Positions 1 to 64,000 of a stretch of 64,000 nucleotides of DNA are shown here, one piece after another (the first letter of the stretch is position 1; every line of letters starts with the position of its first letter). Under the pieces are notes generated by a model. The model worked only from the letters and a program-made list of their open reading frames with translations. It did no database searches and had not been told where the DNA came from. The position numbers and the translations under genes are program-made. This DNA comes from a marine gamma proteobacterium HTCC2080. Its GTDB lineage: Bacteria > Pseudomonadota > Gammaproteobacteria > Pseudomonadales > Halieaceae. The stretch is taken from positions 1 through 64,000 of the forward strand of contig AAVV01000009.1 in assembly GCA_000169115.1 (NCBI GenBank), written 5' to 3'.

Positions 1-306
1 ACGTCGAGATGTGGCGGTCATAGCCGTCAGCTTTAGTACCTCATTAACCGCAAAAATATTCGCTGAGGGGGCCAGTTGGCGGAGTCTTTCCTGGGCCTCT
101 CTACGATAGCGATTGCGTAACCATGATCTGAAAAGTCGCCAAAATCGGCGCAGCAATCCAATAGCCAATAGTAGACCTAAAATCTGCCAGCCCAGAGTTT
201 GTGGCATCCAATTTATCGGCTCAGGCGATACGATCTCATGGAGTTCACCGCGAAGGAGAGGGTTGCCGAACAGTGGGGGTAACGGAGGCAAGGTCTCTTC
301 AAGCAT
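1..306 (-). CDS. DUF4381 domain protein, C-terminus cut by window edge
   Basis: Reading the minus strand from an ATG at 306 gives 102 codons without a stop to the window edge. The start has a proline-rich stretch (LEETLPPLPPLFGNP), then a segment on the theme 'PEPINWMPQTLGWQ', then one membrane helix (about residues 36-52) and a basic region. This is the usual N-terminus of DUF4381 proteins, which sit directly downstream of MoxR and DUF58 genes, as here: the DUF58 stop lies 19 bases before this ATG. Role is inferred from that cluster: a membrane-anchored partner of a MoxR/von Willebrand-factor module in envelope stress or protein assembly. Precise function is unknown for the family. Confidence 0.75.
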   Translation of the reverse strand, partial: MLEETLPPLPPLFGNPLLRGELHEIVSPEPINWMPQTLGWQILGLLLAIGLLRRFWRLFRSWLRNRYRREAQERLRQLAPSANIFAVNEVLKLTAMTATSRR

Positions 307-324
307 AGTCGCTGCAACTCATTG

Positions 325-1257
325 TCATCTTGTTGTTGCCACGGGGGCCCCACCCAGTTGGCGCAGCAGTTGGCTTGAAATATCAGATTCGGTTGTCAGT
401 GATATCAGCGGAATCTCATGACGTTTTAAGGTCTCACCTAAGCGCTCGATTTGCGCATCAAATTTGGCGCTAAAGCGGGCGTCTGCCGCTTTCTGTTTAC
501 TCTCGACCTGAATTTGAAAGGCGCCGTCACTGACGACTAATTGATCAGCCCTCGCTAAGCTTCGCTCAAGAGGGTCAGTAATAAGAGCGGCTATTAAGTC
601 ATTGCTTTGCCGGATTGCTTTGACCGTTGATAGGCACTGGTCATCCCAGCCGTCGAAATCTGAAATAACAATGACCAAGCTGTCGTGGGTAAGGTAGCGA
701 CTTAGTGTTTGAAGTGCTTCAGGTAAGGCACTGGATCTTGAGGGCTCCTTGCTGCCTGCTACAAGTTGGTTGTTCATATTTACCAGCTCTGCGAGCCAGT
801 TCATTAATGCGCCAGGCGAGCGGCTAGGGCGATAGACCTTTGAGGATGAATCGTTGAATAGTAAAGCACCAACTCGATCGCCCACGCCAATCACACGCCA
901 AGCACTGAGTGCGGCGGTTTGGGCTGCTCCTACCGATTTCATTTGGTGGCGACTACCGAAGAACATCGCGAGTCGCTGATCGACAACCACCCAGACTGGG
1001 CGATCTCGCTCTTCTGTATAGACCCTTACAAAAGGAGTGCGGGTTCGATGGGTGACACGCCAATCCATGTTTCGTACATCGTCACCGGGTCTGTAGTGAC
1101 GGAGCTCATCAAAGTCCAGCCCCCGCCCTCGCAGTCGAGATCGTTTACGCCCGGTGAGTACTGAGTTAACAGGTTGAGCAGGTCGGTAGCTAAAGCCTTG
1201 AGCTCGGTATCGAAGTCGTACCAAGTCTTTGAGCGCGACATAGGCAGCGGCACTCAT
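325..1257 (-). CDS. DUF58 domain-containing protein
   Basis: 310 aa from the ATG at 1257. An in-frame ATG at 1278 lies inside the moxR end and has no ribosome site, while the 1257 start follows GGCAGG at a workable distance. The DUF58 signature is at about residues 44-70, rich in Arg/Asp (GRGLDFDELRHYRPGDD, then VRNMDWR), and is followed by a von-Willebrand-A-like fold with VVVDQRLAMFFGS. DUF58 proteins occur next to MoxR AAA+ ATPases and are thought to act as their partner or substrate adaptor; the biochemical role is not settled. The gene lies 7 bases after moxR and 19 bases before the DUF4381 gene, so one operon is likely. Confidence 0.9.
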   Translation of the reverse strand: MSAAAYVALKDLVRLRYRAQGFSYRPAQPVNSVLTGRKRSRLRGRGLDFDELRHYRPGDDVRNMDWRVTHRTRTPFVRVYTEERDRPVWVVVDQRLAMFFGSRHQMKSVGAAQTAALSAWRVIGVGDRVGALLFNDSSSKVYRPSRSPGALMNWLAELVNMNNQLVAGSKEPSRSSALPEALQTLSRYLTHDSLVIVISDFDGWDDQCLSTVKAIRQSNDLIAALITDPLERSLARADQLVVSDGAFQIQVESKQKAADARFSAKFDAQIERLGETLKRHEIPLISLTTESDISSQLLRQLGGAPVATTR

Positions 1258-1264
1258 GATTGGA

Positions 1265-2233
1265 TTAGCCTGCCGCAACGAGGTCGAGAATGTCTGTCAC
1301 GACCCTGTCTGTATCAACCCCGTCAGCAAGGGCATCGTAGCTTAAAATCAAACGATGGCGCAGAACAGCTGGGGCGACAGCTCGTACATCCTCGGGCAGC
1401 ACGTGATCACGTTCTTGCAACCACGCTTCTGCTCGCGCCGCTCTGTGCAGTGCAATACTGGCCCGTGGGCTAGATCCTACCGCGATCCAACTGGCGAGTT
1501 CGCTGGAAAGCCCCTCAGGCTGGCGCGTCGCCATCACTAAATCTACGAGGTAGCGTTCCACGGGTTCGCTAAGGGTCATTTTTTGAATGGCTTGCCTTGC
1601 TGCAAAAATAGCGTCTGTTCCTATGGCAGCGTGTTCAGCCACGGGACCTCCTTCTTCCTGTTGTAATATACGAACGATGGTGCGCTCAGCTTCAGCGTCG
1701 GGATAGTCGACCCTTACCTTGAACAGAAAGCGATCCATCTGCGCCTCGGGCAAGGGGTAGGTGCCCTCTTGCTCAATTGGGTTTTGAGTGGCCATCACAA
1801 GAAACAGCGGCGGCAGCGGATAGCTTTTCCCCGCAACGGTCACCTGCCGCTCTTCCATGGCCTCCAGTAAAGCGGATTGCACCTTGGCGGGAGCTCGGTT
1901 GATTTCATCGGCTAGCACTAACTCGTTAAAAATTGGGCCGGGTTCAAAGACCAATTCATTGCTGCCTTTGTTGCTGTGATACGTCTCGCTCCCGGTTACA
2001 TCGGCCGGGAGAAGATCCGGGGTAAATTGAATTCTTCCAAGATTCACGCCCATGGCGTGCCCCAGTGTTTTAATCGACCGAGTTTTAGCGGTGCCGGGTA
2101 ACCCTTCCAGTAAAACGTTGCCGTTACAGAGCAAAGCCAATATCAAGCTATGCACTACAGCCTCTTGACCAATCACCGCTGCATTGACTCGAGCGGTTAG
2201 GGCGGCAATGTCGGCGCGTGTGCGGTCAGTCAT
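1265..2233 (-). CDS. MoxR-family AAA+ ATPase
   Basis: 322 aa from the ATG at 2233, preceded by AGGA nine bases upstream. The longer frame to 2311 lacks such a site and adds a non-family N-terminus. Walker A GLPGTAKT is at residues 44-51, Walker B LVLADE at 105-110, sensor-1 MATQNP at 147-152, and the following PEAQMDRF at 162-169 is typical of the family. MoxR ATPases are cytoplasmic chaperone-like enzymes that help metal or cofactor insertion and complex maturation, often with von Willebrand A proteins. It heads the moxR/DUF58/DUF4381 operon that runs off the left edge. What this cluster matures here is not evident. Confidence 0.93.
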   Translation of the reverse strand: MTDRTRADIAALTARVNAAVIGQEAVVHSLILALLCNGNVLLEGLPGTAKTRSIKTLGHAMGVNLGRIQFTPDLLPADVTGSETYHSNKGSNELVFEPGPIFNELVLADEINRAPAKVQSALLEAMEERQVTVAGKSYPLPPLFLVMATQNPIEQEGTYPLPEAQMDRFLFKVRVDYPDAEAERTIVRILQQEEGGPVAEHAAIGTDAIFAARQAIQKMTLSEPVERYLVDLVMATRQPEGLSSELASWIAVGSSPRASIALHRAARAEAWLQERDHVLPEDVRAVAPAVLRHRLILSYDALADGVDTDRVVTDILDLVAAG

Positions 2234-2360
2234 AACTTCATTCCTGGTTACGGATTCCTGAGTCTGCAGCAAACTTGTAGTTAGAAAAATACGCTCGCTG
2301 AGGGATATCAAGCCTATCAGCTGCGATGAGCTATCGTGAATAAATTATCCCGCATAAGTT

Positions 2361-2912
2361 TCAGTGGGCCCAGTCTCGGTCAGCTTTGAACCGCTTCGAC
2401 AGGTACTCCATTTGATCAGTTAGAACTCGGTCTTTCGCGAGGAAATGCCACTCGAAGGGATTGGGTCGAAATGGTACTGCAAGCAATGGCATGCCGGCTT
2501 CTTCAGGCGTTTTATTATCTTTTTGCCAATTGCAGCGTTTGCAGGCTGCGACAACATTTTCCCATTTGTTGGTACCGCCTCGGCTGGCGGGTAACACATG
2601 ATCACGGGTCAGTTGATGCCTTGAGGCTTGGTTGCCGCAGTAAAGACAACGATGGTCATCTCGTTTGAACAGGGTTCGATTACACAGTGGCGGAATAAAG
2701 GCATCGTAGATTTTACCCTCGGTCGCAATAATTGGCTGCACTACAAGGGTTGAGCGATGACCAGTGAGGCGTTGAATACCGCCATAAACTGGTGGGAGGG
2801 GGTCTCCGATGCCATAAATGACATCGCCACGGGCATAGGCAGTAATTGTTTCCTGCAAGGTCAACCAACCCCTAGGTTGTCCCGCTAGATCTAGTCTGAG
2901 GATCGCTTGCAT
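2361..2912 (-). CDS. HNH endonuclease family protein
   Basis: 183 aa. A family N-terminal segment (about residues 1-75) precedes an HNH domain: zinc-type Cys pairs CLYC (89-92) and CKRC (124-127) bracket the catalytic LTRDHVLPASRGGTNKWEN stretch with D104-H105. This type of HNH protein is common as a stand-alone chromosomal gene in Proteobacteria and cyanobacteria and has no assigned physiological role; nuclease activity is inferred from the intact motif. No methylase or mobile-element gene is adjacent, so nothing here suggests a restriction system. GAGAGAAAAAG precedes the ATG. Transcription is separate from or weakly linked to the moxR cluster (127 bases apart). Confidence 0.88.
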   Translation of the reverse strand: MQAILRLDLAGQPRGWLTLQETITAYARGDVIYGIGDPLPPVYGGIQRLTGHRSTLVVQPIIATEGKIYDAFIPPLCNRTLFKRDDHRCLYCGNQASRHQLTRDHVLPASRGGTNKWENVVAACKRCNWQKDNKTPEEAGMPLLAVPFRPNPFEWHFLAKDRVLTDQMEYLSKRFKADRDWAH

Positions 2913-3132
2913 GGCTTTTTCTCTCAGGTTTTTGAAAACCTACTGAAAAAAAACCCCAGTTACAATTAAAGTTTTTCTGCTCCGCAATTTCATGTCGCCA
3001 TTTTCTGCAAGATGAGAGCGGTCAAAGTTATTTATCGAGGAAAAATATCATCCAAGCGGCTAGTGAAGCCCATTTTTGGATTGTTTGCTGCTCGTGTTAT
3101 CAGTGGTTTGCGGAAGTGGTCATTTAATGGCT

Positions 3133-3744
3133 TTAGACGGCTATCCAGTTGGCATCGACAAGTGCTGATTCTCCACTCAAAAGTCTCGCCTCAAAGTGTT
3201 CTCCTGCAACAACTGGACCAACCCCAGCGGGAGTGCCCGTCATAATGACGTCGAAGTCGTCCAGCGTTAAAAAGGTAGCCAGCTCATCGATAATGGCCTC
3301 GGGTGGATATAGCATGGCATCTACGCCGCCACTTTGCCTCAGCGTCCCATCGACCCAAAGCTCAAGGCGCAGCTCACGAAGGTTTGCTGGTGCCGGTGTG
3401 AAATGGCTGAACAGGGCGGCGCCGTCGAAAGCTTTGGACCTCTCCCAAGGAAGACCTGCTTGTTTCATTTTTCCTTGCAGCTCACGCTTGGTGAGGTCCA
3501 GTCCAACACCAACTCCTGAAATAGTGCCCTTGTGAATCAATAAACAAATCTCACATTCATAGTGAATGGGTTCACCGGCAAAGGCTTTTAGCGTTGTACC
3601 TATGGCAGCGTTTGGCTTCATAAACACCACCATCTGCTCGGGAACCGCGCTGTGCATCTCTTTGATATGTGCGGTGTAGTTCTTGCCAATGCACACAATT
3701 TTAGCGGGAGTAACGCTTTGGTCTCTAAATTGAATCGATTTCAC
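3133..3744 (-). CDS. Fumarylacetoacetate hydrolase family protein (YcgM-like)
   Basis: 203 aa from a GTG at 3744 with GGGAA just upstream. The frame stays open to 4077, but the extra N-terminus is composed of shadow sequence of the divergent transporter. IGKNY (19-23), the metal-binding HYECE (61-65) with the acidic pair, the VGLDLTKRELQ region, and a C-terminal MTGTPAGVGPV loop match the compact FAH group that includes acylpyruvases and 2-hydroxyhepta-2,4-diene-1,7-dioate isomerases. Members are cytosolic Mg2+-dependent C-C bond hydrolases, isomerases or decarboxylases. Substrate is uncertain; oxaloacetate/acylpyruvate-type chemistry is the best guess. Divergent from the Nramp-like gene with 130 bases between. 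Confidence 0.87.
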   Translation of the reverse strand: MKSIQFRDQSVTPAKIVCIGKNYTAHIKEMHSAVPEQMVVFMKPNAAIGTTLKAFAGEPIHYECEICLLIHKGTISGVGVGLDLTKRELQGKMKQAGLPWERSKAFDGAALFSHFTPAPANLRELRLELWVDGTLRQSGGVDAMLYPPEAIIDELATFLTLDDFDVIMTGTPAGVGPVVAGEHFEARLLSGESALVDANWIAV

Positions 3745-3874
3745 TATGGGTTCCCAATGGCCTTTACTGGCACTATAGAACAGGATGAAGCCATGCAGCA
3801 TGGCAGTAGTATGGGCCGCTGAGAATGTTTTTGAGTGTAGTAACGGCGCGTTGCTAAACGAAGGGGGGTTGTTT

Positions 3875-5074
3875 ATGAGGCTGCGTATTGGTCCAGGAGC
3901 GATGGTTGCTGCGGCATTTATAGGCCCTGGCACCATCACTACGGCCAGTGTTGCCGGAGCCACAACCGGCATAACGCTGATTTGGGCGATTGCTTTCTCG
4001 GTCTTTGCAACGGTGTTGCTACAAGAACTCGCGGTACGAAGTGCCCTAGCCACTGATCGTGATCTGGCGACTCTCATTAGAGATTTTGGTGCGGGTTATT
4101 GGTGGGGAGCGCCTTTACTTTTGCTGATCATATTGGCGGTTGGTGTGGGCAACGCTGCCTACCAATCTGGTAATTTGTCAGGCGCTGGAATCGGTCTAAA
4201 CACCGCCTTGGGAACCAACTTCACGTCAGTCGTCTTACTAAGCGCCACTGCCTCCGCAATTCTGATTGTTATTAATCGGTATCGGTTATTGGAGCGCATT
4301 TTGGTGGTCTTAGTGGCCGCAATGGGCTTGCTGTTTACTGGGTTAGCGATAATGTTGGCGCCATTGCTATGGGTTCAGCCAGAGGTGCGACTGTTGCCTG
4401 ACTTCTCCTATGCCAACCTCACCTTGGTGCTGGCCTTAATTGGAACGACGGTCGTACCTTACAACTTATTTCTTCATGCGACCGCGGCCAGACAGCATTG
4501 GCAGGGCAGCTCAATTGGCGAAGCGCTAAAAGGCGCTCGTTGGGAGTCTTGTGTGGCAATTCTTTTCGGTGGTGTGACTACCACTGCAATAGTAGTCGTT
4601 GCCGCTGCGCTAGTACCTAACGCTGTCGATCAACCCGCGATAAATGCGGTAATAGAAGCAATTGAGGTTCAAATGCCTGGGTGGGGCGTCATGATTTTGG
4701 GTATGGGCTTATTCGCAGCGGGTCTTACATCAGCCATTGCCGCGCCCGTTGCGGCGGGCTGGACTATCTGCGGTGCTCTAGGGTGGTCCGTTGATCCTCA
4801 GAGCCTCCGTTTTAAACTCGTTGCGCTCACTGTGGTATTGATTGGCGGTCTTTTTGCGGTGGTTACCTCCCGACCGTCTGCACTCATCCTCACTGCACAG
4901 GTAACAAACGCTCTGTTACTTCCGCTAATTGCCCTAGTTTTAATAATGGTCGCTAATAGCAGTTTATTACCAAGTTCCTATCGCAATAATGTTGTGCTCA
5001 ATGCGACGGGCATAGCGGTTTTGGTGGCCATGACCCTGTTGGCCGGTGGCAAGCTCTTTAAAATTTTGGGGTGA
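3875..5074 (+). CDS. Nramp-related metal ion transporter with altered metal-site motifs
   Basis: 399 aa, about eleven hydrophobic helices. Start chosen at the ATG at 3875, preceded by AAGGGGGG; earlier in-frame codons overlap the divergent gene. Helix 1 carries GPGTITTASVAG (17-28) and helix 6 carries VVPYNLFLHA (193-202). The overall pattern is Nramp, but canonical Nramp transporters have DPGN in helix 1 and MPH in helix 6, supplying the Asp, Asn and Met ligands for Mn2+/Fe2+. Here Asp and Asn are Gly and Thr, and Met-Pro-His is Val-Pro-Tyr. The protein probably belongs to a divergent Nramp-related branch of unproven substrate. No obvious metal-riboswitch was seen upstream. Confidence 0.85.
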   Translation: MRLRIGPGAMVAAAFIGPGTITTASVAGATTGITLIWAIAFSVFATVLLQELAVRSALATDRDLATLIRDFGAGYWWGAPLLLLIILAVGVGNAAYQSGNLSGAGIGLNTALGTNFTSVVLLSATASAILIVINRYRLLERILVVLVAAMGLLFTGLAIMLAPLLWVQPEVRLLPDFSYANLTLVLALIGTTVVPYNLFLHATAARQHWQGSSIGEALKGARWESCVAILFGGVTTTAIVVVAAALVPNAVDQPAINAVIEAIEVQMPGWGVMILGMGLFAAGLTSAIAAPVAAGWTICGALGWSVDPQSLRFKLVALTVVLIGGLFAVVTSRPSALILTAQVTNALLLPLIALVLIMVANSSLLPSSYRNNVVLNATGIAVLVAMTLLAGGKLFKILG

Positions 5075-5171
5075 CGTTGCTACGAAAAATACTTTGGCGC
5101 AGCGCAGTGAGGGCACCTTGATCTGAATAAAATGGAGAGACGGGGTGGCTCGGTCGCGATACAAGTCAAGA

Positions 5172-5642
5172 CTAAGGTCTATACTGACCTGAGGTTATAA
5201 ACTGGCCAAAGGTTTCACACCACACTACCGCTGTCGTGTATTGAGCAGCATTGATTGCAGGTGAGTGACTTAGCACGAAACCGTCAAAATTTCTTACAGC
5301 ACCAATCTCTACAGATTGTTCTTTAACGGCCAAAAAATCAGCCTCTGTCTCAACAAATTTGGGCGCCAGATAAAGTCGATAGTCGGGCCCCGGAGCCAAG
5401 TTTCCTTCAAAAATGATCGCGTCGGCATATATCCGCAGTTGACCTTCACCCCAGTGTAGGGCGTCGCTATCTTTACGTTGGCGGTTAAACTCGGTGGTAA
5501 ATAATGGGTGCGTTAGCGTCGCTTCAGCCTTTGCGAGGTCTGGCGCAGGCGGTTCAATCAAAATTGGTAGTAGGTAAATGCCCAGCGCAAAACCCAAGAG
5601 GGCGGTGCCGCCATGGCTCAGGATCAGTAGAAGTTTGGTCAT
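5172..5642 (-). CDS. DM13 domain-containing membrane-anchored protein
   Basis: 156 aa from the ATG at 5642; the frame extends to a TTG at 5729 and another ATG lies at 5690, so the start is not certain. One N-terminal helix (LLLILSHGGTALLGFALGIY, 4-23) acts as signal anchor. It is followed by a DM13 domain with SDALHWGEGQLRIY (59-72), APGPDYRLYLAPKFVETE (83-100) and VVWCETFGQFI (139-149). DM13 domains are proposed extracytoplasmic redox or electron-transfer modules with one conserved Cys, here C142. It is transcribed towards the end of the Nramp-like gene. Partner and substrate are unknown. Confidence 0.85.
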   Translation of the reverse strand: MTKLLLILSHGGTALLGFALGIYLLPILIEPPAPDLAKAEATLTHPLFTTEFNRQRKDSDALHWGEGQLRIYADAIIFEGNLAPGPDYRLYLAPKFVETEADFLAVKEQSVEIGAVRNFDGFVLSHSPAINAAQYTTAVVWCETFGQFITSGQYRP

Positions 5643-5890
5643 CGGTATTGCCACGCTGATGACAACAATTGCGGAGTAAAGCCCGAGCATGTCATGGATA
5701 GATTTCTTCCAACGTTTGTTTTGACCCAAATTGAGCCAAAAGTTTTATTAACGCAACTGCCATGGCATCAGCCTAGTTGAAAAATGCTACTGTTTCGTAA
5801 CAAAAATTCCTGAGGAGACTGGCAGTGTTAAATAAGCTCATGCATGATAGCTGGCTCCGTGAAACCAATAATAAGCTAGGAAATTGCAAT

Positions 5891-7414
5891 ATGCTGCGTA
5901 TTTTTAGTCTATGCCTGTTACTCGCCTCGTCTGCGCTTCACGCCGCGGATAAGCCCAATATTTTAGTGATTTGGGGGGACGATATCGGATTTTGGAACCT
6001 CTCAACCAATAATATGGGAATGATGGGCTACCCCACTCCTAATATTGATCGCATTGCCAACGAAGGCGCTAAGTTCACTGATTACTACGGCCAACAGAGT
6101 TGTACTGCTGGGCGCTCGGCCTTCATTATTGGACAGTCGCCCATTCGTACTGGCCTTACTAAGGTAGGTTCTCCAGGTGCGGAACAGGGGATTAGTGAAA
6201 AGGACGTGACCCTTGCCGGCTTGTTAAAAGGGGAGGGTTATGTCACGGGCCAATATGGGAAAAATCACTTAGGTGATCGCGACGAATTTTTACCAACACA
6301 GCATGGATTCGACGAATTTTTTGGCAATCTTTATCACCTCAATGCGGAAGAAGAACCCGAGGATGTTGACTACCCTACTGATCCGGCTTTTATCGCGCGC
6401 TTCGGGCCTCGAGGCGTAATTCGGTCCTTTGCAGATGGTCGAGTTGAGGACAGTGGCCCGCTCACAAAAAAGCGGATGGAGACGATCGACCGGGAGTTCG
6501 TTGCATCTGCACAAGATTTTATGAGTCGTGCTGTCGCCGATGACAAACCCTTTTTTGTTTGGGTAAATACCACACGCATGCATTTCTGGACTCATACAGC
6601 CGATGAAGAACTAGGGCTTTCAGGTCAGGGGTTTTATAACGACGCGATGGTCGCTCACGACCGTATGGTGGGCGAATTACTCGATCAGCTGGATGAGTTG
6701 GGCGTCTCAGACAACACGATTGTTCTGTACTCAACCGATAATGGACCGCATTTCAATACTTGGCCCGACGCCGGTATTACGCCCTTTCGCAGCGAAAAGA
6801 ATACCAACTGGGAGGGTGGGTTTCGAGTCCCCGCCATGGTCCGCTGGCCTGGAAAAATTCCAGAGGGCACAATCTTAAATGACATTATGTCGCATACCGA
6901 TTGGACGCCCACTTTTATGGCGGCGGCGGGACGGGCGACGATTACCGAAGAGCTGAAAGCTGGCACGATCGTTAATGGTAAGCCTTATAAAAACCATTTA
7001 GATGGCTATAATTTTTTACCATACCTCACTGGGGAAGCCGAACATGGACCCCGTGATACGTTTCTTTATTGGAGCGATGACGGGTTGCTGACCGCCATGC
7101 GCATTGGCGATTGGAAGGTCGTATTTGCTGAGCAGCGAGCGCAGGAGTTTGATGTTTGGCGTGAACAGTTTGATATGTTGCGTATTCCTAAACTATTCCA
7201 CTTACGTCGTGATCCTTTCGAACGTGCCGATCAAAACTCGAATACCTACAACGATTGGTGGGTTAAGAAAATTCCGCGGATTTATATGGCTAGGGCCGAG
7301 CTAGAAAAGTTCATAGGAACCCTAATGGCCTTTCCACCCCGGCAACGTCCTGCGAGTTTTACCATTGACCAAATGATGGAGCCCTTTTATCGGTTTGAAG
7401 GGCATGATAAGTAA
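5891..7414 (+). CDS. Secreted sulfatase (arylsulfatase type), CTAGR active site
   Basis: 507 aa from the ATG at 5891, which opens a clean signal peptide (MLRIFSLCLLLASSALHA, cleavage near A18/A19) and has AGGAA upstream. A GTG at 5825 with GAGGAGA upstream is an alternative that would bury the signal peptide. Metal-binding Asp pair GDD (29-31), formylglycine motif C71-TAGR, then GKNHLGD, and a later YSTDNGPHFN stretch fit family S1 sulfatases. Such periplasmic enzymes hydrolyse sulfate esters after the Cys is oxidised to formylglycine by a separate enzyme, not found in this window. Substrate may be an algal sulfated compound (inference). Confidence 0.9.
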   Translation: MLRIFSLCLLLASSALHAADKPNILVIWGDDIGFWNLSTNNMGMMGYPTPNIDRIANEGAKFTDYYGQQSCTAGRSAFIIGQSPIRTGLTKVGSPGAEQGISEKDVTLAGLLKGEGYVTGQYGKNHLGDRDEFLPTQHGFDEFFGNLYHLNAEEEPEDVDYPTDPAFIARFGPRGVIRSFADGRVEDSGPLTKKRMETIDREFVASAQDFMSRAVADDKPFFVWVNTTRMHFWTHTADEELGLSGQGFYNDAMVAHDRMVGELLDQLDELGVSDNTIVLYSTDNGPHFNTWPDAGITPFRSEKNTNWEGGFRVPAMVRWPGKIPEGTILNDIMSHTDWTPTFMAAAGRATITEELKAGTIVNGKPYKNHLDGYNFLPYLTGEAEHGPRDTFLYWSDDGLLTAMRIGDWKVVFAEQRAQEFDVWREQFDMLRIPKLFHLRRDPFERADQNSNTYNDWWVKKIPRIYMARAELEKFIGTLMAFPPRQRPASFTIDQMMEPFYRFEGHDK

Positions 7415-7614
7415 GCCTGGTCGCCTCGCTGCACAAGTCTAGATTCGGCTGAGTGCTTGGGCGGGACAGCACTGCGCCAGCAAAAAATCCCTGACAGGCT
7501 GCCCGGCATCTCTGAGCAGCCTCGCAAATTGCTTGGGGCATACTGCTCTAATCCACGAGTGCCTGTTGAGATATTTCCTATTGGTCACATGTTGTATTGA
7601 CTGAGAGCGTTTAA

Positions 7615-8607
7615 ATGGGGCTACACCTACCAAGTTTTAGCGACGTTGAGCGGGCCGCCGAGCGTTTACGAGGGCATGTCGTGCGCACCCCGCTGCTATC
7701 TTCTTCCCAATTAAATGCCTTAGCCGGACGGCGAGTAGTATTAAAGCCAGAGTGCTTGCAACACACCGGCAGTTTCAAGTTCAGGGGCGCCTTCAACCGC
7801 TTATGCCAACTGACCGCCAAAGAGCGTGCCGCCGGAGTGGTGGCCTGGTCATCGGGTAATCATGCTCAGGGGGTGGCCCTTGCAGCGCAATTGCTGAACA
7901 TACCTGCGCGTATTGTGATGCCAGCAGACGCACCGCAAATCAAAACACGTAATACACTGGCTCTGGGTGCTGAGGTCGTGGCTTATGATCGTTACAGCGA
8001 AGATCGAGAAGTCATTGCTCGAGACCTTGTGATGCGAAATGGCGGGACCATTGTTCCGTCTTATGATGACGCAGACATCATTGCCGGCCAGGGAACCGTA
8101 GGTCTTGAGTTATTGCAGGACACAGAACCACCTGAGGCCTTGTTGGTGTGTTGCAGTGGTGGTGGCTTAGTGGCGGGCTGCGCGTTAGCGGTGGAGGGGC
8201 TGAACGCCAGCACCGCGGTGTTTTCGGTAGAACCAGCAGAATTTAATGACCATGAGCGCTCGCTACGTAACGGTATTAGGGAGCGTGTAGAGCCGGGATC
8301 TACCTCAATCTGTGATGCACTGCTCGCGCCAACACCGGGGGAGCTAACTTTTGCTATAAATCAACAAATTCTGGCGGGCGGCTTGTCGGTCAGCGATGAG
8401 GAAGTTCTGCTGGCCATGAGTTTTGCGTTTGAGCATCTCAAACTTGTGCTGGAACCCGGGGGCGCTGTTGCCCTAGCCGCGCTGTTGTCCGGTAAAGTCC
8501 CTGAGCATTATCGATCGGTGGGTATTATTTTGTCTGGCGGTAATGTTGACCCTGCTGTATTCGCGGCAGCGATTAAGGCTGTTAGCAACTCTCAGAGCAA
8601 CCCGTAA
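7615..8607 (+). CDS. Threonine/serine dehydratase-like PLP enzyme
   Basis: 330 aa, fold type II PLP protein without a C-terminal ACT regulatory domain. The PLP Lys is in SFKFRG (K55), the substrate loop SSGNHAQG is at 79-86, and a glycine-rich phosphate-binding loop CCSGGGLVAG follows near residue 180. This matches catabolic threonine dehydratases, serine racemase/dehydratases and hydroxyaspartate dehydratases, which convert hydroxyamino acids to 2-oxoacids plus ammonia; which substrate is used cannot be read off. GAGAG precedes the ATG. It is followed on the same strand, 111 bases later, by the methyltransferase gene. Confidence 0.88.
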   Translation: MGLHLPSFSDVERAAERLRGHVVRTPLLSSSQLNALAGRRVVLKPECLQHTGSFKFRGAFNRLCQLTAKERAAGVVAWSSGNHAQGVALAAQLLNIPARIVMPADAPQIKTRNTLALGAEVVAYDRYSEDREVIARDLVMRNGGTIVPSYDDADIIAGQGTVGLELLQDTEPPEALLVCCSGGGLVAGCALAVEGLNASTAVFSVEPAEFNDHERSLRNGIRERVEPGSTSICDALLAPTPGELTFAINQQILAGGLSVSDEEVLLAMSFAFEHLKLVLEPGGAVALAALLSGKVPEHYRSVGIILSGGNVDPAVFAAAIKAVSNSQSNP

Positions 8608-8718
8608 GATAACCTCCAAAGGCAGGGTAATGAATCTCTTGCACCGTTCAAGGAGCCGTTGCCTCCGCAACAAGCTACAGGCACAGTGGTAAGGGTGGAA
8701 AAATTCGGGGCCAGTGCG

Positions 8719-9300
8719 ATGGAGCCAGTTCTAGATTGGGAGGCGCGGTATCAAGAATCTTCAGTACCTTGGGAACGCACCGGTTTAAATCCTGCCTTTG
8801 TGGCGTGGCAGTCATGGTTGCGAGACCACCAGGGGGGGACCGTTGTTGTCCCCGGTTGTGGGCGATCGCCCGAGCTGCAAGCTTTTGCCGATATGGGATT
8901 TAATGTTATCGGCGTTGATCTTTCCCCCAGTGCAGCGCAATTTCAGGAAACCGTTTTGGCCGCGAAAGGTCTTGATGGCAAGCTGGTTGTCAGCAATTTG
9001 TTCGATTGGTCCCCCGATACCCCCGTTGATTTTGTTTACGAGCAAACCTGTCTGTGCGCCCTGAAACCAGACCACTGGCGTGCCTACGAAAATCTGCTTA
9101 CCCGCTGGTTGCGACCCGGTGGCACGCTATTGGCTCTGTTTATGCAAACCGGGGAATCAGGAGGACCGCCTTTTCACTGTGGAAAAGCGGCCATGGAGCA
9201 GTTATTTTCTGAGCAGCGCTGGATCTGGGATGAAACCTCGGTGCGGTCTGAGCATCCCTTGGGAGTTCATGAGTTGGGTTTTCGACTAACGCTTCGTTGA
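8719..9300 (+). CDS. SAM-dependent methyltransferase, TPMT family
   Basis: 193 aa from the ATG at 8719 (GGGG upstream); a TTG at 8659 with AAGGAG four bases away is an alternative adding 20 residues. The N-terminal WEARYQ...PWERTGLNPAF pattern and the SAM motif VVVPGCGRSPELQAFA followed by VIGVDLS are those of the thiopurine/halide methyltransferase family. Family members methylate thiols, halides, selenium or tellurium compounds with S-adenosylmethionine in the cytosol; the target here is not known. Its end lies only four bases from the convergent aminotransferase gene, so the two share the termination region. Confidence 0.85.
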   Translation: MEPVLDWEARYQESSVPWERTGLNPAFVAWQSWLRDHQGGTVVVPGCGRSPELQAFADMGFNVIGVDLSPSAAQFQETVLAAKGLDGKLVVSNLFDWSPDTPVDFVYEQTCLCALKPDHWRAYENLLTRWLRPGGTLLALFMQTGESGGPPFHCGKAAMEQLFSEQRWIWDETSVRSEHPLGVHELGFRLTLR

Positions 9301-9304
9301 GTGC

Positions 9305-10423
9305 TCAGTGACTCAGTACGTGCTTAAGTGCCGTGAGGCATCGCTCAACATTGACCGGATTGCTGGCATGTCCCATTAAACCAATTCGCCACTGCTTGCC
9401 GGCCAGAGCACCAAGGCCAGCACCGATCTCAAGATTAAACTCTTGTAATAGGCGACCTCTAACCTCAGCGTCGTTGACGCCATCGGGTATGCACACAGCG
9501 TTGAGCTGTGGCAATCGCCATTCAGGTGCAACGGCCATTTCAAGCCCCATTGCTTCTAGGCCAGCAACCAGCTGCTCGTGATTGGCATGATGTCGGGAAA
9601 AACTTGCTTCAAGACCCTCATCTTCAAGAATTAGCAGAGCTTCGTGGAGGGCGTATAGGGCATTAACTGGAGCGGTATGGTGATAGGCGCGTTTACTGTC
9701 TCCACCCCAGTAGCCCATGACCAACTGCATGTCTAAAAACCAGCTTTGTACTTTTGTTTGCCGAGTTTGAATGCGTTCAACCGCTGCGGGGCTAAAGGTC
9801 ATTGGCGATAGGCCTGGGACGCAAGAGAGGCACTTTTGGGTTCCCGAATACACCGCATCGGCACCCCATTCATCGACGCGAAGATCAATGCCACCCAAAG
9901 TGGTAACGGTATCGACAACAACTAAAGCATCGTTAGCTTTAGCAATACCGCAAAGGATTTTAGCATCGCTGCGAACTCCTGTTGAGGTTTCTGAGTGCAC
10001 AAACGCTAGAAGATTAGCTTGAGGATTAGCGGCAAAGGCTTCTGCAACTTTCTCCGGGTCAACCGGATCTCCCCAACGATCTTGAACCATAACGGCGGTC
10101 GCGCCACAGCGCTCAACATTTTCTTTCATACGTCCACCAAACACGCCGTTTTGGCAAACGATCACGGTATCACCCGGTGACACCAAATTTACGAACGCGG
10201 CTTCCATACCGGCAGAACCGGGTGCCGACAGCGGGATCGTTAGTTCATTAGAGGTTTTAAACGCGTATTGCAGAAGACGCTTGGTGTCATCCATGAGTTC
10301 AATAAACAGCGGATCGAGGTGGCCAATAGTGGGACGGCCCAAAGCGCCCAGTACTCGAGGTGATACGTCTGAGGGGCCTGGACCCATAAGGGTGCGCTGG
10401 GGAGGATGAAAACTCTGGCTCAT
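9305..10423 (-). CDS. Class V aminotransferase, alanine/serine-glyoxylate aminotransferase type
   Basis: 372 aa. N-terminal MGPGPSDVSPRVLGALG (13-29), GSAGMEAA (69-76), the aspartate region VVVDTVTTLGG, and the PLP lysine in YSGTQKCLSCVPG (K197) identify the AGXT/serine-glyoxylate aminotransferase family. The reaction moves the amino group of alanine or serine to glyoxylate, giving glycine and pyruvate or hydroxypyruvate. It may connect with the serine ammonia-lyase at 31.7-33.1 kb in C2/C3 amino acid metabolism, although they are far apart. A phosphonoacetaldehyde- or purine-type member is less likely. Monocistronic and convergent with the methyltransferase. Confidence 0.9.
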   Translation of the reverse strand: MSQSFHPPQRTLMGPGPSDVSPRVLGALGRPTIGHLDPLFIELMDDTKRLLQYAFKTSNELTIPLSAPGSAGMEAAFVNLVSPGDTVIVCQNGVFGGRMKENVERCGATAVMVQDRWGDPVDPEKVAEAFAANPQANLLAFVHSETSTGVRSDAKILCGIAKANDALVVVDTVTTLGGIDLRVDEWGADAVYSGTQKCLSCVPGLSPMTFSPAAVERIQTRQTKVQSWFLDMQLVMGYWGGDSKRAYHHTAPVNALYALHEALLILEDEGLEASFSRHHANHEQLVAGLEAMGLEMAVAPEWRLPQLNAVCIPDGVNDAEVRGRLLQEFNLEIGAGLGALAGKQWRIGLMGHASNPVNVERCLTALKHVLSH

Positions 10424-10490
10424 GACAAATTGATTCCGTTAGTGTGACAAAAAATTTCGACGCAATGATGCCAAGTCTAGCTAGAGATAG

Positions 10491-12401
10491 CTAACGGCTA
10501 GCACTCTCTATGGTCTCTTGTTGTTGCATCCAGGTCTCTTCGATTTCGGATAGCTGTGATTTCAGTAAACCCTCTGCTTCAACCAACTTAGCGAGCTGCG
10601 CTTGCTGACCGGGTTCGTAAAGGTCTGAGTTGGCCAACTGAGCTTGCAGCTCATTAAGCTTTTGTTGCAACCCTTCAAGTGTACGTTCAGTTTTCTCTAA
10701 CGCCTTTTGCAGTGGACGCAAGCGGGCACGTTGCTCTGCGGCACCCTGACGGTTTTGTTTGCCTTTTCCACTGCTGTCTTGTGTTAGCGCAGTTTTGTTT
10801 GCGGTTTTTCCTGAGGGCACGGTGGCGGATCTGTCTCCCGAGAGCACCCATTGTTCATAAGCCGTCAAATCGTCGGGGTACTCCGTGACTGCGCCGCTAT
10901 CAACTAGCCATAGTGATTCCACCGCGTGACGCATCAAATGCCGATCGTGGCTGACCAATACAATGGCGCCAGTGTAGCCTTGTAATGCCACTGCTAGCGC
11001 ATGCCGCATTTCTAGATCGAGGTGGTTAGTAGGCTCGTCCAGAATAAGCACGTTGGGGTCCTGCCAGACCACCATAGCTAGGGCGAGACGCGCTTTTTCG
11101 CCGCCAGAGAAGGGCGCAATTTCTTGTCGAGCCCGATCGCCCTTAAAATTGAAGCCCCCAAGGAAATCGAGAATCGCCTGCTCACGAACTTTCGGGCTGA
11201 GTCGCTGCAGGTGCAACAGCGCGCTAGCCTGTAGGTCCAAAACCTCAAGTTGTTGCTGATCAAAATAGCCAATTCTTAGGTGCGCACCGGTAATCCGATC
11301 CCCTGATAACGCTGGCAAAGCGCCTGTTAAACCTTTTAGGAACGTAGATTTACCCGCGCCATTTTTCCCTAATAAGCCAATACGGTCTCCTGGGTGCAAA
11401 GACAGCGACACGCCATCTAGAACAATATCGTCACCATAACCAAGGACAAGATTATCGATAGTCAAAAGGGGGTCGCTACTTTTTCCAGGTTCCGGAAATT
11501 GAAAAGAGAACGGTGAATCGACGTGTGCGGGTGCCACTGTTTCCATGCGCTCCAATGCTTTCAACCGGCTTTGAGCCTGGCGCGCTTTGGTAGCTTTGGC
11601 GCGAAACCGACGGACAAAGTCTTCCATTTGCCCAATCTCTCGCTGTTGTTTGGCGTATTGAGCACGCTGTTGTGCCATACGCTCCGCGCGCTGCTGCTCA
11701 TAGGCTGAGTAGCCTCCGCGATAGGGTATCAACTGCTCTTGCTCAAGGCTCAAAGTGCGTTCACAAATGGCATCGATGAAATCCCGATCGTGGGAAATCA
11801 TCAGCAAGGTTCCTGAGTATCGCAGTAGCCACCCCTGCAGCCATAACATGGTATCGAGATCGAGGTGGTTGGTAGGCTCATCGAGCAGCAGAACATCTGA
11901 TGGGGTCATGAGGGCACGGGCCAAATTTAGCCTGACGCGCCATCCCCCTGAAAATTCTGTTACGGACATCTGTAAATCAGTTTGGGTAAACCCCAAGCCA
12001 AGCAAGAGCTGCTCGGCGCGCCTTGGCGCACTGTAACCGTCCAAGACTTCCATTTCCTGATACAGGTAGGCGGCGCGTTCATAGTCTTCAGTTTGTTCTG
12101 CCTTGCCAATATCTTGTGTCAGTTGATACACAGCGGCGTCGCCCGCCATGACAAAATTCAGCGTGGTGTCGTCACTGACTTCGAGTTCTTGGGCCATATG
12201 GGCGACACGTAATCCTGTCATGCCTCTAATCTGCCCTTGATCAGCTGAAAGCTCACCGAGCAGCATGGCAAATAAACTGGACTTGCCGGTTCCGTTGGCA
12301 CCAATGAGTGCCAATTTTTGGCCGGGTTGCAAGGTGGTCGAGGCTCCCTGCATCAACAGCTTGGGTCCCCGTCGCAGGGCGATGTCTTCTAATATAATCA
12401 C
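10491..12401 (-). CDS. yheS: ABC-F family ATPase YheS
   Basis: 636 aa from a GTG at 12401, which overlaps the stop of the upstream ABC exporter gene in a GTGA arrangement. The longer frame to 12437 adds 12 residues that are not in the family. Two soluble ATPase domains are present: Walker A GANGTGKS (34-41) and GKNGAGKST, with signatures FSGGWRVRLN and FSGGEKARLA, separated by a charged linker. The last 100 residues form a basic, coiled-coil-like tail. Length equals E. coli YheS. ABC-F proteins bind the ribosome E site and relieve particular stalled states. There are no membrane segments, so it is not a transporter. Confidence 0.9.
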   Translation of the reverse strand: MIILEDIALRRGPKLLMQGASTTLQPGQKLALIGANGTGKSSLFAMLLGELSADQGQIRGMTGLRVAHMAQELEVSDDTTLNFVMAGDAAVYQLTQDIGKAEQTEDYERAAYLYQEMEVLDGYSAPRRAEQLLLGLGFTQTDLQMSVTEFSGGWRVRLNLARALMTPSDVLLLDEPTNHLDLDTMLWLQGWLLRYSGTLLMISHDRDFIDAICERTLSLEQEQLIPYRGGYSAYEQQRAERMAQQRAQYAKQQREIGQMEDFVRRFRAKATKARQAQSRLKALERMETVAPAHVDSPFSFQFPEPGKSSDPLLTIDNLVLGYGDDIVLDGVSLSLHPGDRIGLLGKNGAGKSTFLKGLTGALPALSGDRITGAHLRIGYFDQQQLEVLDLQASALLHLQRLSPKVREQAILDFLGGFNFKGDRARQEIAPFSGGEKARLALAMVVWQDPNVLILDEPTNHLDLEMRHALAVALQGYTGAIVLVSHDRHLMRHAVESLWLVDSGAVTEYPDDLTAYEQWVLSGDRSATVPSGKTANKTALTQDSSGKGKQNRQGAAEQRARLRPLQKALEKTERTLEGLQQKLNELQAQLANSDLYEPGQQAQLAKLVEAEGLLKSQLSEIEETWMQQQETIESASR

Positions 12402-14200
12402 ACCTGCTGCTCCGTCTCTCGTTGCTGTGCCTGCCACAACGCCGTATAGCGACCGCCACTGGCGAGCAGGGCTTCGTGCTTGCCCTGTTCCACGAGTTGA
12501 CCGTCCTCCAGTACCAGTATTCTATCTGCGTCGACAATGGTAGAAAGGCGATGTGCTATTACCAATGCGGTGTGGTGCCCGGCAAGGGCGCGAAACGCTT
12601 GCATAACGGCGCGTTCTGATTCGCTGTCCAGGCTTGAAGTGGCTTCATCAAATACCAAAATAGGCGCTGACTTTAAAACAGCTCTAGCGATAGCCACCCG
12701 TTGGCGCTCCCCTCCCGACAGCTTAAGCCCCCGTTCGCCAACTCGAGTATTGAGCCCCTCGGGTAGGCGGGTGACAAAGTCGCCTAGGTAAGCCGCACCT
12801 ACGGCAGCTTCAACCTCTTCATCTGTCGCCGAAGGACGTCCATAGCGAATGTTTTCCAACAAAGAGTCGTTAAACAGCACGCAGTCTTGGGGAACGATCG
12901 CGACCGCACTACGCAGCGAGTCCTGAGTGACTTCACGGATATTTTGGCCATCGAGGAAAATACTGCCACTGGTGGGATCATAGAAACGAAAGAGTAGTTT
13001 AACTACGGTCGACTTGCCTGCACCACTTGCTCCGACCAGAGCAACGGTTTCGCCGCCGCCAATACTAAAATCCAGACCAGCAAGCACCTGACGATCGTCA
13101 CCATAGCCGAAGTGAACCTGACGAAATTCAACGCCCCCCGATGCCATTTTGAGGAGGCCGGCCTCGGGCGCATCGGTAACCGCAGGCTCGTGATCAAGAA
13201 CTCTAAATAGCCGTTCGATACTGGCTAAAGAGGCTTTGATCTCTCGGTATACAAACCCTAGAAAGCTCAGAGGTATAAAGAGCTGCAACATAAATTGGTT
13301 GATCAACACAAAGTCACCCAGCGTCATGTCACCGTCTTGCACCGACAAGGCGGCTAAGCCAAGCATTAAGGTTTGACTCAGGGCAATGATGATCGCTTGT
13401 CCGCCATTGAGTGCTAGCAGTGACAGCCTGTTTTTACGTCGTGCCTGCTCCCACTGTTCTAAGGATTCGTCATAGCGCTGGGATTCAAATTCCTCATTAT
13501 TGAAATACTTAACGGTTTCATAATTGATCAAGCTGTCGACAGCTCGGGTATTACTGTCGGAGTCAGCCGCGTTGACCTCGCGAATATAACGTGTCCGCCA
13601 CCGGGTGGCGCGGAAAGAAAAAGCACCATAAAGCCCTACGGAAAATAAAACGATAAGACTGTATTCCGCGCCGTAATTGATCAGCAGGATCGTAGCGACC
13701 ATGGCAATCTCAAATAGTGTAGGGGCGATATTAAAAATGAAAAATCGCATAAGAAAACTTATGCCATTAGTGCCGCGTTCGATATCTCTAGCGAGGCCAC
13801 CGGTGCGCCGATTCAGGTGATAGCCAAGGTCCAGGCTGTGTATGTGCTTGAAGACATCAAGGCCAATGCGGTGCATGGCGCGTTCTGTGACCCTGCCAAA
13901 CAACGTATCCCTAAGCTCAGCAAACATAGTGTTGGCAAATCGCGCAGTACCATAAGCTGCAACCATAAATAAAATGACAGAGGTTGTGACCTGCACTGGA
14001 TTTTGGTCTAAGCCGTCGACTAATGCTTTGAGTAAAAAAGGAATTAGCAGTAGGGCTGATTTTGCCAGCAATAGACAAGCCAGGGCGATGCCGACTCTGC
14101 CTCGGTTGTCCGATAAGATGGGAGAAATGCGAGCCCACAGTTTCGGCAACAGCACTCGCGTATCTTCAATTTCGTTATCTTCAGTTTGTAAGTTGTGCAT
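12398..14200 (-). CDS. ATM1-type ABC exporter (permease fused to ATPase)
   Basis: 600 aa half-transporter. Six membrane helices in residues 35-320 include the NYETVKYFNNEEFE motif typical of ATM1/HMT1 exporters. The ATPase follows with Walker A VGASGAGKST and signature LSGGERQRVAIARA. Homologues export glutathione-bound metals or sulfur species in mitochondria and alpha- or gammaproteobacteria (heavy-metal tolerance or Fe-S related). Substrate here is inferred from the family only. It is translationally coupled to yheS by a four-base stop/start overlap. Divergently placed from the carbonic anhydrase gene, 139 bases away. Confidence 0.9.
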   Translation of the reverse strand: MHNLQTEDNEIEDTRVLLPKLWARISPILSDNRGRVGIALACLLLAKSALLLIPFLLKALVDGLDQNPVQVTTSVILFMVAAYGTARFANTMFAELRDTLFGRVTERAMHRIGLDVFKHIHSLDLGYHLNRRTGGLARDIERGTNGISFLMRFFIFNIAPTLFEIAMVATILLINYGAEYSLIVLFSVGLYGAFSFRATRWRTRYIREVNAADSDSNTRAVDSLINYETVKYFNNEEFESQRYDESLEQWEQARRKNRLSLLALNGGQAIIIALSQTLMLGLAALSVQDGDMTLGDFVLINQFMLQLFIPLSFLGFVYREIKASLASIERLFRVLDHEPAVTDAPEAGLLKMASGGVEFRQVHFGYGDDRQVLAGLDFSIGGGETVALVGASGAGKSTVVKLLFRFYDPTSGSIFLDGQNIREVTQDSLRSAVAIVPQDCVLFNDSLLENIRYGRPSATDEEVEAAVGAAYLGDFVTRLPEGLNTRVGERGLKLSGGERQRVAIARAVLKSAPILVFDEATSSLDSESERAVMQAFRALAGHHTALVIAHRLSTIVDADRILVLEDGQLVEQGKHEALLASGGRYTALWQAQQRETEQQV

Positions 14201-14339
14201 GGTGATGGGGTCAATCCCTTTGGTGGAGGATCGACTGAGGTGTCCGGATAGCTGCAGGTGGCGTACTCTACCCTACCGGGCGCGCTGTACCCAGTCGCGC
14301 CGTAAAATCTTCAACATAGAAAACTAAGGACGCCAAGGC

Positions 14340-14906
14340 ATGGGTTTTATCAGCGACAACGTCACACTCGACAATCCGGCATTTATTCACGAGAGCGCAT
14401 GGCTCTATGGCAAGGTTTATATTGGCCCCGACGTCTCAGTTTGGCCCAATGTCGTGACGCGCGCGGAATTTCTCGAGATAAGAATTGGTGCCCGTACCAA
14501 TATTCAGGATTTTGTCATGATTCACGTGGGAGCCATGACGCCTACGATTGTGGGAGAGGACTGTTCTATTACGCACCACGCGACCTTACATGGCTGCGAA
14601 ATCGGTGATCGCTGCCTGATTGGGATTAACTCAACCATTATGGACGGCGCGAAAATCGGCGCCAATTCTATCGTTGCCGGTAACAGTATTGTCAGAGAGA
14701 ACAGTGTTTTCCCTGAAAACTCCATTATTGCCGGTGTTCCGGCTAAGGTTGTGGGAACTCGGGATAATGGTGCGGCCAACGCGCTTAATGCTGCGATGTA
14801 TCAACGATTCGCAGGAAGCTTTGCCGATGGCCGCGATCGTCTCGATGAGGGGGAAGTTGCTGACATCATGGCGTTGTACAAAGGCGAGCAGCCCGAAGAA
14901 AGCTGA
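14340..14906 (+). CDS. Gamma carbonic anhydrase family protein (YrdA/PaaY-like)
   Basis: 188 aa left-handed beta-helix protein. Isoleucine-spaced hexapeptide repeats run from about residue 20 to 140 (IGPDVSVWPN, IGARTNIQD, IGDRCLIGINS, IGANSIVAGNS). Metal-site histidines appear in MIHVGAM and ITHHATLHG, as in gamma carbonic anhydrases, with the family's GVPAKVVG before the C-terminal helix. Members bind zinc; activity is either CO2 hydration or, for PaaY-like proteins, thioester hydrolysis. AAGG lies just before the ATG. Convergent with the MFS gene, 15 bases apart. Confidence 0.9.
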   Translation: MGFISDNVTLDNPAFIHESAWLYGKVYIGPDVSVWPNVVTRAEFLEIRIGARTNIQDFVMIHVGAMTPTIVGEDCSITHHATLHGCEIGDRCLIGINSTIMDGAKIGANSIVAGNSIVRENSVFPENSIIAGVPAKVVGTRDNGAANALNAAMYQRFAGSFADGRDRLDEGEVADIMALYKGEQPEES

Positions 14907-14921
14907 GCGGGCTCAGATACT

Positions 14922-16097
14922 CTAGGCGGCTTGACGGTGGGATCTTTGATACCACTGCTGCAGCGATAGCAGCCATACGGTGGCGCTAAGGCTCATAGTG
15001 AGGCCTACGATCCCTGTCCAGGCGAAGCGATCGTAGGCGAGCGTTCCTGCCCAGCTCCCCAAGCCGCCGCCGGTAAACATCATACAAACGTACAGGCTCA
15101 TCAACCGCGTTCGAACCGCAGGGGTTTCTTGCAAACCTGTCATGCGGCCTGTTACGTCGACTAGGGGGCCAACGACGGCCATCAAAGCTAATGGTGGCAG
15201 TAAAAACACCCAGTTAGATTCAGCCGTCATCAGTAGAGTTATTCCCAGAAATTGAAAAGTAGCCATGATGAGTCGCGCCTTTTCAGCTCCCTGAGTGTCT
15301 GCCCATTTTCCCAATCGCGCTGTGGTCAGAAGGCCTATTGCCGAAAATGCGGTGAGATAACCCACTAGGTCAGAGCCGTGTCCTTGTGCGTCACTGGTGA
15401 GATGCAGTCCAATGCCTAACCAGACGGCAATAAACGCAGCAAAATTCAGGCCCTGAATAACCCCGGAGACCATTAGTCGTGGGTGTTCTTTGCCAAGAAT
15501 GAACAGCGATCGAATCAGCGACCAATAGCTAGAGCCGTGGGTTTTTACGGGTTCAGGCACCATGATCCGGGGCACGATGATGGCGGCGGCGGCCATTAGA
15601 GCTGCGGCAATCCAATAAACCCAGCGCCAATCGGTATAGGCTCCAATAACGCCGGCAGACAGTCTTGAAACCTGAACACCCGCAATGACTCCAGTTGTCA
15701 GCAGGGCAGTAGCGTAACCCAGTTGCTGAGGAGTGACGCGACGCGAGGCATAGGCGGGGAGCAGATACGGGGTGATGGTAAAGAAACCCAGTGCGGTCGA
15801 TGCGGTGATAAAAACCACGAAACTGGTGGTTACGGCCATAGCCACTAGGGTTAGCACTTGAACCGAAAGGCACAGCGTGACCAATTTTCGATTATCGACG
15901 CGATCACCTAAAGGCAGAAGCAGCAGCACACCTAGTGCAAGAGCAATTTGGTTGACGGCAGGAACAATGCCAATACCTGCGTTGCTAACACCAAAGTCTC
16001 GCGCAACGGCGGCAATGATCGGATGAATATAGTAGGCATTGGCCGTAACAATCGCCGAGGCACAGGCCAACCAAAATATTTCCCTACTCCCAGTCAA
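14922..16097 (-). CDS. MFS transporter
   Basis: 391 aa, twelve predicted membrane helices. The MFS motif-A loop is LPLGDRVDNRKLV between helices 2 and 3, and the second half has a matching loop (LGKWADTQGAEKAR). Start is a TTG at 16097 with AAAGAG about ten bases upstream; an ATG at 16126 is out of frame. The protein belongs to the drug/sugar-derivative exporter group (Bcr/NepI-like pattern). Substrate is unknown. No regulator lies next to it; yaiI follows upstream on the same strand after 248 bases. Confidence 0.85.
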   Translation of the reverse strand: MTGSREIFWLACASAIVTANAYYIHPIIAAVARDFGVSNAGIGIVPAVNQIALALGVLLLLPLGDRVDNRKLVTLCLSVQVLTLVAMAVTTSFVVFITASTALGFFTITPYLLPAYASRRVTPQQLGYATALLTTGVIAGVQVSRLSAGVIGAYTDWRWVYWIAAALMAAAAIIVPRIMVPEPVKTHGSSYWSLIRSLFILGKEHPRLMVSGVIQGLNFAAFIAVWLGIGLHLTSDAQGHGSDLVGYLTAFSAIGLLTTARLGKWADTQGAEKARLIMATFQFLGITLLMTAESNWVFLLPPLALMAVVGPLVDVTGRMTGLQETPAVRTRLMSLYVCMMFTGGGLGSWAGTLAYDRFAWTGIVGLTMSLSATVWLLSLQQWYQRSHRQAA

Positions 16098-16345
16098 ACT
16101 AAAGAAACTCTTTGGCGGCTAAACATAATTGACTGCTCATTCGTTGGGTGGTGTTGGCTGGGAACAGAACGTGGGCGGCAGCGGCTATCAGGCAGCCCCA
16201 CGGCAGGTCGGGCAGTATATCGGTTGTCATTGGCCGTGGTGGTTTCATTAATACCGTAAGTTCTAGTATTGACCTTAAAAATGCGGCAATTGCTCTTACA
16301 TGCGGTATTCCAAGCGACAGAGAATGGGCCTCGAGTGATCTGCTT

Positions 16346-16798
16346 TTATTGGCGACTGTGCCGGGTCAGCAATTTATCGAGTTGGTCGGCGAAGGTTTTC
16401 CGATCGGTTTGCGACATTGGCGGCGGGCCTCCGATATTTTGGCCAGAGGCGCGCATTGTCTCCATGAAGTCGCGCATTTGCAGCCGCTGTTTGATATTGG
16501 CAGCGGTATAGCGTTCACCGCGAGGGGTGAGCACCTGACCACCTTTTTCTAGGACGTCAGCAGCCAATGGAATATCGGCTGTTATCACAAGGTCGTCGGT
16601 TGCCACTCGCGTAACGATTTCATCGTCGGCCTTATCGAATCCCTGTGCGACTTGATAGCTCTGTAGCCACGGGGAAGGGGGTAAGTTAATTGATTGGTTG
16701 GCAATAAAAACCACGTTGATTTCGCGTTTCACGGCCGCGCGGCATAATATGTCCCTAATTACTCCGGGGCAGGCATCGGCGTCGACAAAAATGTTCAC
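16346..16798 (-). CDS. yaiI: YaiI/YqxD family protein (UPF0178, DUF188)
   Basis: 150 aa with the family signature FVDADACPGVIRDILCRAA at the N-terminus, FVIAN-like VVFIANQS, the aspartates of DKADDEIV and DLVITADIPLA, and RGERYTAANI. The architecture resembles a small PIN-like nuclease fold, but no activity is established for this conserved family. Start is a GTG at 16798 with GAGGAAA eight bases upstream. Divergent from the crotonase gene. Length is normal for the family. Confidence 0.93.
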   Translation of the reverse strand: MNIFVDADACPGVIRDILCRAAVKREINVVFIANQSINLPPSPWLQSYQVAQGFDKADDEIVTRVATDDLVITADIPLAADVLEKGGQVLTPRGERYTAANIKQRLQMRDFMETMRASGQNIGGPPPMSQTDRKTFADQLDKLLTRHSRQ

Positions 16799-16886
16799 GC
16801 AATAGTTTCCTCAAACATGAAGCGCTTAGCGAGCTTCGGATGCGCTACAGCACCCTAATAGCAACGGTACGTAGGAGAGCAGCACA

Positions 16887-17564
16887 ATGGCAATGGTTAA
16901 TTATCAAGAGCAAGACGCTTTTAGCCTGATTACCCTTGATGATGGTAAAGCCAATGCGTTGTCCTTTGCTATGGCTGACGGCATCGATAGCGCTCTCGAT
17001 CAAGGTTTTAAGTCTGGCAAGGTGATTGTGTTGGCGGGCCGCCCCGGTAAATTTTGCGCCGGTTTTGATTTGAATGTCATGGGGAAAATGGATGCTGATA
17101 GTCAGCGGTTATTGCGAAGAGGTGCTGATATTGCTGGCCGACTGGCGCACAGTAAAACCCCTGTAATTGCTGCGGTAACCGGACACGCCTTGGCGATGGG
17201 TGCATTAATTTGTCTCTCAGCTGATTACCGTTTGGGTTGCCGAGGGTCTTTTAAGCTGGGTCTGAATGAGGTGGCCATTGGTATGACACTGCCATGGTTT
17301 GGTATTGAGCTGGCACAGGAGCGCGTAATTGAAGCCCATGCACATCAGGTGGTCACTCTGGCGCGTATTTACGATCCTGAAGGCGCGGCTGAGGCAGGCA
17401 TTCTCGATGCTTGCTGTGAGCCGGAAAATCTACTGGCAGAGGCTGCGAGTACTGCCGAGCGATTTGCCGCCTTAGATATGCCTTCGTTTGCGGCAACTAA
17501 GGCACGATTGAGGGAGGGCTTTGCCGCTCGTTGGCATGCGGCAATTGCACGAGACTTTGATTAA
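16887..17564 (+). CDS. Enoyl-CoA hydratase/isomerase family protein (crotonase)
   Basis: 225 aa, short for a crotonase. The first oxyanion-hole segment FCAGFDLNVM (57-65) and the second GHALAMGALICLSADYRLG (99-117) are present; a glutamate in GLNEVAIGM follows. Members act on acyl-CoA thioesters in beta-oxidation or degradation pathways (hydration, isomerisation, decarboxylation or hydrolysis). Exact reaction is not assignable. AGGAG lies eight bases before the ATG. It stands alone between yaiI and the Old Yellow Enzyme gene. Confidence 0.87.
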   Translation: MAMVNYQEQDAFSLITLDDGKANALSFAMADGIDSALDQGFKSGKVIVLAGRPGKFCAGFDLNVMGKMDADSQRLLRRGADIAGRLAHSKTPVIAAVTGHALAMGALICLSADYRLGCRGSFKLGLNEVAIGMTLPWFGIELAQERVIEAHAHQVVTLARIYDPEGAAEAGILDACCEPENLLAEAASTAERFAALDMPSFAATKARLREGFAARWHAAIARDFD

Positions 17565-17638
17565 CCGCGCTCGTTAAGCAAACCCAAGACTGTTTAACAA
17601 GCTCGCAGTCAGAGGATCTAACACAGACCCACTAATGG

Positions 17639-18913
17639 CTATCGTGCCGCGGCCAAATCGTTAGCCAATTTCATTTGGCGCCTTGTGGCAGCGAAAACTG
17701 AAAGGTCGTCAGAGGTTTTTCCTTGTTCCCCAAGTAACAAAATTTGCTCGTAATACCAGTACTGCACGGCAAAGGTTCCTAAGGTCTTAAATAACGATAT
17801 TTTTTCGAGAATTTTCAGCCACCGAGGCAGTAGCGAAAGTGCATCCTCGTATCGGGGAAGCTGCTCCATGCCGGCGAGCAGCCGTTTAGGCGCATCGGTC
17901 ATGACGCACATAGGGCGTCCAATACCCACAACATCCGCAGACCCGCTTTCAAGGGCGCTCTCCATGGCGTCCAATCGTCTCAGGCCGCCGGTTACCATCA
18001 GCGGCATCGTTAGCTCTTTGCGCATCGCCTGCGCAAAATCTACGAAGTAGGCCTCCCGGGCTCGGGTTGATTGCGCTATTGCTTGGTTTTCAATGGGTTC
18101 GATGCCCTCTACATTCAGCAGTCGTGGTTGCTCGTAGGTACCCCCTGAGATTTCCAGTAGGTCGACTCCTGCAGCCTCCAGCCATTTGGCGACTTGCAGG
18201 CTCTCGGTGAAATCGAAACCACCCCGTTGAAAGTCGGCGCTATTGAGCTTTACGCCTACGGGAAATTCAGGGCCAACCGCGGCACGAACCGCATTGACTG
18301 ACTCCAGTAAAGCACGTGCACGATTCTCAAGGCTGCCGCCCCAGCGGTCGGTACGTTGATTGCTTCGGGGACTTAGGAATTGAGACAGTAAGTAGCCGTG
18401 CGCGCTATGGAGCTGAACGCCAGTGAAGCCGGCCTCCTTCAGCACTTTGGCGCAGCGTGCGAAGCCTGCGATAACGGCGTCAATATCTGCCTCAGTCATA
18501 GCGATGGGCTCACCAAATTGTCCCCCGGGCAGGCCCAGCTTTATGGGCGAGGGGGCCTTGGGCGTGGGGTTAATTATTTTTTGACACTGCCGTCCTGCGT
18601 GGCTGATCTGCGCCCAAAAATGGTTGCCGCTTCGTGTTCCTGCCGTTGCCCATGCCTTTAAGGCCTCTTTTGTGGCGGCATCCGGTTCTTCGTCTACAAC
18701 CACATTGCCAGGTCGTTCCAGGTGGTCTCGATCAATTTGCACGTTACCCGAGAGTAATAACCCTGCGCCGCCATCGCTCCAGATCCCATAGAGTTGATTC
18801 AGCGCAGCCCCGGGGACCCCAGTTGATCCGGCTAGCCCCTCGGTCATAGCAGCTTTGCAGATGCGATTGCTCAACGTCGCGCCACAGGGCAGGGTAAGTG
18901 ATTGCTCTATCAT
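17639..18913 (-). CDS. NADH:flavin oxidoreductase, Old Yellow Enzyme family
   Basis: 424 aa from the ATG at 18913, with AAGGA eight bases upstream; the longer frame to 18937 has no such site. TIM-barrel OYE features are SNRICKAAMTEGLA near the N-terminus, HFWAQISHAGRQ, the active-site GVQLHSAHGYLLSQFLSP, SNQRTDRWGGSLENR, and VTGGLRR with VGIGRP near the FMN phosphate site. The C-terminal 60 residues form an extra hydrophobic/basic tail. Such FMN enzymes reduce activated C=C bonds using NAD(P)H; some act on enoyl-CoA or terpenoid substrates. It lies 37 bases downstream of the PQQ-type dehydrogenase on the same strand. Confidence 0.88.
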   Translation of the reverse strand: MIEQSLTLPCGATLSNRICKAAMTEGLAGSTGVPGAALNQLYGIWSDGGAGLLLSGNVQIDRDHLERPGNVVVDEEPDAATKEALKAWATAGTRSGNHFWAQISHAGRQCQKIINPTPKAPSPIKLGLPGGQFGEPIAMTEADIDAVIAGFARCAKVLKEAGFTGVQLHSAHGYLLSQFLSPRSNQRTDRWGGSLENRARALLESVNAVRAAVGPEFPVGVKLNSADFQRGGFDFTESLQVAKWLEAAGVDLLEISGGTYEQPRLLNVEGIEPIENQAIAQSTRAREAYFVDFAQAMRKELTMPLMVTGGLRRLDAMESALESGSADVVGIGRPMCVMTDAPKRLLAGMEQLPRYEDALSLLPRWLKILEKISLFKTLGTFAVQYWYYEQILLLGEQGKTSDDLSVFAATRRQMKLANDLAAAR

Positions 18914-18950
18914 TTTATTTTCCTTGGTGGCCAGCAAGCGCTGTTTTGAG

Positions 18951-20066
18951 TTACTCGACGGCTGCAGTTTTTTCTAGGGGTGTAGATGTGATGTGGAAAA
19001 AGGCGCCTTCATCAGTCAAAACCGCAATACTGCCATCACTTAAAACCCGCACATCCCGAACTCGCCCCGTCACTTCGGGAAAGGGCTCGCTCTGCACAAA
19101 CCCGTTGCCCTCCGGTGCAAGACGATAGAGCTTTTGGTCAACTAAGGCTCCAGTAAGTAGCGATCCACCCCATCCTGAAAACGCTGTGGCGCGATAAATC
19201 GCAAGCCCCGATGTGGCAATACTGGGTACCCAATACATTACCGGCTGGGCCATGCCCTCGGCTTCGGTATAGGGAGAAATAATGGCGCCAGAATAATCTA
19301 AGCCGTAGGTAATTGCCGGCCAGCCGTAATTAGTGCCGGGGACAATGCGATTCAACTCATCGCCTCCTTTGGGCCCATGCTCCGCCATCCAGATGGTGCC
19401 CTCTACCGGATCGACCACTAAACCTTGAGGGTTTCTATGCCCATAACTGTAAACCCGTGGTGCAACATCTGGAAAAGGGTTGTCGGTGGGTGCGGTGCCA
19501 TCACTATTGATCCTCAGCAGCTTGCCTAGCTCGCTGTTTAAGCTTTGTGCCTGTTCTCGATATTCAAAACCTTCCCCAACGCTGAGAAGCAGGGTGCCAT
19601 CGGGCAAAAAAGCCAATTTACCGCCAAAATGTGCTGCCTTCTTCTTGCTGGGTTGAACTTCTAAAATGACTTCTGAATCAGACAGGAGATCTGCAGAAAG
19701 CTTGGCGCGCACAACGGTGGTGCGATTGGTGTCAGCATCACCGCCAGAATAAGAGAGATAAAGCCGCTGATTATTGGCAAACTCAGGATCAAGAATAACG
19801 TCTAACAACCCGCCTTGGCTCTTAAAAAACACCTTGGGAGTGCCGGATATTGTGGTGGTATTGCCTTTGTTATCTATGTGCAGAAGGCGGCCAGTTTTTT
19901 CAGTGACCAAGAAGCCATTATTGTCAGGCAGCTCTGCAATCGACCAAGGCTGTTCTAGCTCATCAGTAATGGTGGTAACTTGATAGTTGGCAGCTTCCAG
20001 CGAGAATGTTGCCAGAATCATTGCACCCAGTAATACGGTTTTGACGAAGTGTAAATTGGAAGGCAT
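18951..20066 (-). CDS. PQQ-dependent aldose sugar dehydrogenase family protein (YliI-like)
   Basis: 371 aa with a signal peptide (residues 1-25, MPSNLHFVKTVLLGAMILATF), so periplasmic. Six-bladed beta-propeller features of the soluble glucose/aldose dehydrogenase family are EQPWSIAELPD, GLLDVILDPEF, LAFLPDGTLLLSVGEG, SYGHRNPQGL, WMAEHGPKGGDELN, and GTNYGWP. The catalytic base His lies in AAHFGGKLAF. Homologues oxidise aldoses with PQQ and calcium. No PQQ biosynthesis gene is in this window. AAAGGA precedes the ATG. Likely co-transcribed with the Old Yellow Enzyme gene downstream. Confidence 0.9.
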   Translation of the reverse strand: MPSNLHFVKTVLLGAMILATFSLEAANYQVTTITDELEQPWSIAELPDNNGFLVTEKTGRLLHIDNKGNTTTISGTPKVFFKSQGGLLDVILDPEFANNQRLYLSYSGGDADTNRTTVVRAKLSADLLSDSEVILEVQPSKKKAAHFGGKLAFLPDGTLLLSVGEGFEYREQAQSLNSELGKLLRINSDGTAPTDNPFPDVAPRVYSYGHRNPQGLVVDPVEGTIWMAEHGPKGGDELNRIVPGTNYGWPAITYGLDYSGAIISPYTEAEGMAQPVMYWVPSIATSGLAIYRATAFSGWGGSLLTGALVDQKLYRLAPEGNGFVQSEPFPEVTGRVRDVRVLSDGSIAVLTDEGAFFHITSTPLEKTAAVE

Positions 20067-20159
20067 GGTGCATCCTTTAAGCTTATTTTTGATTCGTAGG
20101 GCCTAACTATAACCCCTTCGCAGTGCTGAATTAGCATTGCGACAAATAAGGAGCCGCTT

Positions 20160-20588
20160 GTGCGTGCTATCGCTGCTTACTTTCCAGCCACTTTAATGGC
20201 GTATTTATTAGCCAGCACCTTTTCGACGCTCATGATTATGGCAGGGCTAATGGAGATGGCTATGCCGGTTTCTGCCACTGATGTTGTGGCGGCGGTGTGG
20301 TTTGATTGGCTTGGGCTGCTGGGCTCGTATTTGCCGTTAGTGGCGATCGCATTTCTTATTGCGCTGCCGGTCGCGGGCCAATTACACGGTCGACTGGGCT
20401 TTCCTCGCCGTTTTATCTACGCCCTTGCGGGCTTTGTGGCTTTGATCGCTATTCATTTGATCTTGGAAGCAACCCTAGGACTGATTGGCTTTGCTGCCGT
20501 GAGGACCACCTTTGGTTTAATGGCACAGGGTGCCGCCGGGGGTTTGGCAGGGTGGCTTTATGCAAATTTATCTGGAGTAAAAGCATGA
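20160..20588 (+). CDS. Small polytopic membrane protein, unknown function
   Basis: 142 aa with about four membrane helices (near 5-30, 50-72, 83-105 and 110-135) and no soluble domain. Start is GTG at 20160, with AAGGAG seven bases upstream. I do not recognise a family. Its stop overlaps the start of the following TPR/hydroxylase gene (ATGA), so the two are translationally coupled and probably act together, for example as a membrane dock for the soluble enzyme (inference). Confidence 0.8.
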   Translation: MRAIAAYFPATLMAYLLASTFSTLMIMAGLMEMAMPVSATDVVAAVWFDWLGLLGSYLPLVAIAFLIALPVAGQLHGRLGFPRRFIYALAGFVALIAIHLILEATLGLIGFAAVRTTFGLMAQGAAGGLAGWLYANLSGVKA

Positions 20589-21769
20589 CGGAGGCTCAAT
20601 ATTTTCAGCAGGGAGTCGCTGAACTCCAGGCTGGACGGACCGCTGAAGCCTTGGCGATATTTCAGCAGGCTGTCGCTAGTAATGTGGCGACGCCCCGGTG
20701 CTGGCTAGGTTTGTCACTGGCAGCACTGACTCAGGGAAATGTACCCGAGGCCGAAAAAGCGGTAGATGCGGTCTTGGCAGCAGAGCCCCACAACATGCGC
20801 GCGTTGATTATCAAGGGCGATATTTTATTGGGTAAAGACGATTTTCAAAATGCGTCCTCCTATTACAATCTCATCCTTCGTCTTGCCACAAACCTGACGG
20901 ATATCCCGCCACAGCTAGCCTCAGATTTAGATCGAGTAGAAACTCGACTGCAGCAGCTGGGACAGATGTTTCAGCAGCATTTGTTTGATCGTCTGTCATC
21001 AGCGGGCTACCGCCGCAATCAGGCATCGGCGCGTTTCAATAACTCTCTCGATATGCTCTTGGGGCGTAAACAGCGACAAGATCCTGGATTGAAATTCCCT
21101 CAATCTCCCCACGCGTTTTATCTGGATGACGTTCCTTATTGCACATATTTCCCTACTGAACAGCTCCCTTGGATGGCGGATCTTGAGGCACATACAGATC
21201 TGATCGAAAGCGAGCTGAACGCTTTACTCGGTCAGTCATCCGACCAATTTTCGCCCTACGTACACAGCGGGTTAGAACAGCCACAAAATAGCGGAACGAC
21301 GTTACTTGATAGCGACGATTGGACTTCGGCGTTTCTTTGGCAGGATGGGATACAGCAGTCTGAGGTTCTTGCCTCCTGCCCGGAAACGGCGGCGCTCATG
21401 GCTGATCTACCTCTAACTATGATTGGCGGCTTGGCGCCTTCGGTGTTGTTTTCGAAGCTTGACGCTGGCGCCAAGATCGATCCCCATACGGGGCTATTGA
21501 ACTGTCGATTAATTTGTCATTTGCCTCTGACTGTCCCTAAGGGCTGTGGGCTGCGCGTTGGCGAGGATTCCCGAGAAACCCAGCGGGGCCGCAGCTGGGC
21601 ATTCGACGATAGCGTAAGTCATGAAGCTTGGAACAATGGGGATGAGCCTCGAACCATTTTGCTGTTCGACGTTTGGCGCCCAGAGCTCGATAGCGATGAA
21701 CGGCATTTGATAACCAGCGTACTTGAAGCGGTCTCTGGATTCGGTAAGGTAAGCCAGTCCGCGGGTTGA
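20585..21769 (+). CDS. TPR-domain aspartyl/asparaginyl beta-hydroxylase family protein
   Basis: 394 aa. Residues 1-100 hold tetratricopeptide-like helices (YFQQGVAELQAGRTAEALAI, then LGLSLAALTQGN). The C-terminal 110 residues form an AspH-type double-stranded beta-helix: first iron ligand H301 in IDPHTG, second H346 in SVSHEAWN, and 2-oxoglutarate-binding R365 in FDVWRPEL. Members hydroxylate Asp/Asn in proteins or lipids using Fe(II), O2 and 2-oxoglutarate. The frame is open from 20306, but the ATG at 20585 overlaps the upstream stop in ATGA and starts the family sequence. Target unknown. Confidence 0.9.
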   Translation: MTEAQYFQQGVAELQAGRTAEALAIFQQAVASNVATPRCWLGLSLAALTQGNVPEAEKAVDAVLAAEPHNMRALIIKGDILLGKDDFQNASSYYNLILRLATNLTDIPPQLASDLDRVETRLQQLGQMFQQHLFDRLSSAGYRRNQASARFNNSLDMLLGRKQRQDPGLKFPQSPHAFYLDDVPYCTYFPTEQLPWMADLEAHTDLIESELNALLGQSSDQFSPYVHSGLEQPQNSGTTLLDSDDWTSAFLWQDGIQQSEVLASCPETAALMADLPLTMIGGLAPSVLFSKLDAGAKIDPHTGLLNCRLICHLPLTVPKGCGLRVGEDSRETQRGRSWAFDDSVSHEAWNNGDEPRTILLFDVWRPELDSDERHLITSVLEAVSGFGKVSQSAG

Positions 21770-21849
21770 GACTTAGACATCAAATTTTGATACCTGTGGT
21801 TGGTGTAAGCAAATTGTAAAGCGGGTTTCATTAGGTCAGTGAGGATCCT

Positions 21850-22347
21850 ATGTTTTTAATTCGGAACGGTAATTTTTCCTGGCGGCCCTTTGTAAGCATA
21901 GGAATTTTATTTTTTTGGCTTTGCAGTGCACCCGCGACCCGAGCTGACTGGGTCGTTGGCGTGACTACCGATACCGAAACCGATGGAATTGGCGGCGTGG
22001 GCGAATATCATTGGCAGGAATTTGCCGCCGCTGGAGGATTTTCAGGCAACATTGCCGTTGCTGGACGCATTGATGACGATGGAGACGCTTGGGCCGGTGC
22101 TGGGGTGGCAGGTAGGTACCGAATCGGACGTCGATTTTTCATAGAGGGCAGCTTCATGCCCGGCTTCTATCATGCTGGAGATACCGAGCTAGGCGGATCT
22201 TTGCACTTTCGCTCCCTCATTGGTGCTGGCTTTGACATCAACGAAAATGCCGCCATTTCACTAACGATTGATCACATGTCAAACGGTAGTACGCAGACCC
22301 TGAATCCTGGGTCAGACGCGATTACTCTTCGCTTCTCTTTTCGTTGA
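21850..22347 (+). CDS. PagL-like outer-membrane lipid A 3-O-deacylase family protein
   Basis: 165 aa with a signal peptide (residues 1-32, cleavage near TRA/D). The mature part alternates polar and apolar residues as in a small beta-barrel. The C-terminal region DHMSNGSTQTLNPGSDAI has the H-x-S-N motif (H142, S144, N145) of PagL, whose His and Ser form the active site; a strand ending in LRFSFR closes the protein. PagL removes the 3-linked acyl chain of lipid A in the outer membrane and lowers its endotoxicity. Overall similarity beyond the motif cannot be measured here. LPS genes lie 4 kb downstream. Confidence 0.72.
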   Translation: MFLIRNGNFSWRPFVSIGILFFWLCSAPATRADWVVGVTTDTETDGIGGVGEYHWQEFAAAGGFSGNIAVAGRIDDDGDAWAGAGVAGRYRIGRRFFIEGSFMPGFYHAGDTELGGSLHFRSLIGAGFDINENAAISLTIDHMSNGSTQTLNPGSDAITLRFSFR

Positions 22348-22358
22348 GTCTTCAAGTA

Positions 22359-23561
22359 ATGCCTAAGACTCCTTCGGCTGAGCAGCCTCTGGCTGGGGTG
22401 AAAATTGTTGAACTGTCCACAATGGTTACCTGCTCACTGGCTGCCATGACCTTGCGCTCTCAGGGCGCTCAGGTGATTAAAGTGGAGCCGGTACGGGGCG
22501 GCGATCCCATGCGCAAACTGGGAAGCCAGAAGAATGGAACCTCGGCGCTGTTTCATAACTGCAACCGCGGTAAGCGCTCACTCGCCATTAATATCAAGCA
22601 TGAGATGGGCGTTGAAGCGGTAAAGCGATTGGCAGCCGGCGCAGACGTTGTTCTCAATAATTACCGGCCGGGTGTCATGACGCAGCTGGGCTTGGGTAGC
22701 GATACATTAAGGACCCTCAACTCACGTCTGATAAATGTTGCTGTGACGGGTTTTGGCACACGGGGGCCCCTGCGCGATCGGCCCGCTTATGATCATGTTA
22801 TCCAGGGTATAGCGGGTATCACGGGTTTGCAGGGCGGCGATGATGAATTCGCATTCGTGCGCATGCTGATGTGCGACAAGGTTACGGCGTACACAACGGC
22901 CCAAGCGGTGACCGCGGCATTACTGGCGCGACATTCGACGGGGGAGGGTCAGCATATTGATATTTCAATGCTGCATGCCTGTCTGGCTTTCATGTGGCCC
23001 GATGGCATGATGCATCGAACCTTGCACGATAGTGACGCGCTTCAGATGCCGCCTATATCTGAAAGCTACCAGACAATTCAGGGATCAGATGGCGCTGTCG
23101 CAGCGTCTATATTGATGGATCCCCATTGGGAGGCGGTGCTCACACTGGTGGGCCGTGAAGAGCTTAGATCTGATCCGCGATTTGCCACCGTCGCGTCACG
23201 TTTTATGCATCTGGGGGAGTTTTCAAGCGTCTTAAAGGATGGCATGCGCCATCTTAAGGTCGATGAAATTATGGCAGCCTTTGAGGCCGCCGATATCCCC
23301 AGCGCACCTTGTGAATCGAGGGATAGTCTTCCTAGAAACGCTCAAATTGAGGCACTGGGCCTCCTTGAAACATATGTAACCGAGAACTTGGGCCGCGTCA
23401 CAAGTCCGGCGCCGCCGATCCAGTTTTCGGGTATTGACAGTTCGTTAGCTGAACCCTCGCCGTCTCTTGGGGAGCACAGTATTGAAGTGATGACAGAACT
23501 GGGTTTTGCAGAGAGTCAGATAGGCGAGTTACTTGAGTCTGGAAAATTGGCCACGGCATAA
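22359..23561 (+). CDS. CaiB/BaiF family CoA-transferase (class III)
   Basis: 400 aa from the ATG at 22359; a TTG at 22344 overlapping the previous stop (TTGA) is possible. N-terminal LAGVKIVELSTMV, GAQVIKVEPVRGGDPMR, NRGKRSLAINIK and VLNNYRPGVM are standard for the family. The catalytic Asp falls in FVRMLMCDKVTAY, and GEGQHIDISML follows. These cytosolic enzymes move CoA between carboxylic acids or racemise 2-methylacyl-CoA. Acceptor here is unknown; neighbouring crotonase and LLM genes point to degradation of a branched or cyclic acid (inference). Starts within 12 bases of the preceding stop. Confidence 0.9.
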   Translation: MPKTPSAEQPLAGVKIVELSTMVTCSLAAMTLRSQGAQVIKVEPVRGGDPMRKLGSQKNGTSALFHNCNRGKRSLAINIKHEMGVEAVKRLAAGADVVLNNYRPGVMTQLGLGSDTLRTLNSRLINVAVTGFGTRGPLRDRPAYDHVIQGIAGITGLQGGDDEFAFVRMLMCDKVTAYTTAQAVTAALLARHSTGEGQHIDISMLHACLAFMWPDGMMHRTLHDSDALQMPPISESYQTIQGSDGAVAASILMDPHWEAVLTLVGREELRSDPRFATVASRFMHLGEFSSVLKDGMRHLKVDEIMAAFEAADIPSAPCESRDSLPRNAQIEALGLLETYVTENLGRVTSPAPPIQFSGIDSSLAEPSPSLGEHSIEVMTELGFAESQIGELLESGKLATA

Positions 23562-23597
23562 TTTTTCCAAGGGGCGACACGAGAGAAGAGGTTACCG

Positions 23598-24518
23598 ATG
23601 CCAAACTATTGTGACTTGGGGGCACTAGAGGGCTTTACCTGTGGTCAAGTCAGTGACCCCGTGGGTAAAACTGGAGTAACCGTGCTGCGCTTTGACGCGG
23701 GCGCGGTAGCGGCGGTGGACGTACGCGGTGCAGCGCCAGGGACTCGAGAAACCGATTTGTTGAAGCCGGAAAATTTGATCGATAAGGTTCATGCCATTGT
23801 CTTATCAGGAGGCAGTGTCTGGGGGCTAGATGCAATGAGCGGTGTTGTTCAAGTCCTTGAAGAGAGTGGCGTCGGCTTTGATACCGGTGTTGTGAGGGTG
23901 CCTATCGTCACCGGGGCCGTACTATTTGACCTCGGTGTGGGGAGTGCGAGCGCTCGCCCCGACATGCTGATGGGACGCAAAGCGGCCGAGGCGGCTACCG
24001 GGCGGCGCATCGAAACCGGTGCTGTTGGTGCCGGATGCGGCGCTACCCTAGGCAAGATATATGGCCGTGAATACGCATCAGCATCGGGTCTAGGGGTTCA
24101 TTGTATTTCTTTAGCCGATGGATTCTGTGTGGCAGCGATTGTGGCAGTGAACCCTTATGGTGAAGTGTTTGGTCATGATGGCAGGTTGGTGGGAGCGAGT
24201 ACCGCGCCTACTGCGCTGCGGGAGGAACAACATTACAGCGCTGCGGGTAATTTTCCTGGGACAAATACAACCATTGGCGCCATCGTCACAAATGCCACGC
24301 TGACCAAAACTGAAGCACTAAAGGTGGCGCAAATGGCCCATGACGGAGTCGCAAGGGCGATTCGCCCGGCTCACACTCTTTACGATGGCGATACGCTGTT
24401 TGCTGCGGCTACAGGTGCCCATGGATCTATGAATTTAAATCGACTGGGTATGCTCGCGGCAGATGCTGTTGAGGGTGCAATTCATAACGGTGTGCTCAGT
24501 TGCCAGGGTGAGTTATGA
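23598..24518 (+). CDS. P1 family (DmpA/NylC-type) self-processing peptidase
   Basis: 306 aa. The family N-terminus has GFTCGQVSDPVGKTGVTV and HAIVLSGGSVWGLDAMSGV (65-83). An Asn-Thr pair in FPGTNTTIGAIVTNA (N223/T224) lies where DmpA, BapA and NylC cut themselves to expose the nucleophile of the beta chain. Members hydrolyse beta-peptides, D-amino acid amides or nylon oligomers; the physiological substrate is usually unknown. No signal peptide, so cytosolic. AGAGG precedes the ATG. Same strand as and 36 bases after the CoA-transferase gene. Confidence 0.87.
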   Translation: MPNYCDLGALEGFTCGQVSDPVGKTGVTVLRFDAGAVAAVDVRGAAPGTRETDLLKPENLIDKVHAIVLSGGSVWGLDAMSGVVQVLEESGVGFDTGVVRVPIVTGAVLFDLGVGSASARPDMLMGRKAAEAATGRRIETGAVGAGCGATLGKIYGREYASASGLGVHCISLADGFCVAAIVAVNPYGEVFGHDGRLVGASTAPTALREEQHYSAAGNFPGTNTTIGAIVTNATLTKTEALKVAQMAHDGVARAIRPAHTLYDGDTLFAAATGAHGSMNLNRLGMLAADAVEGAIHNGVLSCQGEL

Positions 24519-24644
24519 CCTTTGATTTGGGACCAGTCTCCATGGCGGTGTGCTGCGTACAAAAGTCGTCTGATACCGAATATTCACCTGTGAACAGGTC
24601 TAAATACCACGGCGGCGTCTGACGAAATTAATGAGGAGGTTTGA

Positions 24645-25520
24645 ATGCGGTTTAGCTATCAAGTTGGAATGAGCGATGCCAACCATTATTTACCCTTGGC
24701 CAAGGCAGCCGAGGCTGCAGGTTATGACGGTATTACGATTCCTGACAGCATCTGTTATCCCCAAGAGTGCAGCTCGAAGTATCCGTACAACAAAGATGGC
24801 AGTCGGGAGTTTCTTGAGAGTGTGCCGTTTCTAGAAAGTTTGATAGCGGTCTCTGCGATGGCGGCGGTTACCGATACGATTCGTTTCGCAACTTTTGTGT
24901 ACAAACTGGCGGTGCGACAGGCACCTGTGGTGGCCAAGCAGGTGCAAAGTATTCAGCAGCTGTCCGATAATCGGTTTGATTTCGGTGTGGGTATTAGTCC
25001 ATGGGAAGAAGATTTTGCGGTTTGTGATGTTCCCTGGGAGCGCCGGGGAAAACGCTTTGACGAACAGCTGGCGATCTTGAAAGGTCTAGAAAGCGGTGAT
25101 TTCTTTAGCTTTGAAGGTGAGCTGCACAATATGCCAGCCAATAAAATGTGCCCCGCACCTACTGCGCCAACACCGATCTTGATGGGTGGGCACTCGGATC
25201 CGGCGCTGAAACGGGCCGCTCGCATCGGCGATGGTTGGATGTGTGCAGGGGCCGATATGGCGCAGTTAACCGATTACATTACAAAGCTTAATCACTGGCG
25301 AAAAGAGTACGGAACCGCTGAAAAGCCCTTCAAGATTTTCACTACGGGTCAAAATGCGTTTACCCCAGAGGGTATTGCTGAATTGGAAGCCCTAGGCGTG
25401 ACCGATGTTGTTATTGCCTTTCGCAACGTTTACGAATTAGAGCCTGATCACTCTCTGGAGAAAAAAATTCAAATGCTTAACTGGTATGCGACCGAGTTCA
25501 TTGGGCCCCACCGCGCCTGA
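24645..25520 (+). CDS. LLM class flavin/F420-dependent oxidoreductase
   Basis: 291 aa luciferase-like TIM-barrel. N-terminal LAKAAEAAGYDGITIPDS (36-53 region), RFATFVYKLAVRQAPVVAKQ, FDFGVGISPWEEDF, and TPILMGGHSDPALKRAARIGDGW are typical. The group includes F420- or FMN-dependent oxidoreductases that act on alcohols, secondary metabolites or alkanesulfonates. Which cofactor is used is not evident; no F420 biosynthesis gene is present here. A strong GAGGAGG lies six bases before the ATG. The gene stands 126 bases after the P1 peptidase. Confidence 0.88.
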   Translation: MRFSYQVGMSDANHYLPLAKAAEAAGYDGITIPDSICYPQECSSKYPYNKDGSREFLESVPFLESLIAVSAMAAVTDTIRFATFVYKLAVRQAPVVAKQVQSIQQLSDNRFDFGVGISPWEEDFAVCDVPWERRGKRFDEQLAILKGLESGDFFSFEGELHNMPANKMCPAPTAPTPILMGGHSDPALKRAARIGDGWMCAGADMAQLTDYITKLNHWRKEYGTAEKPFKIFTTGQNAFTPEGIAELEALGVTDVVIAFRNVYELEPDHSLEKKIQMLNWYATEFIGPHRA

Positions 25521-25668
25521 GGTTTTTGTTGGCGCCGTGATCGGTAGAAGCGCCAGATTACTGGCTGATTTTTAGTGCGGTTTTTTTGTTCACGGCAACC
25601 ATACCTCGTAGGCGTTTTCCTGAGATAAACTCAGTGACCTAACAATTACTCTGAGAGCGAATACTGCG

Positions 25669-26466
25669 ATGGATATCCTGACTGAACAGGACGGCGCAAT
25701 TTTGACGCTGACTTTGAATCGTCCCGAGCGACGTAACCCCATTACTGATTTGGTTATGGTCGACGCACTGGTCGATGCCCTTGAGGCGGCAGATGCGGAT
25801 CCAGCGGTACGCGTGGTGATTTTAACGGGTGCAGGGAAAGCTTTTTGCTCTGGGGGTGACCTTAGACAAATGCAAGCCGGGCCCGAAAGCTTGATTGGTG
25901 ACACACCAGAAGCAACAGCCGATAATTATCGTAAGGGCATTCAACGCATTCCCTTAGCCATTGAAGCTCTGAGGGTTCCAGTAATTGCGGCCGTGAATGG
26001 AGCTGCGATTGGTGCGGGCTGTGATTTAACCTGTATGTGTGATCTCCGTGTTGCCTCTACATCGGCGGTTTTTGCCGAGAGTTTCGTGAAACTAGGTTTA
26101 ATTCCCGGTGACGGGGGCGCTTGGTTGTTACCCCGTATTGTCGGCTTCTCTCGCGCCGCCGAAATGGCACTGACGGGTGACAAGATCGACGCCGAAACTG
26201 CGTTGGCATGGGGGTTGGTTTCACGAGTCGTAACACCTGAAGAGCTTTTGCCTACCTGTCATGCCCTGGCGCAACGGATTGCTGCAAACCCTCCGGGTGC
26301 AGTGGGCCTGGCACGAAAAATGTTACGCCAAGCCTGTGATCAAACCCTGGTTGAAGCTCTGAATACAGCGGCTAATAACCAAGGTGGTGCGCACCAGTCA
26401 CGGGATCACAGGGAAGCGGTTGAGGCCTTTCTTGAAAAGCGAACACCTCACTTCACCGGCGATTGA
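25669..26466 (+). CDS. Enoyl-CoA hydratase/isomerase (PaaG-like crotonase)
   Basis: 265 aa crotonase of standard length. Oxyanion-hole segments are FCSGGDLRQMQ (62-72 region) and NGAAIGAGCDLTCMCDLRVA. The loop FVKLGLIPGDGGAWLLPRIVG resembles PaaG-type isomerases, which carry an Asp there; the two glutamates of classical enoyl-CoA hydratase are not obvious (the GGGCEL position reads GAGCDL). An isomerase role may therefore fit better than hydratase. The last residues RTPHFTGD are common in the family. It ends 23 bases from the convergent waaA gene. Confidence 0.88.
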   Translation: MDILTEQDGAILTLTLNRPERRNPITDLVMVDALVDALEAADADPAVRVVILTGAGKAFCSGGDLRQMQAGPESLIGDTPEATADNYRKGIQRIPLAIEALRVPVIAAVNGAAIGAGCDLTCMCDLRVASTSAVFAESFVKLGLIPGDGGAWLLPRIVGFSRAAEMALTGDKIDAETALAWGLVSRVVTPEELLPTCHALAQRIAANPPGAVGLARKMLRQACDQTLVEALNTAANNQGGAHQSRDHREAVEAFLEKRTPHFTGD

Positions 26467-26489
26467 TTTATGACGTTTTACGATATCCG

Positions 26490-27767
26490 TTAGTCAGCCA
26501 GTGCGGTTTCAACAATCGCATATTGAGCATCGAGAGCGCCACGGTGCTGATCGACAAAACGGGGCCCTTCTATGGCATAGCGTTCGCGATGTTGTAATTT
26601 TAAAGATTGGCTCAGCGCCTCTGCTAAGGCATCTCCGTCGCTGATTACGGTGACTAAATCTTCAGCTTCTAGGGCTTGATAGACGTTGGCGAAATTGGTG
26701 GTGAAGTGCCCGGAAATAACGGGCTTTCCAAAGATCAGTGCCTCCAGCGGGTTGTGCCCGCCATGTTCAACCAGGCTGCCTCCCACAAATACCGCAGATG
26801 CAAGCCCCATAAAGGCGGGTAATTCCCCGAGTGTATCGATCAATAAAATCTCGGTGGCGTCACCCATGGTTTGCCCAGAGGATCGCGTAATCGCAGTGAG
26901 CTTGGCCGCCGCTATTAGCGTTAAAATAGCATCGCTTCGTTTTGGGTGTCTTGGTGCCAGCCAGAGTAAAGCATTGGGGTATTCTTCCCGAACTTTAAGA
27001 AACGCATTGAGCACCAATAGGTCTTCTCCTGAATGTGTACTGGCTGCTAGTAGAATGGGGCGCCCGGACCCACGAGTGCCCAGGCCTAGGGCGAGCTCAT
27101 CCCGCTGTTGTTCTAGCCCCAGTTTTGGCATGTCAAATTTGAGAGAACCCACAACCGTTAGTTGATCTGCTGAGGCACCTAGGGCCTGGAAATGTTCGGC
27201 GTCGGAGTCATGCTGACAGGCAATATGATCGAGATTTTTTACGGCATCGCTGACCAAGGGCCCCAACCGGCCATAGCGCCGGCAGGAGCGTTCCGATAAA
27301 CGGGCATTGAGTAACAGCGTTTTAATGCCGCGTGAACTGCACTGGTGAATGAGCTCGGGCCACAGCTCTGTCTCTACCAGTATTAATGCGCGAGGCTGCC
27401 AGTGATCAAGGGATCGGGTGATGGCTGTCCTGCTATCGAACGGAAACCAGGTATTGCGCACACGATCACCAAAGAGACGCTGTACTTGTTCAGCGCCGGT
27501 TGGTGTTGTCGAGGTGATCAGCAGATCGAGATCAGGGCGTTTGTTGAGTAGCCTCTCTACCAAGGGAGCAATCGCGAGGGTTTCACCGACACTCACCGCG
27601 TGTATCCACAGACATTGTTTATTGCTGGGCTCTGGGCTGGGCAGATTACGGCCTAGCCTGCGGGATATATTCTTGCGATACCCCGGCTGCTTAAGTGATA
27701 AACATAGGAGTCCTACCCAGAACACGGGTATTAAAACTAACGTTAGCAGACCGTACAGTTGGCGCAT
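26490..27767 (-). CDS. waaA: 3-deoxy-D-manno-octulosonic acid (Kdo) transferase
   Basis: 425 aa, the same length as E. coli WaaA. An N-terminal membrane anchor helix (residues 5-25) is followed by LWIHAVSVGETLAIAPLVE, a GT-B fold with TSTTPTGAEQV, WFPFDSRTA, LVETELWPELI, NARLSERSCRRY, and a C-terminal LPAFMGLASAVFVGGSLVEHGGHNPLEA motif of the nucleotide-sugar site. The enzyme moves Kdo from CMP-Kdo to the lipid A precursor at the inner membrane. Because kdkA is present nearby, a monofunctional (single-Kdo) enzyme is likely by analogy with Haemophilus and Vibrio. Essential step in inner-core LPS synthesis. Confidence 0.95.
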   Translation of the reverse strand: MRQLYGLLTLVLIPVFWVGLLCLSLKQPGYRKNISRRLGRNLPSPEPSNKQCLWIHAVSVGETLAIAPLVERLLNKRPDLDLLITSTTPTGAEQVQRLFGDRVRNTWFPFDSRTAITRSLDHWQPRALILVETELWPELIHQCSSRGIKTLLLNARLSERSCRRYGRLGPLVSDAVKNLDHIACQHDSDAEHFQALGASADQLTVVGSLKFDMPKLGLEQQRDELALGLGTRGSGRPILLAASTHSGEDLLVLNAFLKVREEYPNALLWLAPRHPKRSDAILTLIAAAKLTAITRSSGQTMGDATEILLIDTLGELPAFMGLASAVFVGGSLVEHGGHNPLEALIFGKPVISGHFTTNFANVYQALEAEDLVTVISDGDALAEALSQSLKLQHRERYAIEGPRFVDQHRGALDAQYAIVETALAD

Positions 27768-27899
27768 CTAAGTGTCACAATTAAACCACTGTCAGCGCTC
27801 AGTATACGCAACCCGACCCTTGGATCGCTCCTTGTCTTAGCAACAATTTCAAAGTGTTTTTGATGCGTTCTGTGGGCCGTCACCTCTCAGCGAAGTGCC

Positions 27900-28961
27900 T
27901 TAGCTGTTGTGATCGCTGGGATTAGGGGCTTCACTCAATACCTCATCGGCCTTGGCGATCACCTCAGACAATGCAATGTCCTCCATTAAGTGTGCGCCCT
28001 TGAGTCGAACACCCCATTTGTTGGACTTTGCTGAATTTGAAAAAAGATGCTGTAAATTTTTTTGGTACGCGTCAATGGTCAGAAACTGAAACCGATAAGG
28101 CCCTGTGCGGTTTGGGTTGCTGTGTGCATATAAACCTATTACGGGCGTATTTTGTGTGACCGCCATGTGGGCGGTGCCGCTGTCAGGTGCCACGACGAGA
28201 GTGGCGTCAGCCACCACCGCTAACAACTGTTTTAGAGTGGTTTGACCGGCTAGATTTATAATATTAGAGCCGGCTAGCGCTGTAATTTGTTGTGCTAAGG
28301 CGACCTCGGACGGTGCTGGTGATGCCGTTAAGACCACATTGTAGCCGCGGTACTGGAGGTGATTAGCGAGTGCAGCGTACCGATCGACAAGCCAGTTGCG
28401 TTCTGCATTACTGGCAGAAGGTGCGATGACCACATAGGGCTTTTGCGCGGTTAGTCGTTCTCTGACCCAGGCTTGGTCTGCTTCAGAAATTGGAATCGAC
28501 CATGTTGGTGCAAAGGTTGGAACATCCAAGGCGTAGGCAAAGTGTTGAAAGCCCTCAAGTACATGGGGTGTTTCTGGCATCGGCACCCGTCGGTTCACTA
28601 CCATCCCATGCAGCTCTTTCGACAGGTGCTTTGGAAACCCCAACTTAGCTTTTGCGGGAACGACCGCGGCCAATATATTGGCTCTTAAAGAGACCTGCAT
28701 ATGTAGCAGTACATCGAAGGGTTCGGCGATCTCATTGAGTACATTTCTAAAAGCGGTAAGTCCCTGCTTTTTGTCGAATACAATGAAGGTTATTCCTGGT
28801 AAATCAGAAACCAAAGCGGCTTCTGTTCGGCCTATTATCCAGGTGATGTCATCTTCAGGGGCGTGCCGTTGTAAAGCCTGTACCGTTGCAACGGCATGGC
28901 AAACATCGCCTATCGCAGAGAGGCGAATTAGGCCTATTCGACGACCCCTGGGTTTTATCAT
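27900..28961 (-). CDS. Glycosyltransferase family 9, LPS heptosyltransferase I-like
   Basis: 353 aa GT-B glycosyltransferase. N-terminal IGLIRLSAIGDVCHAVATVQAL is the classic GT9 signature. Later IAPSASNAERNWLVDRYAALA, LAGQTTLKQLLAVVADATLVV and APDSGTAHMAVTQNTPVIGLYAHSNP form the ADP-heptose site. The product resembles WaaC, which adds L-glycero-D-manno-heptose to Kdo, but assignment to WaaC rather than WaaF or WaaQ is not certain. Minus-strand gene 132 bases upstream of waaA, with kdkA divergent on the other side; together they form the inner-core LPS locus. Confidence 0.9.
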   Translation of the reverse strand: MIKPRGRRIGLIRLSAIGDVCHAVATVQALQRHAPEDDITWIIGRTEAALVSDLPGITFIVFDKKQGLTAFRNVLNEIAEPFDVLLHMQVSLRANILAAVVPAKAKLGFPKHLSKELHGMVVNRRVPMPETPHVLEGFQHFAYALDVPTFAPTWSIPISEADQAWVRERLTAQKPYVVIAPSASNAERNWLVDRYAALANHLQYRGYNVVLTASPAPSEVALAQQITALAGSNIINLAGQTTLKQLLAVVADATLVVAPDSGTAHMAVTQNTPVIGLYAHSNPNRTGPYRFQFLTIDAYQKNLQHLFSNSAKSNKWGVRLKGAHLMEDIALSEVIAKADEVLSEAPNPSDHNS

Positions 28962-29200
28962 GTCCTTGCACTGCCTCTTGCTATACCTTTATTTTTTGCC
29001 CCGACATCCGCAGATCTTCGGCGTTTATATATCAAGTTCCTGAAAAAAATGGCCAAGCAGCTCGCCATTAAATGTAAAGGCCTTCGATATCCCGGGGTGC
29101 CTAGTGTACGCTCAGTTTGGGAATGAGCGGAAAGTGGTGTTTCAAAAGCGCCTGTAATGTAATGCCGTTGATAACGAGTGGCAATGTGAGTGTTTGTGAC

Positions 29201-29899
29201 ATGAAGGCCGAGGTAATCGATACCGGTTCTGGAAAGATTTTGTGCGATCCGACATGCGTCGCACAACCGTCGTCCGCGTTATTTGATATTTCACACTACG
29301 CACAGCATGACGTTGTTTCCGATGGCCGCGGGGCTGCTCATTTCGTTGAAAGCGAGAATCAAAAGTGGCTATTGAAGCCCTACTACCGCGGTGGGTTTAT
29401 TCGAAAGCTGTCTGAAAAATCCTACGTCTTTACGGGATACGAGCGCACTCGAATGTTTCGCGAGTTCCGGCTGCTGCAGGTATTGCGCTCTCGAGGGCTG
29501 CCAGTCCCCAAGCCTGTCGCTGTTTTGGTAGAGCGTTCAGGGTGGTGCTACGAAGGGACCATTATTCTCGAGCGCCTTGAAAATGTTACCTCGCTCCAAC
29601 GCCTAGTTGAAAATGAAGCGGTAGGGGTGTCTCAGTGGCAATCTGTGGGCAAAACGATAGCGTTATTTCACCAAAACGGTGTTAACCACAGCGATTTGAA
29701 TGCCAGTAATATTTTATTGCGCGATGACGAAGTGTTCATAATCGACTTTGATGGTTGCGGTCTAGAGCACAACAACCAAGGTACGTTCCGACGCAAAAAT
29801 CTTGAGCGACTGCATCGCTCACTTCTCAAGCAGCGGCATTTTTCTCACGGTCTGTTATCTGAGGGCTGGCCACTGCTTACAGCCGCCTACCAAAGCTAA
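29201..29899 (+). CDS. kdkA: 3-deoxy-D-manno-octulosonic acid kinase
   Basis: 232 aa from the ATG at 29201; the frame opens at a TTG at 29117, and an ATG at 29162 is also possible, but H. influenzae KdkA is of similar length to the shorter form. Protein-kinase-like fold: nucleotide lysine in WLLKPYYRGG (K59), catalytic loop VNHSDLNASNILL (D165), and metal-binding IIDFDG (180-185). The enzyme phosphorylates Kdo at position 4 of the inner core. Divergent from the heptosyltransferase gene. No SD site is strong, so the start is the least certain point. Confidence 0.9.
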   Translation: MKAEVIDTGSGKILCDPTCVAQPSSALFDISHYAQHDVVSDGRGAAHFVESENQKWLLKPYYRGGFIRKLSEKSYVFTGYERTRMFREFRLLQVLRSRGLPVPKPVAVLVERSGWCYEGTIILERLENVTSLQRLVENEAVGVSQWQSVGKTIALFHQNGVNHSDLNASNILLRDDEVFIIDFDGCGLEHNNQGTFRRKNLERLHRSLLKQRHFSHGLLSEGWPLLTAAYQS

Positions 29900-30041
29900 A
29901 CCGCCGCGTACTCGTGTCCGTTTTAGTGAGCTCTCGCAAAGGTCATGGGGCATAGAGCGTTCGGCAGTTAAACGTTGTTTGGCCTGCTATAGCTGCAAGT
30001 CAAGTTTACGACACGCGATTTAACGTTAGCTGATGGGGCGG

Positions 30042-31313
30042 CTAGCCTGCTGCTGGACTTACTGAAGCCTGCGCTAAAAAAGCTTGCACGCGCTGTGCGC
30101 TATCAACCCCTGAAGTGACAGCACCTTCCATCCATCCATACCATTGCCTGGAAACGTCACCTCCGGCAAAGATGACGGGAGGCGGGTTGTCAGCCAGTTG
30201 GTGCAAACCTCCGTGTTGCTTGGGGGCGGCCGATAGCCAGGTGCCTTGCGCCAAGGGGTCACTGAGCCAATCATGAGATAAGAATTCGTTATGCCACTGA
30301 ACCTCCGGGTGACGTGAGCGCACCGATCGCCAGGATTTTTCCAGAGCTGCTTCGTGAGAGGGTTTGGCGACTGCAAAAGTGGCAATCGCCGACATCCCCG
30401 TGCCTTGTCGACTATAGACCTCAACAGCATCGGGCCAACCTGATGAATGAATAGGTTCAGGACAGCTGACCGAGGCCCAACCTTTTGCCGCGGCGCCGGG
30501 GTGTTTTTCTTGAATGACCTGGCGGGCGCCATTTTGCAGGTCAAAATCAAATTTTAGTGATGACATGACGTTAACAGGGAGGGCAACAATGGCTGCTTGA
30601 GCTAAAAAGGTTCCATTGGGGCCGGAGATCTCAACCCCTTCTGAAGTCTGGGTGATGCGATGTGCGAGCCAATCTAAATATATTTCCTTCGATAGGGGTT
30701 TTGCGATCGCATGACTTAAGCTCTGTGCGCCGCCACCAATGCGTTGTTCATTGGCCTGAAACGCTTCCTTGGCCCCTCCAAAGGCCGCCACATCGTGCAG
30801 CAGGTTGATCGTGCTATAGCGACTGGGGTCAGCACCGTGCAGGGCAAAACCGTCCGCTAGTAATAGGTCCTTGGCGGCACCACATTCAGAGCGTGCATTG
30901 AGATACTTTGAAAATGGCTGATCTAAATGTGCAACCGATCGATACCAATCGGGTTTGTTAGGATTAATCTGCGCAGCATCTTTGTTAACGCATTCCAACA
31001 GTCGTTCATAGTCGGCACGGATATCTTGGGGCAGCATATCCACTAGGTCTTTGCTGGCATCTGGAGGCACAAGGGGTAATTTATATCGTTTGAGCTCCTC
31101 GACCATAGCGCTATGAGCTATTGGTATGACCCACTCAGCGCCTAGGTCGACACTGAGACCGCCATTGGAAAAAGGCACTGTCCAGGTTCTTCCACCCACA
31201 CGGTCTCGTGCTTCCAGCAGTGCGACCCGCTTTCCAGCTGCTACCAGCTCTCGGGCTGCGACAAGCCCTGCAAGCCCCGCCCCGATCACGGCGACTTCCG
31301 TTTTTATTTGCAT
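30042..31313 (-). CDS. Flavin monoamine oxidase family protein
   Basis: 423 aa FAD protein. Rossmann motif VIGAGLAGLVAARELV (GAGLAG at 11-16), then LLEARDRVGGRTW (33-45), are those of monoamine oxidases. The C-terminal FAD-closing motif is GGDVSRQWYGWMEGAVTSG. There is no signal peptide. Family members oxidise primary or secondary amines to imines with O2, producing H2O2 and ammonia or amine. Substrate is unknown; putrescine, tyramine or similar amines are plausible. A perfect inverted repeat lies just upstream of the start (31339-31359), perhaps an operator. Confidence 0.9.
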   Translation of the reverse strand: MQIKTEVAVIGAGLAGLVAARELVAAGKRVALLEARDRVGGRTWTVPFSNGGLSVDLGAEWVIPIAHSAMVEELKRYKLPLVPPDASKDLVDMLPQDIRADYERLLECVNKDAAQINPNKPDWYRSVAHLDQPFSKYLNARSECGAAKDLLLADGFALHGADPSRYSTINLLHDVAAFGGAKEAFQANEQRIGGGAQSLSHAIAKPLSKEIYLDWLAHRITQTSEGVEISGPNGTFLAQAAIVALPVNVMSSLKFDFDLQNGARQVIQEKHPGAAAKGWASVSCPEPIHSSGWPDAVEVYSRQGTGMSAIATFAVAKPSHEAALEKSWRSVRSRHPEVQWHNEFLSHDWLSDPLAQGTWLSAAPKQHGGLHQLADNPPPVIFAGGDVSRQWYGWMEGAVTSGVDSAQRVQAFLAQASVSPAAG

Positions 31314-31674
31314 GCTTAGATTCCTTTCTTTGCCACATTACGACGATATTTTAGTCGTATCCATTGCGCAGCCCGACAACGACTACTGCTATTGTGATCC
31401 ATAAGGGTAAGTTACGGCACTATCTTGAGTCCCGCCCCAAAACTGCGCATCTAAAGCGTATTGAGAGGGTGCCGGTAAAATTTGGGGCGTTATGAGTATC
31501 AAGGTGTTCGGATACCTGCGGGAGTGAATCTTAACTCCATTGAAAGCCAGCAAGAACACTCGCAGATTTGGTTCGTAATAGTTCGATCGATACGTTTTCG
31601 CCCGAGGGAGGCGAGGCGGTTTAGTCAGGGCTGGGGCGCATTGTAGGGTTCAAAGCTCGCCGATCAAGCGAGTT
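31314..31674. other. 361-base gap between amine oxidase and sdaA
   Basis: No convincing gene. It contains the inverted repeat at 31339-31359 near the amine oxidase start. Close to the sdaA stop, on the sdaA side, is a small hairpin (CTCGC at 31656-31660 pairing with GCGAG at 31668-31672) that could help end sdaA transcription, though no long T run follows. Confidence 0.5.
31339..31359. promoter_or_regulatory. Inverted repeat upstream of the amine oxidase gene
   Basis: TACGAC and GTCGTA are exact reverse complements separated by nine AT-rich bases (GATATTTTA). The element ends 26 bases before the amine oxidase ATG, within the expected promoter region on the minus strand. It has the size of a repressor or activator site. 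No regulator gene is adjacent, so the binding protein is unknown. Confidence 0.4.
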
Positions 31675-33075
31675 TCAACATTCAATCAGGCTAACCGGCA
31701 TTTCGAGCACGTTGATCGCGAGGCCACCCCTTGCGGTTTCCTTGTACTTATCCTGCATGTCGCGTCCTGTATCACGCATGGTGCGAATGACTTGGTCAAG
31801 GGACACGAAGTGCTGTCCGTCACCTCTAAGTGCCATTCTGGCCGCACTAATCGCCTTAATGGCACCCATTGCATTGCGTTCAATGCAGGGCACCTGAACC
31901 AAGCCGCCAATGGGGTCACAAGTGAGACCGAGATTGTGTTCCATGGCAATTTCTGCCGCATTTTCGACTTGCTGTGGCGTTCCCCCCAAAGCATCGGCGA
32001 GGGCGCCCGCCGCCATGGAGCAGGCCGAGCCCACTTCTCCCTGACAACCTACTTCGGCTCCCGATATCGATGCATTAATTTTATAAAGTGTGCCGATAGC
32101 GCCTGCCGTCAGCAGGAATCGACAAATATCTTCTTCGCGGGCGCCTTGGCAGTGTGTCAGGTAGTACTTAAGTACCGCTGGCAGTATGCCTGCGGCGCCG
32201 TTAGTGGGTGCAGTGACGATACGCCCCCCCCCGGCATTCTCCTCATTAACGGCCAGTGCATAGAGCGTCACCCAGTCCATTGTTGTTAGGGACTCGTCGC
32301 CTAAAGAATCTCCCTGGCGTTTGAGTTGGCGGTGCAGTTGGGCTGCTCTGCGCTTGACTTTGAGCCCCCCTGGCATCACACCTTCAGTACTGCAGCCTCG
32401 GGTGATACAGGCGTCCATGACTTTCCAGAGCTGCAGTAGTTCTCGGCGAATTTCAGCTTCACTACGCCAAGCACATTCATTACTCATCATCAGGGCTGGG
32501 ATCGAGAGGCCGTGTTCAACGCACAGAGCCAACAATTGATCTGCGGTCGTAAAGGGGTAGGGCGTGGGTGTCGGATCATTGACAATCATGTCGGTTCGAT
32601 CGGCCGTCTCATCAACGACAAAGCCACCACCCACAGAAAAATAAACCCGCCGCTCTAAAGCGTCACCATCCGCGTTGAGGGCCGTAAAACGCATGCCATT
32701 GGGATGGAAAGGCAGCGTTTCCGTACGATGCATGATGAGGTCATCACGGTAGTTAAAGTCGATCTCGTGGTAACCCAGTAAACGCAGCTTTCCCGTCTCG
32801 CGAACCCCTTCTACGTGCGCAGGAATAGCCTCAATACTGACCGTTTCGGGGGCTTCGCCTGACAACCCCAAGATAATAGCTTTAGGCGATCCGTGACCCG
32901 CACCGGTTGCGCCCAGTGAGCCAAACAGTTCGGCGGTGACACGGCCACATTGGGAGATCTGTCCGTTATCTTCGAGGGCTTTGGCAAATAATCGCGCGGC
33001 ATTCATGGGTCCCACCGTATGGGAACTGGAGGGTCCGATGCCGACTTTAAATAAATCAAATACACTTATCGACAC
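31675..33075 (-). CDS. sdaA: L-serine ammonia-lyase, single-chain iron-sulfur type
   Basis: 466 aa, full length for the one-chain enzyme. N-terminal beta domain [18 protein letters not shown]-terminal alpha domain with Fe-S cysteines in [28 protein letters not shown] and [12 protein letters not shown]. The reaction is L-serine to pyruvate and ammonia, with an oxygen-sensitive 4Fe-4S cluster. Start is a GTG at 33075, preceded by AGGAAAA. It may join with the class V aminotransferase and the PLP dehydratase elsewhere in the window in serine/glycine catabolism. Stands alone on the minus strand. Confidence 0.96.
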
Positions 33076-33369
33076 GGCCGTTTTCCTATGCCTTCACATC
33101 CGTGGAGCTTACCGCCGCAGCAAAGGCCGCGCTACCGTCAAAAGCGCCGCTGAGTGACGTTTTTAAGCACGATTTTTCCTCGCATTAGTGGATTAAACGG
33201 CGGCTCTTTTACGCTGTGAGCGAGCTCAGAAGGTAAGCCGTTAAAACATGCCAACAAAAAGTGATGCGTTTCACTGTCTGTAAAGTAGCGGGTAGACTTT
33301 CGAGGGTCAGCCGGTTGTTATGCACCATTCTGTGAATGCTTGATGGGTGATAAACCTCGGGGTGCTGTG

Positions 33370-33861
33370 ATGTCCGCAGCTTTATTTTTGGCAAACGCTT
33401 GGTGCTCTCGCGCCGCTTACCCCCGCTTCGTGCGAAAGCATGGGCATGGGTGGAGAGTGCTGTGCGCATTGGTTTTAGCAGGAATACTGGGTTGTGAGAG
33501 CTCAACCAGTGAGCCGAGTGTTGAGCTCAAGCCCACTGATCGCGCATATTTAAAAGCACTTGTGGCCGAGCTGATTCCCACGCTGCCCTCAAAAATTGAC
33601 AAATATACTGAGATCACTGGCGTGAGTGTCATGCCCTCAGGGCTTCGATACGAACTTCGCATGATTCACATGCCTGCGCATACGGTAGATCACGCCACGC
33701 TTAAGACCGCCCGGGTCAACATTACTGAAAAGAGCTGTAGTGATGATAAAGAGAGATTCGAACTTGAGGCAGGAGTCGATCGCCATTATGTCGTGCATGG
33801 CATGGAATACTTGCCGGCTGGCAGGTTCTTTGTCTCAGACGCGTCCTGTCGCTCTCAGTAG
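33370..33861 (+). CDS. Putative lipoprotein, unknown function
   Basis: 163 aa from the ATG at 33370. A lipobox-like LAGILGC follows a basic and hydrophobic stretch (HGHGWRVLCALVL). If it is a lipoprotein, the natural start could be the GTG at 33430, which gives a compact signal peptide; ATG at 33343 is a third option. The mature part (about 120 aa) is polar, has two or three Cys (KSCSDD near the middle and a C-terminal DASCRSQ) and no family I recognise. Likely attached to the inner or outer membrane. Flanked by unrelated genes on the opposite strand. Confidence 0.65.
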   Translation: MSAALFLANAWCSRAAYPRFVRKHGHGWRVLCALVLAGILGCESSTSEPSVELKPTDRAYLKALVAELIPTLPSKIDKYTEITGVSVMPSGLRYELRMIHMPAHTVDHATLKTARVNITEKSCSDDKERFELEAGVDRHYVVHGMEYLPAGRFFVSDASCRSQ

Positions 33862-33951
33862 CTGTCACGCGGGGCCGCGGCTCTTGTTGCGCTTAATTCC
33901 CCTGATAGCTGGGGTGATTCCTCGCCTAAAGTAGCAATCCAATTGCCTCTG

Positions 33952-34820
33952 TTATTTAACAGGGTGCTCTATAAGCAACGTCGGTACGTTTAGTGCGTGA
34001 GACTTTACAGTGCAGACTCGGGTGTCCTTTTTTCGGCCATCTCGAACTTCCGACACTTCGACGCCAGCCTCATTAAGCCGCTGGTGTGTGGCGTCGATGT
34101 CGGCAGTCTTTAGGGCCAGTCCCCAAAGGCTATCCGCGGCTTCAGCCTTCTCTGAAGCAATGACCTCGACACTCATTGAACTGGCGCGAAAAAAGAGCTG
34201 CGTCCCTCCCCATTGCGGTACCTCCTGTTCCAGCGCGAGGCGAATACCCAATTGCTCGCCATAAAATTGTTTTGCAGCATCTGCGTCTCGAGTCTGTACC
34301 ACCACGTGATCGACAGCGTTAATTGGAGCCAGCGCAATGATCGGTGACGGAGGAAGGTAGGATTCTGCGTCGTGGCATATACAGAAAGAAAAAATCCTCT
34401 GGCGGCCGCCGCATCCCAAAACATGTTGCTCCAGCGACGCGTATTTCCGCTTAAATCATCAATGCCGTGACTAGGCGCCGGATCGCTCACTGCCAGCCCC
34501 GCGTTCCTTGCATTCGCTAAAAATTCACTGGTATTTTCGGTGCCAAATACCAAGCCTCCCAAGGCGTGCTGTCGAGATTGGAGCATTGCCGCAACCGCAT
34601 CTGCACCGATTCCAGAGCCTTGAATAGCTAGTAATTCGATATAGGTATTGTCCAGCTTAAACAGGGTGTTGGCAGTACCATAATCAGGATGGCTTCCTTG
34701 CCAGCTTGGACTACGCCCCAATAAAAGTCCCAAGTCTGCGCTTGCTTTAGCCAGATCAGAAACCGCAATGACGAGATGATCAATAGTGGTGGTGTGTGTG
34801 TTCAAAGTTGTGGTATCCAA
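33952..34820 (-). pseudogene. VOC/glyoxalase family gene split by a frameshift
   Basis: Two minus-strand frames together make one two-domain vicinal-oxygen-chelate protein. The upstream part (34820 down to about 34390; starts at a TTG) has IDHLVIAVSDL and NTYIELLAI and reads into WDAAAARGFFLSV. The downstream part, in another frame from about 34390 to the stop at 33952, continues with HDAESYLPPSPI, INAVDHVVVQTRDADAAKQF and LLIEHPVK. A -1 shift is needed near 34380-34395, where the coding strand has a run of six T (GGATTTTTTCTTTC). Read straight, the first frame runs to 34173 with non-family sequence. Either a real inactivating indel, a sequencing error in the homopolymer, or slippage. Substrate unknown. 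Confidence 0.75.
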
Positions 34821-35057
34821 AAGGTTTAAAAAATCAGATGGCGAGTCTTAATTGCATGGAGAGAGACACTACCGATAAAAATATTTTCGGGCCAGTTTAC
34901 AACCGTTGACGCAACAACACGTTGCAACAGTTAACAGGTCAATGCTGTTTCCGGGGCAGGGGAAAAATGGCGGGACCTACCTGAGGCTTGTGTGGTGCTG
35001 ATCTGTCTCCGTCTCGCTGTGGAAAGAGTTAGGGGGCCAAGGGCGGCTGGCACAATA

Positions 35058-36674
35058 TCAAACTTCTTGAATTTTTCTGGAAGGTGAGACGCCATGACGA
35101 TCTCGCCACATAGCGGTCAATAGCGACAGCATCATCAAAAACATGACGCCAGAGAAGGGCAGCGCGCCAATTATCATTACTGAGCGCAGCGCATCTAGGC
35201 CCCCAGCTAGTAACAATGTGATGATGATTAGCCCCAAAAGCAAACTCCAGAGCACAATATGTGGGGAGGCGTGCTCCTGCTCGACACCCCCAGATACGAT
35301 GGTATTTACCACCAATACTGCAGAATCTGCTGATGTAATAAGGTAGGTCAGTAAGAGCACCACGCACAAACAGGCCACTGGGAATACCCAGGCTGATTGG
35401 AACAGTACATCGACCGTTGCGAACAATTGCGCCGACAAATCGGCATTTATAATGGCGCCTTGGGCAACCCCTGACAGCTCCAAATCTAGTGCGGTACCGC
35501 CGATAATACATAGCCAGGCAAAACACATAAGCGACGGCATGATAATAGCGCCCACGGCATACTCACGCAGGGTTCGCCCTCGGGAAACTCTGGCGAGAAA
35601 CAGGCCAACAAATGGGGTGAAGGCGATCCACCACGCCCAATAAAATATGGTCCAATTTGATTGCCATTGTGCCAGTGCCAGATCTTTTTGAGTCGAGCTA
35701 TCAGACCAGATTGTTGATGACATTGCGGGCAATGCGGCGAGATAGTCTAAGATGCCTTGCACGAAAACTTCACCTGCAAATAAAGTCGCTCCGAATACTA
35801 AAAATATCAGTAGGAGAACCCACGAGAGCACCATATTAAGATTGGAAAGCCACTTAATACCGCGACCTAAGCCTGATAGGGCTGACATCATAGCGGCCAA
35901 GACAATAATGCCAACGGCCGCAGCTAAGGCCAGTTTAGTTGGCTGATTCTCCTCAATGAGCCAGGCCCAATGGGTAATGTGATGGGCCCCAAAGGCCAGT
36001 TGCGTTACCCCGTAGCCGATAGTGACGGCAATACCAATCAGGGTCGCAAGGATGGCTGCGGTATCAACAAAAGCGCCGACAACAGTGCTGCTGCGTTGAC
36101 CTAACATTGCGCTAAAGGGTGAGCGTATCGTTAGAGGCATACCTCGACGATAGGAAAAATAGGCTAGTGACAGCCCGACAACGGCGTAACAGGCCCAAGG
36201 TGTTAGGCCGTAGTGCAACAATGTCCATTTATAAGCGGGGCCGACGTTGCTTGCTGTATACGCCTCGGCGTGACCCATGATGACGTCGGGGTTGTTACCA
36301 AAGTGATAAAGGGGTTCTGCCGTTGAGTAAGTAAGCATGCCTACGCCAATTCCTGCCCCAAACATCATTGAGAACCAGGCGAATCGACTAAACTCCGGCC
36401 GGGTGTCTGGCATTCCCAAGCGCTGGGATCCAGTTCCGGGCAACACGGCTAAAACAAGACAGAGGATCGTAAATAGGGCGGTTGCACCGATATACCACCC
36501 CCCGAAATATTCCACGGTGGCAGCCTGAACAACAAGTAGCATGTCAGCTGCATTGGGGGTTGTCGCTGTCCACAGCACTAAAAGCACAATAATCAATTTC
36601 ACCGAGATGGCTATGCCGCGGTTGTAGCCTCGATAAAATCCAGCTACTTCGACCTGGGTTACTGGCTCAGACAT
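35058..36674 (-). CDS. BCCT family betaine/carnitine/choline transporter
   Basis: 538 aa with twelve predicted membrane helices. The glycine-rich helix segment MMFGAGIGVG (103-112) and the Trp box WTIFYWAWWIAF (341-352), followed by FVGLFLARVSRGRTLRE, are the defining BCCT features. It imports quaternary ammonium compounds such as glycine betaine, choline, carnitine or DMSP, by sodium or proton symport. Which one is not evident. No long C-terminal osmosensing tail is present, so nutrient uptake rather than osmoprotection is favoured (inference). AAGGAG precedes the ATG. Confidence 0.95.
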   Translation of the reverse strand: MSEPVTQVEVAGFYRGYNRGIAISVKLIIVLLVLWTATTPNAADMLLVVQAATVEYFGGWYIGATALFTILCLVLAVLPGTGSQRLGMPDTRPEFSRFAWFSMMFGAGIGVGMLTYSTAEPLYHFGNNPDVIMGHAEAYTASNVGPAYKWTLLHYGLTPWACYAVVGLSLAYFSYRRGMPLTIRSPFSAMLGQRSSTVVGAFVDTAAILATLIGIAVTIGYGVTQLAFGAHHITHWAWLIEENQPTKLALAAAVGIIVLAAMMSALSGLGRGIKWLSNLNMVLSWVLLLIFLVFGATLFAGEVFVQGILDYLAALPAMSSTIWSDSSTQKDLALAQWQSNWTIFYWAWWIAFTPFVGLFLARVSRGRTLREYAVGAIIMPSLMCFAWLCIIGGTALDLELSGVAQGAIINADLSAQLFATVDVLFQSAWVFPVACLCVVLLLTYLITSADSAVLVVNTIVSGGVEQEHASPHIVLWSLLLGLIIITLLLAGGLDALRSVMIIGALPFSGVMFLMMLSLLTAMWRDRHGVSPSRKIQEV

Positions 36675-37000
36675 TTCTTTTAGTCTCCTTTAACCATACA
36701 TAACGCGTTGATGGGCACATCGTCAGTGTATGCATTGCGATAGTCCCTAACCCTTTTTATCGTTATACAGCTGGGTCTTTGAGGTTTTCTGCCGTGATGT
36801 AAGCTATCAGACCCTTCCCAGATTGACAGTAGTGAAGTAAAAAAATTGGCTTTCATTATCCGCGATACGATTCGAAAGCTCGCCTGATCGTTTCAAAAAC
36901 GCTTTGCTTACGTCCTGTCGGAGGTTAATTTAAGGTGTCGTTTTACTGCACGTATCGCCGTCGTATCGGTGACTTGTAATCGGGATAGGATGAACTGGGA
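36675..37000. other. 326-base gap between BCCT gene and M24 peptidase gene
   Basis: Divergent promoter region. No gene or convincing repeat was found. Both flanking genes read outwards, so their promoters should lie here; I could not pick a specific -35/-10 pair with confidence. Confidence 0.5.
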
Positions 37001-38335
37001 GTGTTGGGCGTGTTGCGAGTATTGATTGCTATCTTTTTCACCGCCGCATGTCTGCCTAGTGTTTATGCGCAACCGGCGGTAGCACCCTTTGCCCAGCGAC
37101 CTGCTATTGAAAACAGTTTACTGGCTGAACGACTCGATGAACTGCTTCCTGAGTTAATGCGAGAGCAAAATATTGACCTTTGGATTGTCGTCGCCAGAGA
37201 GTACAACGATGACCCTACATTTTTGTCTCTCGTACCCAAGCCACGATTTACAGCACGTAGAACGACAATGCTGCTATTTCATGATCGAGGAATCGAGCAA
37301 GGCGTCGAGCGTCTCACGATTAGCCGGTATCCGCTGGGTGAGCTCTATGAGCCGGCTTGGCAAGGCGGGGATCTGGATGCCCAATGGCGGCGCCTAGCGG
37401 AGTTGGTTGAGGCTCGAAACCCTAAAAAAATTGCCGTCAACGTGAGCGACACTTGGCCCGTTGCTGATGGTTTGAGTCACGGGTTGTTCTTAAAACTTGA
37501 GAAAGCGCTGGGAGAGGACCTATCACAGCGTTTGGTTTCCTCTGAAAACCTCGTTGTGCGCTGGCTGGAGACACGAACCGCTGCTGAAGTTGAGGTATGG
37601 CAGCGGGCTGTGGCCATTGCACGAAGTACAATTGCCGAGGCCTTCAGCGAGCGGGTTATTACCCCCGGGGTGACCACGCTCGGAGAGGTAGCTTGGTTCA
37701 TTCGCGAGCGCTTTGAGACGGCTGGCCTTGCGCCATGGTTTCATCCAGATGTTAATCGGCAATGGCAGGGGGCAGACTACGGCAGTGTCGAATTTTTAGG
37801 TGGGGGTTACGCTCAAACTATAATTCGCCGCGGCGATTTGCTGCATACAGATGTTGGGCTTTGTTACCTTGGTTTGTGCACTGACACTCAGGAAATGGGC
37901 TACGTTTTGAGGCTCGATGAAACAGCACCTCCGAGAGGACTCACTCGGGCCATGGCGATCGGCAACGAGTGGCAAGATGTTCTCACATCACAGTTTAAAG
38001 CTGGGCGCAGTGGTAACGAGATTTTAGCTGAGGCACAAGGGCTACTCGAGGATAAAAAAATCGCCCATGCCATCTATACCCATCCATTAGGAGTCTTCGG
38101 ACACGCCCCTGGGCCAACCATTGGTATGTGGGATAACCAAGGACCAACTCCCGGGCGAGGCGATTGGCTTCTCTATCCCATGACCGGCTACGCTATTGAG
38201 GGTCGTGTCACGGTAAACATTCCAGAATGGAACAATGAATCCGTGCAGATGAAGCTGGAGCAAAGTGCTATTTATGACGGCGAGGTGGTGCGCTATTTAT
38301 CGGGTCGACAGACGCATTTACATGTAGTCAGATAA
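37001..38335 (+). CDS. M24 family metallopeptidase (Xaa-Pro peptidase-like), exported
   Basis: 444 aa with a signal peptide (MLGVLRVLIAIFFTAACLPS, cleavage near VYA/Q). A creatinase-type N-terminal domain is followed by the pita-bread domain. Metal ligands appear in LLHTDVGL and LGLCTDTQEMG (two Asp), THPLGVFGHAPGP (His) and two C-terminal Glu (AIEGRVTVN and KLEQSAI). Periplasmic or surface-exposed dipeptidase/aminopeptidase acting on Xaa-Pro bonds is inferred. Start is GTG at 37001 with AGGAT nine bases upstream; GTG at 37010 is possible. Confidence 0.88.
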   Translation: MLGVLRVLIAIFFTAACLPSVYAQPAVAPFAQRPAIENSLLAERLDELLPELMREQNIDLWIVVAREYNDDPTFLSLVPKPRFTARRTTMLLFHDRGIEQGVERLTISRYPLGELYEPAWQGGDLDAQWRRLAELVEARNPKKIAVNVSDTWPVADGLSHGLFLKLEKALGEDLSQRLVSSENLVVRWLETRTAAEVEVWQRAVAIARSTIAEAFSERVITPGVTTLGEVAWFIRERFETAGLAPWFHPDVNRQWQGADYGSVEFLGGGYAQTIIRRGDLLHTDVGLCYLGLCTDTQEMGYVLRLDETAPPRGLTRAMAIGNEWQDVLTSQFKAGRSGNEILAEAQGLLEDKKIAHAIYTHPLGVFGHAPGPTIGMWDNQGPTPGRGDWLLYPMTGYAIEGRVTVNIPEWNNESVQMKLEQSAIYDGEVVRYLSGRQTHLHVVR

Positions 38336-38652
38336 ATTTCTCGTCTGGCTTCCGTATAGGTTGTCCCGGTTTACGCAGCCCTGCATGAAAAAGGCGGGTT
38401 AATGGCCGATGATTTGGCGAGGGGGCGAATGCCAAACTTCGGGAAAATTTCAGCAGAAAAATAACTGGCCCTGTCCGACAGCACCGTTGAATGCGCTTCG
38501 TTTCGCTGAGTCTCTTACTGGAGTCACGGGAGATCTGTTTTTTGGCGTTATACTCGAAAACGATTGCGTACTTGTGACCAAGGGTTTGTTCAAGACACAA
38601 CATCCCACAAAGCAAAGCTGCACAGGTCAAAGAAGAAATAGGAGCTAAAGCC
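38336..38652. other. 317-base gap between M24 peptidase and sulfatase 2
   Basis: I see no gene with coding character in this stretch; short frames on either strand lack ribosome sites and family signatures. The 3' end holds the ribosome site (GGAGC) of the sulfatase at 38653. Confidence 0.5.
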
Positions 38653-40053
38653 ATGTCCATACGATTCTTCAAGGCGTTTTTTCTGATCGCTTTCATTCCC
38701 TTCAGTGTGTCTATTTCGGCAGAAAAACCAGCTAATGTCGTTCTAGTGCTGATGGATAATTTTGGCTACGGAGAAATTGGCGTGTACGGCGGTGGTGTGA
38801 TGCGAGGAGCTCCAACTCCGCGCATCGACAGCATTGCGAAGGAAGGGTTGCAGCTGACCAATTTCAACGTAGAGGCAGAGTGTACGCCTTCTCGTTCGGC
38901 GCTAATGACGGGTCGATATGGCATTAGAACTCGGCAGCGAGCCAACCAGCCACCTAGAGGAGTTTGGTATGGCATTACTAAATGGGAAGTCACCCTTGCT
39001 GAGCTGCTGTCGGATGCGGGTTATGCGACGGGAATTTTTGGTAAATGGCATCTTGGTGATACCGAAGGCCGTTATCCCACCGATCAAGGGTTTGATGAGT
39101 GGATAGGTCTACCCCGTTCGTCTGATCGGGCGTTTTGGCCTGACAGCAACAGCTTTCAACCCAACAGCCATCCAAGCGCTAAATTTACCCATGTGATGTC
39201 CGCCTCCAAAGGTGAGCAACCCGTGGAGGGTGCTGTTTACGACCGAGCAAAAAGGGCCATTATTGATCGTGAGATTACGGATCAAGCGATAGATTTCATG
39301 ACGCGAATGTCGGGTAAAGGCAAGCCATTCTTCGCTTACCTACCCTATACACAGACCCACGAACCTGTAGACCCCCATCCTGACTTTTATGGCAGTACCG
39401 GTAATGGCAGCTTTGCCGATGTATTGGCGCAGACCGATGTCTACGTGGGTGAATTGCTCGACACGGTTGAAAGCTTGGGAATTCGGGAGGACACCATCTT
39501 CATTTTCACCTCGGATAACGGTCGCGAGGGGGTTCCACGCTCTTTTGGTTTTACCGGCCCATGGCGTAGCGGCATGTTTTCTCCCTATGAGGGTTCATTG
39601 CGTGTGCCATTTTTAGTGCGTTGGCCCGGCAAGATTCCCCCTGGACGAGTCAGTAATGAAATCGTGCATCAAATGGATGTGTTCTCAACGGTGGCAAGTT
39701 TTACCGGTGTGGATATACCCACAGATCGAGTTATCGACGGCGTTGATCAATCCAATTTCTTTAGGGGAAAAACCGAGAAATCTGCGCGAGATTCTTTGGT
39801 GATTTATATCGGAAACACCCTGTTTGGTGCGAAGTGGCGTAACTGGAAAATTTTGTTGCGGGAAATGGATGAAGATGGGTATGGCATAAAAGAAATGGCG
39901 TATCCGTCGGTTTACAACCTTATTGTGGACCCCAAAGAAGAAGTTCCTGAGCTCAACTATCTCAACGATACCTGGGTGGATTTCCCGCTGTATCAGGTCA
40001 TTGAAGATCACGAACTTTCACTAGAAAATGATCCCGGCGCCCCAGGCCCTTAA
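38653..40053 (+). CDS. Secreted sulfatase, CTPSR active site
   Basis: 466 aa with a signal peptide (MSIRFFKAFFLIAFIPFSVS, cleavage near SISA/E). The formylglycine motif is C77-TPSR, followed by SALMTGRYGIRT, GKWHLGD, and FTSDNGREG. At the first metal motif the usual Asp-Asp reads Asp-Asn (MDNFGYGEIG, 34-43), a variant found in part of family S1. It differs in motif and length from the sulfatase at 5.9 kb and is not a recent duplicate. Substrate unknown; periplasmic sulfate-ester hydrolysis inferred. GGAGC lies before the ATG. Confidence 0.92.
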   Translation: MSIRFFKAFFLIAFIPFSVSISAEKPANVVLVLMDNFGYGEIGVYGGGVMRGAPTPRIDSIAKEGLQLTNFNVEAECTPSRSALMTGRYGIRTRQRANQPPRGVWYGITKWEVTLAELLSDAGYATGIFGKWHLGDTEGRYPTDQGFDEWIGLPRSSDRAFWPDSNSFQPNSHPSAKFTHVMSASKGEQPVEGAVYDRAKRAIIDREITDQAIDFMTRMSGKGKPFFAYLPYTQTHEPVDPHPDFYGSTGNGSFADVLAQTDVYVGELLDTVESLGIREDTIFIFTSDNGREGVPRSFGFTGPWRSGMFSPYEGSLRVPFLVRWPGKIPPGRVSNEIVHQMDVFSTVASFTGVDIPTDRVIDGVDQSNFFRGKTEKSARDSLVIYIGNTLFGAKWRNWKILLREMDEDGYGIKEMAYPSVYNLIVDPKEEVPELNYLNDTWVDFPLYQVIEDHELSLENDPGAPGP

Positions 40054-40116
40054 CAGCTTGCGGCGACTACAATTAAAGAATGAAAACTTGGTGAGTGTGA
40101 CAAAAGTGGGAGCTGA

Positions 40117-40701
40117 ATGATGACGCAGGGTCGTGTTGTTAGTGTGCATGTCGGTGCGACAGGTACCTTGGATAAGGAAGCCGATCAGGCTTTAGAAATG
40201 GCCCTTGATGGTATTGTCGGCGACCGCCACCGAGGAGCAACGCGCAAGGCGTGGGCGACCGGCGATAAGCAGGTCGGCGGCACGGTGCGGCGTAATGAGC
40301 GGCAGTGGTCGGCGATTGCCCATGAAGACGTCGAGAAAATTTCAGCGGCGATGTCCCTCGCCCAGCCCCTTACTGCAGGTGCTATTGCGGTAAATCTGTG
40401 TATTGAAGGTATTCCCGACTTTTCACGCTTGCCCCGGGGAACAACGCTTAGTTTTGAGTCCGGGGTGGTACTGATGGTCGAGGAGTACAACCCTCCCTGC
40501 GGAGATATGGCTCTCCACGTTTCAGAAAACAACGTAACGACGTCGGGAGAATCGCCCGCGCCACCCGCTTTCTCTGAGGCGGCAAAATTTTGCCGAGGAC
40601 TTGTGGGAGTTGTCGAAGTACCCGGTCTTATTCGCCCGGGTGATCAGGTGACGGTCGAATCAGAGCCGTTACCCAAATGGCTTCGGACCCAGGCCGAATG
40701 A
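40117..40701 (+). CDS. MOSC domain-containing protein
   Basis: 194 aa beta-barrel protein. GIVGDRHRG (32-40) and the conserved cysteine in NPPCGDM (C128) are MOSC hallmarks; C128 corresponds to the Cys that binds molybdenum cofactor sulfur or persulfide in MOCOS, YiiM and YcbX. Members are sulfur carriers or mARC/YiiM-like reductase components. Its stop overlaps the start of the following FAD oxidoreductase (ATGA at 40698-40701), so the two are coupled. That link suggests an oxidoreductase partnership, not a known one. Confidence 0.9.
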   Translation: MMTQGRVVSVHVGATGTLDKEADQALEMALDGIVGDRHRGATRKAWATGDKQVGGTVRRNERQWSAIAHEDVEKISAAMSLAQPLTAGAIAVNLCIEGIPDFSRLPRGTTLSFESGVVLMVEEYNPPCGDMALHVSENNVTTSGESPAPPAFSEAAKFCRGLVGVVEVPGLIRPGDQVTVESEPLPKWLRTQAE

Positions 40702-42287
40702 CCGCATACGATACGATCATTATTGGTGGTGGCCACAACGGGTTAACAACGGCGGCCTATCTGGCAAGGGCTGGGCAGCGAGTGTGTGTTTTAGAGCGGC
40801 GGCCAGTTGTTGGTGGTGCCGCCGTCACTGAAGAGTTTCACCCGGGCTACCGAAATTCTGTATTTTCTTATGTGGTGAGTTTACTCCGGCCGGAGGTGGT
40901 GAAGGATTTAGAGCTTGAGCGCTATGGCTATCAACCTATACCCCTCGATAATTCACTCTACCTCGATTCAATAGGCGAATATCTGCTATTAACAGGTGAT
41001 GAAGCGCATGATCGTGCCCAGTTTGCGAAGTTCTCCTCGACTGACTATGAGGCCTACTTGGCATTTGAGGAGGTTGTTGACCAAGTAGGTGGGTTGCTAG
41101 CAAAGCAATGGCTTAAAGAACCGCCGCGATTGGGTGATCAGGGCGTCAGCGACCTTATTAGCATGCTTAAATTAGGGGTCGATGTTTTTCGCCTCGATGC
41201 GGAGTCGCGCTGGCGACTGATGCAGTTTTTTATTGGTGCCCCTGAAACGATTATTGATCGATGGTTTGAAAGCCCAAAAGTGAAAGCAATGGTCGCCGCG
41301 CATATTATGCCGGCTAACTATGCACCCCTTAGCCAACCCGGGGCGAGTCTCGCCATGTTGCACCATGCTGTGGGGGAAATTGCGGGGCGCAAGGGTGCTT
41401 GGGGTTTGGTCAAAGGCGGCATGGGTAGCATTACTCAAGCGATGGCGCAGTCGGGTCAGGCTCATGGCGTGGAAATTAGAACCGACGCTTCGGTTGCTCG
41501 CATTAACGTCGATGGAGGGCGTGTTTGCGGGGTGACGCTGGAGAGTGGTGAGGTTATTCGTGCACCGACGGTTGCCGCCAACACTGACCCTAAGCGAACT
41601 TTTCTCAAGCTGCTAGGCGCGGAACATTTACCGGCCTCATTCGCCAGGGATATCGGCGCTTTTCGGCAGGAGTCCGCGTCCTTAAGGATGAATCTGGCGC
41701 TTTCTGAGCTCCCCCATTTTGCTGCTTTACCCGGGGGTGGACAGCTAGGTCCCCATCACAGGGCAAGCATTACCCTGATTGAAAGTGCGGCGCATCTTAA
41801 CGAAGCATTTCATAGTGCCCGCAGTGGAGTACCCGCCAATCCGCCAATCATTGAGGCGATTATTCCCAGTACGATTGATCCTGACCTCGTGGATAAACCG
41901 GGCCACCACGTCATGAGCTTGCTGTGCAAATACATGCCTTACACCCTGAGTGACGGGCAATCATGGGACGATCGTAAGCCCGCAGTTGTTGCACAAATTC
42001 TGGATTATCTTGAAAGGTTTATACCTGATGTCACGCGCATTCTAGTGGGTCATCAGTGCATGACGCCTTTAGATTTGGAGCGCGTACTAGGACTGACTGG
42101 GGGCGATATTTGTCACGGTCGATTAGAACCTGATCAACTGTTCAATATGCGGCCCCACCCCGATGCGGCCCAGTATGCAACGCCGGTTCCGGGACTTTAC
42201 CTTTGTGGTTCTGGGGCGCATCCGGGGGGCGGTGTGACTGGCGCTCCGGGGCATAACGCCGCGCAGCGCATTCTTCGGGACCTCTAA
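40698..42287 (+). CDS. PYROXD2/CrtI-like FAD oxidoreductase (copy 1)
   Basis: 529 aa from the ATG at 40698, overlapping the MOSC stop. FAD-binding Rossmann IIIGGGHNGLTTAAYLARAG (GGGHNG 10-15), then VLERRPVVGGAAVTEE, and a C-terminal FAD motif LCGSGAHPGGGVTGAPGHNA. This pattern belongs to the phytoene-desaturase-like branch typified by PYROXD2, whose bacterial members have no firmly known substrate. Cytosolic; no signal peptide. Two further paralogues lie at 53.4-56.5 kb. Same motif order in all three indicates shared descent. Confidence 0.9.
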   Translation: MTAYDTIIIGGGHNGLTTAAYLARAGQRVCVLERRPVVGGAAVTEEFHPGYRNSVFSYVVSLLRPEVVKDLELERYGYQPIPLDNSLYLDSIGEYLLLTGDEAHDRAQFAKFSSTDYEAYLAFEEVVDQVGGLLAKQWLKEPPRLGDQGVSDLISMLKLGVDVFRLDAESRWRLMQFFIGAPETIIDRWFESPKVKAMVAAHIMPANYAPLSQPGASLAMLHHAVGEIAGRKGAWGLVKGGMGSITQAMAQSGQAHGVEIRTDASVARINVDGGRVCGVTLESGEVIRAPTVAANTDPKRTFLKLLGAEHLPASFARDIGAFRQESASLRMNLALSELPHFAALPGGGQLGPHHRASITLIESAAHLNEAFHSARSGVPANPPIIEAIIPSTIDPDLVDKPGHHVMSLLCKYMPYTLSDGQSWDDRKPAVVAQILDYLERFIPDVTRILVGHQCMTPLDLERVLGLTGGDICHGRLEPDQLFNMRPHPDAAQYATPVPGLYLCGSGAHPGGGVTGAPGHNAAQRILRDL

Positions 42288-42419
42288 TGTTGTGACGTCT
42301 AAATTTTCACGACCTTGGTTAAAACACCGATATAGGTAGTAGAGCCAGGCAAGCGCAGCGACACAAAAATATCCTCGCAACACCCTATTTGAGTTGGTTG
42401 CTCAGGGATGGATGTGACT

Positions 42420-44186
42420 TTACTGTGGCGCGCTGACTCTTGGTGTGTAGCGGTGGCGTATGACATGCCATGCCAGTATCCCCAAGGGTATATGCAGCAC
42501 CGCAGGACCCAAGGCGAACCAGGGCTCCAGCCGCTCCCAATTTAAGGCGCCACCAGAGTGTAAAAACCCCGCCGCAGTTTGATAAGGCCTGACGTAGTAA
42601 TGCAATAACAGCCAAGGCATTGTTAATCCATAACCAACGAGTAGCACAGGGGCCAGAAGGGTTATCCGTGTCTCTTGCACACTAAGATCTTCGATGGGCG
42701 TTGTGTGCAATTTGGTGCGGTATGCGACTTCTGATACCGAAGGGGACTGTCCTCGTGAGCCCATCCAGACCCCTATTAGCGCCGCAACAATACCCAGCAA
42801 GGCCGGCTCAAAATAGCTGGGGAGACTGATCAACCCTAAGTAGTTAAGTCCCGCGGGGATAATATTTCCTGCGAGGCCCGACAGCATGCCCCAGCGGGCG
42901 CCCCGCGCCGTTATAGATCGATTCCAGATACTGAGCAGTCCAACGGGGCCCCAGCTTGAGGCGAATACCGTGCCAATGAAAATAGTTATCCAAAATACGT
43001 TGGGTGGTATCAAGATACTGAACACTAAAACGATGACACTAACCGCACCCATTGCCATGCGGGTGACGCCTAGGCTTGTGGTCTGTCGAGCGGGCATGAG
43101 GTCACGACTGACACTAAAACCTACTAGCGAGAGAAACGTGGAGGCTGAGGAGAGCGCTGCGGCGACGATACCTGCAACCAGTAATGCACCGAGAAAAGAG
43201 GGCACGAGATGCGTTGCAGCCCAAATCAATACGGTTTCCACAGGATCTATATTTGGGTTGGCCAGATTGATAAATCCGCCAATCCCATAAATAAGAATTT
43301 GCAGAAAAATCACTACAACGCATGTGTAAATCGAGGCGCGTAACACCACATGCTCGCTTTTCGCCATAAGGTGGCGACTGGACTGCCACGGACTAACGGC
43401 ATAGACCAAGCTCCAAGAAAGATCGATAACCACAAACCAAATTAAGAAGTCGATGGGAGTGAGCCAGCTGGTTCCTTCACCAATAATTCCATGCCAACTT
43501 GTCAGACCGGGTTTTACATCTTGTCGAGTTAAGTCTTCTATAGCCTGCTGAATGCCGCCAAATTCATCGAGAAGGTATCCCGCAAAAAAAAGCGTGGCAC
43601 CGGTGAACAGTAAAAACATTAGGGTGTCGGAAAGGATCACGCCCCGTGATCCGGCATAAAGGGTAAAGATTGAGTAGCTCAACCAGGCAATAGCGACCGC
43701 AGCGACGTAACTGATGTCGGTTAATTCAGCAATTAGCAGTGCCGCCCCCTGTGTAACGACTAGCAGATAGCCGCCTAAACCTATAATTACAGTTAGGCCC
43801 GCAATTCGCTGTACACCCGGATCGGCAAAGCGCTCGCCGAAGAAAGCTGCGACCGTGGTGGTTTTACTGCGTCGTAGATAGGTACCGAAAAAAAGCGCAC
43901 CGTAGATATAACCGGTCACCGTGATACCTGGCAGCAACAAATAGGGTCCTAGTTGCCCCTCATAGGTGAAGCCGGCTTCACCCATAAAGACCGTGGTACT
44001 CATGAGGCTCGCGACCAATGTTCCAACGATAAGCAGCGTCGGAGCCTGACGTCCCGCAACAAAGTAATCATCGAGGTTTTTAACTTTACGACCTGCGTAA
44101 TTACCAACAGCAATAAAGATCAGAACGCTGATGGCAATGGTGATCGTAAAAAGATTCACAGGGCTAGATTCCCGGCTTGTGGACAT
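42420..44186 (-). CDS. Sodium:solute symporter family (SSS) transporter
   Basis: 588 aa with about thirteen to fourteen membrane helices. SSS features: NLDDYFVAGRQAPTLLIVGT near the N-terminus, GEAGFTYEGQ, the sodium-site AALSSASTFLSLVG helix, and a long C-terminal extension with two further helices. These transporters import organic acids, amino acids, betaines or sugars with Na+. It follows the malonyl-CoA synthetase and decarboxylase genes on the same strand 127 bases downstream, so a dicarboxylate such as malonate is one candidate solute (inference). Ends opposite the PYROXD2-like gene. Confidence 0.92.
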   Translation of the reverse strand: MSTSRESSPVNLFTITIAISVLIFIAVGNYAGRKVKNLDDYFVAGRQAPTLLIVGTLVASLMSTTVFMGEAGFTYEGQLGPYLLLPGITVTGYIYGALFFGTYLRRSKTTTVAAFFGERFADPGVQRIAGLTVIIGLGGYLLVVTQGAALLIAELTDISYVAAVAIAWLSYSIFTLYAGSRGVILSDTLMFLLFTGATLFFAGYLLDEFGGIQQAIEDLTRQDVKPGLTSWHGIIGEGTSWLTPIDFLIWFVVIDLSWSLVYAVSPWQSSRHLMAKSEHVVLRASIYTCVVVIFLQILIYGIGGFINLANPNIDPVETVLIWAATHLVPSFLGALLVAGIVAAALSSASTFLSLVGFSVSRDLMPARQTTSLGVTRMAMGAVSVIVLVFSILIPPNVFWITIFIGTVFASSWGPVGLLSIWNRSITARGARWGMLSGLAGNIIPAGLNYLGLISLPSYFEPALLGIVAALIGVWMGSRGQSPSVSEVAYRTKLHTTPIEDLSVQETRITLLAPVLLVGYGLTMPWLLLHYYVRPYQTAAGFLHSGGALNWERLEPWFALGPAVLHIPLGILAWHVIRHRYTPRVSAPQ

Positions 44187-44313
44187 AGGTGAATGACAAG
44201 TGAGTCTTCAGCTAAGATCGTCAACAATATGTCGGCTCCTTGTTTTGACGGGCTTTGAGGCGCCTTGTGCGAGAGTGCCGTCATAGGCAGCCCGCAACAA
44301 TGCACATCAAGGT

Positions 44314-45702
44314 CTATCCTGATTGCCCTATCAGGCTGTCTGCCAGATCTTTTACAGCTGCACTTGAAGCAATACGTCCTTCTGAGAAAAAGGCCTCATG
44401 CCGATTCTCAATCTCTTCGGGTTCGTAGACGTAGTTCACCATGACACCGTAGGAGAGCTCTTTGCCACGCTCTGATTCATCTCCTCGCCAGTGGATTTTG
44501 TCGAGGAGTGCGCCGTTGCCCAAATGAAACTTCGCCACCGGATCTATCGGCAGTTGGTGCTTTTTTTCGTGCGTTAGGTAATGGGCGCACAGAGGCAGCA
44601 GCGTGTCTCGGGCGAGCGGGTTGGCGTCAAAATCGTCATCTATATCTTCAAGGTAGGTTTCTAATCGATCCCAAACGGGGGTCGGTAACGTGTGTGTTGT
44701 GACTCCTTTAAGGGAAGCGGTTACCCAGGCTCTGAAGCCGGGTATGGGAGATAGGGTTTCGAATCGCGTAAGGTGGGGGAATTCGCTACGCAGTTCTGAA
44801 GCGACCTGTTTGATGAGGAAGTTACCGAAGGAAATGCCGCGAAGGCCTTTATGACAATTACTAATCGAATAAAAGGTTGCCGTATTCGTCTTGGCGGTGT
44901 CTTCTAATATTCTATCCTCTTGAACCAGCGGGCCTACGGCACTGCTGCCGCCATCTCTCAGTGCCACCTGTACAAAGATAATGGGGTCGTCTGGCATGGC
45001 AGGGTGGAAGTAGGCAAATAGGCGTCTATCTTCTTTAAGGCGACTACGAAGGTCGCCCCAGCCTCTAATCTCATGAACGGCTTCATATTCGATGAGTTTT
45101 TCCAATGTGCTCGCCGGTGAGTCCCAGCTGATACGTCGCAAACTCAAAAAGCCAAGGTTGAACCAAATGAGCAGTAGGCGCTTAAGGTCGTCATCGACCT
45201 GCTTGAGCTCGGGATAGGTACTTTCATGTTGAAGGAGGTCACCCCTGAGTTTCACTAGACGGCCGGTGGCGTCAGGCACTTGATTCAGGCGCCGGAATAA
45301 ACGATTGCAACGAGGTTCTAGTGCTTTGCGCAGCGTGTTCATGCTGGCCGGGTTGGGTTGCTCTTGGTATTGCTCGGCGGCAGCGGCTACACCGGCTTGA
45401 TCTACCAGAAAACTTTGGGAAAGGCCGCTGAAGAATACAGCTTTTTCTTCAAAGTTGAGTGCCTCATAGGCCGACAAAATTTGTTCTGCTAGGGCGAGCC
45501 CTGAGGCTTCACCCTGGTGCTCGACCAAACTGCCGCAGGCCTTTAAGAGCGCGCTGGGCCCTACCAGGGTCTCATCATCGAGGCCTGATTTTTGCCGTAA
45601 AATTACTCGGCCTACGGAAAGAGCAGAGGCAAGCATTTTGGATATGGGTATCCCGATATGCCATTTGCTTGAGGGCTTTGATTGCTCCATGTTCGAGTCC
45701 AT
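44314..45702 (-). CDS. Malonyl-CoA decarboxylase
   Basis: 462 aa, full family length. N-terminal helical domain; C-terminal acyltransferase-like catalytic domain with FYSISNCHKGLRGISFGN, LTRFETLSPIPGF, and the catalytic His region AKFHLGNGALLDKIHW. The enzyme converts malonyl-CoA to acetyl-CoA and CO2. It starts three bases after the malonyl-CoA synthetase-like gene, the standard malonate-use arrangement. No mitochondrial- or peroxisome-type targeting signal is relevant. Regulation is not visible; no GntR regulator is adjacent. Confidence 0.95.
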   Translation of the reverse strand: MDSNMEQSKPSSKWHIGIPISKMLASALSVGRVILRQKSGLDDETLVGPSALLKACGSLVEHQGEASGLALAEQILSAYEALNFEEKAVFFSGLSQSFLVDQAGVAAAAEQYQEQPNPASMNTLRKALEPRCNRLFRRLNQVPDATGRLVKLRGDLLQHESTYPELKQVDDDLKRLLLIWFNLGFLSLRRISWDSPASTLEKLIEYEAVHEIRGWGDLRSRLKEDRRLFAYFHPAMPDDPIIFVQVALRDGGSSAVGPLVQEDRILEDTAKTNTATFYSISNCHKGLRGISFGNFLIKQVASELRSEFPHLTRFETLSPIPGFRAWVTASLKGVTTHTLPTPVWDRLETYLEDIDDDFDANPLARDTLLPLCAHYLTHEKKHQLPIDPVAKFHLGNGALLDKIHWRGDESERGKELSYGVMVNYVYEPEEIENRHEAFFSEGRIASSAAVKDLADSLIGQSG

Positions 45703-45705
45703 TTT

Positions 45706-47181
45706 TTAGAAAAATGCCTTGAGTTTGGGTTTAACGACCTTACCCATTGCGTTGCGTGGTAACTCTGGGGTAATCACAAGTGTCTTTGGAAGTTTATAGG
45801 ACGACAGCTTACCTTCGCACCATGTTTTAAGCGTGTCGATATTTAATGTTTGGCCTTCCCGAAGCACAACGACGGCGGCAACTGATTCGCCCCAAGTCCG
45901 GTCTTCAATTCCTAGCACGGCCACCTCGGCAATTGCCGGGTGAGCGAGAAGCTTTCCTTCAATTTCCAATGCTGAAAGTTTGTAGCCACCCGATTTGATG
46001 ATATCGATGGAGGAGCGTCCCATGATGCGGAAGTAGCCTTCTTCAATAACGGCAATATCGCCGGTGCAGAACCAACCATCTCTAAAGCTGTCAGTAGTGG
46101 CTTTTGGGTTGTTCCAGTACTCAAGAAATACGGTATCGCTTTTGACACGAATCTCACCAGACTCAGATGCTGTTGTGACTGGCTGGTGGTCTTCATTGAA
46201 AAGTTGCACGGTAACGCCAGGGAATGGTTGCCCAACATAACCCGCTCGTCGTTCCCCCGTGTAGGGGTTTGACAGGGCCATGCCGATTTCTGTCATGCCG
46301 TAGCGCTCTAACAAAGTCTGTCCGGTCAATCGCTGCCAGGTTTCAAAAATTGCTACGGGGCAGGCCGCTGACCCCGATACGTTCAGCCGCATAGCCCCAA
46401 ACGCCGCCTGGATAGACCGTGCTGTTTCAGTATCAAGACTTTCTAGATGGTCAATTAGCTTCACGTAAATGGTGGGCACTGCCATGAAGAGATTGTAGGT
46501 GCCTTGCACAGCCTCTGCGCACAGCTTTTCTATATTGAGCTTCGGCATGAGATGGACGGTTGCACCTGCCCACAAGGCGCAGCTGAGAACATTGATAATA
46601 CCGTGAACATGATGCAGCGGCAGAAAAAGAGGAATAACGTCATGTTCCGACCAGGCCCAGGCGTCAATGAGTGTTGTGATCTGAGCTTTTATATTTTTGT
46701 GGGTCGTCACAACGCCTTTGGGCAGACTTGTGGTGCCGCTGGTAAAGATGATTAAAGCCCTTCGATCAGCTAATAATTCCGGCATGGGCTGAAGATCGTC
46801 ACTCAAATGCTCAGCAACGGAGCTGACTGCGATGGCCAGTTTGTCGCACAGGGGTCTAATACGCTCAAGAAAAGGCTCTACTGCGATAAGGCGTTTGACG
46901 CCTGTGCTGCTCAGGCAATGTTCAAGCTCGACTTCTGCCGAGGCCGTGTTGAGTGGAATAGCAATACCACCGGCACGCCATATTCCGTGCATAACAGTGA
47001 CGTATTCCAGGCTGGCTGGAATTAGGAATGCAATTCGCTCCTCGTTGAGGTCCTCGGCACCCGCGAGAATGCCACTGGCAAAGCGCTGTACCTGCACATC
47101 CACTTGCGAATACGTGAATTGATCCTGCCCGGCGATAAGAGCGGGTTTGTTGGGGTTGGTGTGACTAAGGGCACTGTGCAT
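45706..47181 (-). CDS. matB: Acyl-CoA synthetase, malonyl-CoA synthetase-like
   Basis: 491 aa ANL-superfamily adenylating enzyme. AMP-binding P-loop IIFTSGTTSLPKG (144-156), GMTEIGMALSNPYTG, YFRIMGRSSIDIIKSGGYKLS, and the C-terminal catalytic lysine in LPRNAMGKVVKPKL. Length and its partner (malonyl-CoA decarboxylase three bases downstream) support malonate plus CoA plus ATP to malonyl-CoA, as in MatB. Sequence alone cannot exclude a methylmalonate or other short-chain acid. First gene of the matB-decarboxylase-symporter run. Confidence 0.85.
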   Translation of the reverse strand: MHSALSHTNPNKPALIAGQDQFTYSQVDVQVQRFASGILAGAEDLNEERIAFLIPASLEYVTVMHGIWRAGGIAIPLNTASAEVELEHCLSSTGVKRLIAVEPFLERIRPLCDKLAIAVSSVAEHLSDDLQPMPELLADRRALIIFTSGTTSLPKGVVTTHKNIKAQITTLIDAWAWSEHDVIPLFLPLHHVHGIINVLSCALWAGATVHLMPKLNIEKLCAEAVQGTYNLFMAVPTIYVKLIDHLESLDTETARSIQAAFGAMRLNVSGSAACPVAIFETWQRLTGQTLLERYGMTEIGMALSNPYTGERRAGYVGQPFPGVTVQLFNEDHQPVTTASESGEIRVKSDTVFLEYWNNPKATTDSFRDGWFCTGDIAVIEEGYFRIMGRSSIDIIKSGGYKLSALEIEGKLLAHPAIAEVAVLGIEDRTWGESVAAVVVLREGQTLNIDTLKTWCEGKLSSYKLPKTLVITPELPRNAMGKVVKPKLKAFF

Positions 47182-47328
47182 GGCGTTTTTACCCCGATAT
47201 TTAAAGCAGCTACTGTAAGGTCTGAATAGCCGTTAGGTCCAATGTTTAGCAGATGCCGGCCTGAATCCTGAGGGGATCAAACTAGGAGTTTTCACGGCTG
47301 AATAGGTGGGTCGATGTGTAATCCCACC

Positions 47329-48630
47329 TCAAAGAAGGTCAAGGGCCTTGTAGTAGGTCATGCCTACAGCGAGGATTGCCCGGCCCAGCAGCGGTCCGCC
47401 GGGAAATGCCATATGAGGTATGTTTGCCATTGCCTCAAAACGGATAGATTCCCCAGCAATTTTTTCTGCGGTTACCCTGGCCATCATGTGCGTAGGCGCG
47501 ACGCCATGCCCTGAATACGCCTGAATGTAATGAATATTGTCAGAAAGCTGTCCCAGTTGCGGCATGCGATTGATGCCAATGCCAATCCAACCGCTCCACG
47601 CATAATCGATGGCCGTATTTTCCAGTTCTGGAAAGACCTGAGTCATTTTTTTGTGCATAACGCCTTTTAAATTTTTCGGTTCCATGCCCGTGTAATTCGA
47701 GAGCCCTCCAAACAGAAGTCTTTGGTCAGCCGAGAGGCGGAAGTAGTCGAGGGCGGTTCTTGGGTCACAGACCGCCACATCCCCGGGTAAAATGCGCTGT
47801 GCAAGCTCTCGAGTCAGTGGTGCCGTTGCAATGACTGAGCTCGCCGAGGGTAGGACGCGTTTGCTGAGCTTGGGAACCAAACCACCCATATAGGCATTGC
47901 CTGCCAAGACAATAGTTTTCGCAGTAATGCTGCCGGCCTCGGTACGGACCACCGGCAAAGCTCCGGGCTCTATCGCTATAACCCGCGACTGTTCGTAAAT
48001 GGCGCCACCTAGAGCACTTAGCGCCTGCGCTTCCCCGATACACAGGTTAAGGGGATGTAAATGGCCATTGGCCGTGTTGTGCAAACCGCCCAAATAACGA
48101 TCTGAGTTGACGTAGGTTTTGATTTCTTCACGGTCGAGCAGTGTGTAGGGGTGGGGGTTGCCGATTTCTTTTTCAAAAGCCTGCCATTCGGCAAACTGCT
48201 TCATGTGACGTGGCTTCAGCGCAACGTCACAATAGCCCCACTTGAGATCACACTGAATGTTATAGCGCTCCACGCGTTCGCGAATGACATCTCGCGCTTC
48301 GATACCCATCTGATAAATGTCACGAATTCCTGCTTCCCCGATCGCTTTTTTAAAGCGCTCGGGCGTGTGACCAATGCCTCCAATCACCTGCCCCCCATTG
48401 CGGCCTGTGGCGCCCCAGCCTATTCGGTTGGCTTCAACCAAAGCTACATCAAATCCACGCTCGGCAAGTTCAAGGGCGGTATTTACGCCTGAAAACCCAC
48501 CTCCAACCACCACCACATCGGCACGTTGGTCACCGGTTAATGACGGATAAGCGGTGGTCGTATTGACCGAGGCGGCGTAAAACGAGTGGGTGTGTTCTTG
48601 GGTTTCTTGAAGTGCGCGTAAACCAAACAT
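47329..48630 (-). CDS. FAD-dependent oxidoreductase, gamma-glutamylputrescine oxidase (PuuB)-like
   Basis: 433 aa from the ATG at 48630 with GAGGG six bases upstream; the frame extends to 48729 without one. DAO-type FAD protein with VVVVGGGFSGVNTALELAER (GGGFSG 43-48), IGWGATGRNGGQVIGG, and a C-terminal QAYSGHGVAPTHMMAR segment. PuuB-type enzymes oxidise gamma-glutamylated amines to aldehydes. The divergent glutamine-synthetase-like gene could make such a gamma-glutamyl amide, a textbook PuuA/PuuB pair. The amine is not known. Confidence 0.88.
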   Translation of the reverse strand: MFGLRALQETQEHTHSFYAASVNTTTAYPSLTGDQRADVVVVGGGFSGVNTALELAERGFDVALVEANRIGWGATGRNGGQVIGGIGHTPERFKKAIGEAGIRDIYQMGIEARDVIRERVERYNIQCDLKWGYCDVALKPRHMKQFAEWQAFEKEIGNPHPYTLLDREEIKTYVNSDRYLGGLHNTANGHLHPLNLCIGEAQALSALGGAIYEQSRVIAIEPGALPVVRTEAGSITAKTIVLAGNAYMGGLVPKLSKRVLPSASSVIATAPLTRELAQRILPGDVAVCDPRTALDYFRLSADQRLLFGGLSNYTGMEPKNLKGVMHKKMTQVFPELENTAIDYAWSGWIGIGINRMPQLGQLSDNIHYIQAYSGHGVAPTHMMARVTAEKIAGESIRFEAMANIPHMAFPGGPLLGRAILAVGMTYYKALDLL

Positions 48631-48773
48631 GATGACCCTCGGTAAAGTGTCCTGAGTAACGTATTCATAGTGTATCGAATGCAGAAAATAATTGGCGGGC
48701 ACCCTATACGGCAGGTAGACAAACCGCACAGGATTTTCTACCTTTTTATGTTAATCCACGAACGGCCATAATC

Positions 48774-50156
48774 ATGGAATATGCGGATCAAGCTGAACTC
48801 GATCGCTTTATGCAGATGCACCCGAATATTGAGGTGATCGAGCTCATCATGCCTGATTTCTCAGGTATTCCTCGGTGTAAACGTATACAGCGATCTGAGT
48901 TCAAGCGGCTCTTTAGCGGCACATTTTTGTCACCCCAGTCAGCACCGCTTTTGGGGGTGCGCGGCAACTTCTATGAAACTACGCCCTACCCGGAACTGGG
49001 AGGCGATCCCGATCAAATCATACGTCCCGTTGCTGGAACACTGGCAGTTGTGCCGTGGTACGAGTCACCGGTGGCTCAAGTCCTGGTGGCTTACACCGAT
49101 GAAAGCGGTGAGCTTGATTGGGTTGATACCCGCTGCCCGCTGGTGTCGGTACTTAACAAATTTGCGGCCTCAGGGCTTCACCCTACCGTGGCCACCGAGC
49201 TTGAGTTCTACTTACTAGGCCATTCTGAGGGCGAGCGCCCGGCACCGCTCAAAGGAAATATTCCGGGCACCCAATGGGTTCAGGAGGGAATTCAGTACTG
49301 CATGTCTGACGATCTCTTTGATTGTGATGCTTTTTTAAATGACGTACGTATTGCCAGTGAGCTTCAGGATGTTCCCCTAACGGCTATTCATAGCGAGTTT
49401 TCACCAGGTCAGTGGGAAATAAATACGCACCACCAAACCGATGTGCTGTTGGCAGCGCAGCATGGGTTGCTGCTGCGGCGCATTGTAAAGGGGGTTGCAC
49501 GGAAACACGGGTTTGGCGCGACATTCATGGCTAAGCCTTTTGCGGACATTCCTGGCAGTGGCATGCACATTCATGCCAGCGTCTATGACGCGGCTGGTGC
49601 CAATATTTTTGCTGCTCCTGAGGCAACCGACCCTCCACACCTGATGCCACGATTGCGTCATGCCGTGGCGGGCTTAGGGACCCTGCTCGATGCCTCGATG
49701 TTGTGCTTTGCGCCGAATCCCAACTCTTATCGGCGTGTGCAGGCGGGTGCACTGGCGCCTTCAGGAAAGAATTGGGGCTATGATCACCGTGACGTGGCAC
49801 TTCGCATCCCGCGCTCCAACGAACAGAGTCGTCGTATTGAGCACCGTGTAGCCGGTGCCGATGCTAATCCCTATTTAGTGCTGGCAGCGGTTTTAGCCGG
49901 TATTCATTGGGGGCTCGGTCAGCAGGGCGATCCGGGTGCACCAGTGCCCCGAGAGGCAGATCTTTCAGAAGATGAAACGTCTTTACCGATTCGCCTAGAT
50001 GAAGCGATACGATTTTTTTCGGACAGTCAGATCATGCAAGATTATTTAGGCGAAAAGTTTACCCGGGTTTATGGCGCTATTCGTCGGGGCGAGAGCAATG
50101 ACTACTACAGTCAGATCCCGGACTTAGACTATCAGTGGTATCTGAGAGCGTTGTAA
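48774..50156 (+). CDS. Glutamine synthetase family protein, gamma-glutamylpolyamine synthetase (PuuA)-like
   Basis: 460 aa GS-fold ligase. ATELEFYLLG (metal Glu), FSPGQWEINTHH, KPFADIPGSGMHIHAS (ATP/metal loop), APNPNSYRRV, and IEHRVAGADANPYLVLAAVLAG are GS catalytic regions; the short N-terminal domain and lack of the adenylylation Tyr site point to the PuuA/GlnA3 branch and not ammonia-assimilating GlnA. It should join glutamate to an amine using ATP. Divergent from PuuB-like; convergent with the AraC gene, nine bases apart. Confidence 0.9.
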   Translation: MEYADQAELDRFMQMHPNIEVIELIMPDFSGIPRCKRIQRSEFKRLFSGTFLSPQSAPLLGVRGNFYETTPYPELGGDPDQIIRPVAGTLAVVPWYESPVAQVLVAYTDESGELDWVDTRCPLVSVLNKFAASGLHPTVATELEFYLLGHSEGERPAPLKGNIPGTQWVQEGIQYCMSDDLFDCDAFLNDVRIASELQDVPLTAIHSEFSPGQWEINTHHQTDVLLAAQHGLLLRRIVKGVARKHGFGATFMAKPFADIPGSGMHIHASVYDAAGANIFAAPEATDPPHLMPRLRHAVAGLGTLLDASMLCFAPNPNSYRRVQAGALAPSGKNWGYDHRDVALRIPRSNEQSRRIEHRVAGADANPYLVLAAVLAGIHWGLGQQGDPGAPVPREADLSEDETSLPIRLDEAIRFFSDSQIMQDYLGEKFTRVYGAIRRGESNDYYSQIPDLDYQWYLRAL

Positions 50157-50165
50157 TTCGTCGAA

Positions 50166-50939
50166 TTACTGCGACTGGCTTTGGGCCCTTCGGAATTTAG
50201 CCGGCGAGTGGCCATTGATTTTTTTAAACGCGGTATAAAAAGTAGAGGTTGAATTAAATCCCACTGATAGTGCGACATCGAGAATGGCGGGGAAGCGCTG
50301 GTTGCCGTTACGTAAAATGTCCATTGCCTCGCTGACGCGATATTGATTGATATAGTCAAAAAACGTCATCTCTAAACCCGAATTGATCGCTTGAGACAGG
50401 TGGTTTACCGACGTTCCTAGGTGTTCGGCAAGCTTAGGTAACGACAGGTCTGGATCTAGATAGAGCTTTTCATCGGCCATTAACTGCTTCAAGTTGGTCA
50501 GCAATGCCTTCAAGGCCTCCCTGTGTAATCCAGACTTTGCGTACCGCCGCACGGCGTGTGTTGATTTGATGATTTCGTCAGGTGTTAACGCTTGATAGTA
50601 GTCGCTAATTTCCTGTGCCATAGAGCCTTTGAGCGTTATGAATTCTGCGCCACGCCAAATAATGCTTTTATCAGAATGTTCTATAGGTGATGCCTGATAT
50701 TGAAAGGCTATGGTTTGTGCGTTGTGCAGCACAGCACCCAGTACTTCGAAGTGATAAACCGCCCCCTGAAAGTATTCAACCAGCTCGGTTTCAAGTGTCG
50801 TGTGTGTCAGTTGCTGTTGGGTTGCTGCATCAATGTAGCGACCATTTTCGTGGAGGTGTTCAACCACCCCATTGGGGTCCCGCCTGTTCCAAGCGTTGAC
50901 GTAGCTGTCGACGAATGAAACAGCGAAGCCTTTGCGCAT
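50166..50939 (-). CDS. AraC-family regulator with N-terminal NTF2/SnoaL-like domain
   Basis: 257 aa. Residues 5-115 look like an NTF2/SnoaL-like cone fold (FVDSYVNAWNRRDPNGVVEH, then GRYIDA), unusual as an AraC sensor. Residues 150-257 are the AraC DNA-binding domain with two helix-turn-helix units (LSLPKLAEHLGTSVNHLSQA, and ILDVALSVGFNSTSTFYTAF) ending in SPAKFRRAQ. No membrane segment. Its convergent position to the PuuA-like gene suggests it controls the amine genes (inference). Confidence 0.88.
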   Translation of the reverse strand: MRKGFAVSFVDSYVNAWNRRDPNGVVEHLHENGRYIDAATQQQLTHTTLETELVEYFQGAVYHFEVLGAVLHNAQTIAFQYQASPIEHSDKSIIWRGAEFITLKGSMAQEISDYYQALTPDEIIKSTHAVRRYAKSGLHREALKALLTNLKQLMADEKLYLDPDLSLPKLAEHLGTSVNHLSQAINSGLEMTFFDYINQYRVSEAMDILRNGNQRFPAILDVALSVGFNSTSTFYTAFKKINGHSPAKFRRAQSQSQ

Positions 50940-51289
50940 CAGGATATTGCCCCATAAGCGGGTCGCGCTATAACATTTAGCAGTATCGCACTGTGCTGTC
51001 CCATAGTATTCCGGAGCCTGTCGCCAGACTGCTATCTTACTCTTGGCGATCCTGAAATCCAGCGACGCAGTAATTCTGACTTTTGGGTGTCTCCGGCGCC
51101 GCCCATTGCGGGCCTTTTGTATAAATTATTTGCGAACGTATCGGCACAGTGGCTGAGAGTGCTTTGAGGGGTTAGCCTGAAGTCACACAAGTACACTGGA
51201 TCGAAGGGTAGTGAGGGGGGATGCGGCGTCGCATACACTGAGCGTCAAGCGTTAAGTCAAAAGTCGGTTAAATACGGAGTTACTTTGCG
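50940..51289. other. 350-base gap between the AraC regulator and a membrane protein gene
   Basis: No supportable gene or repeat. It is the divergent promoter region of the AraC-type regulator (minus) and the membrane protein (plus); GGAG at about 51276 serves the latter's start. Confidence 0.5.
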
Positions 51290-52141
51290 ATGACATCATC
51301 GTCTTCACCGACAACCGGTCACTTTATGGGGATAGGCTACCCCCAGTGGATAAAGCTCGTCGTTTATTCGCTGCTATTGGTTAATTTCGGGAACTATGTT
51401 CTGCTCGATATTAATCAGGTGAGTCACACTTACCACGAAGGCTGGCGCTGGTTCGATTGGACCTCTGCCTTTGCCACTACCCTCGATGAGTTGGGCTGGT
51501 TCGTCTTACTTTTTTTGCTCGAGTTAGAGACTTACGTACTTTCAGATGCCGCGTTCACGCCTTTTTGGGTGAGGTTTATGAAGGTCGTCAGAGTCCTTTG
51601 CTACCTTGTTATCGGTCATGCGGTCGTTGCTTACGCAGAGTATTTGCATGACTTGTTGAATAGTATCGAGCATGTGGGGGTTTCACTCTGCAGTTTTGTT
51701 GATCAGGGGCTATCAGCAGCGCGCAATTTGGCCTACCAAGAACTCGACGCCACCAACTGTAAGAGCTTCTCGACCGATACTACGTTTTATATTTTCTCCC
51801 AGGGCCAAGTTATTACCGATACGGCCGGTATGGGTGTTGAATTTGAATTGGCTTGGGCGGACATTGCGGAGGTTCTGCTTTGGCTGCTGATCCTTGCGCT
51901 TATTGAGGTTCGCTTGCAGCTACAGGATCGAGGAGTGAGTCAGGGTCGTTTGCTGAGCTTTGCCGAAAACGCAAAGTATTTTCTTTATAGCGGCCTCTGG
52001 CTAATCGCCGGGTATTGGGCGTTTCGAGGTCACTGGTTGTTTGCTTGGGATGAGGCGCTTTGGATATTGGGGTTTATGGCAATTGGCATGAATTTATCGC
52101 AATGGCGCGACGAAATTGAGGCCGAAAAGCAGCCGGCGTAG
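51290..52141 (+). CDS. Polytopic membrane protein, unknown function
   Basis: 283 aa with about six hydrophobic helices (near 20-40, 68-84, 95-115, 188-208, 225-243 and 250-266). A soluble loop of about 70 residues between helices 3 and 4 carries two Cys (LCSFVDQ and TNCKSF). Acidic residues occur inside or next to helices (FLLELETYVL, LALIEVRLQLQ), suggesting ion handling or a channel-like role, but no family is recognised. GGAG lies upstream of the ATG. Transcribed towards the GcvT-like gene. Confidence 0.82.
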   Translation: MTSSSSPTTGHFMGIGYPQWIKLVVYSLLLVNFGNYVLLDINQVSHTYHEGWRWFDWTSAFATTLDELGWFVLLFLLELETYVLSDAAFTPFWVRFMKVVRVLCYLVIGHAVVAYAEYLHDLLNSIEHVGVSLCSFVDQGLSAARNLAYQELDATNCKSFSTDTTFYIFSQGQVITDTAGMGVEFELAWADIAEVLLWLLILALIEVRLQLQDRGVSQGRLLSFAENAKYFLYSGLWLIAGYWAFRGHWLFAWDEALWILGFMAIGMNLSQWRDEIEAEKQPA

Positions 52142-52161
52142 CCGCTGCATTATCCGCGTGA

Positions 52162-53382
52162 TTAGGTCAGGCTGGGCGGCGTCACTTTAGCGCGCTCGGG
52201 TCCCCAAAAGGCTTTTTTCTGTACGGTACATCGCGCCACTTTACGGTGATGCCTCAGTTCCTTTTGGTAGTAAATTTCAGTCCAGATGTCGCCAGACAAC
52301 GCTTCGACATTGATCATTGCTAAGGCGATATTTGCTTTAACCGAGGGGGACCACATAGCTGATGTGACGTACCCTATTTCGTCGCCACAGTCGTGATCGC
52401 TGTACAGAAGCGCCTCTTCTGCCGGTTTATTACCCTCGATGTTGAGCTTGGTGAGCAGGGTTTTTGGTCCTGTTTTGTGTTGTTCAAGCAGTGCGCGGCG
52501 ACCGTTAAAGTGTGGCTTTTTAAAATCTACCAGCCAGGCAAGATCGAGTTCTAAGGGAGTCTGGTCGTACTCAAAGTTGACGGTTTTAAGCGCCTCGTTG
52601 AATTCCATGTAAGGCATGATGAATCCGGCTTCGAGGCGGGCCATATTAGTGGCGGCTTCGCCGTAGGGCTGGATACCATAGTTGGCCCCCGCCTCATACA
52701 AACAGTCCCATAACGTGAGTGCTAGGTTGGGTTCAATCCAGAGCTCGTAGCCTAAGTCACCCGTGAAGCCGGTACGGGAGATCATTATCTCACCCTCAGC
52801 GAAGGGGTAATGGCCTATGTCAAAGGGCTTCAATGCACTCGTGGCCTCCAGCCCCATGGCCTTCAGTACGGCAAAACTGGTGGGCCCTTGGAGGGACAAT
52901 GCGGCCAACGCCTCGGTGTGTTCGACAATCGATAACCGATTAAACCCCAAGGCGCTTTTACGCAGCCAAGCAAGGCAGGGACTGCCGCAGGTCAGCAGAA
53001 ATTTTGATTCACCCAAGCGAAAGATCGTTCCGTCATCGATCATGCGCCCCGAATCATTACACCAGGCGACATAGGTGACGCGGTTGATTCGTAGCTTGTT
53101 GAGATCACGAGTGACCATGCGATCGAGCATGGCGAGGGCATCTGCGCCCTCGATCAAATATTTTTGCATGGGGCAGATGTCGTAAGTGCCGCAAGTGTTG
53201 CGGATGCAAAAGTACTCGTAGTCGACGTCATAATAATAATCGGCAAACTTAAACCCGTTCCATGACGACCAGGCATCTCGCAGGTTGAGTGCTGCTTGCC
53301 GCTCATGAAAATGAGAGAGCTTTAACCGCTCTCCGGCGTAGGGGTCGGCGACATTTTCTCGAAGAATATCCGGATTACTCAT
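52162..53382 (-). CDS. GcvT/DmdA-like folate-dependent aminomethyl/methyl transferase
   Basis: 406 aa from the ATG at 53382, overlapping the upstream gene by eight bases; an ATG at 53394 sits directly on the GGAGG site, which is too close. The GcvT fold shows in NTCGTYDICPMQKYLIEG, ISRTGFTGDLGYELWIEP, MARLEAGFIMPY, and the C-terminal WSPSVKANIALAMINVEA domain. Relatives are the glycine-cleavage T protein, DMSP demethylase and the folate domains of sarcosine/dimethylglycine oxidases, all moving a C1 unit to tetrahydrofolate. Third gene of the PYROXD2-pair operon. Confidence 0.88.
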   Translation of the reverse strand: MSNPDILRENVADPYAGERLKLSHFHERQAALNLRDAWSSWNGFKFADYYYDVDYEYFCIRNTCGTYDICPMQKYLIEGADALAMLDRMVTRDLNKLRINRVTYVAWCNDSGRMIDDGTIFRLGESKFLLTCGSPCLAWLRKSALGFNRLSIVEHTEALAALSLQGPTSFAVLKAMGLEATSALKPFDIGHYPFAEGEIMISRTGFTGDLGYELWIEPNLALTLWDCLYEAGANYGIQPYGEAATNMARLEAGFIMPYMEFNEALKTVNFEYDQTPLELDLAWLVDFKKPHFNGRRALLEQHKTGPKTLLTKLNIEGNKPAEEALLYSDHDCGDEIGYVTSAMWSPSVKANIALAMINVEALSGDIWTEIYYQKELRHHRKVARCTVQKKAFWGPERAKVTPPSLT

Positions 53383-54997
53383 CGTAGAAATCATCCTCCG
53401 GTACGGTGTTGGGTTTACGCAGGTCTCTTAAAATCTCTCGGGCAGCGTTGGCACCACAGGCTGAGGAGACACCGCCGCCGGGGTGGGTTGACGAGCCACA
53501 CATGTACATATTCTTTAGCGGCATACGGTACTGCCCGTAACCGGGGAAGGGGCGGTTAAACAGCAGCTGATCAATCGTTAATTCACCTTGAAATATATTG
53601 CCCTCAGTAAGACCAATCTCATTTTCTATTTCATGGGGAGTCCGCACCTCGGCGTGAACCACCAAGTCTTTAAAGCCCGGGGAATAGCGCTCGATTTTAT
53701 CGATAACAGTAGCCCCAAAGGCATCGCGTTTTTCAGGAGTCCAGTCGCCGTCGGCTAGTGTGGGTGGACAATATTGGATAAAAGTCGACATCCAATGACA
53801 CCCGGGTGGCGCCACCGTGGGATCCCAAGCGGAGGGAATGACGGCTTCAATAAAGGGGTCATCGGACCAACGGCCACGCTTCCAGCAGTCGTAGGCCCGT
53901 TCCATGGTTTCAAGGGAACCGGAAAAACCTTGTCCCCCGCGATTGACGTAGCGGTTGTCTGGCACGTGGGTAAACTTGGGCATACCCGACAGAGCGATAT
54001 TTACTTTTCCTGATGAACCTCGAATTTTGAAATTGCTTGCCCGCTCAAAGATGCCTGGGGGTAGGTCATTTTTGTCCATAACTTTAGTGAACGTGCGCTT
54101 GGCATCGAGGTTGGAGACGACAATTTTGCCGTAAATTTCGTCACCATTTTCTAGAGCCACACCAACCGTAGCGCCGTCTTTTACGAGAATTTGTGCAACA
54201 GGAGCTTCAGTCTGAATGCTACCGCCATGTTCTTTGAGGGCCCCTGCGAGAGCATGGGAAATAGCGCCCATACCTCCCCTCGCTAGGCCCCAAGCGCCCA
54301 CGTTGCCGTCGACATCACCCATAACGTGGTGCAGTAAAATGTAGGCGGAACCGGGGGAGTAGACCCCCAGAGCTGTGCCAATAATGCCAGGGCTAGCCAT
54401 GGCTGACTTAATGAGATCGTTTTCGAAATAGTCTTCGAGAAAGTCAGCGGCACTCATGGTGAAAAAACGAATGTATTCGTACAGCTCGCGCTCACCTAGA
54501 CCCCAAAACTGTTTCCCCAGCCACAGTAATTCCTTGATATCCCTAGGCTTGAATGAGCTCGGGTCGGGGGGAGTGCGCAGCAGTGTTTTACGAATAAGCT
54601 GGGCATATCGGCCTAGGTCCGCCTGAAACCGTGACATGGCATCGGCGTCATGGGGTGAATGGCGCCGAAGTTCCAAATACGCAGCCTCTTCATCGGCGTA
54701 GTCAATAAGCACGCGATCGCCCCGGTCGCTAAAATTCACCGTGCCCAGATAGGGCACTAGCAGAAGCCCGTGACGCGTTAAATCAAGATCGCGATGGATA
54801 GATTGGCGCATCATGGAGCACACGTAAGAGCAGCTGGAGTAGAACCAACCCTCGTGCATTTCTCGGGTGACGGCGGCTCCACCGATATAATCATTTTTTT
54901 CTAAGACAACAACATCAAGGCCCGCTTTAGCGAGGTAGGCTGCTGCGGTGAGACCGTTATGACCGGCGCCCACAATAATCGCATCATATTGCTTCAC
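53375..54997 (-). CDS. PYROXD2/CrtI-like FAD oxidoreductase (copy 2)
   Basis: 540 aa from the GTG at 54997, which overlaps the previous stop (GTGA) and has GGGAG eight bases upstream; the longer frame to 55072 is a shadow. FAD motif AIIVGAGHNGLTAAAYLAKAG (GAGHNG 10-15), VLEKNDYIGGAAVTREM, C-terminal MCGSSTHPGGGVSSACGANA. It resembles copy 1 and copy 3. Tandem and translationally coupled with copy 3, suggesting a heteromeric complex or sequential steps (inference). Substrate not known. Confidence 0.92.
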   Translation of the reverse strand: MKQYDAIIVGAGHNGLTAAAYLAKAGLDVVVLEKNDYIGGAAVTREMHEGWFYSSCSYVCSMMRQSIHRDLDLTRHGLLLVPYLGTVNFSDRGDRVLIDYADEEAAYLELRRHSPHDADAMSRFQADLGRYAQLIRKTLLRTPPDPSSFKPRDIKELLWLGKQFWGLGERELYEYIRFFTMSAADFLEDYFENDLIKSAMASPGIIGTALGVYSPGSAYILLHHVMGDVDGNVGAWGLARGGMGAISHALAGALKEHGGSIQTEAPVAQILVKDGATVGVALENGDEIYGKIVVSNLDAKRTFTKVMDKNDLPPGIFERASNFKIRGSSGKVNIALSGMPKFTHVPDNRYVNRGGQGFSGSLETMERAYDCWKRGRWSDDPFIEAVIPSAWDPTVAPPGCHWMSTFIQYCPPTLADGDWTPEKRDAFGATVIDKIERYSPGFKDLVVHAEVRTPHEIENEIGLTEGNIFQGELTIDQLLFNRPFPGYGQYRMPLKNMYMCGSSTHPGGGVSSACGANAAREILRDLRKPNTVPEDDFYDE

Positions 54998-56538
54998 GAT
55001 AGAATCTCCCGCGCCGCATTGCGTCCAGGATTGCCACTTATGTCGCCAGCGGGATGGCTCCCCGAACCACAAATATAGAGACCTTCTATGGGTGTTGCAT
55101 ACTGCGCCGCTTCGTAGGTGGGGCGCATCATGAGAAGTTGATCAATAGCAGGTTCTACATGGTGCCAATGTCCCCCCGCAACCCGAAACTGCTGTTCCAA
55201 GTCATGCGGGGTCAGCAGTTCGCTACCCAACACAAGGTTCTTGATACCCGGTGCATAGCTGTCGAGCTGTGAAATCAGCTGCGTGGTCAGATTGTCGCGA
55301 GCAGCGTCCGTCCAGCCGCCTTTCAGCTCACCCGGTATATACATGACGTTTGCGGAGAGAATGTGCTGACCGGTTGGGGCATTATCAGGCGCCGTAAGGG
55401 TGGGTAGGCAGACATCCATAACAGGCTGGTCGGGGAGTTCGCCATATTTGGCTGCGTCCCAGGCAAACTCTATGGTATCCATCGACGGCGCCAGTATCAG
55501 CCGCCCTGATGGAGAATCAAGACCGGTGAATTTTGGTAACGCAGACAGTGCCAAATGTAACTTGGCGACATAGCCCTTGCTGCGCAGCCGGCGAATGCGG
55601 TTGCTGAATTCAATTTCCAGATGCCGAGGGCCCACTAAATCAAGAAATGTCGTTTTGGGATCTGCACTGGAAACAACCCGTTCGCTGGTGAGTACCTCGC
55701 CATTCTCAAGTTGCACACCGCTGCAATGTTGGCCCTGTTCGCTGGGTGTTATGACGATCTGCGCTACCGGAGTTCCTGTTTTAATAGTGACCCCGGCGGC
55801 AGTCGCGGCGCTGGTCAATGCGCTTAAAAAGTTTTTCATGCCACCGGTGGGTACGCTGTGCTCGCCTTGCCAATGTCCCGCCATTCGATTCAGAAGCGTC
55901 AAAACGCCCTGGTTAGGGGACCGCGGCGCGAGTTGAGAGCCTAATAGGCCGTCCCAGCACAGTGCGGCCTTAAGTGATTCCCCTGAGAAGTGTTCATCGA
56001 CCAAGTCGCGCATGGGTAAGGTGGCGACTCGAAAGAACTCGAGCATATCGGCTTTGCCCATAGTTCGAATGTTGAACCCCATTTGTCCAAAGGTCAGCAC
56101 ATCTTTAAGGCCTGCCGCGCCAATGCGCGGCATGGTTTTTGACCAAAAGGGTGCGAGTGCTTTGCTAAAAGTGACGAGTTGTTTCTTATAGTCGGCAAAG
56201 GCCGCCGTATCGGTTTCACACGCACCAGAAATATGGGAGCTTGTCAGCCGTACCGGCGGTTCGGAAAGGGACAGTGCCGTCGTGGCTATAGCATCGACAC
56301 TGGGCACAAATCCATGCCTAGGCAGATCAAGGGCATCGATTATTGCCTTTGGTAAGGCGTACAGGGTTTGGGCAACAGATGCGTTAAACCCTGTATAAAA
56401 CTCGCGCTGACCGGCCAGACCTCCTAGGGTTTCTGAGGCCTCGACGAGCACAACCTGCTGCCCCGCTTTCGCTAACAGCGTGGCGCAGATGAGGCCGTTG
56501 TGGCCGCCTCCAATTACGATTGTGTCAGTTGTGCTCAT
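54994..56538 (-). CDS. PYROXD2/CrtI-like FAD oxidoreductase (copy 3)
   Basis: 514 aa. FAD motif IVIGGGHNGLICATLLAKAG (GGGHNG 10-15), LVEASETLGGLAGQ, and C-terminal ICGSGSHPAGDISGNPGRNA. It lacks the CrtI-type long membrane-associated helix of plant desaturases. GGGA lies upstream of the ATG. First gene of a three-gene operon: copy 3, copy 2, GcvT-like. The C-terminal glycine motif differs from the other two copies (HPAGDISG versus HPGGGV), hinting at a separate role. Confidence 0.92.
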   Translation of the reverse strand: MSTTDTIVIGGGHNGLICATLLAKAGQQVVLVEASETLGGLAGQREFYTGFNASVAQTLYALPKAIIDALDLPRHGFVPSVDAIATTALSLSEPPVRLTSSHISGACETDTAAFADYKKQLVTFSKALAPFWSKTMPRIGAAGLKDVLTFGQMGFNIRTMGKADMLEFFRVATLPMRDLVDEHFSGESLKAALCWDGLLGSQLAPRSPNQGVLTLLNRMAGHWQGEHSVPTGGMKNFLSALTSAATAAGVTIKTGTPVAQIVITPSEQGQHCSGVQLENGEVLTSERVVSSADPKTTFLDLVGPRHLEIEFSNRIRRLRSKGYVAKLHLALSALPKFTGLDSPSGRLILAPSMDTIEFAWDAAKYGELPDQPVMDVCLPTLTAPDNAPTGQHILSANVMYIPGELKGGWTDAARDNLTTQLISQLDSYAPGIKNLVLGSELLTPHDLEQQFRVAGGHWHHVEPAIDQLLMMRPTYEAAQYATPIEGLYICGSGSHPAGDISGNPGRNAAREILS

Positions 56539-56628
56539 ACAAACATCCCAATGTCTGCTGACAGACTAGTTTTCATCAGTTTTATTAGCCACTTCGCCTA
56601 TACGTTACTAAGTGCAGCGGTAGATGAT

Positions 56629-57522
56629 TTAAGCCGCGACCTGAGCCTTTGGGGGCTCGGATTCTTTGTTCAAGGTGAGCAGCCAAGTGCCTAGCCCTAA
56701 TAATAGAAGAGGCAGGAAGGGTTGAAACGGCCAAAAGGGCAACCAAAGCTCTAGGGTTTGGGATGAAGTTGGTGCCAACAGAAATGCTGAAACTGATTTT
56801 TGCCACAGGGAACCTGTAATCGCCAGTAACAGTCCGCCTGCGACCAGCAGCGTACCGCCAATCGCATACCCGCTGATGTTTTGTTGAGGTTGCCGTTGGT
56901 TCTTACCCCAGGCCGCGATCCGCAGGGCAAAGGCGGTGAAGCCCAGACCATAAAAGAGGTAGTCGAGCCAAAGATCACTCCCGTAATAGGCTGTATTCCA
57001 CCAATAAACACTGAAAGGGTAGGCCCATAGAAAATAGACCCCCGAACGGTGCAATACGCGCCAATGGGCAGCGCTAAGGTAGCGCCGTCCAAAGGGAAAT
57101 GAGGTCACAATCATGGCCACTAGAAACAAATAGCCGCTGCTACCCTCCAGCTCGTCCCGTAAGAAATAGATATTGGTGTAGTAATGATCGGGGTGCCCTA
57201 CCGAAATCCAAAAAATAAACGCACCCTGCCAGGCCATGGCTGTGGCGAAGGCAAGACCGACGTAGCGCCGATTGCGCAGCAGCCAACGAGTCACAGTGCT
57301 TGGGAACAAACGGGCCACAGCCGATGTGGCTGTGATCAGAAAAATAAGCGGTACGGCCCAGCGCACAGAATATTGGATCATGGCCGAAATGCCGTCAGGG
57401 CTGCTTAAGTCAGTGAGCAGGCTGGCCCTGACCATAAAACTTGCGGGCACCAAAGCGAGCCACCAAAAGAGCGGCCAGCCGTTGATCAGGGGTGACTTAT
57501 CTATAAAACGTTGCCCGCTCAC
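56629..57522 (-). CDS. Ferric-reductase-like transmembrane protein
   Basis: 297 aa with about eight membrane helices. The order of a long N-terminal helix pair, RWLLRNRRYVGLAFATAMAW, and HWRVLHRSGVYFLWAY resembles the ferric-reductase-like transmembrane domain (PF01794). In that family, histidines on the third and fifth helices bind two b haems. Here the first expected His position reads GLAFATAMAWQ, without His, so haem binding may be lost. No FAD/NADH reductase domain is fused. Role unknown; lies 90 bases upstream of the PYROXD2 operon on the same strand. Confidence 0.55.
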   Translation of the reverse strand: MSGQRFIDKSPLINGWPLFWWLALVPASFMVRASLLTDLSSPDGISAMIQYSVRWAVPLIFLITATSAVARLFPSTVTRWLLRNRRYVGLAFATAMAWQGAFIFWISVGHPDHYYTNIYFLRDELEGSSGYLFLVAMIVTSFPFGRRYLSAAHWRVLHRSGVYFLWAYPFSVYWWNTAYYGSDLWLDYLFYGLGFTAFALRIAAWGKNQRQPQQNISGYAIGGTLLVAGGLLLAITGSLWQKSVSAFLLAPTSSQTLELWLPFWPFQPFLPLLLLGLGTWLLTLNKESEPPKAQVAA

Positions 57523-57698
57523 TTTTTAACCCCCCTCTACGCCGGTATTCATCATTAGCAATGGAACATAACGAGGCATCGACCCTATTGGCAAGCTATT
57601 AGGGCCGGATAGGAAAAACAGACCTAGGGGCCATCAGTATTAACAGCACAAGCCCGGCAGTATATGGTTGGGTATCGAGGTTTGCGGGTTGCCAGCTA

Positions 57699-57902
57699 AT
57701 GACACGAAAAATTATTGTATTTTTATTGGCACTGAGTCCCTGGGCGCTGTCGCTCTATGCCCATTATTGGTTGCAGCAAGGAGAGCTATGGAGCCCTGAA
57801 ACTCCGTATCGCGCGGTAATTTCTGTTGTTCTCATCGCCTTGGGTATGGTGTCTAGTTTCTTGCTCTACATAAGGCTGACCCGTAACAGAGCGAACCCAT
57901 GA
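57699..57902 (+). CDS. Small two-helix membrane protein, unknown
   Basis: 67 aa, two hydrophobic helices (residues 5-25 and 38-60) joined by a short polar turn (QQGELWSPETPYRA), with a basic C-terminus. No family recognised and no strong ribosome site before the ATG, so it may not be expressed. Its codon use and helix pattern look genuine. It is isolated between unrelated genes. Confidence 0.5.
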   Translation: MTRKIIVFLLALSPWALSLYAHYWLQQGELWSPETPYRAVISVVLIALGMVSSFLLYIRLTRNRANP

Positions 57903-58056
57903 TTCCTCTGAAAAATTAACGCCACAGATCCCTAGCCTGTTGATGATTTGGTGCGCTTCATTTCGCCGCTACAAGCTTTTAACCCACAGGTTTAAAGCTC
58001 GTCATAGGCGCTACTGTTTGAATTTAGGCGTGCACAAGTGCCTGAGCAGCCTTAAT

Positions 58057-58335
58057 TTAGGCGGGCAGAACCTTTCGCCAGGGCCTAATCTGAACGCGCT
58101 CAAATAAGCCTGCGAGTGCATAGGGGTCAGCGGCACAGAAACTATCGGCCTCTGCATGGTCAGTAAATGCCATGATCAGCATCGAGCCGATCATCTGATT
58201 GTCAGCATCCATAAAGGGTCCGGCCATGATAAGTTGCTGCTCAAAGTCCTTGAGGTAGTTAAGATGTGCGTCTCGATTTTCAAGCCGTACAGCGAGATGG
58301 CCGGGCTTGTCCTGGCAGTCAATGACAAAAAACAT
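58057..58335 (-). CDS. YciI family protein
   Basis: 92 aa from the ATG at 58335, with AAGGAA eight bases upstream; the frame extends to 58386 without a site. Family pattern: FFVIDCQDKPGHLAVRLENRDAHLNYL, AGPFMDADNQMIGSMLIMAF, and DPYALAGLFERVQIRPWRKV. YciI domains have a conserved Asp-His pair and are suspected hydrolases or dehydrochlorinase-like enzymes; E. coli YciI itself lacks a confirmed function. Divergent from trmL, 74 bases apart. Confidence 0.92.
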   Translation of the reverse strand: MFFVIDCQDKPGHLAVRLENRDAHLNYLKDFEQQLIMAGPFMDADNQMIGSMLIMAFTDHAEADSFCAADPYALAGLFERVQIRPWRKVLPA

Positions 58336-58409
58336 GTGAAATTCCTTTTTAGCCGAAACTTGATTATGGCGTATTCGTTTTCTCAAATCTCATTATTGAC
58401 GGGCCGTCT

Positions 58410-58886
58410 GTGAGCGCGTTTCCGCTACACATTGTGCTGTATGAGCCGGAGATTCCCGGGAATACGGGTAGCATTATCCGCCTGTGTGCCAATACTGGGG
58501 CAGCGTTGCATGTCATCAAGCCGCTAGGGTTTGAAATGGATGACAAGCGGCTGCGCCGCGCGGGTTTGGACTATCATGAATTCGCCAGCGTTATGCAGTG
58601 GGAGTCTCTGGCACATTATCGAGAGCAAAATTCTGATCGTAGACTTGTGGCGGTGGAGACCTGCGGCGTTGCACGACATTCAAATTTTTCTTTCTCGAAC
58701 TCAGATGCCCTGTTGTTTGGCTCGGAAACGAAAGGTCTGCCGGAGGCAATTTTGGTGACGCTATCCCGCGATCATATTGTCAAATTACCCATGTTACCCA
58801 ACAGTCGAAGTCTGAACTTAGCCAATGCCGTATCGGTTGTTGTTTATGAAGCATGGCGTCAAGGTGACTATCCGGGTGCCAACTAG
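58410..58886 (+). CDS. trmL: tRNA (cytidine/uridine-2'-O-)-methyltransferase TrmL
   Basis: 158 aa SPOUT enzyme, one residue longer than the E. coli protein. YEPEIPGNTGSIIRLCANTG, HVIKPLGFEMDDKRLRRAGLDY, LFGSETKGLPE and PMLPNSRSLNLANAVSVVVYEAWRQ cover the SAM-binding knot. It methylates the ribose of the wobble base of certain leucine tRNAs. Start is GTG at 58410 and no clear SD is visible. Stands alone. Confidence 0.95.
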   Translation: MSAFPLHIVLYEPEIPGNTGSIIRLCANTGAALHVIKPLGFEMDDKRLRRAGLDYHEFASVMQWESLAHYREQNSDRRLVAVETCGVARHSNFSFSNSDALLFGSETKGLPEAILVTLSRDHIVKLPMLPNSRSLNLANAVSVVVYEAWRQGDYPGAN

Positions 58887-59006
58887 GTGCTGCGTTGATG
58901 CCTGGGAACTAACAAACCTCAAGAGTATTTAAGGTCAGTCGCCTATTCGTGTAAATCGGGAGGGATATTGAGAACTTGGGCAACAGCGAAAGGCGTTAAG
59001 CGGTAT

Positions 59007-59020
59007 TGCTATTCATAGCA
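59007..59020. promoter_or_regulatory. Short perfect inverted repeat upstream of the Nudix gene
   Basis: TGCTAT and ATAGCA flank a two-base centre (TC), giving a 14-base palindrome about 150 bases before the Nudix gene. No known site matches and no linked regulator is present, so this is a low-confidence operator candidate. Confidence 0.25.
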
Positions 59021-59172
59021 GAGGTAATTTGACCAGACGGCCTAGGGCGTCGTTGCGGGGTATCAGCGAGGATAGAGCTATCTGTTGTTCAAAAAATCAG
59101 GCGAACAAGGGCGCTAAGATCTCGTTGAGCTCCCGATATTCACAATGCGTTAGACAGAAAAAGGTGTGAAGG

Positions 59173-59922
59173 GTGGCAGCAGAAGCAGCTAATGGTCAGT
59201 CCAAGGGCGATGTTGAGTATCGCGACGAGCAAGCTCAGGCAGTGCGGCCCAAAGAAGCTGCCACGCTGGTAATTGTGCGCCAAGGCAGTGAGCCTAAAGT
59301 TCTCATGGGTAAGCGCGCTGCCAGTCATGTGTTCATGCCCAATAAGTTTGTCTTTCCCGGTGGGCGCCTCGATTTTATTGATCAACGTTTGAGGGTTCCC
59401 TCTGATCTCAGCGGTCCCGTCGCTGGACGACTACAAAAAGAAACCCGAAAAGACGTCTCTAATCATAAGCTACGAGGTCTAGCACTGGCGGCGATTCGTG
59501 AAACCTACGAAGAAACAGGGCTCATTATTGGGCGCAAGACGACCCAAAAATTAACCACCAATAACGCTGTTTGGCAGCGCTATTTTGATCACGGCGTTGA
59601 GCCTCCATTAGATAAGATTGATTTTATTGCGCGGGCTGTGACCCCTACCTACCGAAGTCGTCGCTTCGATACGCGGTTCTTTATGATCTTTGATGACTTT
59701 ATACAAACAGATCCCGACGACATGATTAAAGCTTCTGGTGAGCTGCTAGACCTCCATTGGTTAACCCTCGCTGAGACGCAAAAGCTAGATTTGCCTACGA
59801 TCACCCGTTGGATTATTGACATGGTCCAACAACGTCTAAAACTAAGCCGTGACGCGCAGCTGCATGCCCCCGCGACCTACGTTCGATTTATAAACGGCAA
59901 GCCACGCATCACAACGCTTTAA
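59173..59922 (+). CDS. Nudix hydrolase (NUDT19-like with interrupted box)
   Basis: 249 aa. The Nudix box is split: FPGGRLD at 61-67 and AAIRETYEETGL at 106-117, with an insertion of about forty residues where the canonical box has about ten; the REx2EE metal residues are intact (R109, E110, E113, E114). This matches long NUDT7/NUDT19-type enzymes that cleave CoA or similar nucleotides, but the substrate is not proven. Start is GTG at 59173, with AAGG upstream. Cytosolic. Confidence 0.87.
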   Translation: MAAEAANGQSKGDVEYRDEQAQAVRPKEAATLVIVRQGSEPKVLMGKRAASHVFMPNKFVFPGGRLDFIDQRLRVPSDLSGPVAGRLQKETRKDVSNHKLRGLALAAIRETYEETGLIIGRKTTQKLTTNNAVWQRYFDHGVEPPLDKIDFIARAVTPTYRSRRFDTRFFMIFDDFIQTDPDDMIKASGELLDLHWLTLAETQKLDLPTITRWIIDMVQQRLKLSRDAQLHAPATYVRFINGKPRITTL

Positions 59923-60191
59923 TAAGGGCTTATTCGCTATTTTTAATGGTTATGAGGTGTAGCAGCTTGTGCGTTCATTCTGAGAGTGCAGTAAAAGTTG
60001 CCGGGGAGAAAAACGTAGGGCTAGCATCCCAAGACTGATGGTCGCTGCGATGATGGCATTTCGTCTCGTAAGCTTTTAGCATGGTCGCCGCACCTGAGGG
60101 CTGAAATGGATGGCCCGCCGCCTTAATGTGCCGCCAACTGCCGTTAACACTATGGCCAGCGATCCCACTTTAATCATTTCGGAGTAACGTT

Positions 60192-61304
60192 TTGACTTCA
60201 ACCGATATTTTATTCAAGCCTTTTGAAACACCTAATCTCACATTAAAGAATCGTGTGGTCATGGCACCCATGACGCGCAACATGTGTCCCGATAACGTGC
60301 CGGGAGAGCACGTTGTCGATTACTACCGTAAGCGCGCGGAAGGCGGGGTCGGTCTTATCATTACCGAAGGCACCCATCCCGAGGTTAACGCCGTTGAGGG
60401 TTATCTGAATGTCCCATTTTTTCATGGTGCGGCGCTCGATGGTTGGGCACGGGTTGTCGAGGCCGTACACCAAGCGGGAGGGAAAATTGCACCCCAGCTT
60501 TGGCATTGCGGCGGGATGCGAGGGTCTGGCGATCTTAAGGTTGGCGAAGGTGAGTCACTGGGGCACACACCTTCAGGTATGAACGTACCCGGCAAGAAAA
60601 ATCGACATGCTATGACCGACTCAGAGGTTCAGGATGCTATTGATGCTTTTGTTCAGGGCGTAGCAGCGGCCAAGGCAATTGGTTTCGACGCGGTAGAGTT
60701 ACACGGCGCACACGGCTATTTGCTGGATCAATTTTTCTGGGATGGTACGAATATCAGAGAGGACCAGTGGGGCGGTAACATGGCTCATCGTGGTCAGTTT
60801 GTTGCGGAGATTGTTCGGGCGAGCCGAAAAGCAGTAGGCGCTGATTTTCCTATTATTCTTCGTTATTCACAGTGGAAGCAGCAGGACTTTACCGCCAGAT
60901 TGGCAGAGAGTCCTGATGAGCTAGAAGCATTTCTTACACCGCTGGTAGACGCGGGAGTTGACCTCTTTCACTGTTCACAACGAAGGTTCTGGGAGTCAGA
61001 ATTTGAGGGTAGCGATCTGAATCTCGCAGGTTGGACAAAAAAGTTAACCGGTGTCCCTACGATCACAGTGGGAAGTATCAGCCTGGACAAAGATTTTATT
61101 CCCGAACCCGGTGAAGGGTTTTTCAGCGGTGGCGATATTGCGAGTATTGATAAGCTGCTGGAGTCACTAGAGCGGGGTGAGTTTGATCTTGCAGCGGTAG
61201 GTAGAGCGTTGATTGCCAACCCAGATTGGGCAAACAAAGTTCAGAAGGGTGGGGTTAGCACCTTGGCACCCTACGAAAAAGAAATGCTCATGAAGTTAGT
61301 GTAA
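60192..61304 (+). CDS. Old Yellow Enzyme family NADH:flavin oxidoreductase
   Basis: 370 aa TIM-barrel. FKPFETPNLTLKNRVVMAPMTR, PQLWHCGGMRGSG, GFDAVELHGAHGYLLDQFFW, NIREDQWGG and AAVGRALIANPDW are classic OYE. It reduces conjugated C=C bonds with FMN and NAD(P)H. Start TTG at 60192 with GGAG eight bases upstream. Different from the OYE-type protein at 17.6 kb in length and motif (HGAHGY here, HSAHGY there). Precedes the meta-cleavage genes by 0.8 kb on the same strand; a link is possible but unproven. Confidence 0.92.
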   Translation: MTSTDILFKPFETPNLTLKNRVVMAPMTRNMCPDNVPGEHVVDYYRKRAEGGVGLIITEGTHPEVNAVEGYLNVPFFHGAALDGWARVVEAVHQAGGKIAPQLWHCGGMRGSGDLKVGEGESLGHTPSGMNVPGKKNRHAMTDSEVQDAIDAFVQGVAAAKAIGFDAVELHGAHGYLLDQFFWDGTNIREDQWGGNMAHRGQFVAEIVRASRKAVGADFPIILRYSQWKQQDFTARLAESPDELEAFLTPLVDAGVDLFHCSQRRFWESEFEGSDLNLAGWTKKLTGVPTITVGSISLDKDFIPEPGEGFFSGGDIASIDKLLESLERGEFDLAAVGRALIANPDWANKVQKGGVSTLAPYEKEMLMKLV

Positions 61305-61440
61305 TCGCTGATTAGATAACCTAAGCGGAGCCCGCAACGCGCTGCATTGCGTCTTTATGCAAAGATCAGCAGTTGTTTAGCCGGCACCTTAGTTTGCCCC
61401 AGAACTTGGCACAGCCCATTGGCGATACGTCATCGAAAAG

Positions 61441-61662
61441 CTAGCGCCCGGCTTTTGCGTCGCGGCGGCCACGCTTTGTTAGTGGCACGCCGTTTTCGTC
61501 GACGGTGCTTTTGGGTTTTTCTCCCTTTGCGGTTTTAGAGGCGCGGCTTTGAATGATCAAGCTTAAGGTTTCTTGATCGCGTAATTTCGTCGCATTCTTC
61601 TCGAGGGTATCTAATTCCTCAAAGCTGTATACGTCTTTCTTCAGCTTTTCTAGTCTGTTCAT
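61441..61662 (-). CDS. Small basic protein, unknown
   Basis: 73 aa, highly charged (many Lys, Glu and Arg), with a predicted N-terminal helix (EKLKKDVYSFEELDTLEKNA) and a basic C-terminus (TKRGRRDAKAGR). No family recognised. The composition suggests nucleic-acid or ribosome contact (inference only). A weak GAG lies before the ATG. It sits alone between the OYE and mhpD genes on the opposite strand. Confidence 0.7.
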   Translation of the reverse strand: MNRLEKLKKDVYSFEELDTLEKNATKLRDQETLSLIIQSRASKTAKGEKPKSTVDENGVPLTKRGRRDAKAGR

Positions 61663-62077
61663 AGTGTGCTCGTTTAGGGGGTGGTGGCTGTCTTGTCACA
61701 ATAGACAAGTCTAGGGCCGGTTTGCCAATAACCTCGAAGCTGTTGCTAGTCTAACATGGCGCTAGACCACGCTTTGGCTGGGGAATTTTCCCGCGCTTGT
61801 AAGCCACTGGGAGTATGACCTAGCGTAATCTATGGGTTCAAATACTGATTATTGGCACAGGGATAAACTGATAGGGCAATGGCTTCGGTCATGAATTACT
61901 GCGATTGCTAGGCCTTAAGTAGAAGCGCCGCTGAAAAATGAGAGAAGGTATCGCTGCCATGGAACAGTGCGCTATGAAAGTCAGCTTTAACGGTGCTCCA
62001 GAAGGCATCACCTTTTGAGTGAAGAAGTGGTGTCGCTGTGCAGTTGGCGCGCAAAAATATGAGAGGTTTGGAATATC
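61663..62077. other. 415-base gap upstream of the meta-cleavage genes
   Basis: No gene with clear coding character. It holds an inverted repeat (61692-61709), and a 26-codon frame with ATG at 61938 and stop at 62016-62018 that lacks a good ribosome site. The mhpD promoter should lie here; a GAGAGG-type ribosome site precedes 62078. Confidence 0.5.
61692..61709. promoter_or_regulatory. Inverted repeat in the mhpD upstream region
   Basis: CTTGTC (61692-61697) and GACAAG (61704-61709) are exact reverse complements with a six-base spacer. It lies in the gap between the small basic-protein gene and mhpD, about 370 bases before the latter and 30 bases before the former's start. It may be an operator for either gene; the binding protein is unknown. 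Confidence 0.35.
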
Positions 62078-62869
62078 ATGATGGATCGGGAAAAGATTGA
62101 CGCTCTGGGTGATGAACTTTACGAGGCTTTGAGGGGAGGGCTGGCCCTTACCCCACTAACCGATCGTGAACCCGATATTCAAATTGATGATGCCTACCAG
62201 ATTAGTCTGCGTGTGTTGGATCGTAGAATGGAAGATGATGGTGAGAAAATCGTCGGTAAGAAAATTGGTGTGACCAGTAAGCCGGTACAAGAAATGTTGG
62301 GTGTATTTCAGCCAGACTTTGGTTTTCTGATGGATACCATGGAGTACCGTAATGAGTCAGAAATTCCTATTGAAGGTCATCTAATCGCCCCTATGGCTGA
62401 GGGTGAGATTGCTTTTCGTTTAAAGAAAGATTTAATCGGCCCGGGTGTCACCGAGGCAGACGTTTTGGACGCTACAGAAACAATTATTCCTTGTTTTGAA
62501 ATTGTGGACTCGCGTATTGCCGATTGGAAAATAAAGATTCAAGACACTGTGGCAGATAACGCTTCTTGCGGTGTTTACGTTCTCAGTGAAAGTGAAGTCG
62601 ATCCTAAAGACGTCGATTTGCCTAACCTGCATATGAAGATTTATAAAAACGGTGAATTTCAATCGGAAGGTTTGGGTAGCGCGGTACAGGGCAACCCATT
62701 AACCGCAGTGGCCTGGCTAGCCAATACGCTGGGGGAGCGCGGAATACCGTTTAAAGCTGGGGAGGTCATTTTGTCGGGCTCTTTAGCGCCCCTCATCCCG
62801 GTGGTGGCTGGTGATCACATGACCCTTGAGGTTGAGGGTATCGGCGGTTGCAGCTGCCGATTTGTTTGA
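62078..62869 (+). CDS. mhpD: 2-hydroxypentadienoate (2-oxopent-4-enoate) hydratase family
   Basis: 263 aa, family length. GKKIGVTSKPVQEMLGVFQP, MAEGEIAFRLKKDL, metal-binding ENE-like PCFEIVDSRIADW and GNPLTAVAWLANTLG, and ILSGSLAPLIPV are MhpD/XylJ/DmpE/TesE features. It hydrates 2-hydroxypenta-2,4-dienoate to 4-hydroxy-2-oxovalerate after ring cleavage. The same reaction serves steroid, phenylpropionate and catechol pathways; which one is not visible. First of three genes in order hydratase, dehydrogenase, aldolase. Confidence 0.92.
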   Translation: MMDREKIDALGDELYEALRGGLALTPLTDREPDIQIDDAYQISLRVLDRRMEDDGEKIVGKKIGVTSKPVQEMLGVFQPDFGFLMDTMEYRNESEIPIEGHLIAPMAEGEIAFRLKKDLIGPGVTEADVLDATETIIPCFEIVDSRIADWKIKIQDTVADNASCGVYVLSESEVDPKDVDLPNLHMKIYKNGEFQSEGLGSAVQGNPLTAVAWLANTLGERGIPFKAGEVILSGSLAPLIPVVAGDHMTLEVEGIGGCSCRFV

Positions 62870-62937
62870 CGACGTGGCTGTGACAATTTTGACGCGGCGG
62901 GTGAGCCCGTTTTTTTACCGATGACAAGGATTGAGGC

Positions 62938-63846
62938 ATGAGTAACAAGATAAAAGCAGCCATTATCGGTCCCGGCAACATTGGTACTGACTTGCTAATG
63001 AAAGCTCAGCGCAGCGATGTGATTGAGCCGGTTTGGATGGTGGGGGTGGATGCTGAATCCCCTGGCTTGGCACGGGCAGCAGAGCTGGGTTTGAAAACGA
63101 CGGCCGAGGGTGTCGAGGGCATGCTGCCCACTATGAGGGGCGATGGCGTGCAAATTTGTTTCGATGCCACCTCCGCCTATGTCCATGCTGAGAACAGTCG
63201 CAAGGTCAATGAGCAAGGGGCGGTTATGATCGACCTGACCCCAGCGGCTATAGGCCCGTTTTGTGTGCCTCCGGTAAACTTAGTGGACGCCGTCGCGAAG
63301 AAAGCGATGAATGTAAACATGGTGACCTGCGGTGGTCAGGCAACGATTCCCCTGGTTGCGGCGGTTAGCCGTGTTCAAGACGTTGTTTATGGTGAAATTG
63401 TCGCGACGGTGAGCTCTAAGTCTGCGGGACCTGGAACGCGAAAGAATATTGACGAATTCACCCGTACTACAGCCAAGGGCATTGAGGTTTGTGGCGGTGC
63501 CCACTCAGGCAAGGCAATCATTGTGATAAACCCGGCTGAGCCACCCCTGATCATGCGTGACACGGTGCATTGCCTGACACAAGAAACCCCCAATCAAGAG
63601 GCCATCACCGAATCTGTGCACACTATGATTAAAGAGGTACAGAAATATGTGCCGGGGTACACCCTCAAGAATGGACCGGTATTCGATGGAAAGCGTGTGT
63701 CCATTTATATGGAGGTTGAGGGCCTTGGGGACTTCCTGCCCAAGTATGCCGGAAACCTCGACATCATGACTGCGGCGGGACTGCGCACTGCGGAAATGTA
63801 CGCCGAGGAAATATTGGCGGGCAGATTCGTGCCAGCTGTCGCATAG
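62938..63846 (+). CDS. mhpF: Acetaldehyde dehydrogenase (acylating)
   Basis: 302 aa. NAD motif [20 protein letters not shown] (GPGNIG 11-16), catalytic Cys in [13 protein letters not shown] (C131), [18 protein letters not shown], and C-terminal YAEEILAG. It turns acetaldehyde, CoA and NAD+ into acetyl-CoA and NADH and works in a channelling complex with the aldolase that follows. About ten residues shorter than DmpF/MhpF. SD AAGGA is seen before the ATG. Lies 68 bases after mhpD. Confidence 0.95.
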
Positions 63847-63933
63847 GGTACGAGTTAATCAATCCAAGCAAATTATCAGATAAAAGATAGCCGGCCACAT
63901 CTGATCCGGCCCCAAGACACAAGAGAGCAGCTA

Positions 63934-64000
63934 ATGGACTTAAAAGGAAAGAAAATCACTGTCCACGACATGTGCCTGCGCGATGGCATGCACCCCAAGC
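63934..64000 (+). CDS. mhpE: 4-hydroxy-2-oxovalerate aldolase, N-terminus only
   Basis: Only the first 22 codons fit in the window: start ATG at 63934 with GAGAG before it, then [18 protein letters not shown], the family start of DmpG/MhpE (metal-binding Arg-Asp in LRDGMH). The enzyme splits 4-hydroxy-2-oxovalerate into pyruvate and acetaldehyde, handing the aldehyde to MhpF. The gene runs off the right edge; its end and neighbours are not seen. Confidence 0.9.

Follow-up and report, generated by a model that had tools for sequence, protein, structure and literature searches.

Three minus-strand genes in the window, the 64,000-nucleotide stretch of contig AAVV01000009.1 from marine gamma proteobacterium HTCC2080 analyzed here, form one unit, and its occurrence in other genomes supports this grouping. 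We consider that this triad is probably one catabolic system, in which a hetero-pair of flavoproteins would oxidize an N-methyl group and a GcvT-fold partner would trap the carbon on tetrahydrofolate (THF), a reading built on sequence comparison. To our knowledge, no enzyme of the three-gene unit is known biochemically, and our literature search found no description of the FAD-A/FAD-B/GcvT system. Plasmid records annotate the unit as two NAD(P)/FAD-dependent oxidoreductases and an aminomethyltransferase family protein.

Organization of the three-gene unit

The first gene encodes FAD-A (54994 to 56538, minus strand), a 514-aa flavoprotein with the CrtI/amine-oxidase fold. The second encodes FAD-B (53375 to 54997, minus strand; 540 aa, GTG start at 54997), the most conserved flavoprotein, and the third a GcvT-like C1 transferase (52162 to 53394, minus strand), which is 406 aa long from the ATG at 53382 and 410 aa long from the ATG at 53394. 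The TGA stop of FAD-A and the GTG start of FAD-B share the four bases GTGA. With the in-frame ATG at 53382, GcvT overlaps the FAD-B stop by eight bases (ATGAGTAA), and with the alternative in-frame ATG at 53394 it overlaps FAD-B by 20 bases. The initial annotation had placed three minus-strand genes here with a GTGA junction and an eight-base overlap, and the sequence confirmed all of these, the overlap with ATG 53382. It had also called the flavoproteins a coupled pair. A conserved pair joined to GcvT was indeed found, but not a pair of equals: since FAD-A and FAD-B are only 31% identical, we describe the unit as a hetero-pair plus GcvT.

The unit recurs in other genomes

We built a profile from the GcvT proteins of the triads and fetched the best 80 of at least 578 relatives. 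The initial annotation had made its proposal depend on the three genes occurring together elsewhere, and they did so at every testable locus among these 80: where at least 3.4 kb of upstream DNA was present, both flavoproteins lay upstream on the same strand (61/61). FAD-A and FAD-B were also directly upstream of GcvT in 17/17 further loci, selected from 29 matches outside the window's own genome. Among 90 assembled complete triads, 176 of the 180 junctions did not exceed 20 bp. The three identity matrices correlated at 0.81-0.93, whereas 500 shuffles for each comparison gave no more than 0.12. Conservation reached at least 97% at 137 positions of FAD-B (105 sequences) and 44 positions of FAD-A (113 sequences). 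Greedy ORF picking skipped some genes (FAD-A in L030, GcvT in L045), so the counts that derive from it are lower bounds.

A related flavoprotein pair was not found in the 20-kb stretches at L055, L071 and L072, which contain three of the nine other GCV_T proteins that are over cut-off in the own genome. An 867-aa open frame at G665 was considered as a fusion that would prove the partnership and was rejected, since GcvT at that locus occupies a 425-aa ORF of its own and FAD-A another one.

The triads fall into two clades, a widespread one with the order B-A-GcvT and that of the window, with the order A-B-GcvT. All 22 A-B-GcvT rows lie in one group (support 100/100), consistent with a single order change during which the unit stayed intact throughout.

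Family relationships of the GcvT-fold protein

The GcvT protein exceeded the Pfam cut-offs for both GCV_T (182.5 bits) and GCV_T_C (35.2 bits). Judged by profile scores, its closest characterized match is the GcvT domain of TMAO demethylase (Tdm), ahead of the T-protein by a modest margin (230 vs 197 bits in NCBIfam and 250 vs 215 bits in the PDB profile search). It shares the stretches DDGTLFR and SRTGxTGxLGYE with Tdm, but the alignment covers just positions 386-761 of the 763-position Tdm profile, leaving the first 385 unmatched, and its 230 bits are far under the family cut-off of 1100. The T-protein scores were under the NCBIfam cut-offs (197/300 for PRK00389 and 148.9/235.85 for TIGR00528). 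The positions matching D96 and E195 of the T. maritima T-protein, which we take to be residues that matter for THF, are at least 97% conserved across 117 sequences; R227 is not retained, so the protein is no plain T-protein.

GcvT-fold O- and S-demethylases exist, and the window protein could be a THF-dependent enzyme of the LigM/DesA or DmdA kind, with the flavoproteins acting elsewhere on the substrate. It does score against DmdA (134.1/410 bits, under the equivalog cut-off), DesA (59 bits) and LigM (57 bits) in the NCBIfam search. However, TMAO demethylase outscores all three, and many neighbors in the B-A-GcvT clade are amine genes, which makes such a demethylase very unlikely here.

In dimethylglycine dehydrogenase/oxidase and heterotetrameric sarcosine oxidase, a flavoprotein oxidizes N-CH3 and a GcvT fold moves the carbon to THF. 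The GcvT parts of these enzymes match the window GcvT (144, 136 and 141 bits), which also scored 127.2/1164 bits for SoxA in NCBIfam. Unlike in these systems, GcvT is a separate protein in the window, and the flavoproteins form a CrtI/amine-oxidase-type pair with a long Amino_oxidase match. No SoxD/SoxG-like genes were seen among the named neighbor clusters.

Family relationships of the flavoproteins

Both flavoproteins exceeded the Pfam Amino_oxidase cut-off (67.3 and 66.7 bits), the match spanning residues 15-512 of FAD-A and 15-323 of FAD-B. Pfam DAO was also over its cut-off in both, with the best stretch in the first 39-55 residues. Their best NCBIfam match is CrtO (259 and 213.4 bits), their top structural match is the carotenoid desaturase 4rep, and phytoene synthase (PF00494) occurs in the own genome and in 7/8 searched genomes of its genus, as expected if the pair were carotenoid-type desaturases or ketolases and GcvT an unrelated neighbor. 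Yet the CrtO scores are far under the cut-off of 1000 bits, and crtI_fam scores reached 110 and 92.6 bits with a cut-off of 238.1. Moreover, PF00494 is missing in 18/30 searched genomes with a related GcvT, and in 11/22 of the genomes that are at least 90% complete and at most 5% contaminated; in the own genome it lies on a separate contig (C21). With GcvT also joined to the pair at 61/61 testable loci, we regard a carotenoid role as highly improbable.

Neighbors of the B-A-GcvT triads

Neighbors were counted out to 9 kb from the triad, using triads flanked by 14 kb or more of sequence (n = 51 for B-A-GcvT, n = 13 for A-B-GcvT). Rieske genes lie near 28/51 B-A-GcvT triads versus 1/13 A-B-GcvT triads, and Pot genes (PotD 26/51, PotA 28/51) versus 0/13. 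As the sole yardstick, the 3.58-Mb own genome contains 11 ring-hydroxylating oxygenases, or about 0.06 per 18 kb, against the 28/51 of the related rows. The B-A-GcvT triads also have class-III aminotransferases (AT3a 15/51, AT3c 13/51), acyl-CoA ligase (15/51), aldehyde dehydrogenase (8/51) and the formyl-THF deformylase PurU (3/51) nearby. In a profile search PurU over cut-off was absent from the own genome, which encodes Fhs. Genes for sarcosine or pyridine carboxylates, substrates that the initial annotation had proposed to try, were not recognized among the labeled neighbors.

The own genome has a second triad, beside which lies a Rieske protein (L054) with PF00355 and PF00848 over cut-off. 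It scored 292/670 bits for the GbcA equivalog, under the cut-off, and its best PDB matches were 3n0q (250 bits), then 3vca and 4qup (240 bits each), both of which we take to be Stc2, then carnitine monooxygenase (133 bits). These scores support a relationship of this Rieske protein to Stc2, GbcA and CntA, the enzymes of Rieske-first demethylation of quaternary amines. In the known pathways of that kind, other flavoproteins remove the next methyls.

One PotD-like protein, L036, has polyamine-transport proteins of Pseudomonas (315 bits) and E. coli PotF as its closest matches. The PotD-like protein of another cluster (L151) scored 48.8 bits for PotF, well under the cut-off of 636, so the transported amine may differ. 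This second cluster also contains two acyl-CoA dehydrogenases, a crotonobetainyl-CoA-hydratase-like protein (290.9/500 bits) and BKACE; because these genes were examined at this locus alone, we did not extend an all-carnitine reading to the family. Homarine catabolism was also considered and set aside: nothing for it was recognized in the cluster, and no hom operon appeared in the titles of the papers found.

The polyamine-type transporter and the aminotransferases next to many B-A-GcvT triads would also suit a different arrangement, in which the pair is a polyamine dehydrogenase acting on the C-N backbone and GcvT scavenges formaldehyde from the Rieske oxygenase or another enzyme. Putrescine oxidase is indeed among the fold matches (rank 6 for FAD-B, rank 24 for FAD-A). 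But GcvT stays joined to the pair at all 61 testable loci, and in the window's clade it does so with a Rieske gene near only 1/13 triads, so direct hand-over fits better than scavenging, and we consider backbone oxidation unlikely.

Neighbors of the window triad

No Rieske gene was labeled within 9 kb of the window triad. Upstream of the unit lies a 297-aa membrane protein (56629 to 57522, minus strand) that matches neither a Pfam nor an NCBIfam family at E 0.001 and has relatives near 5/13 A-B-GcvT and 0/51 B-A-GcvT triads. On the other side are Mem283, a 283-aa membrane protein not assigned to a family (51290 to 52141, plus strand; 10/13 and 4/51, respectively), and a SnoaL-AraC regulator (50166 to 50939, minus strand; 8/13 and 2/51). 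Then come a GlnA-like glutamate-amine ligase (48774 to 50156, plus strand; 6/13 and 15/51) and a DAO-family flavoprotein (47329 to 48729, minus strand; 10/13 and 9/51). The best NCBIfam match of the latter is L-pipecolate oxidase (188.5/600 bits). This flavoprotein lies about 4 kb from the unit and might itself be a GcvT partner. Farther away are a sodium:solute symporter (SSF; 42420 to 44186, minus strand; 6/13 and 2/51), about 9.5 kb from the unit, and FAD-C, or "copy 1" (40677 to 42287, plus strand; 6/13 and 0/51), about 11 kb from it. FAD-C belongs to the same superfamily and is 36% identical to FAD-B and 32% to FAD-A.

Malonate genes at 44314-47181 encode a malonyl-CoA decarboxylase and an acyl-CoA synthetase. 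We weighed them as a possible last stage of C3-amine breakdown; of the surveyed loci, however, L038 alone yielded a second decarboxylase, so they were excluded from the parts of the unit.

The GlnA-like, DAO, PuuC-like aldehyde dehydrogenase and class-III aminotransferase genes near some triads recall the Puu pathway. The resemblance is partial: the GlnA-like protein, whose best NCBIfam match is gamma-glutamylputrescine synthetase, reached 189.5 bits with a cut-off of 650, and the PuuC-like protein 531.5/850 bits, both under their cut-offs.

These surroundings differ enough from those of the sister clade to raise another alternative, namely that the A-B-GcvT clade has changed function and works in biosynthesis or detoxification as a conserved redox-C1 unit, whereas its B-A-GcvT relatives would be catabolic. 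AraC regulators occur near 8/13 A-B-GcvT triads and TetR near 0/13, the Rieske and Pot genes are scarce or missing, and G049, the closest relative at 82% identity, carries its triad with no labeled neighbor around it. Against this, the GlnA-like and DAO genes are common to both clades, and we think such a change quite unlikely.

Proposed function

Under the favored reading, FAD-A and FAD-B would together oxidize a secondary or tertiary amine at an N-methyl group. The product, a methylene-iminium, would be equivalent to formaldehyde, and the GcvT-fold partner would transfer this one-carbon unit to THF, giving 5,10-methylene-THF. Gene order, overlaps, conservation, family membership and neighbors are what the sequences show; complex formation, N-methyl oxidation, THF as the acceptor and the substrate are inferred. 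We know of no use of N-methyl amines in the CrtI/PYROXD2-type flavoprotein family.

For the B-A-GcvT family, a Pot-type ABC transporter would import a polycationic amine, a Stc2/GbcA-like Rieske oxygenase would take the first methyl off the quaternary nitrogen, and the triad would strip the remaining methyls. The product may then be deaminated by a class-III aminotransferase or gamma-glutamylated by the GlnA-like ligase, after which aldehyde dehydrogenase would oxidize it and an ADP-forming acyl-CoA ligase would activate it. The substrate would most likely be an N-methylated di- or polyamine, or else a methyl-lysine together with its omega-amine products. In the window's clade the same reaction would act on a tertiary or secondary N-methyl amine that a different transporter brings in, and the GlnA-like ligase and the DAO oxidase are encoded close by. 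As this clade is poor in amine genes (Rieske 1/13, Pot 0/13), its putative substrate is drawn from the sister clade. The N-methyl oxidation and C1 capture put forward in the initial annotation fit the wider family context of Rieske, PurU, Pot and aminotransferase genes, and agree less well with the few amine genes around the window's own clade.

Possible relation to human PYROXD2

The flavin enzymes of the triad may be related to human PYROXD2. The name "PYROXD2-like" for FAD-A and FAD-B is that of the initial annotation, and no PYROXD2 chain was among the PDB matches listed for either protein. The function of human PYROXD2 is called little known in a published report (PMC8777681). In one study, PYROXD2 variants explained 50% of the variance of blood N6-methyllysine. 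Variants also associate with dimethyl- and trimethyllysine, N-methylpipecolate, SDMA, and urine TMA/plasma DMA, and one association study assigns hydroxyhexadecanoylcarnitine to PYROXD2.

More tentatively, and with appreciably less confidence than in the catabolic unit itself, we suggest that the triad could found a class of THF-linked N-demethylases with a PYROXD2-type hetero-pair. It might serve a widespread proteobacterial route for methylated polyamines and methyl-lysines, compounds derived from protein and diatom silica, and human PYROXD2 might be an oxidative N-demethylase of the methyl-lysine type. If so, the triad would offer a bacterial model for human PYROXD2. If the proposed function is correct, marine and soil proteobacteria would have an unrecognized use of methylated nitrogen in which the methyl carbon is recovered via folate, and a recurrent, uninformative annotation would become a testable pathway.

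Three overlapping genes and their domains

The initial annotation had placed three overlapping minus-strand genes in the window, and the ORFs match its positions exactly: FAD-A (54994-56538), FAD-B (53375-54997, GTG start) and a GcvT-like C1 transferase gene (52162-53394), all on the minus strand. The FAD-A stop and the FAD-B start share a common GTGA, as had been described, and the eight-base overlap is likewise present between the GcvT ATG at 53382 and the FAD-B stop; a second in-frame ATG, at 53394, could also be the start.

In Pfam, the GcvT-like protein has GCV_T and GCV_T_C domains, and Amino_oxidase is the top family for both flavoproteins (FAD-A residues 15-512, FAD-B 15-323); DAO and other FAD/NAD-binding families are also over cut-off, mostly in the N-terminal nucleotide-binding stretch. 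Among the NCBIfam matches listed (25 of 73 for FAD-B, 25 of 29 for FAD-A), no family was over cut-off for any of the three proteins. GcvT scored best against TMAO demethylase, over the C-terminal part of that family (230 of 1100 bits), and CrtO was the best of those listed for both flavoproteins (259 and 213 of 1000 bits).

The triad is conserved in other genomes

Using GcvT only as the query, we found matches at 1e-60 in 42 of 100 genomes of the family, own included, in three identity tiers (68-82%, 53-57% and 43-48%). A genome-collection scan used patterns from an alignment (A1) of triad GcvTs whose first member was the second copy of the own genome. It yielded at least 578 relatives, and the best 80 were taken further; by length, at least four of their contigs coincide with G-numbered contigs. 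The coupling proposed initially extends to these genomes: in all 61 loci with at least 3.4 kb of DNA upstream of GcvT, among the best 80 of at least 578, FAD-A and FAD-B lie upstream on the same strand. The order is B-A in 56, A-B in 4, and one locus has an additional B frame. The remaining 19, with shorter upstream DNA, show both flavoproteins (7), FAD-A only (10) or neither (2). The full triad was also present in 17 of 17 further loci picked from 29 non-own matches of phylum-wide and order-wide searches (7 of 10 and 10 of 19 matches), although L164, judged by length, is probably the L087 contig again.

Under length and distance limits, 90 of 117 GcvT rows gave complete triads, with GcvTs less than 98% identical to each other. 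With longest-ORF starts, 176 of their 180 junctions are at most 20 bp. Pairwise identities correlate at 0.925 for GcvT/FAD-B, 0.856 for GcvT/FAD-A and 0.807 for FAD-A/FAD-B, against at most 0.116 in 500 shuffles per pair; such correlations, which shared descent would yield too, indicate only that the parts were not swapped. Seven plasmid records hold a GcvT relative at 1e-60; four annotated ones list two NAD(P)/FAD-dependent oxidoreductases, then an aminomethyltransferase family protein, and a fifth that was viewed has a stretch without annotation. An open-access library, short of most subscription papers and of all preprints, listed no paper on the triad, on what it acts on or on a demethylase role of PYROXD2. 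The triad is a real, conserved and apparently undescribed three-protein unit.

Distribution and two clades

At 1e-110, the GcvT profile hit 4/274 genomes of the class, 12/194 of the order and 11/398 of the phylum, own included each time. Titles of the best 80 of at least 578 place carriers in Halieaceae, Porticoccaceae, Woeseiaceae, Kiloniella, Shinella, Rhizobium, Hoeflea, Rhodobacterales and a few betaproteobacteria, and none outside Pseudomonadota was seen among these 80 and the tree rows. Therefore, the distribution is patchy yet wide.

In a tree of 90 GcvT rows, all 22 A-B-GcvT rows, window included, fall on one side of a branch with 100/100 support, and one change explains the gene order. 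The own genome has both kinds, the second being a B-A-GcvT unit on contig C7 (locus L054, G000:C7:2236-7874), with a GbcA-like Rieske oxygenase gene directly 3' and a divergent TetR regulator upstream. At 1e-60, the flavoprotein family has five members in this genome, namely both pairs and FAD-C (40677-42287). A small MOSC-domain protein (40117-40701) overlaps the FAD-C start, and a relative also comes after the triad in locus L036. Another genome holds three triads within about 24 kb (G059, L034, L035); two class-III aminotransferases, PurU and a Pot transporter lie among or next to these.

Fold, active site and the carotenoid alternative

The AlphaFold models (FAD-A, pLDDT 91.5, pTM 0.91; FAD-B, pLDDT 87.3, pTM 0.90) both have gamma-carotenoid desaturase 4rep as top structural match. 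For FAD-B, the next matches are CrtI, a pair of archaeal oxidoreductases and Rab-GDI; putrescine oxidase comes sixth and monoamine oxidase seventh. For FAD-A, an archaeal oxidoreductase is followed by nicotine oxidase in third place, and putrescine oxidase is 24th. Since desaturase and amine-oxidase matches are mixed, the predicted fold does not tell the two apart. Action of the pair on carotenoids would fit the phytoene-synthase family protein that the own genome encodes on a contig other than the window's, and that occurs in 7 of 8 searched genomes of the genus, own included. However, we consider such action less likely because this protein is absent from 18 of the 30 genomes searched that carry a related GcvT, an absence that holds in 11 of the 22 with completeness of 90% or more and contamination of 5% or less.

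For N-demethylation, enzymes that oxidize N-methyl groups and pass the carbon to THF, such as dimethylglycine dehydrogenase and sarcosine oxidase, are known to have this layout of a flavoprotein next to a GcvT fold, and their GcvT-fold parts align with the triad GcvT. The residues corresponding to T. maritima T-protein D96 and E195 are conserved in 97% or more of 117 GcvT sequences; R227 is retained neither in the triad GcvT nor in the aligned TMAO demethylase. These T-protein residues have a role with folate. At 97% conservation or more, FAD-B has 137 positions and FAD-A 44, from which we infer that FAD-B holds the active site and FAD-A is a partner or second site.

Gene neighborhoods differ between the clades

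Neighbors were counted up to 9 kb from triads whose flank is 14 kb or more (13 A-B, 51 B-A); these triads are related to each other, and the labels derive from the first set of loci. More frequent in the B-A clade were Rieske (28/51 vs 1/13), PotD (26/51 vs 0/13), PotA (28/51 vs 0/13), TetR (34/51 vs 0/13), AT3a (15/51 vs 0/13) and acyl-CoA ligase (15/51 vs 0/13). More frequent in the A-B clade were DAO (10/13 vs 9/51), Mem283 (10/13 vs 4/51), AraC (8/13 vs 2/51), SSF (6/13 vs 2/51), FAD-C (6/13 vs 0/51) and GlnA (6/13 vs 15/51); PurU was found in 1/13 and 3/51. The nearest relative, G049, has a triad without any labelled neighbor, which counts against tight coupling of the wider cluster; the gene upstream of it encodes a 500-aa FAD_binding_2 protein.

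Mem283 (51290-52141), a 283-aa membrane protein of no known family, is found next to such triads in several genera; Asp, Glu, His and Trp residues are conserved in its 16 aligned rows. Directly upstream of FAD-A, five loci (L038, L044, L045, L051, L057) have a formate-dehydrogenase-type molybdopterin oxidoreductase (cluster c22, about 680 aa), and the window has a 297-aa membrane protein at this position. Flanked by the DAO and symporter genes are those for malonyl-CoA decarboxylase and an acyl-CoA (malonyl-CoA-like) synthetase (44314-47181); another such decarboxylase was found in L038 only. Elsewhere in the window, a BCCT betaine-type transporter followed by an M24-family peptidase-like protein on the other strand (35058-38335) could be part of another methylated-osmolyte function. 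At 62078-63846, a gene resembling 2-oxopent-4-enoate hydratase (383.9 of 408.8 bits) precedes one that by eye resembles an acetaldehyde dehydrogenase gene; a meta-cleavage pathway perhaps starts there.

Neighbor identities each come from one representative protein. The L054 Rieske protein is over cut-off for PF00355 and PF00848, and its best curated family is glycine-betaine monooxygenase GbcA (292 of 670 bits). In PDB it ranks unnamed 3n0q first, then 3vca and 4qup, which we take to be Stc2 (4qup is titled monooxygenase; demethylase), then carnitine monooxygenase. The L036 transporter has its best matches in polyamine transport proteins and PotF of E. coli; in L151, the PotD-like protein reaches just 48.8 of 636 bits against PotF. 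AT3a (L042) has putrescine and polyamine:pyruvate transaminases among its nine best PDB matches, topped by an unnamed aminotransferase, and its sole curated family over cut-off is named "aminotransferase" only; AT3c (L029), nearer glutamate-1-semialdehyde aminomutase and GntE, tells little. PurU and agmatinase neighbors are over their cut-offs, and the PuuC-like aldehyde dehydrogenase and ADP-forming acyl-CoA ligase are under theirs. In L151 (1033-20222), from a marine alphaproteobacterial single-cell genome, the triad forms a compact cluster with acyl-CoA dehydrogenases, a crotonobetainyl-CoA-hydratase-like protein and a BKACE (beta-keto acid cleavage enzyme) protein, which points to a putative omega-amino acid CoA route in that locus, resembling a carnitine-type route.

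Possible substrates

Gene context suggests that the B-A clade acts on a polycationic amine that carries N-methyl groups and is partly quaternary. In the window's clade, the GlnA-like and DAO neighbors suggest that a primary amine arises after demethylation. As to the fate of the carbon, the own genome has formate-THF ligase (Fhs) and no PurU over cut-off.

Human genetics offers an independent hint, in which the presumed link from human PYROXD2 to the bacterial flavoproteins comes from the label of the initial annotation. In one study (PMC8109053), the PYROXD2 locus accounts for 50% of N6-methyllysine variance and is also associated with dimethyllysine, trimethyllysine and N-methylpipecolate. 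Associations in other studies are with methyl- and dimethyllysine in children (PMC9730628), SDMA as well as methyl-lysines (PMC11988406), and trimethylamine in urine and dimethylamine in plasma (PMC3169529); a further one lists hydroxyhexadecanoylcarnitine for PYROXD2 (PMC9320943).

With moderate confidence, we predict that the triad is a THF-linked N-demethylase whose flavoprotein pair is of a new kind. Diatom long-chain polyamines, whose N-methylation is the subject of a title in a review's references (PMC6356823), may, as a speculation, be a marine source of its substrate.
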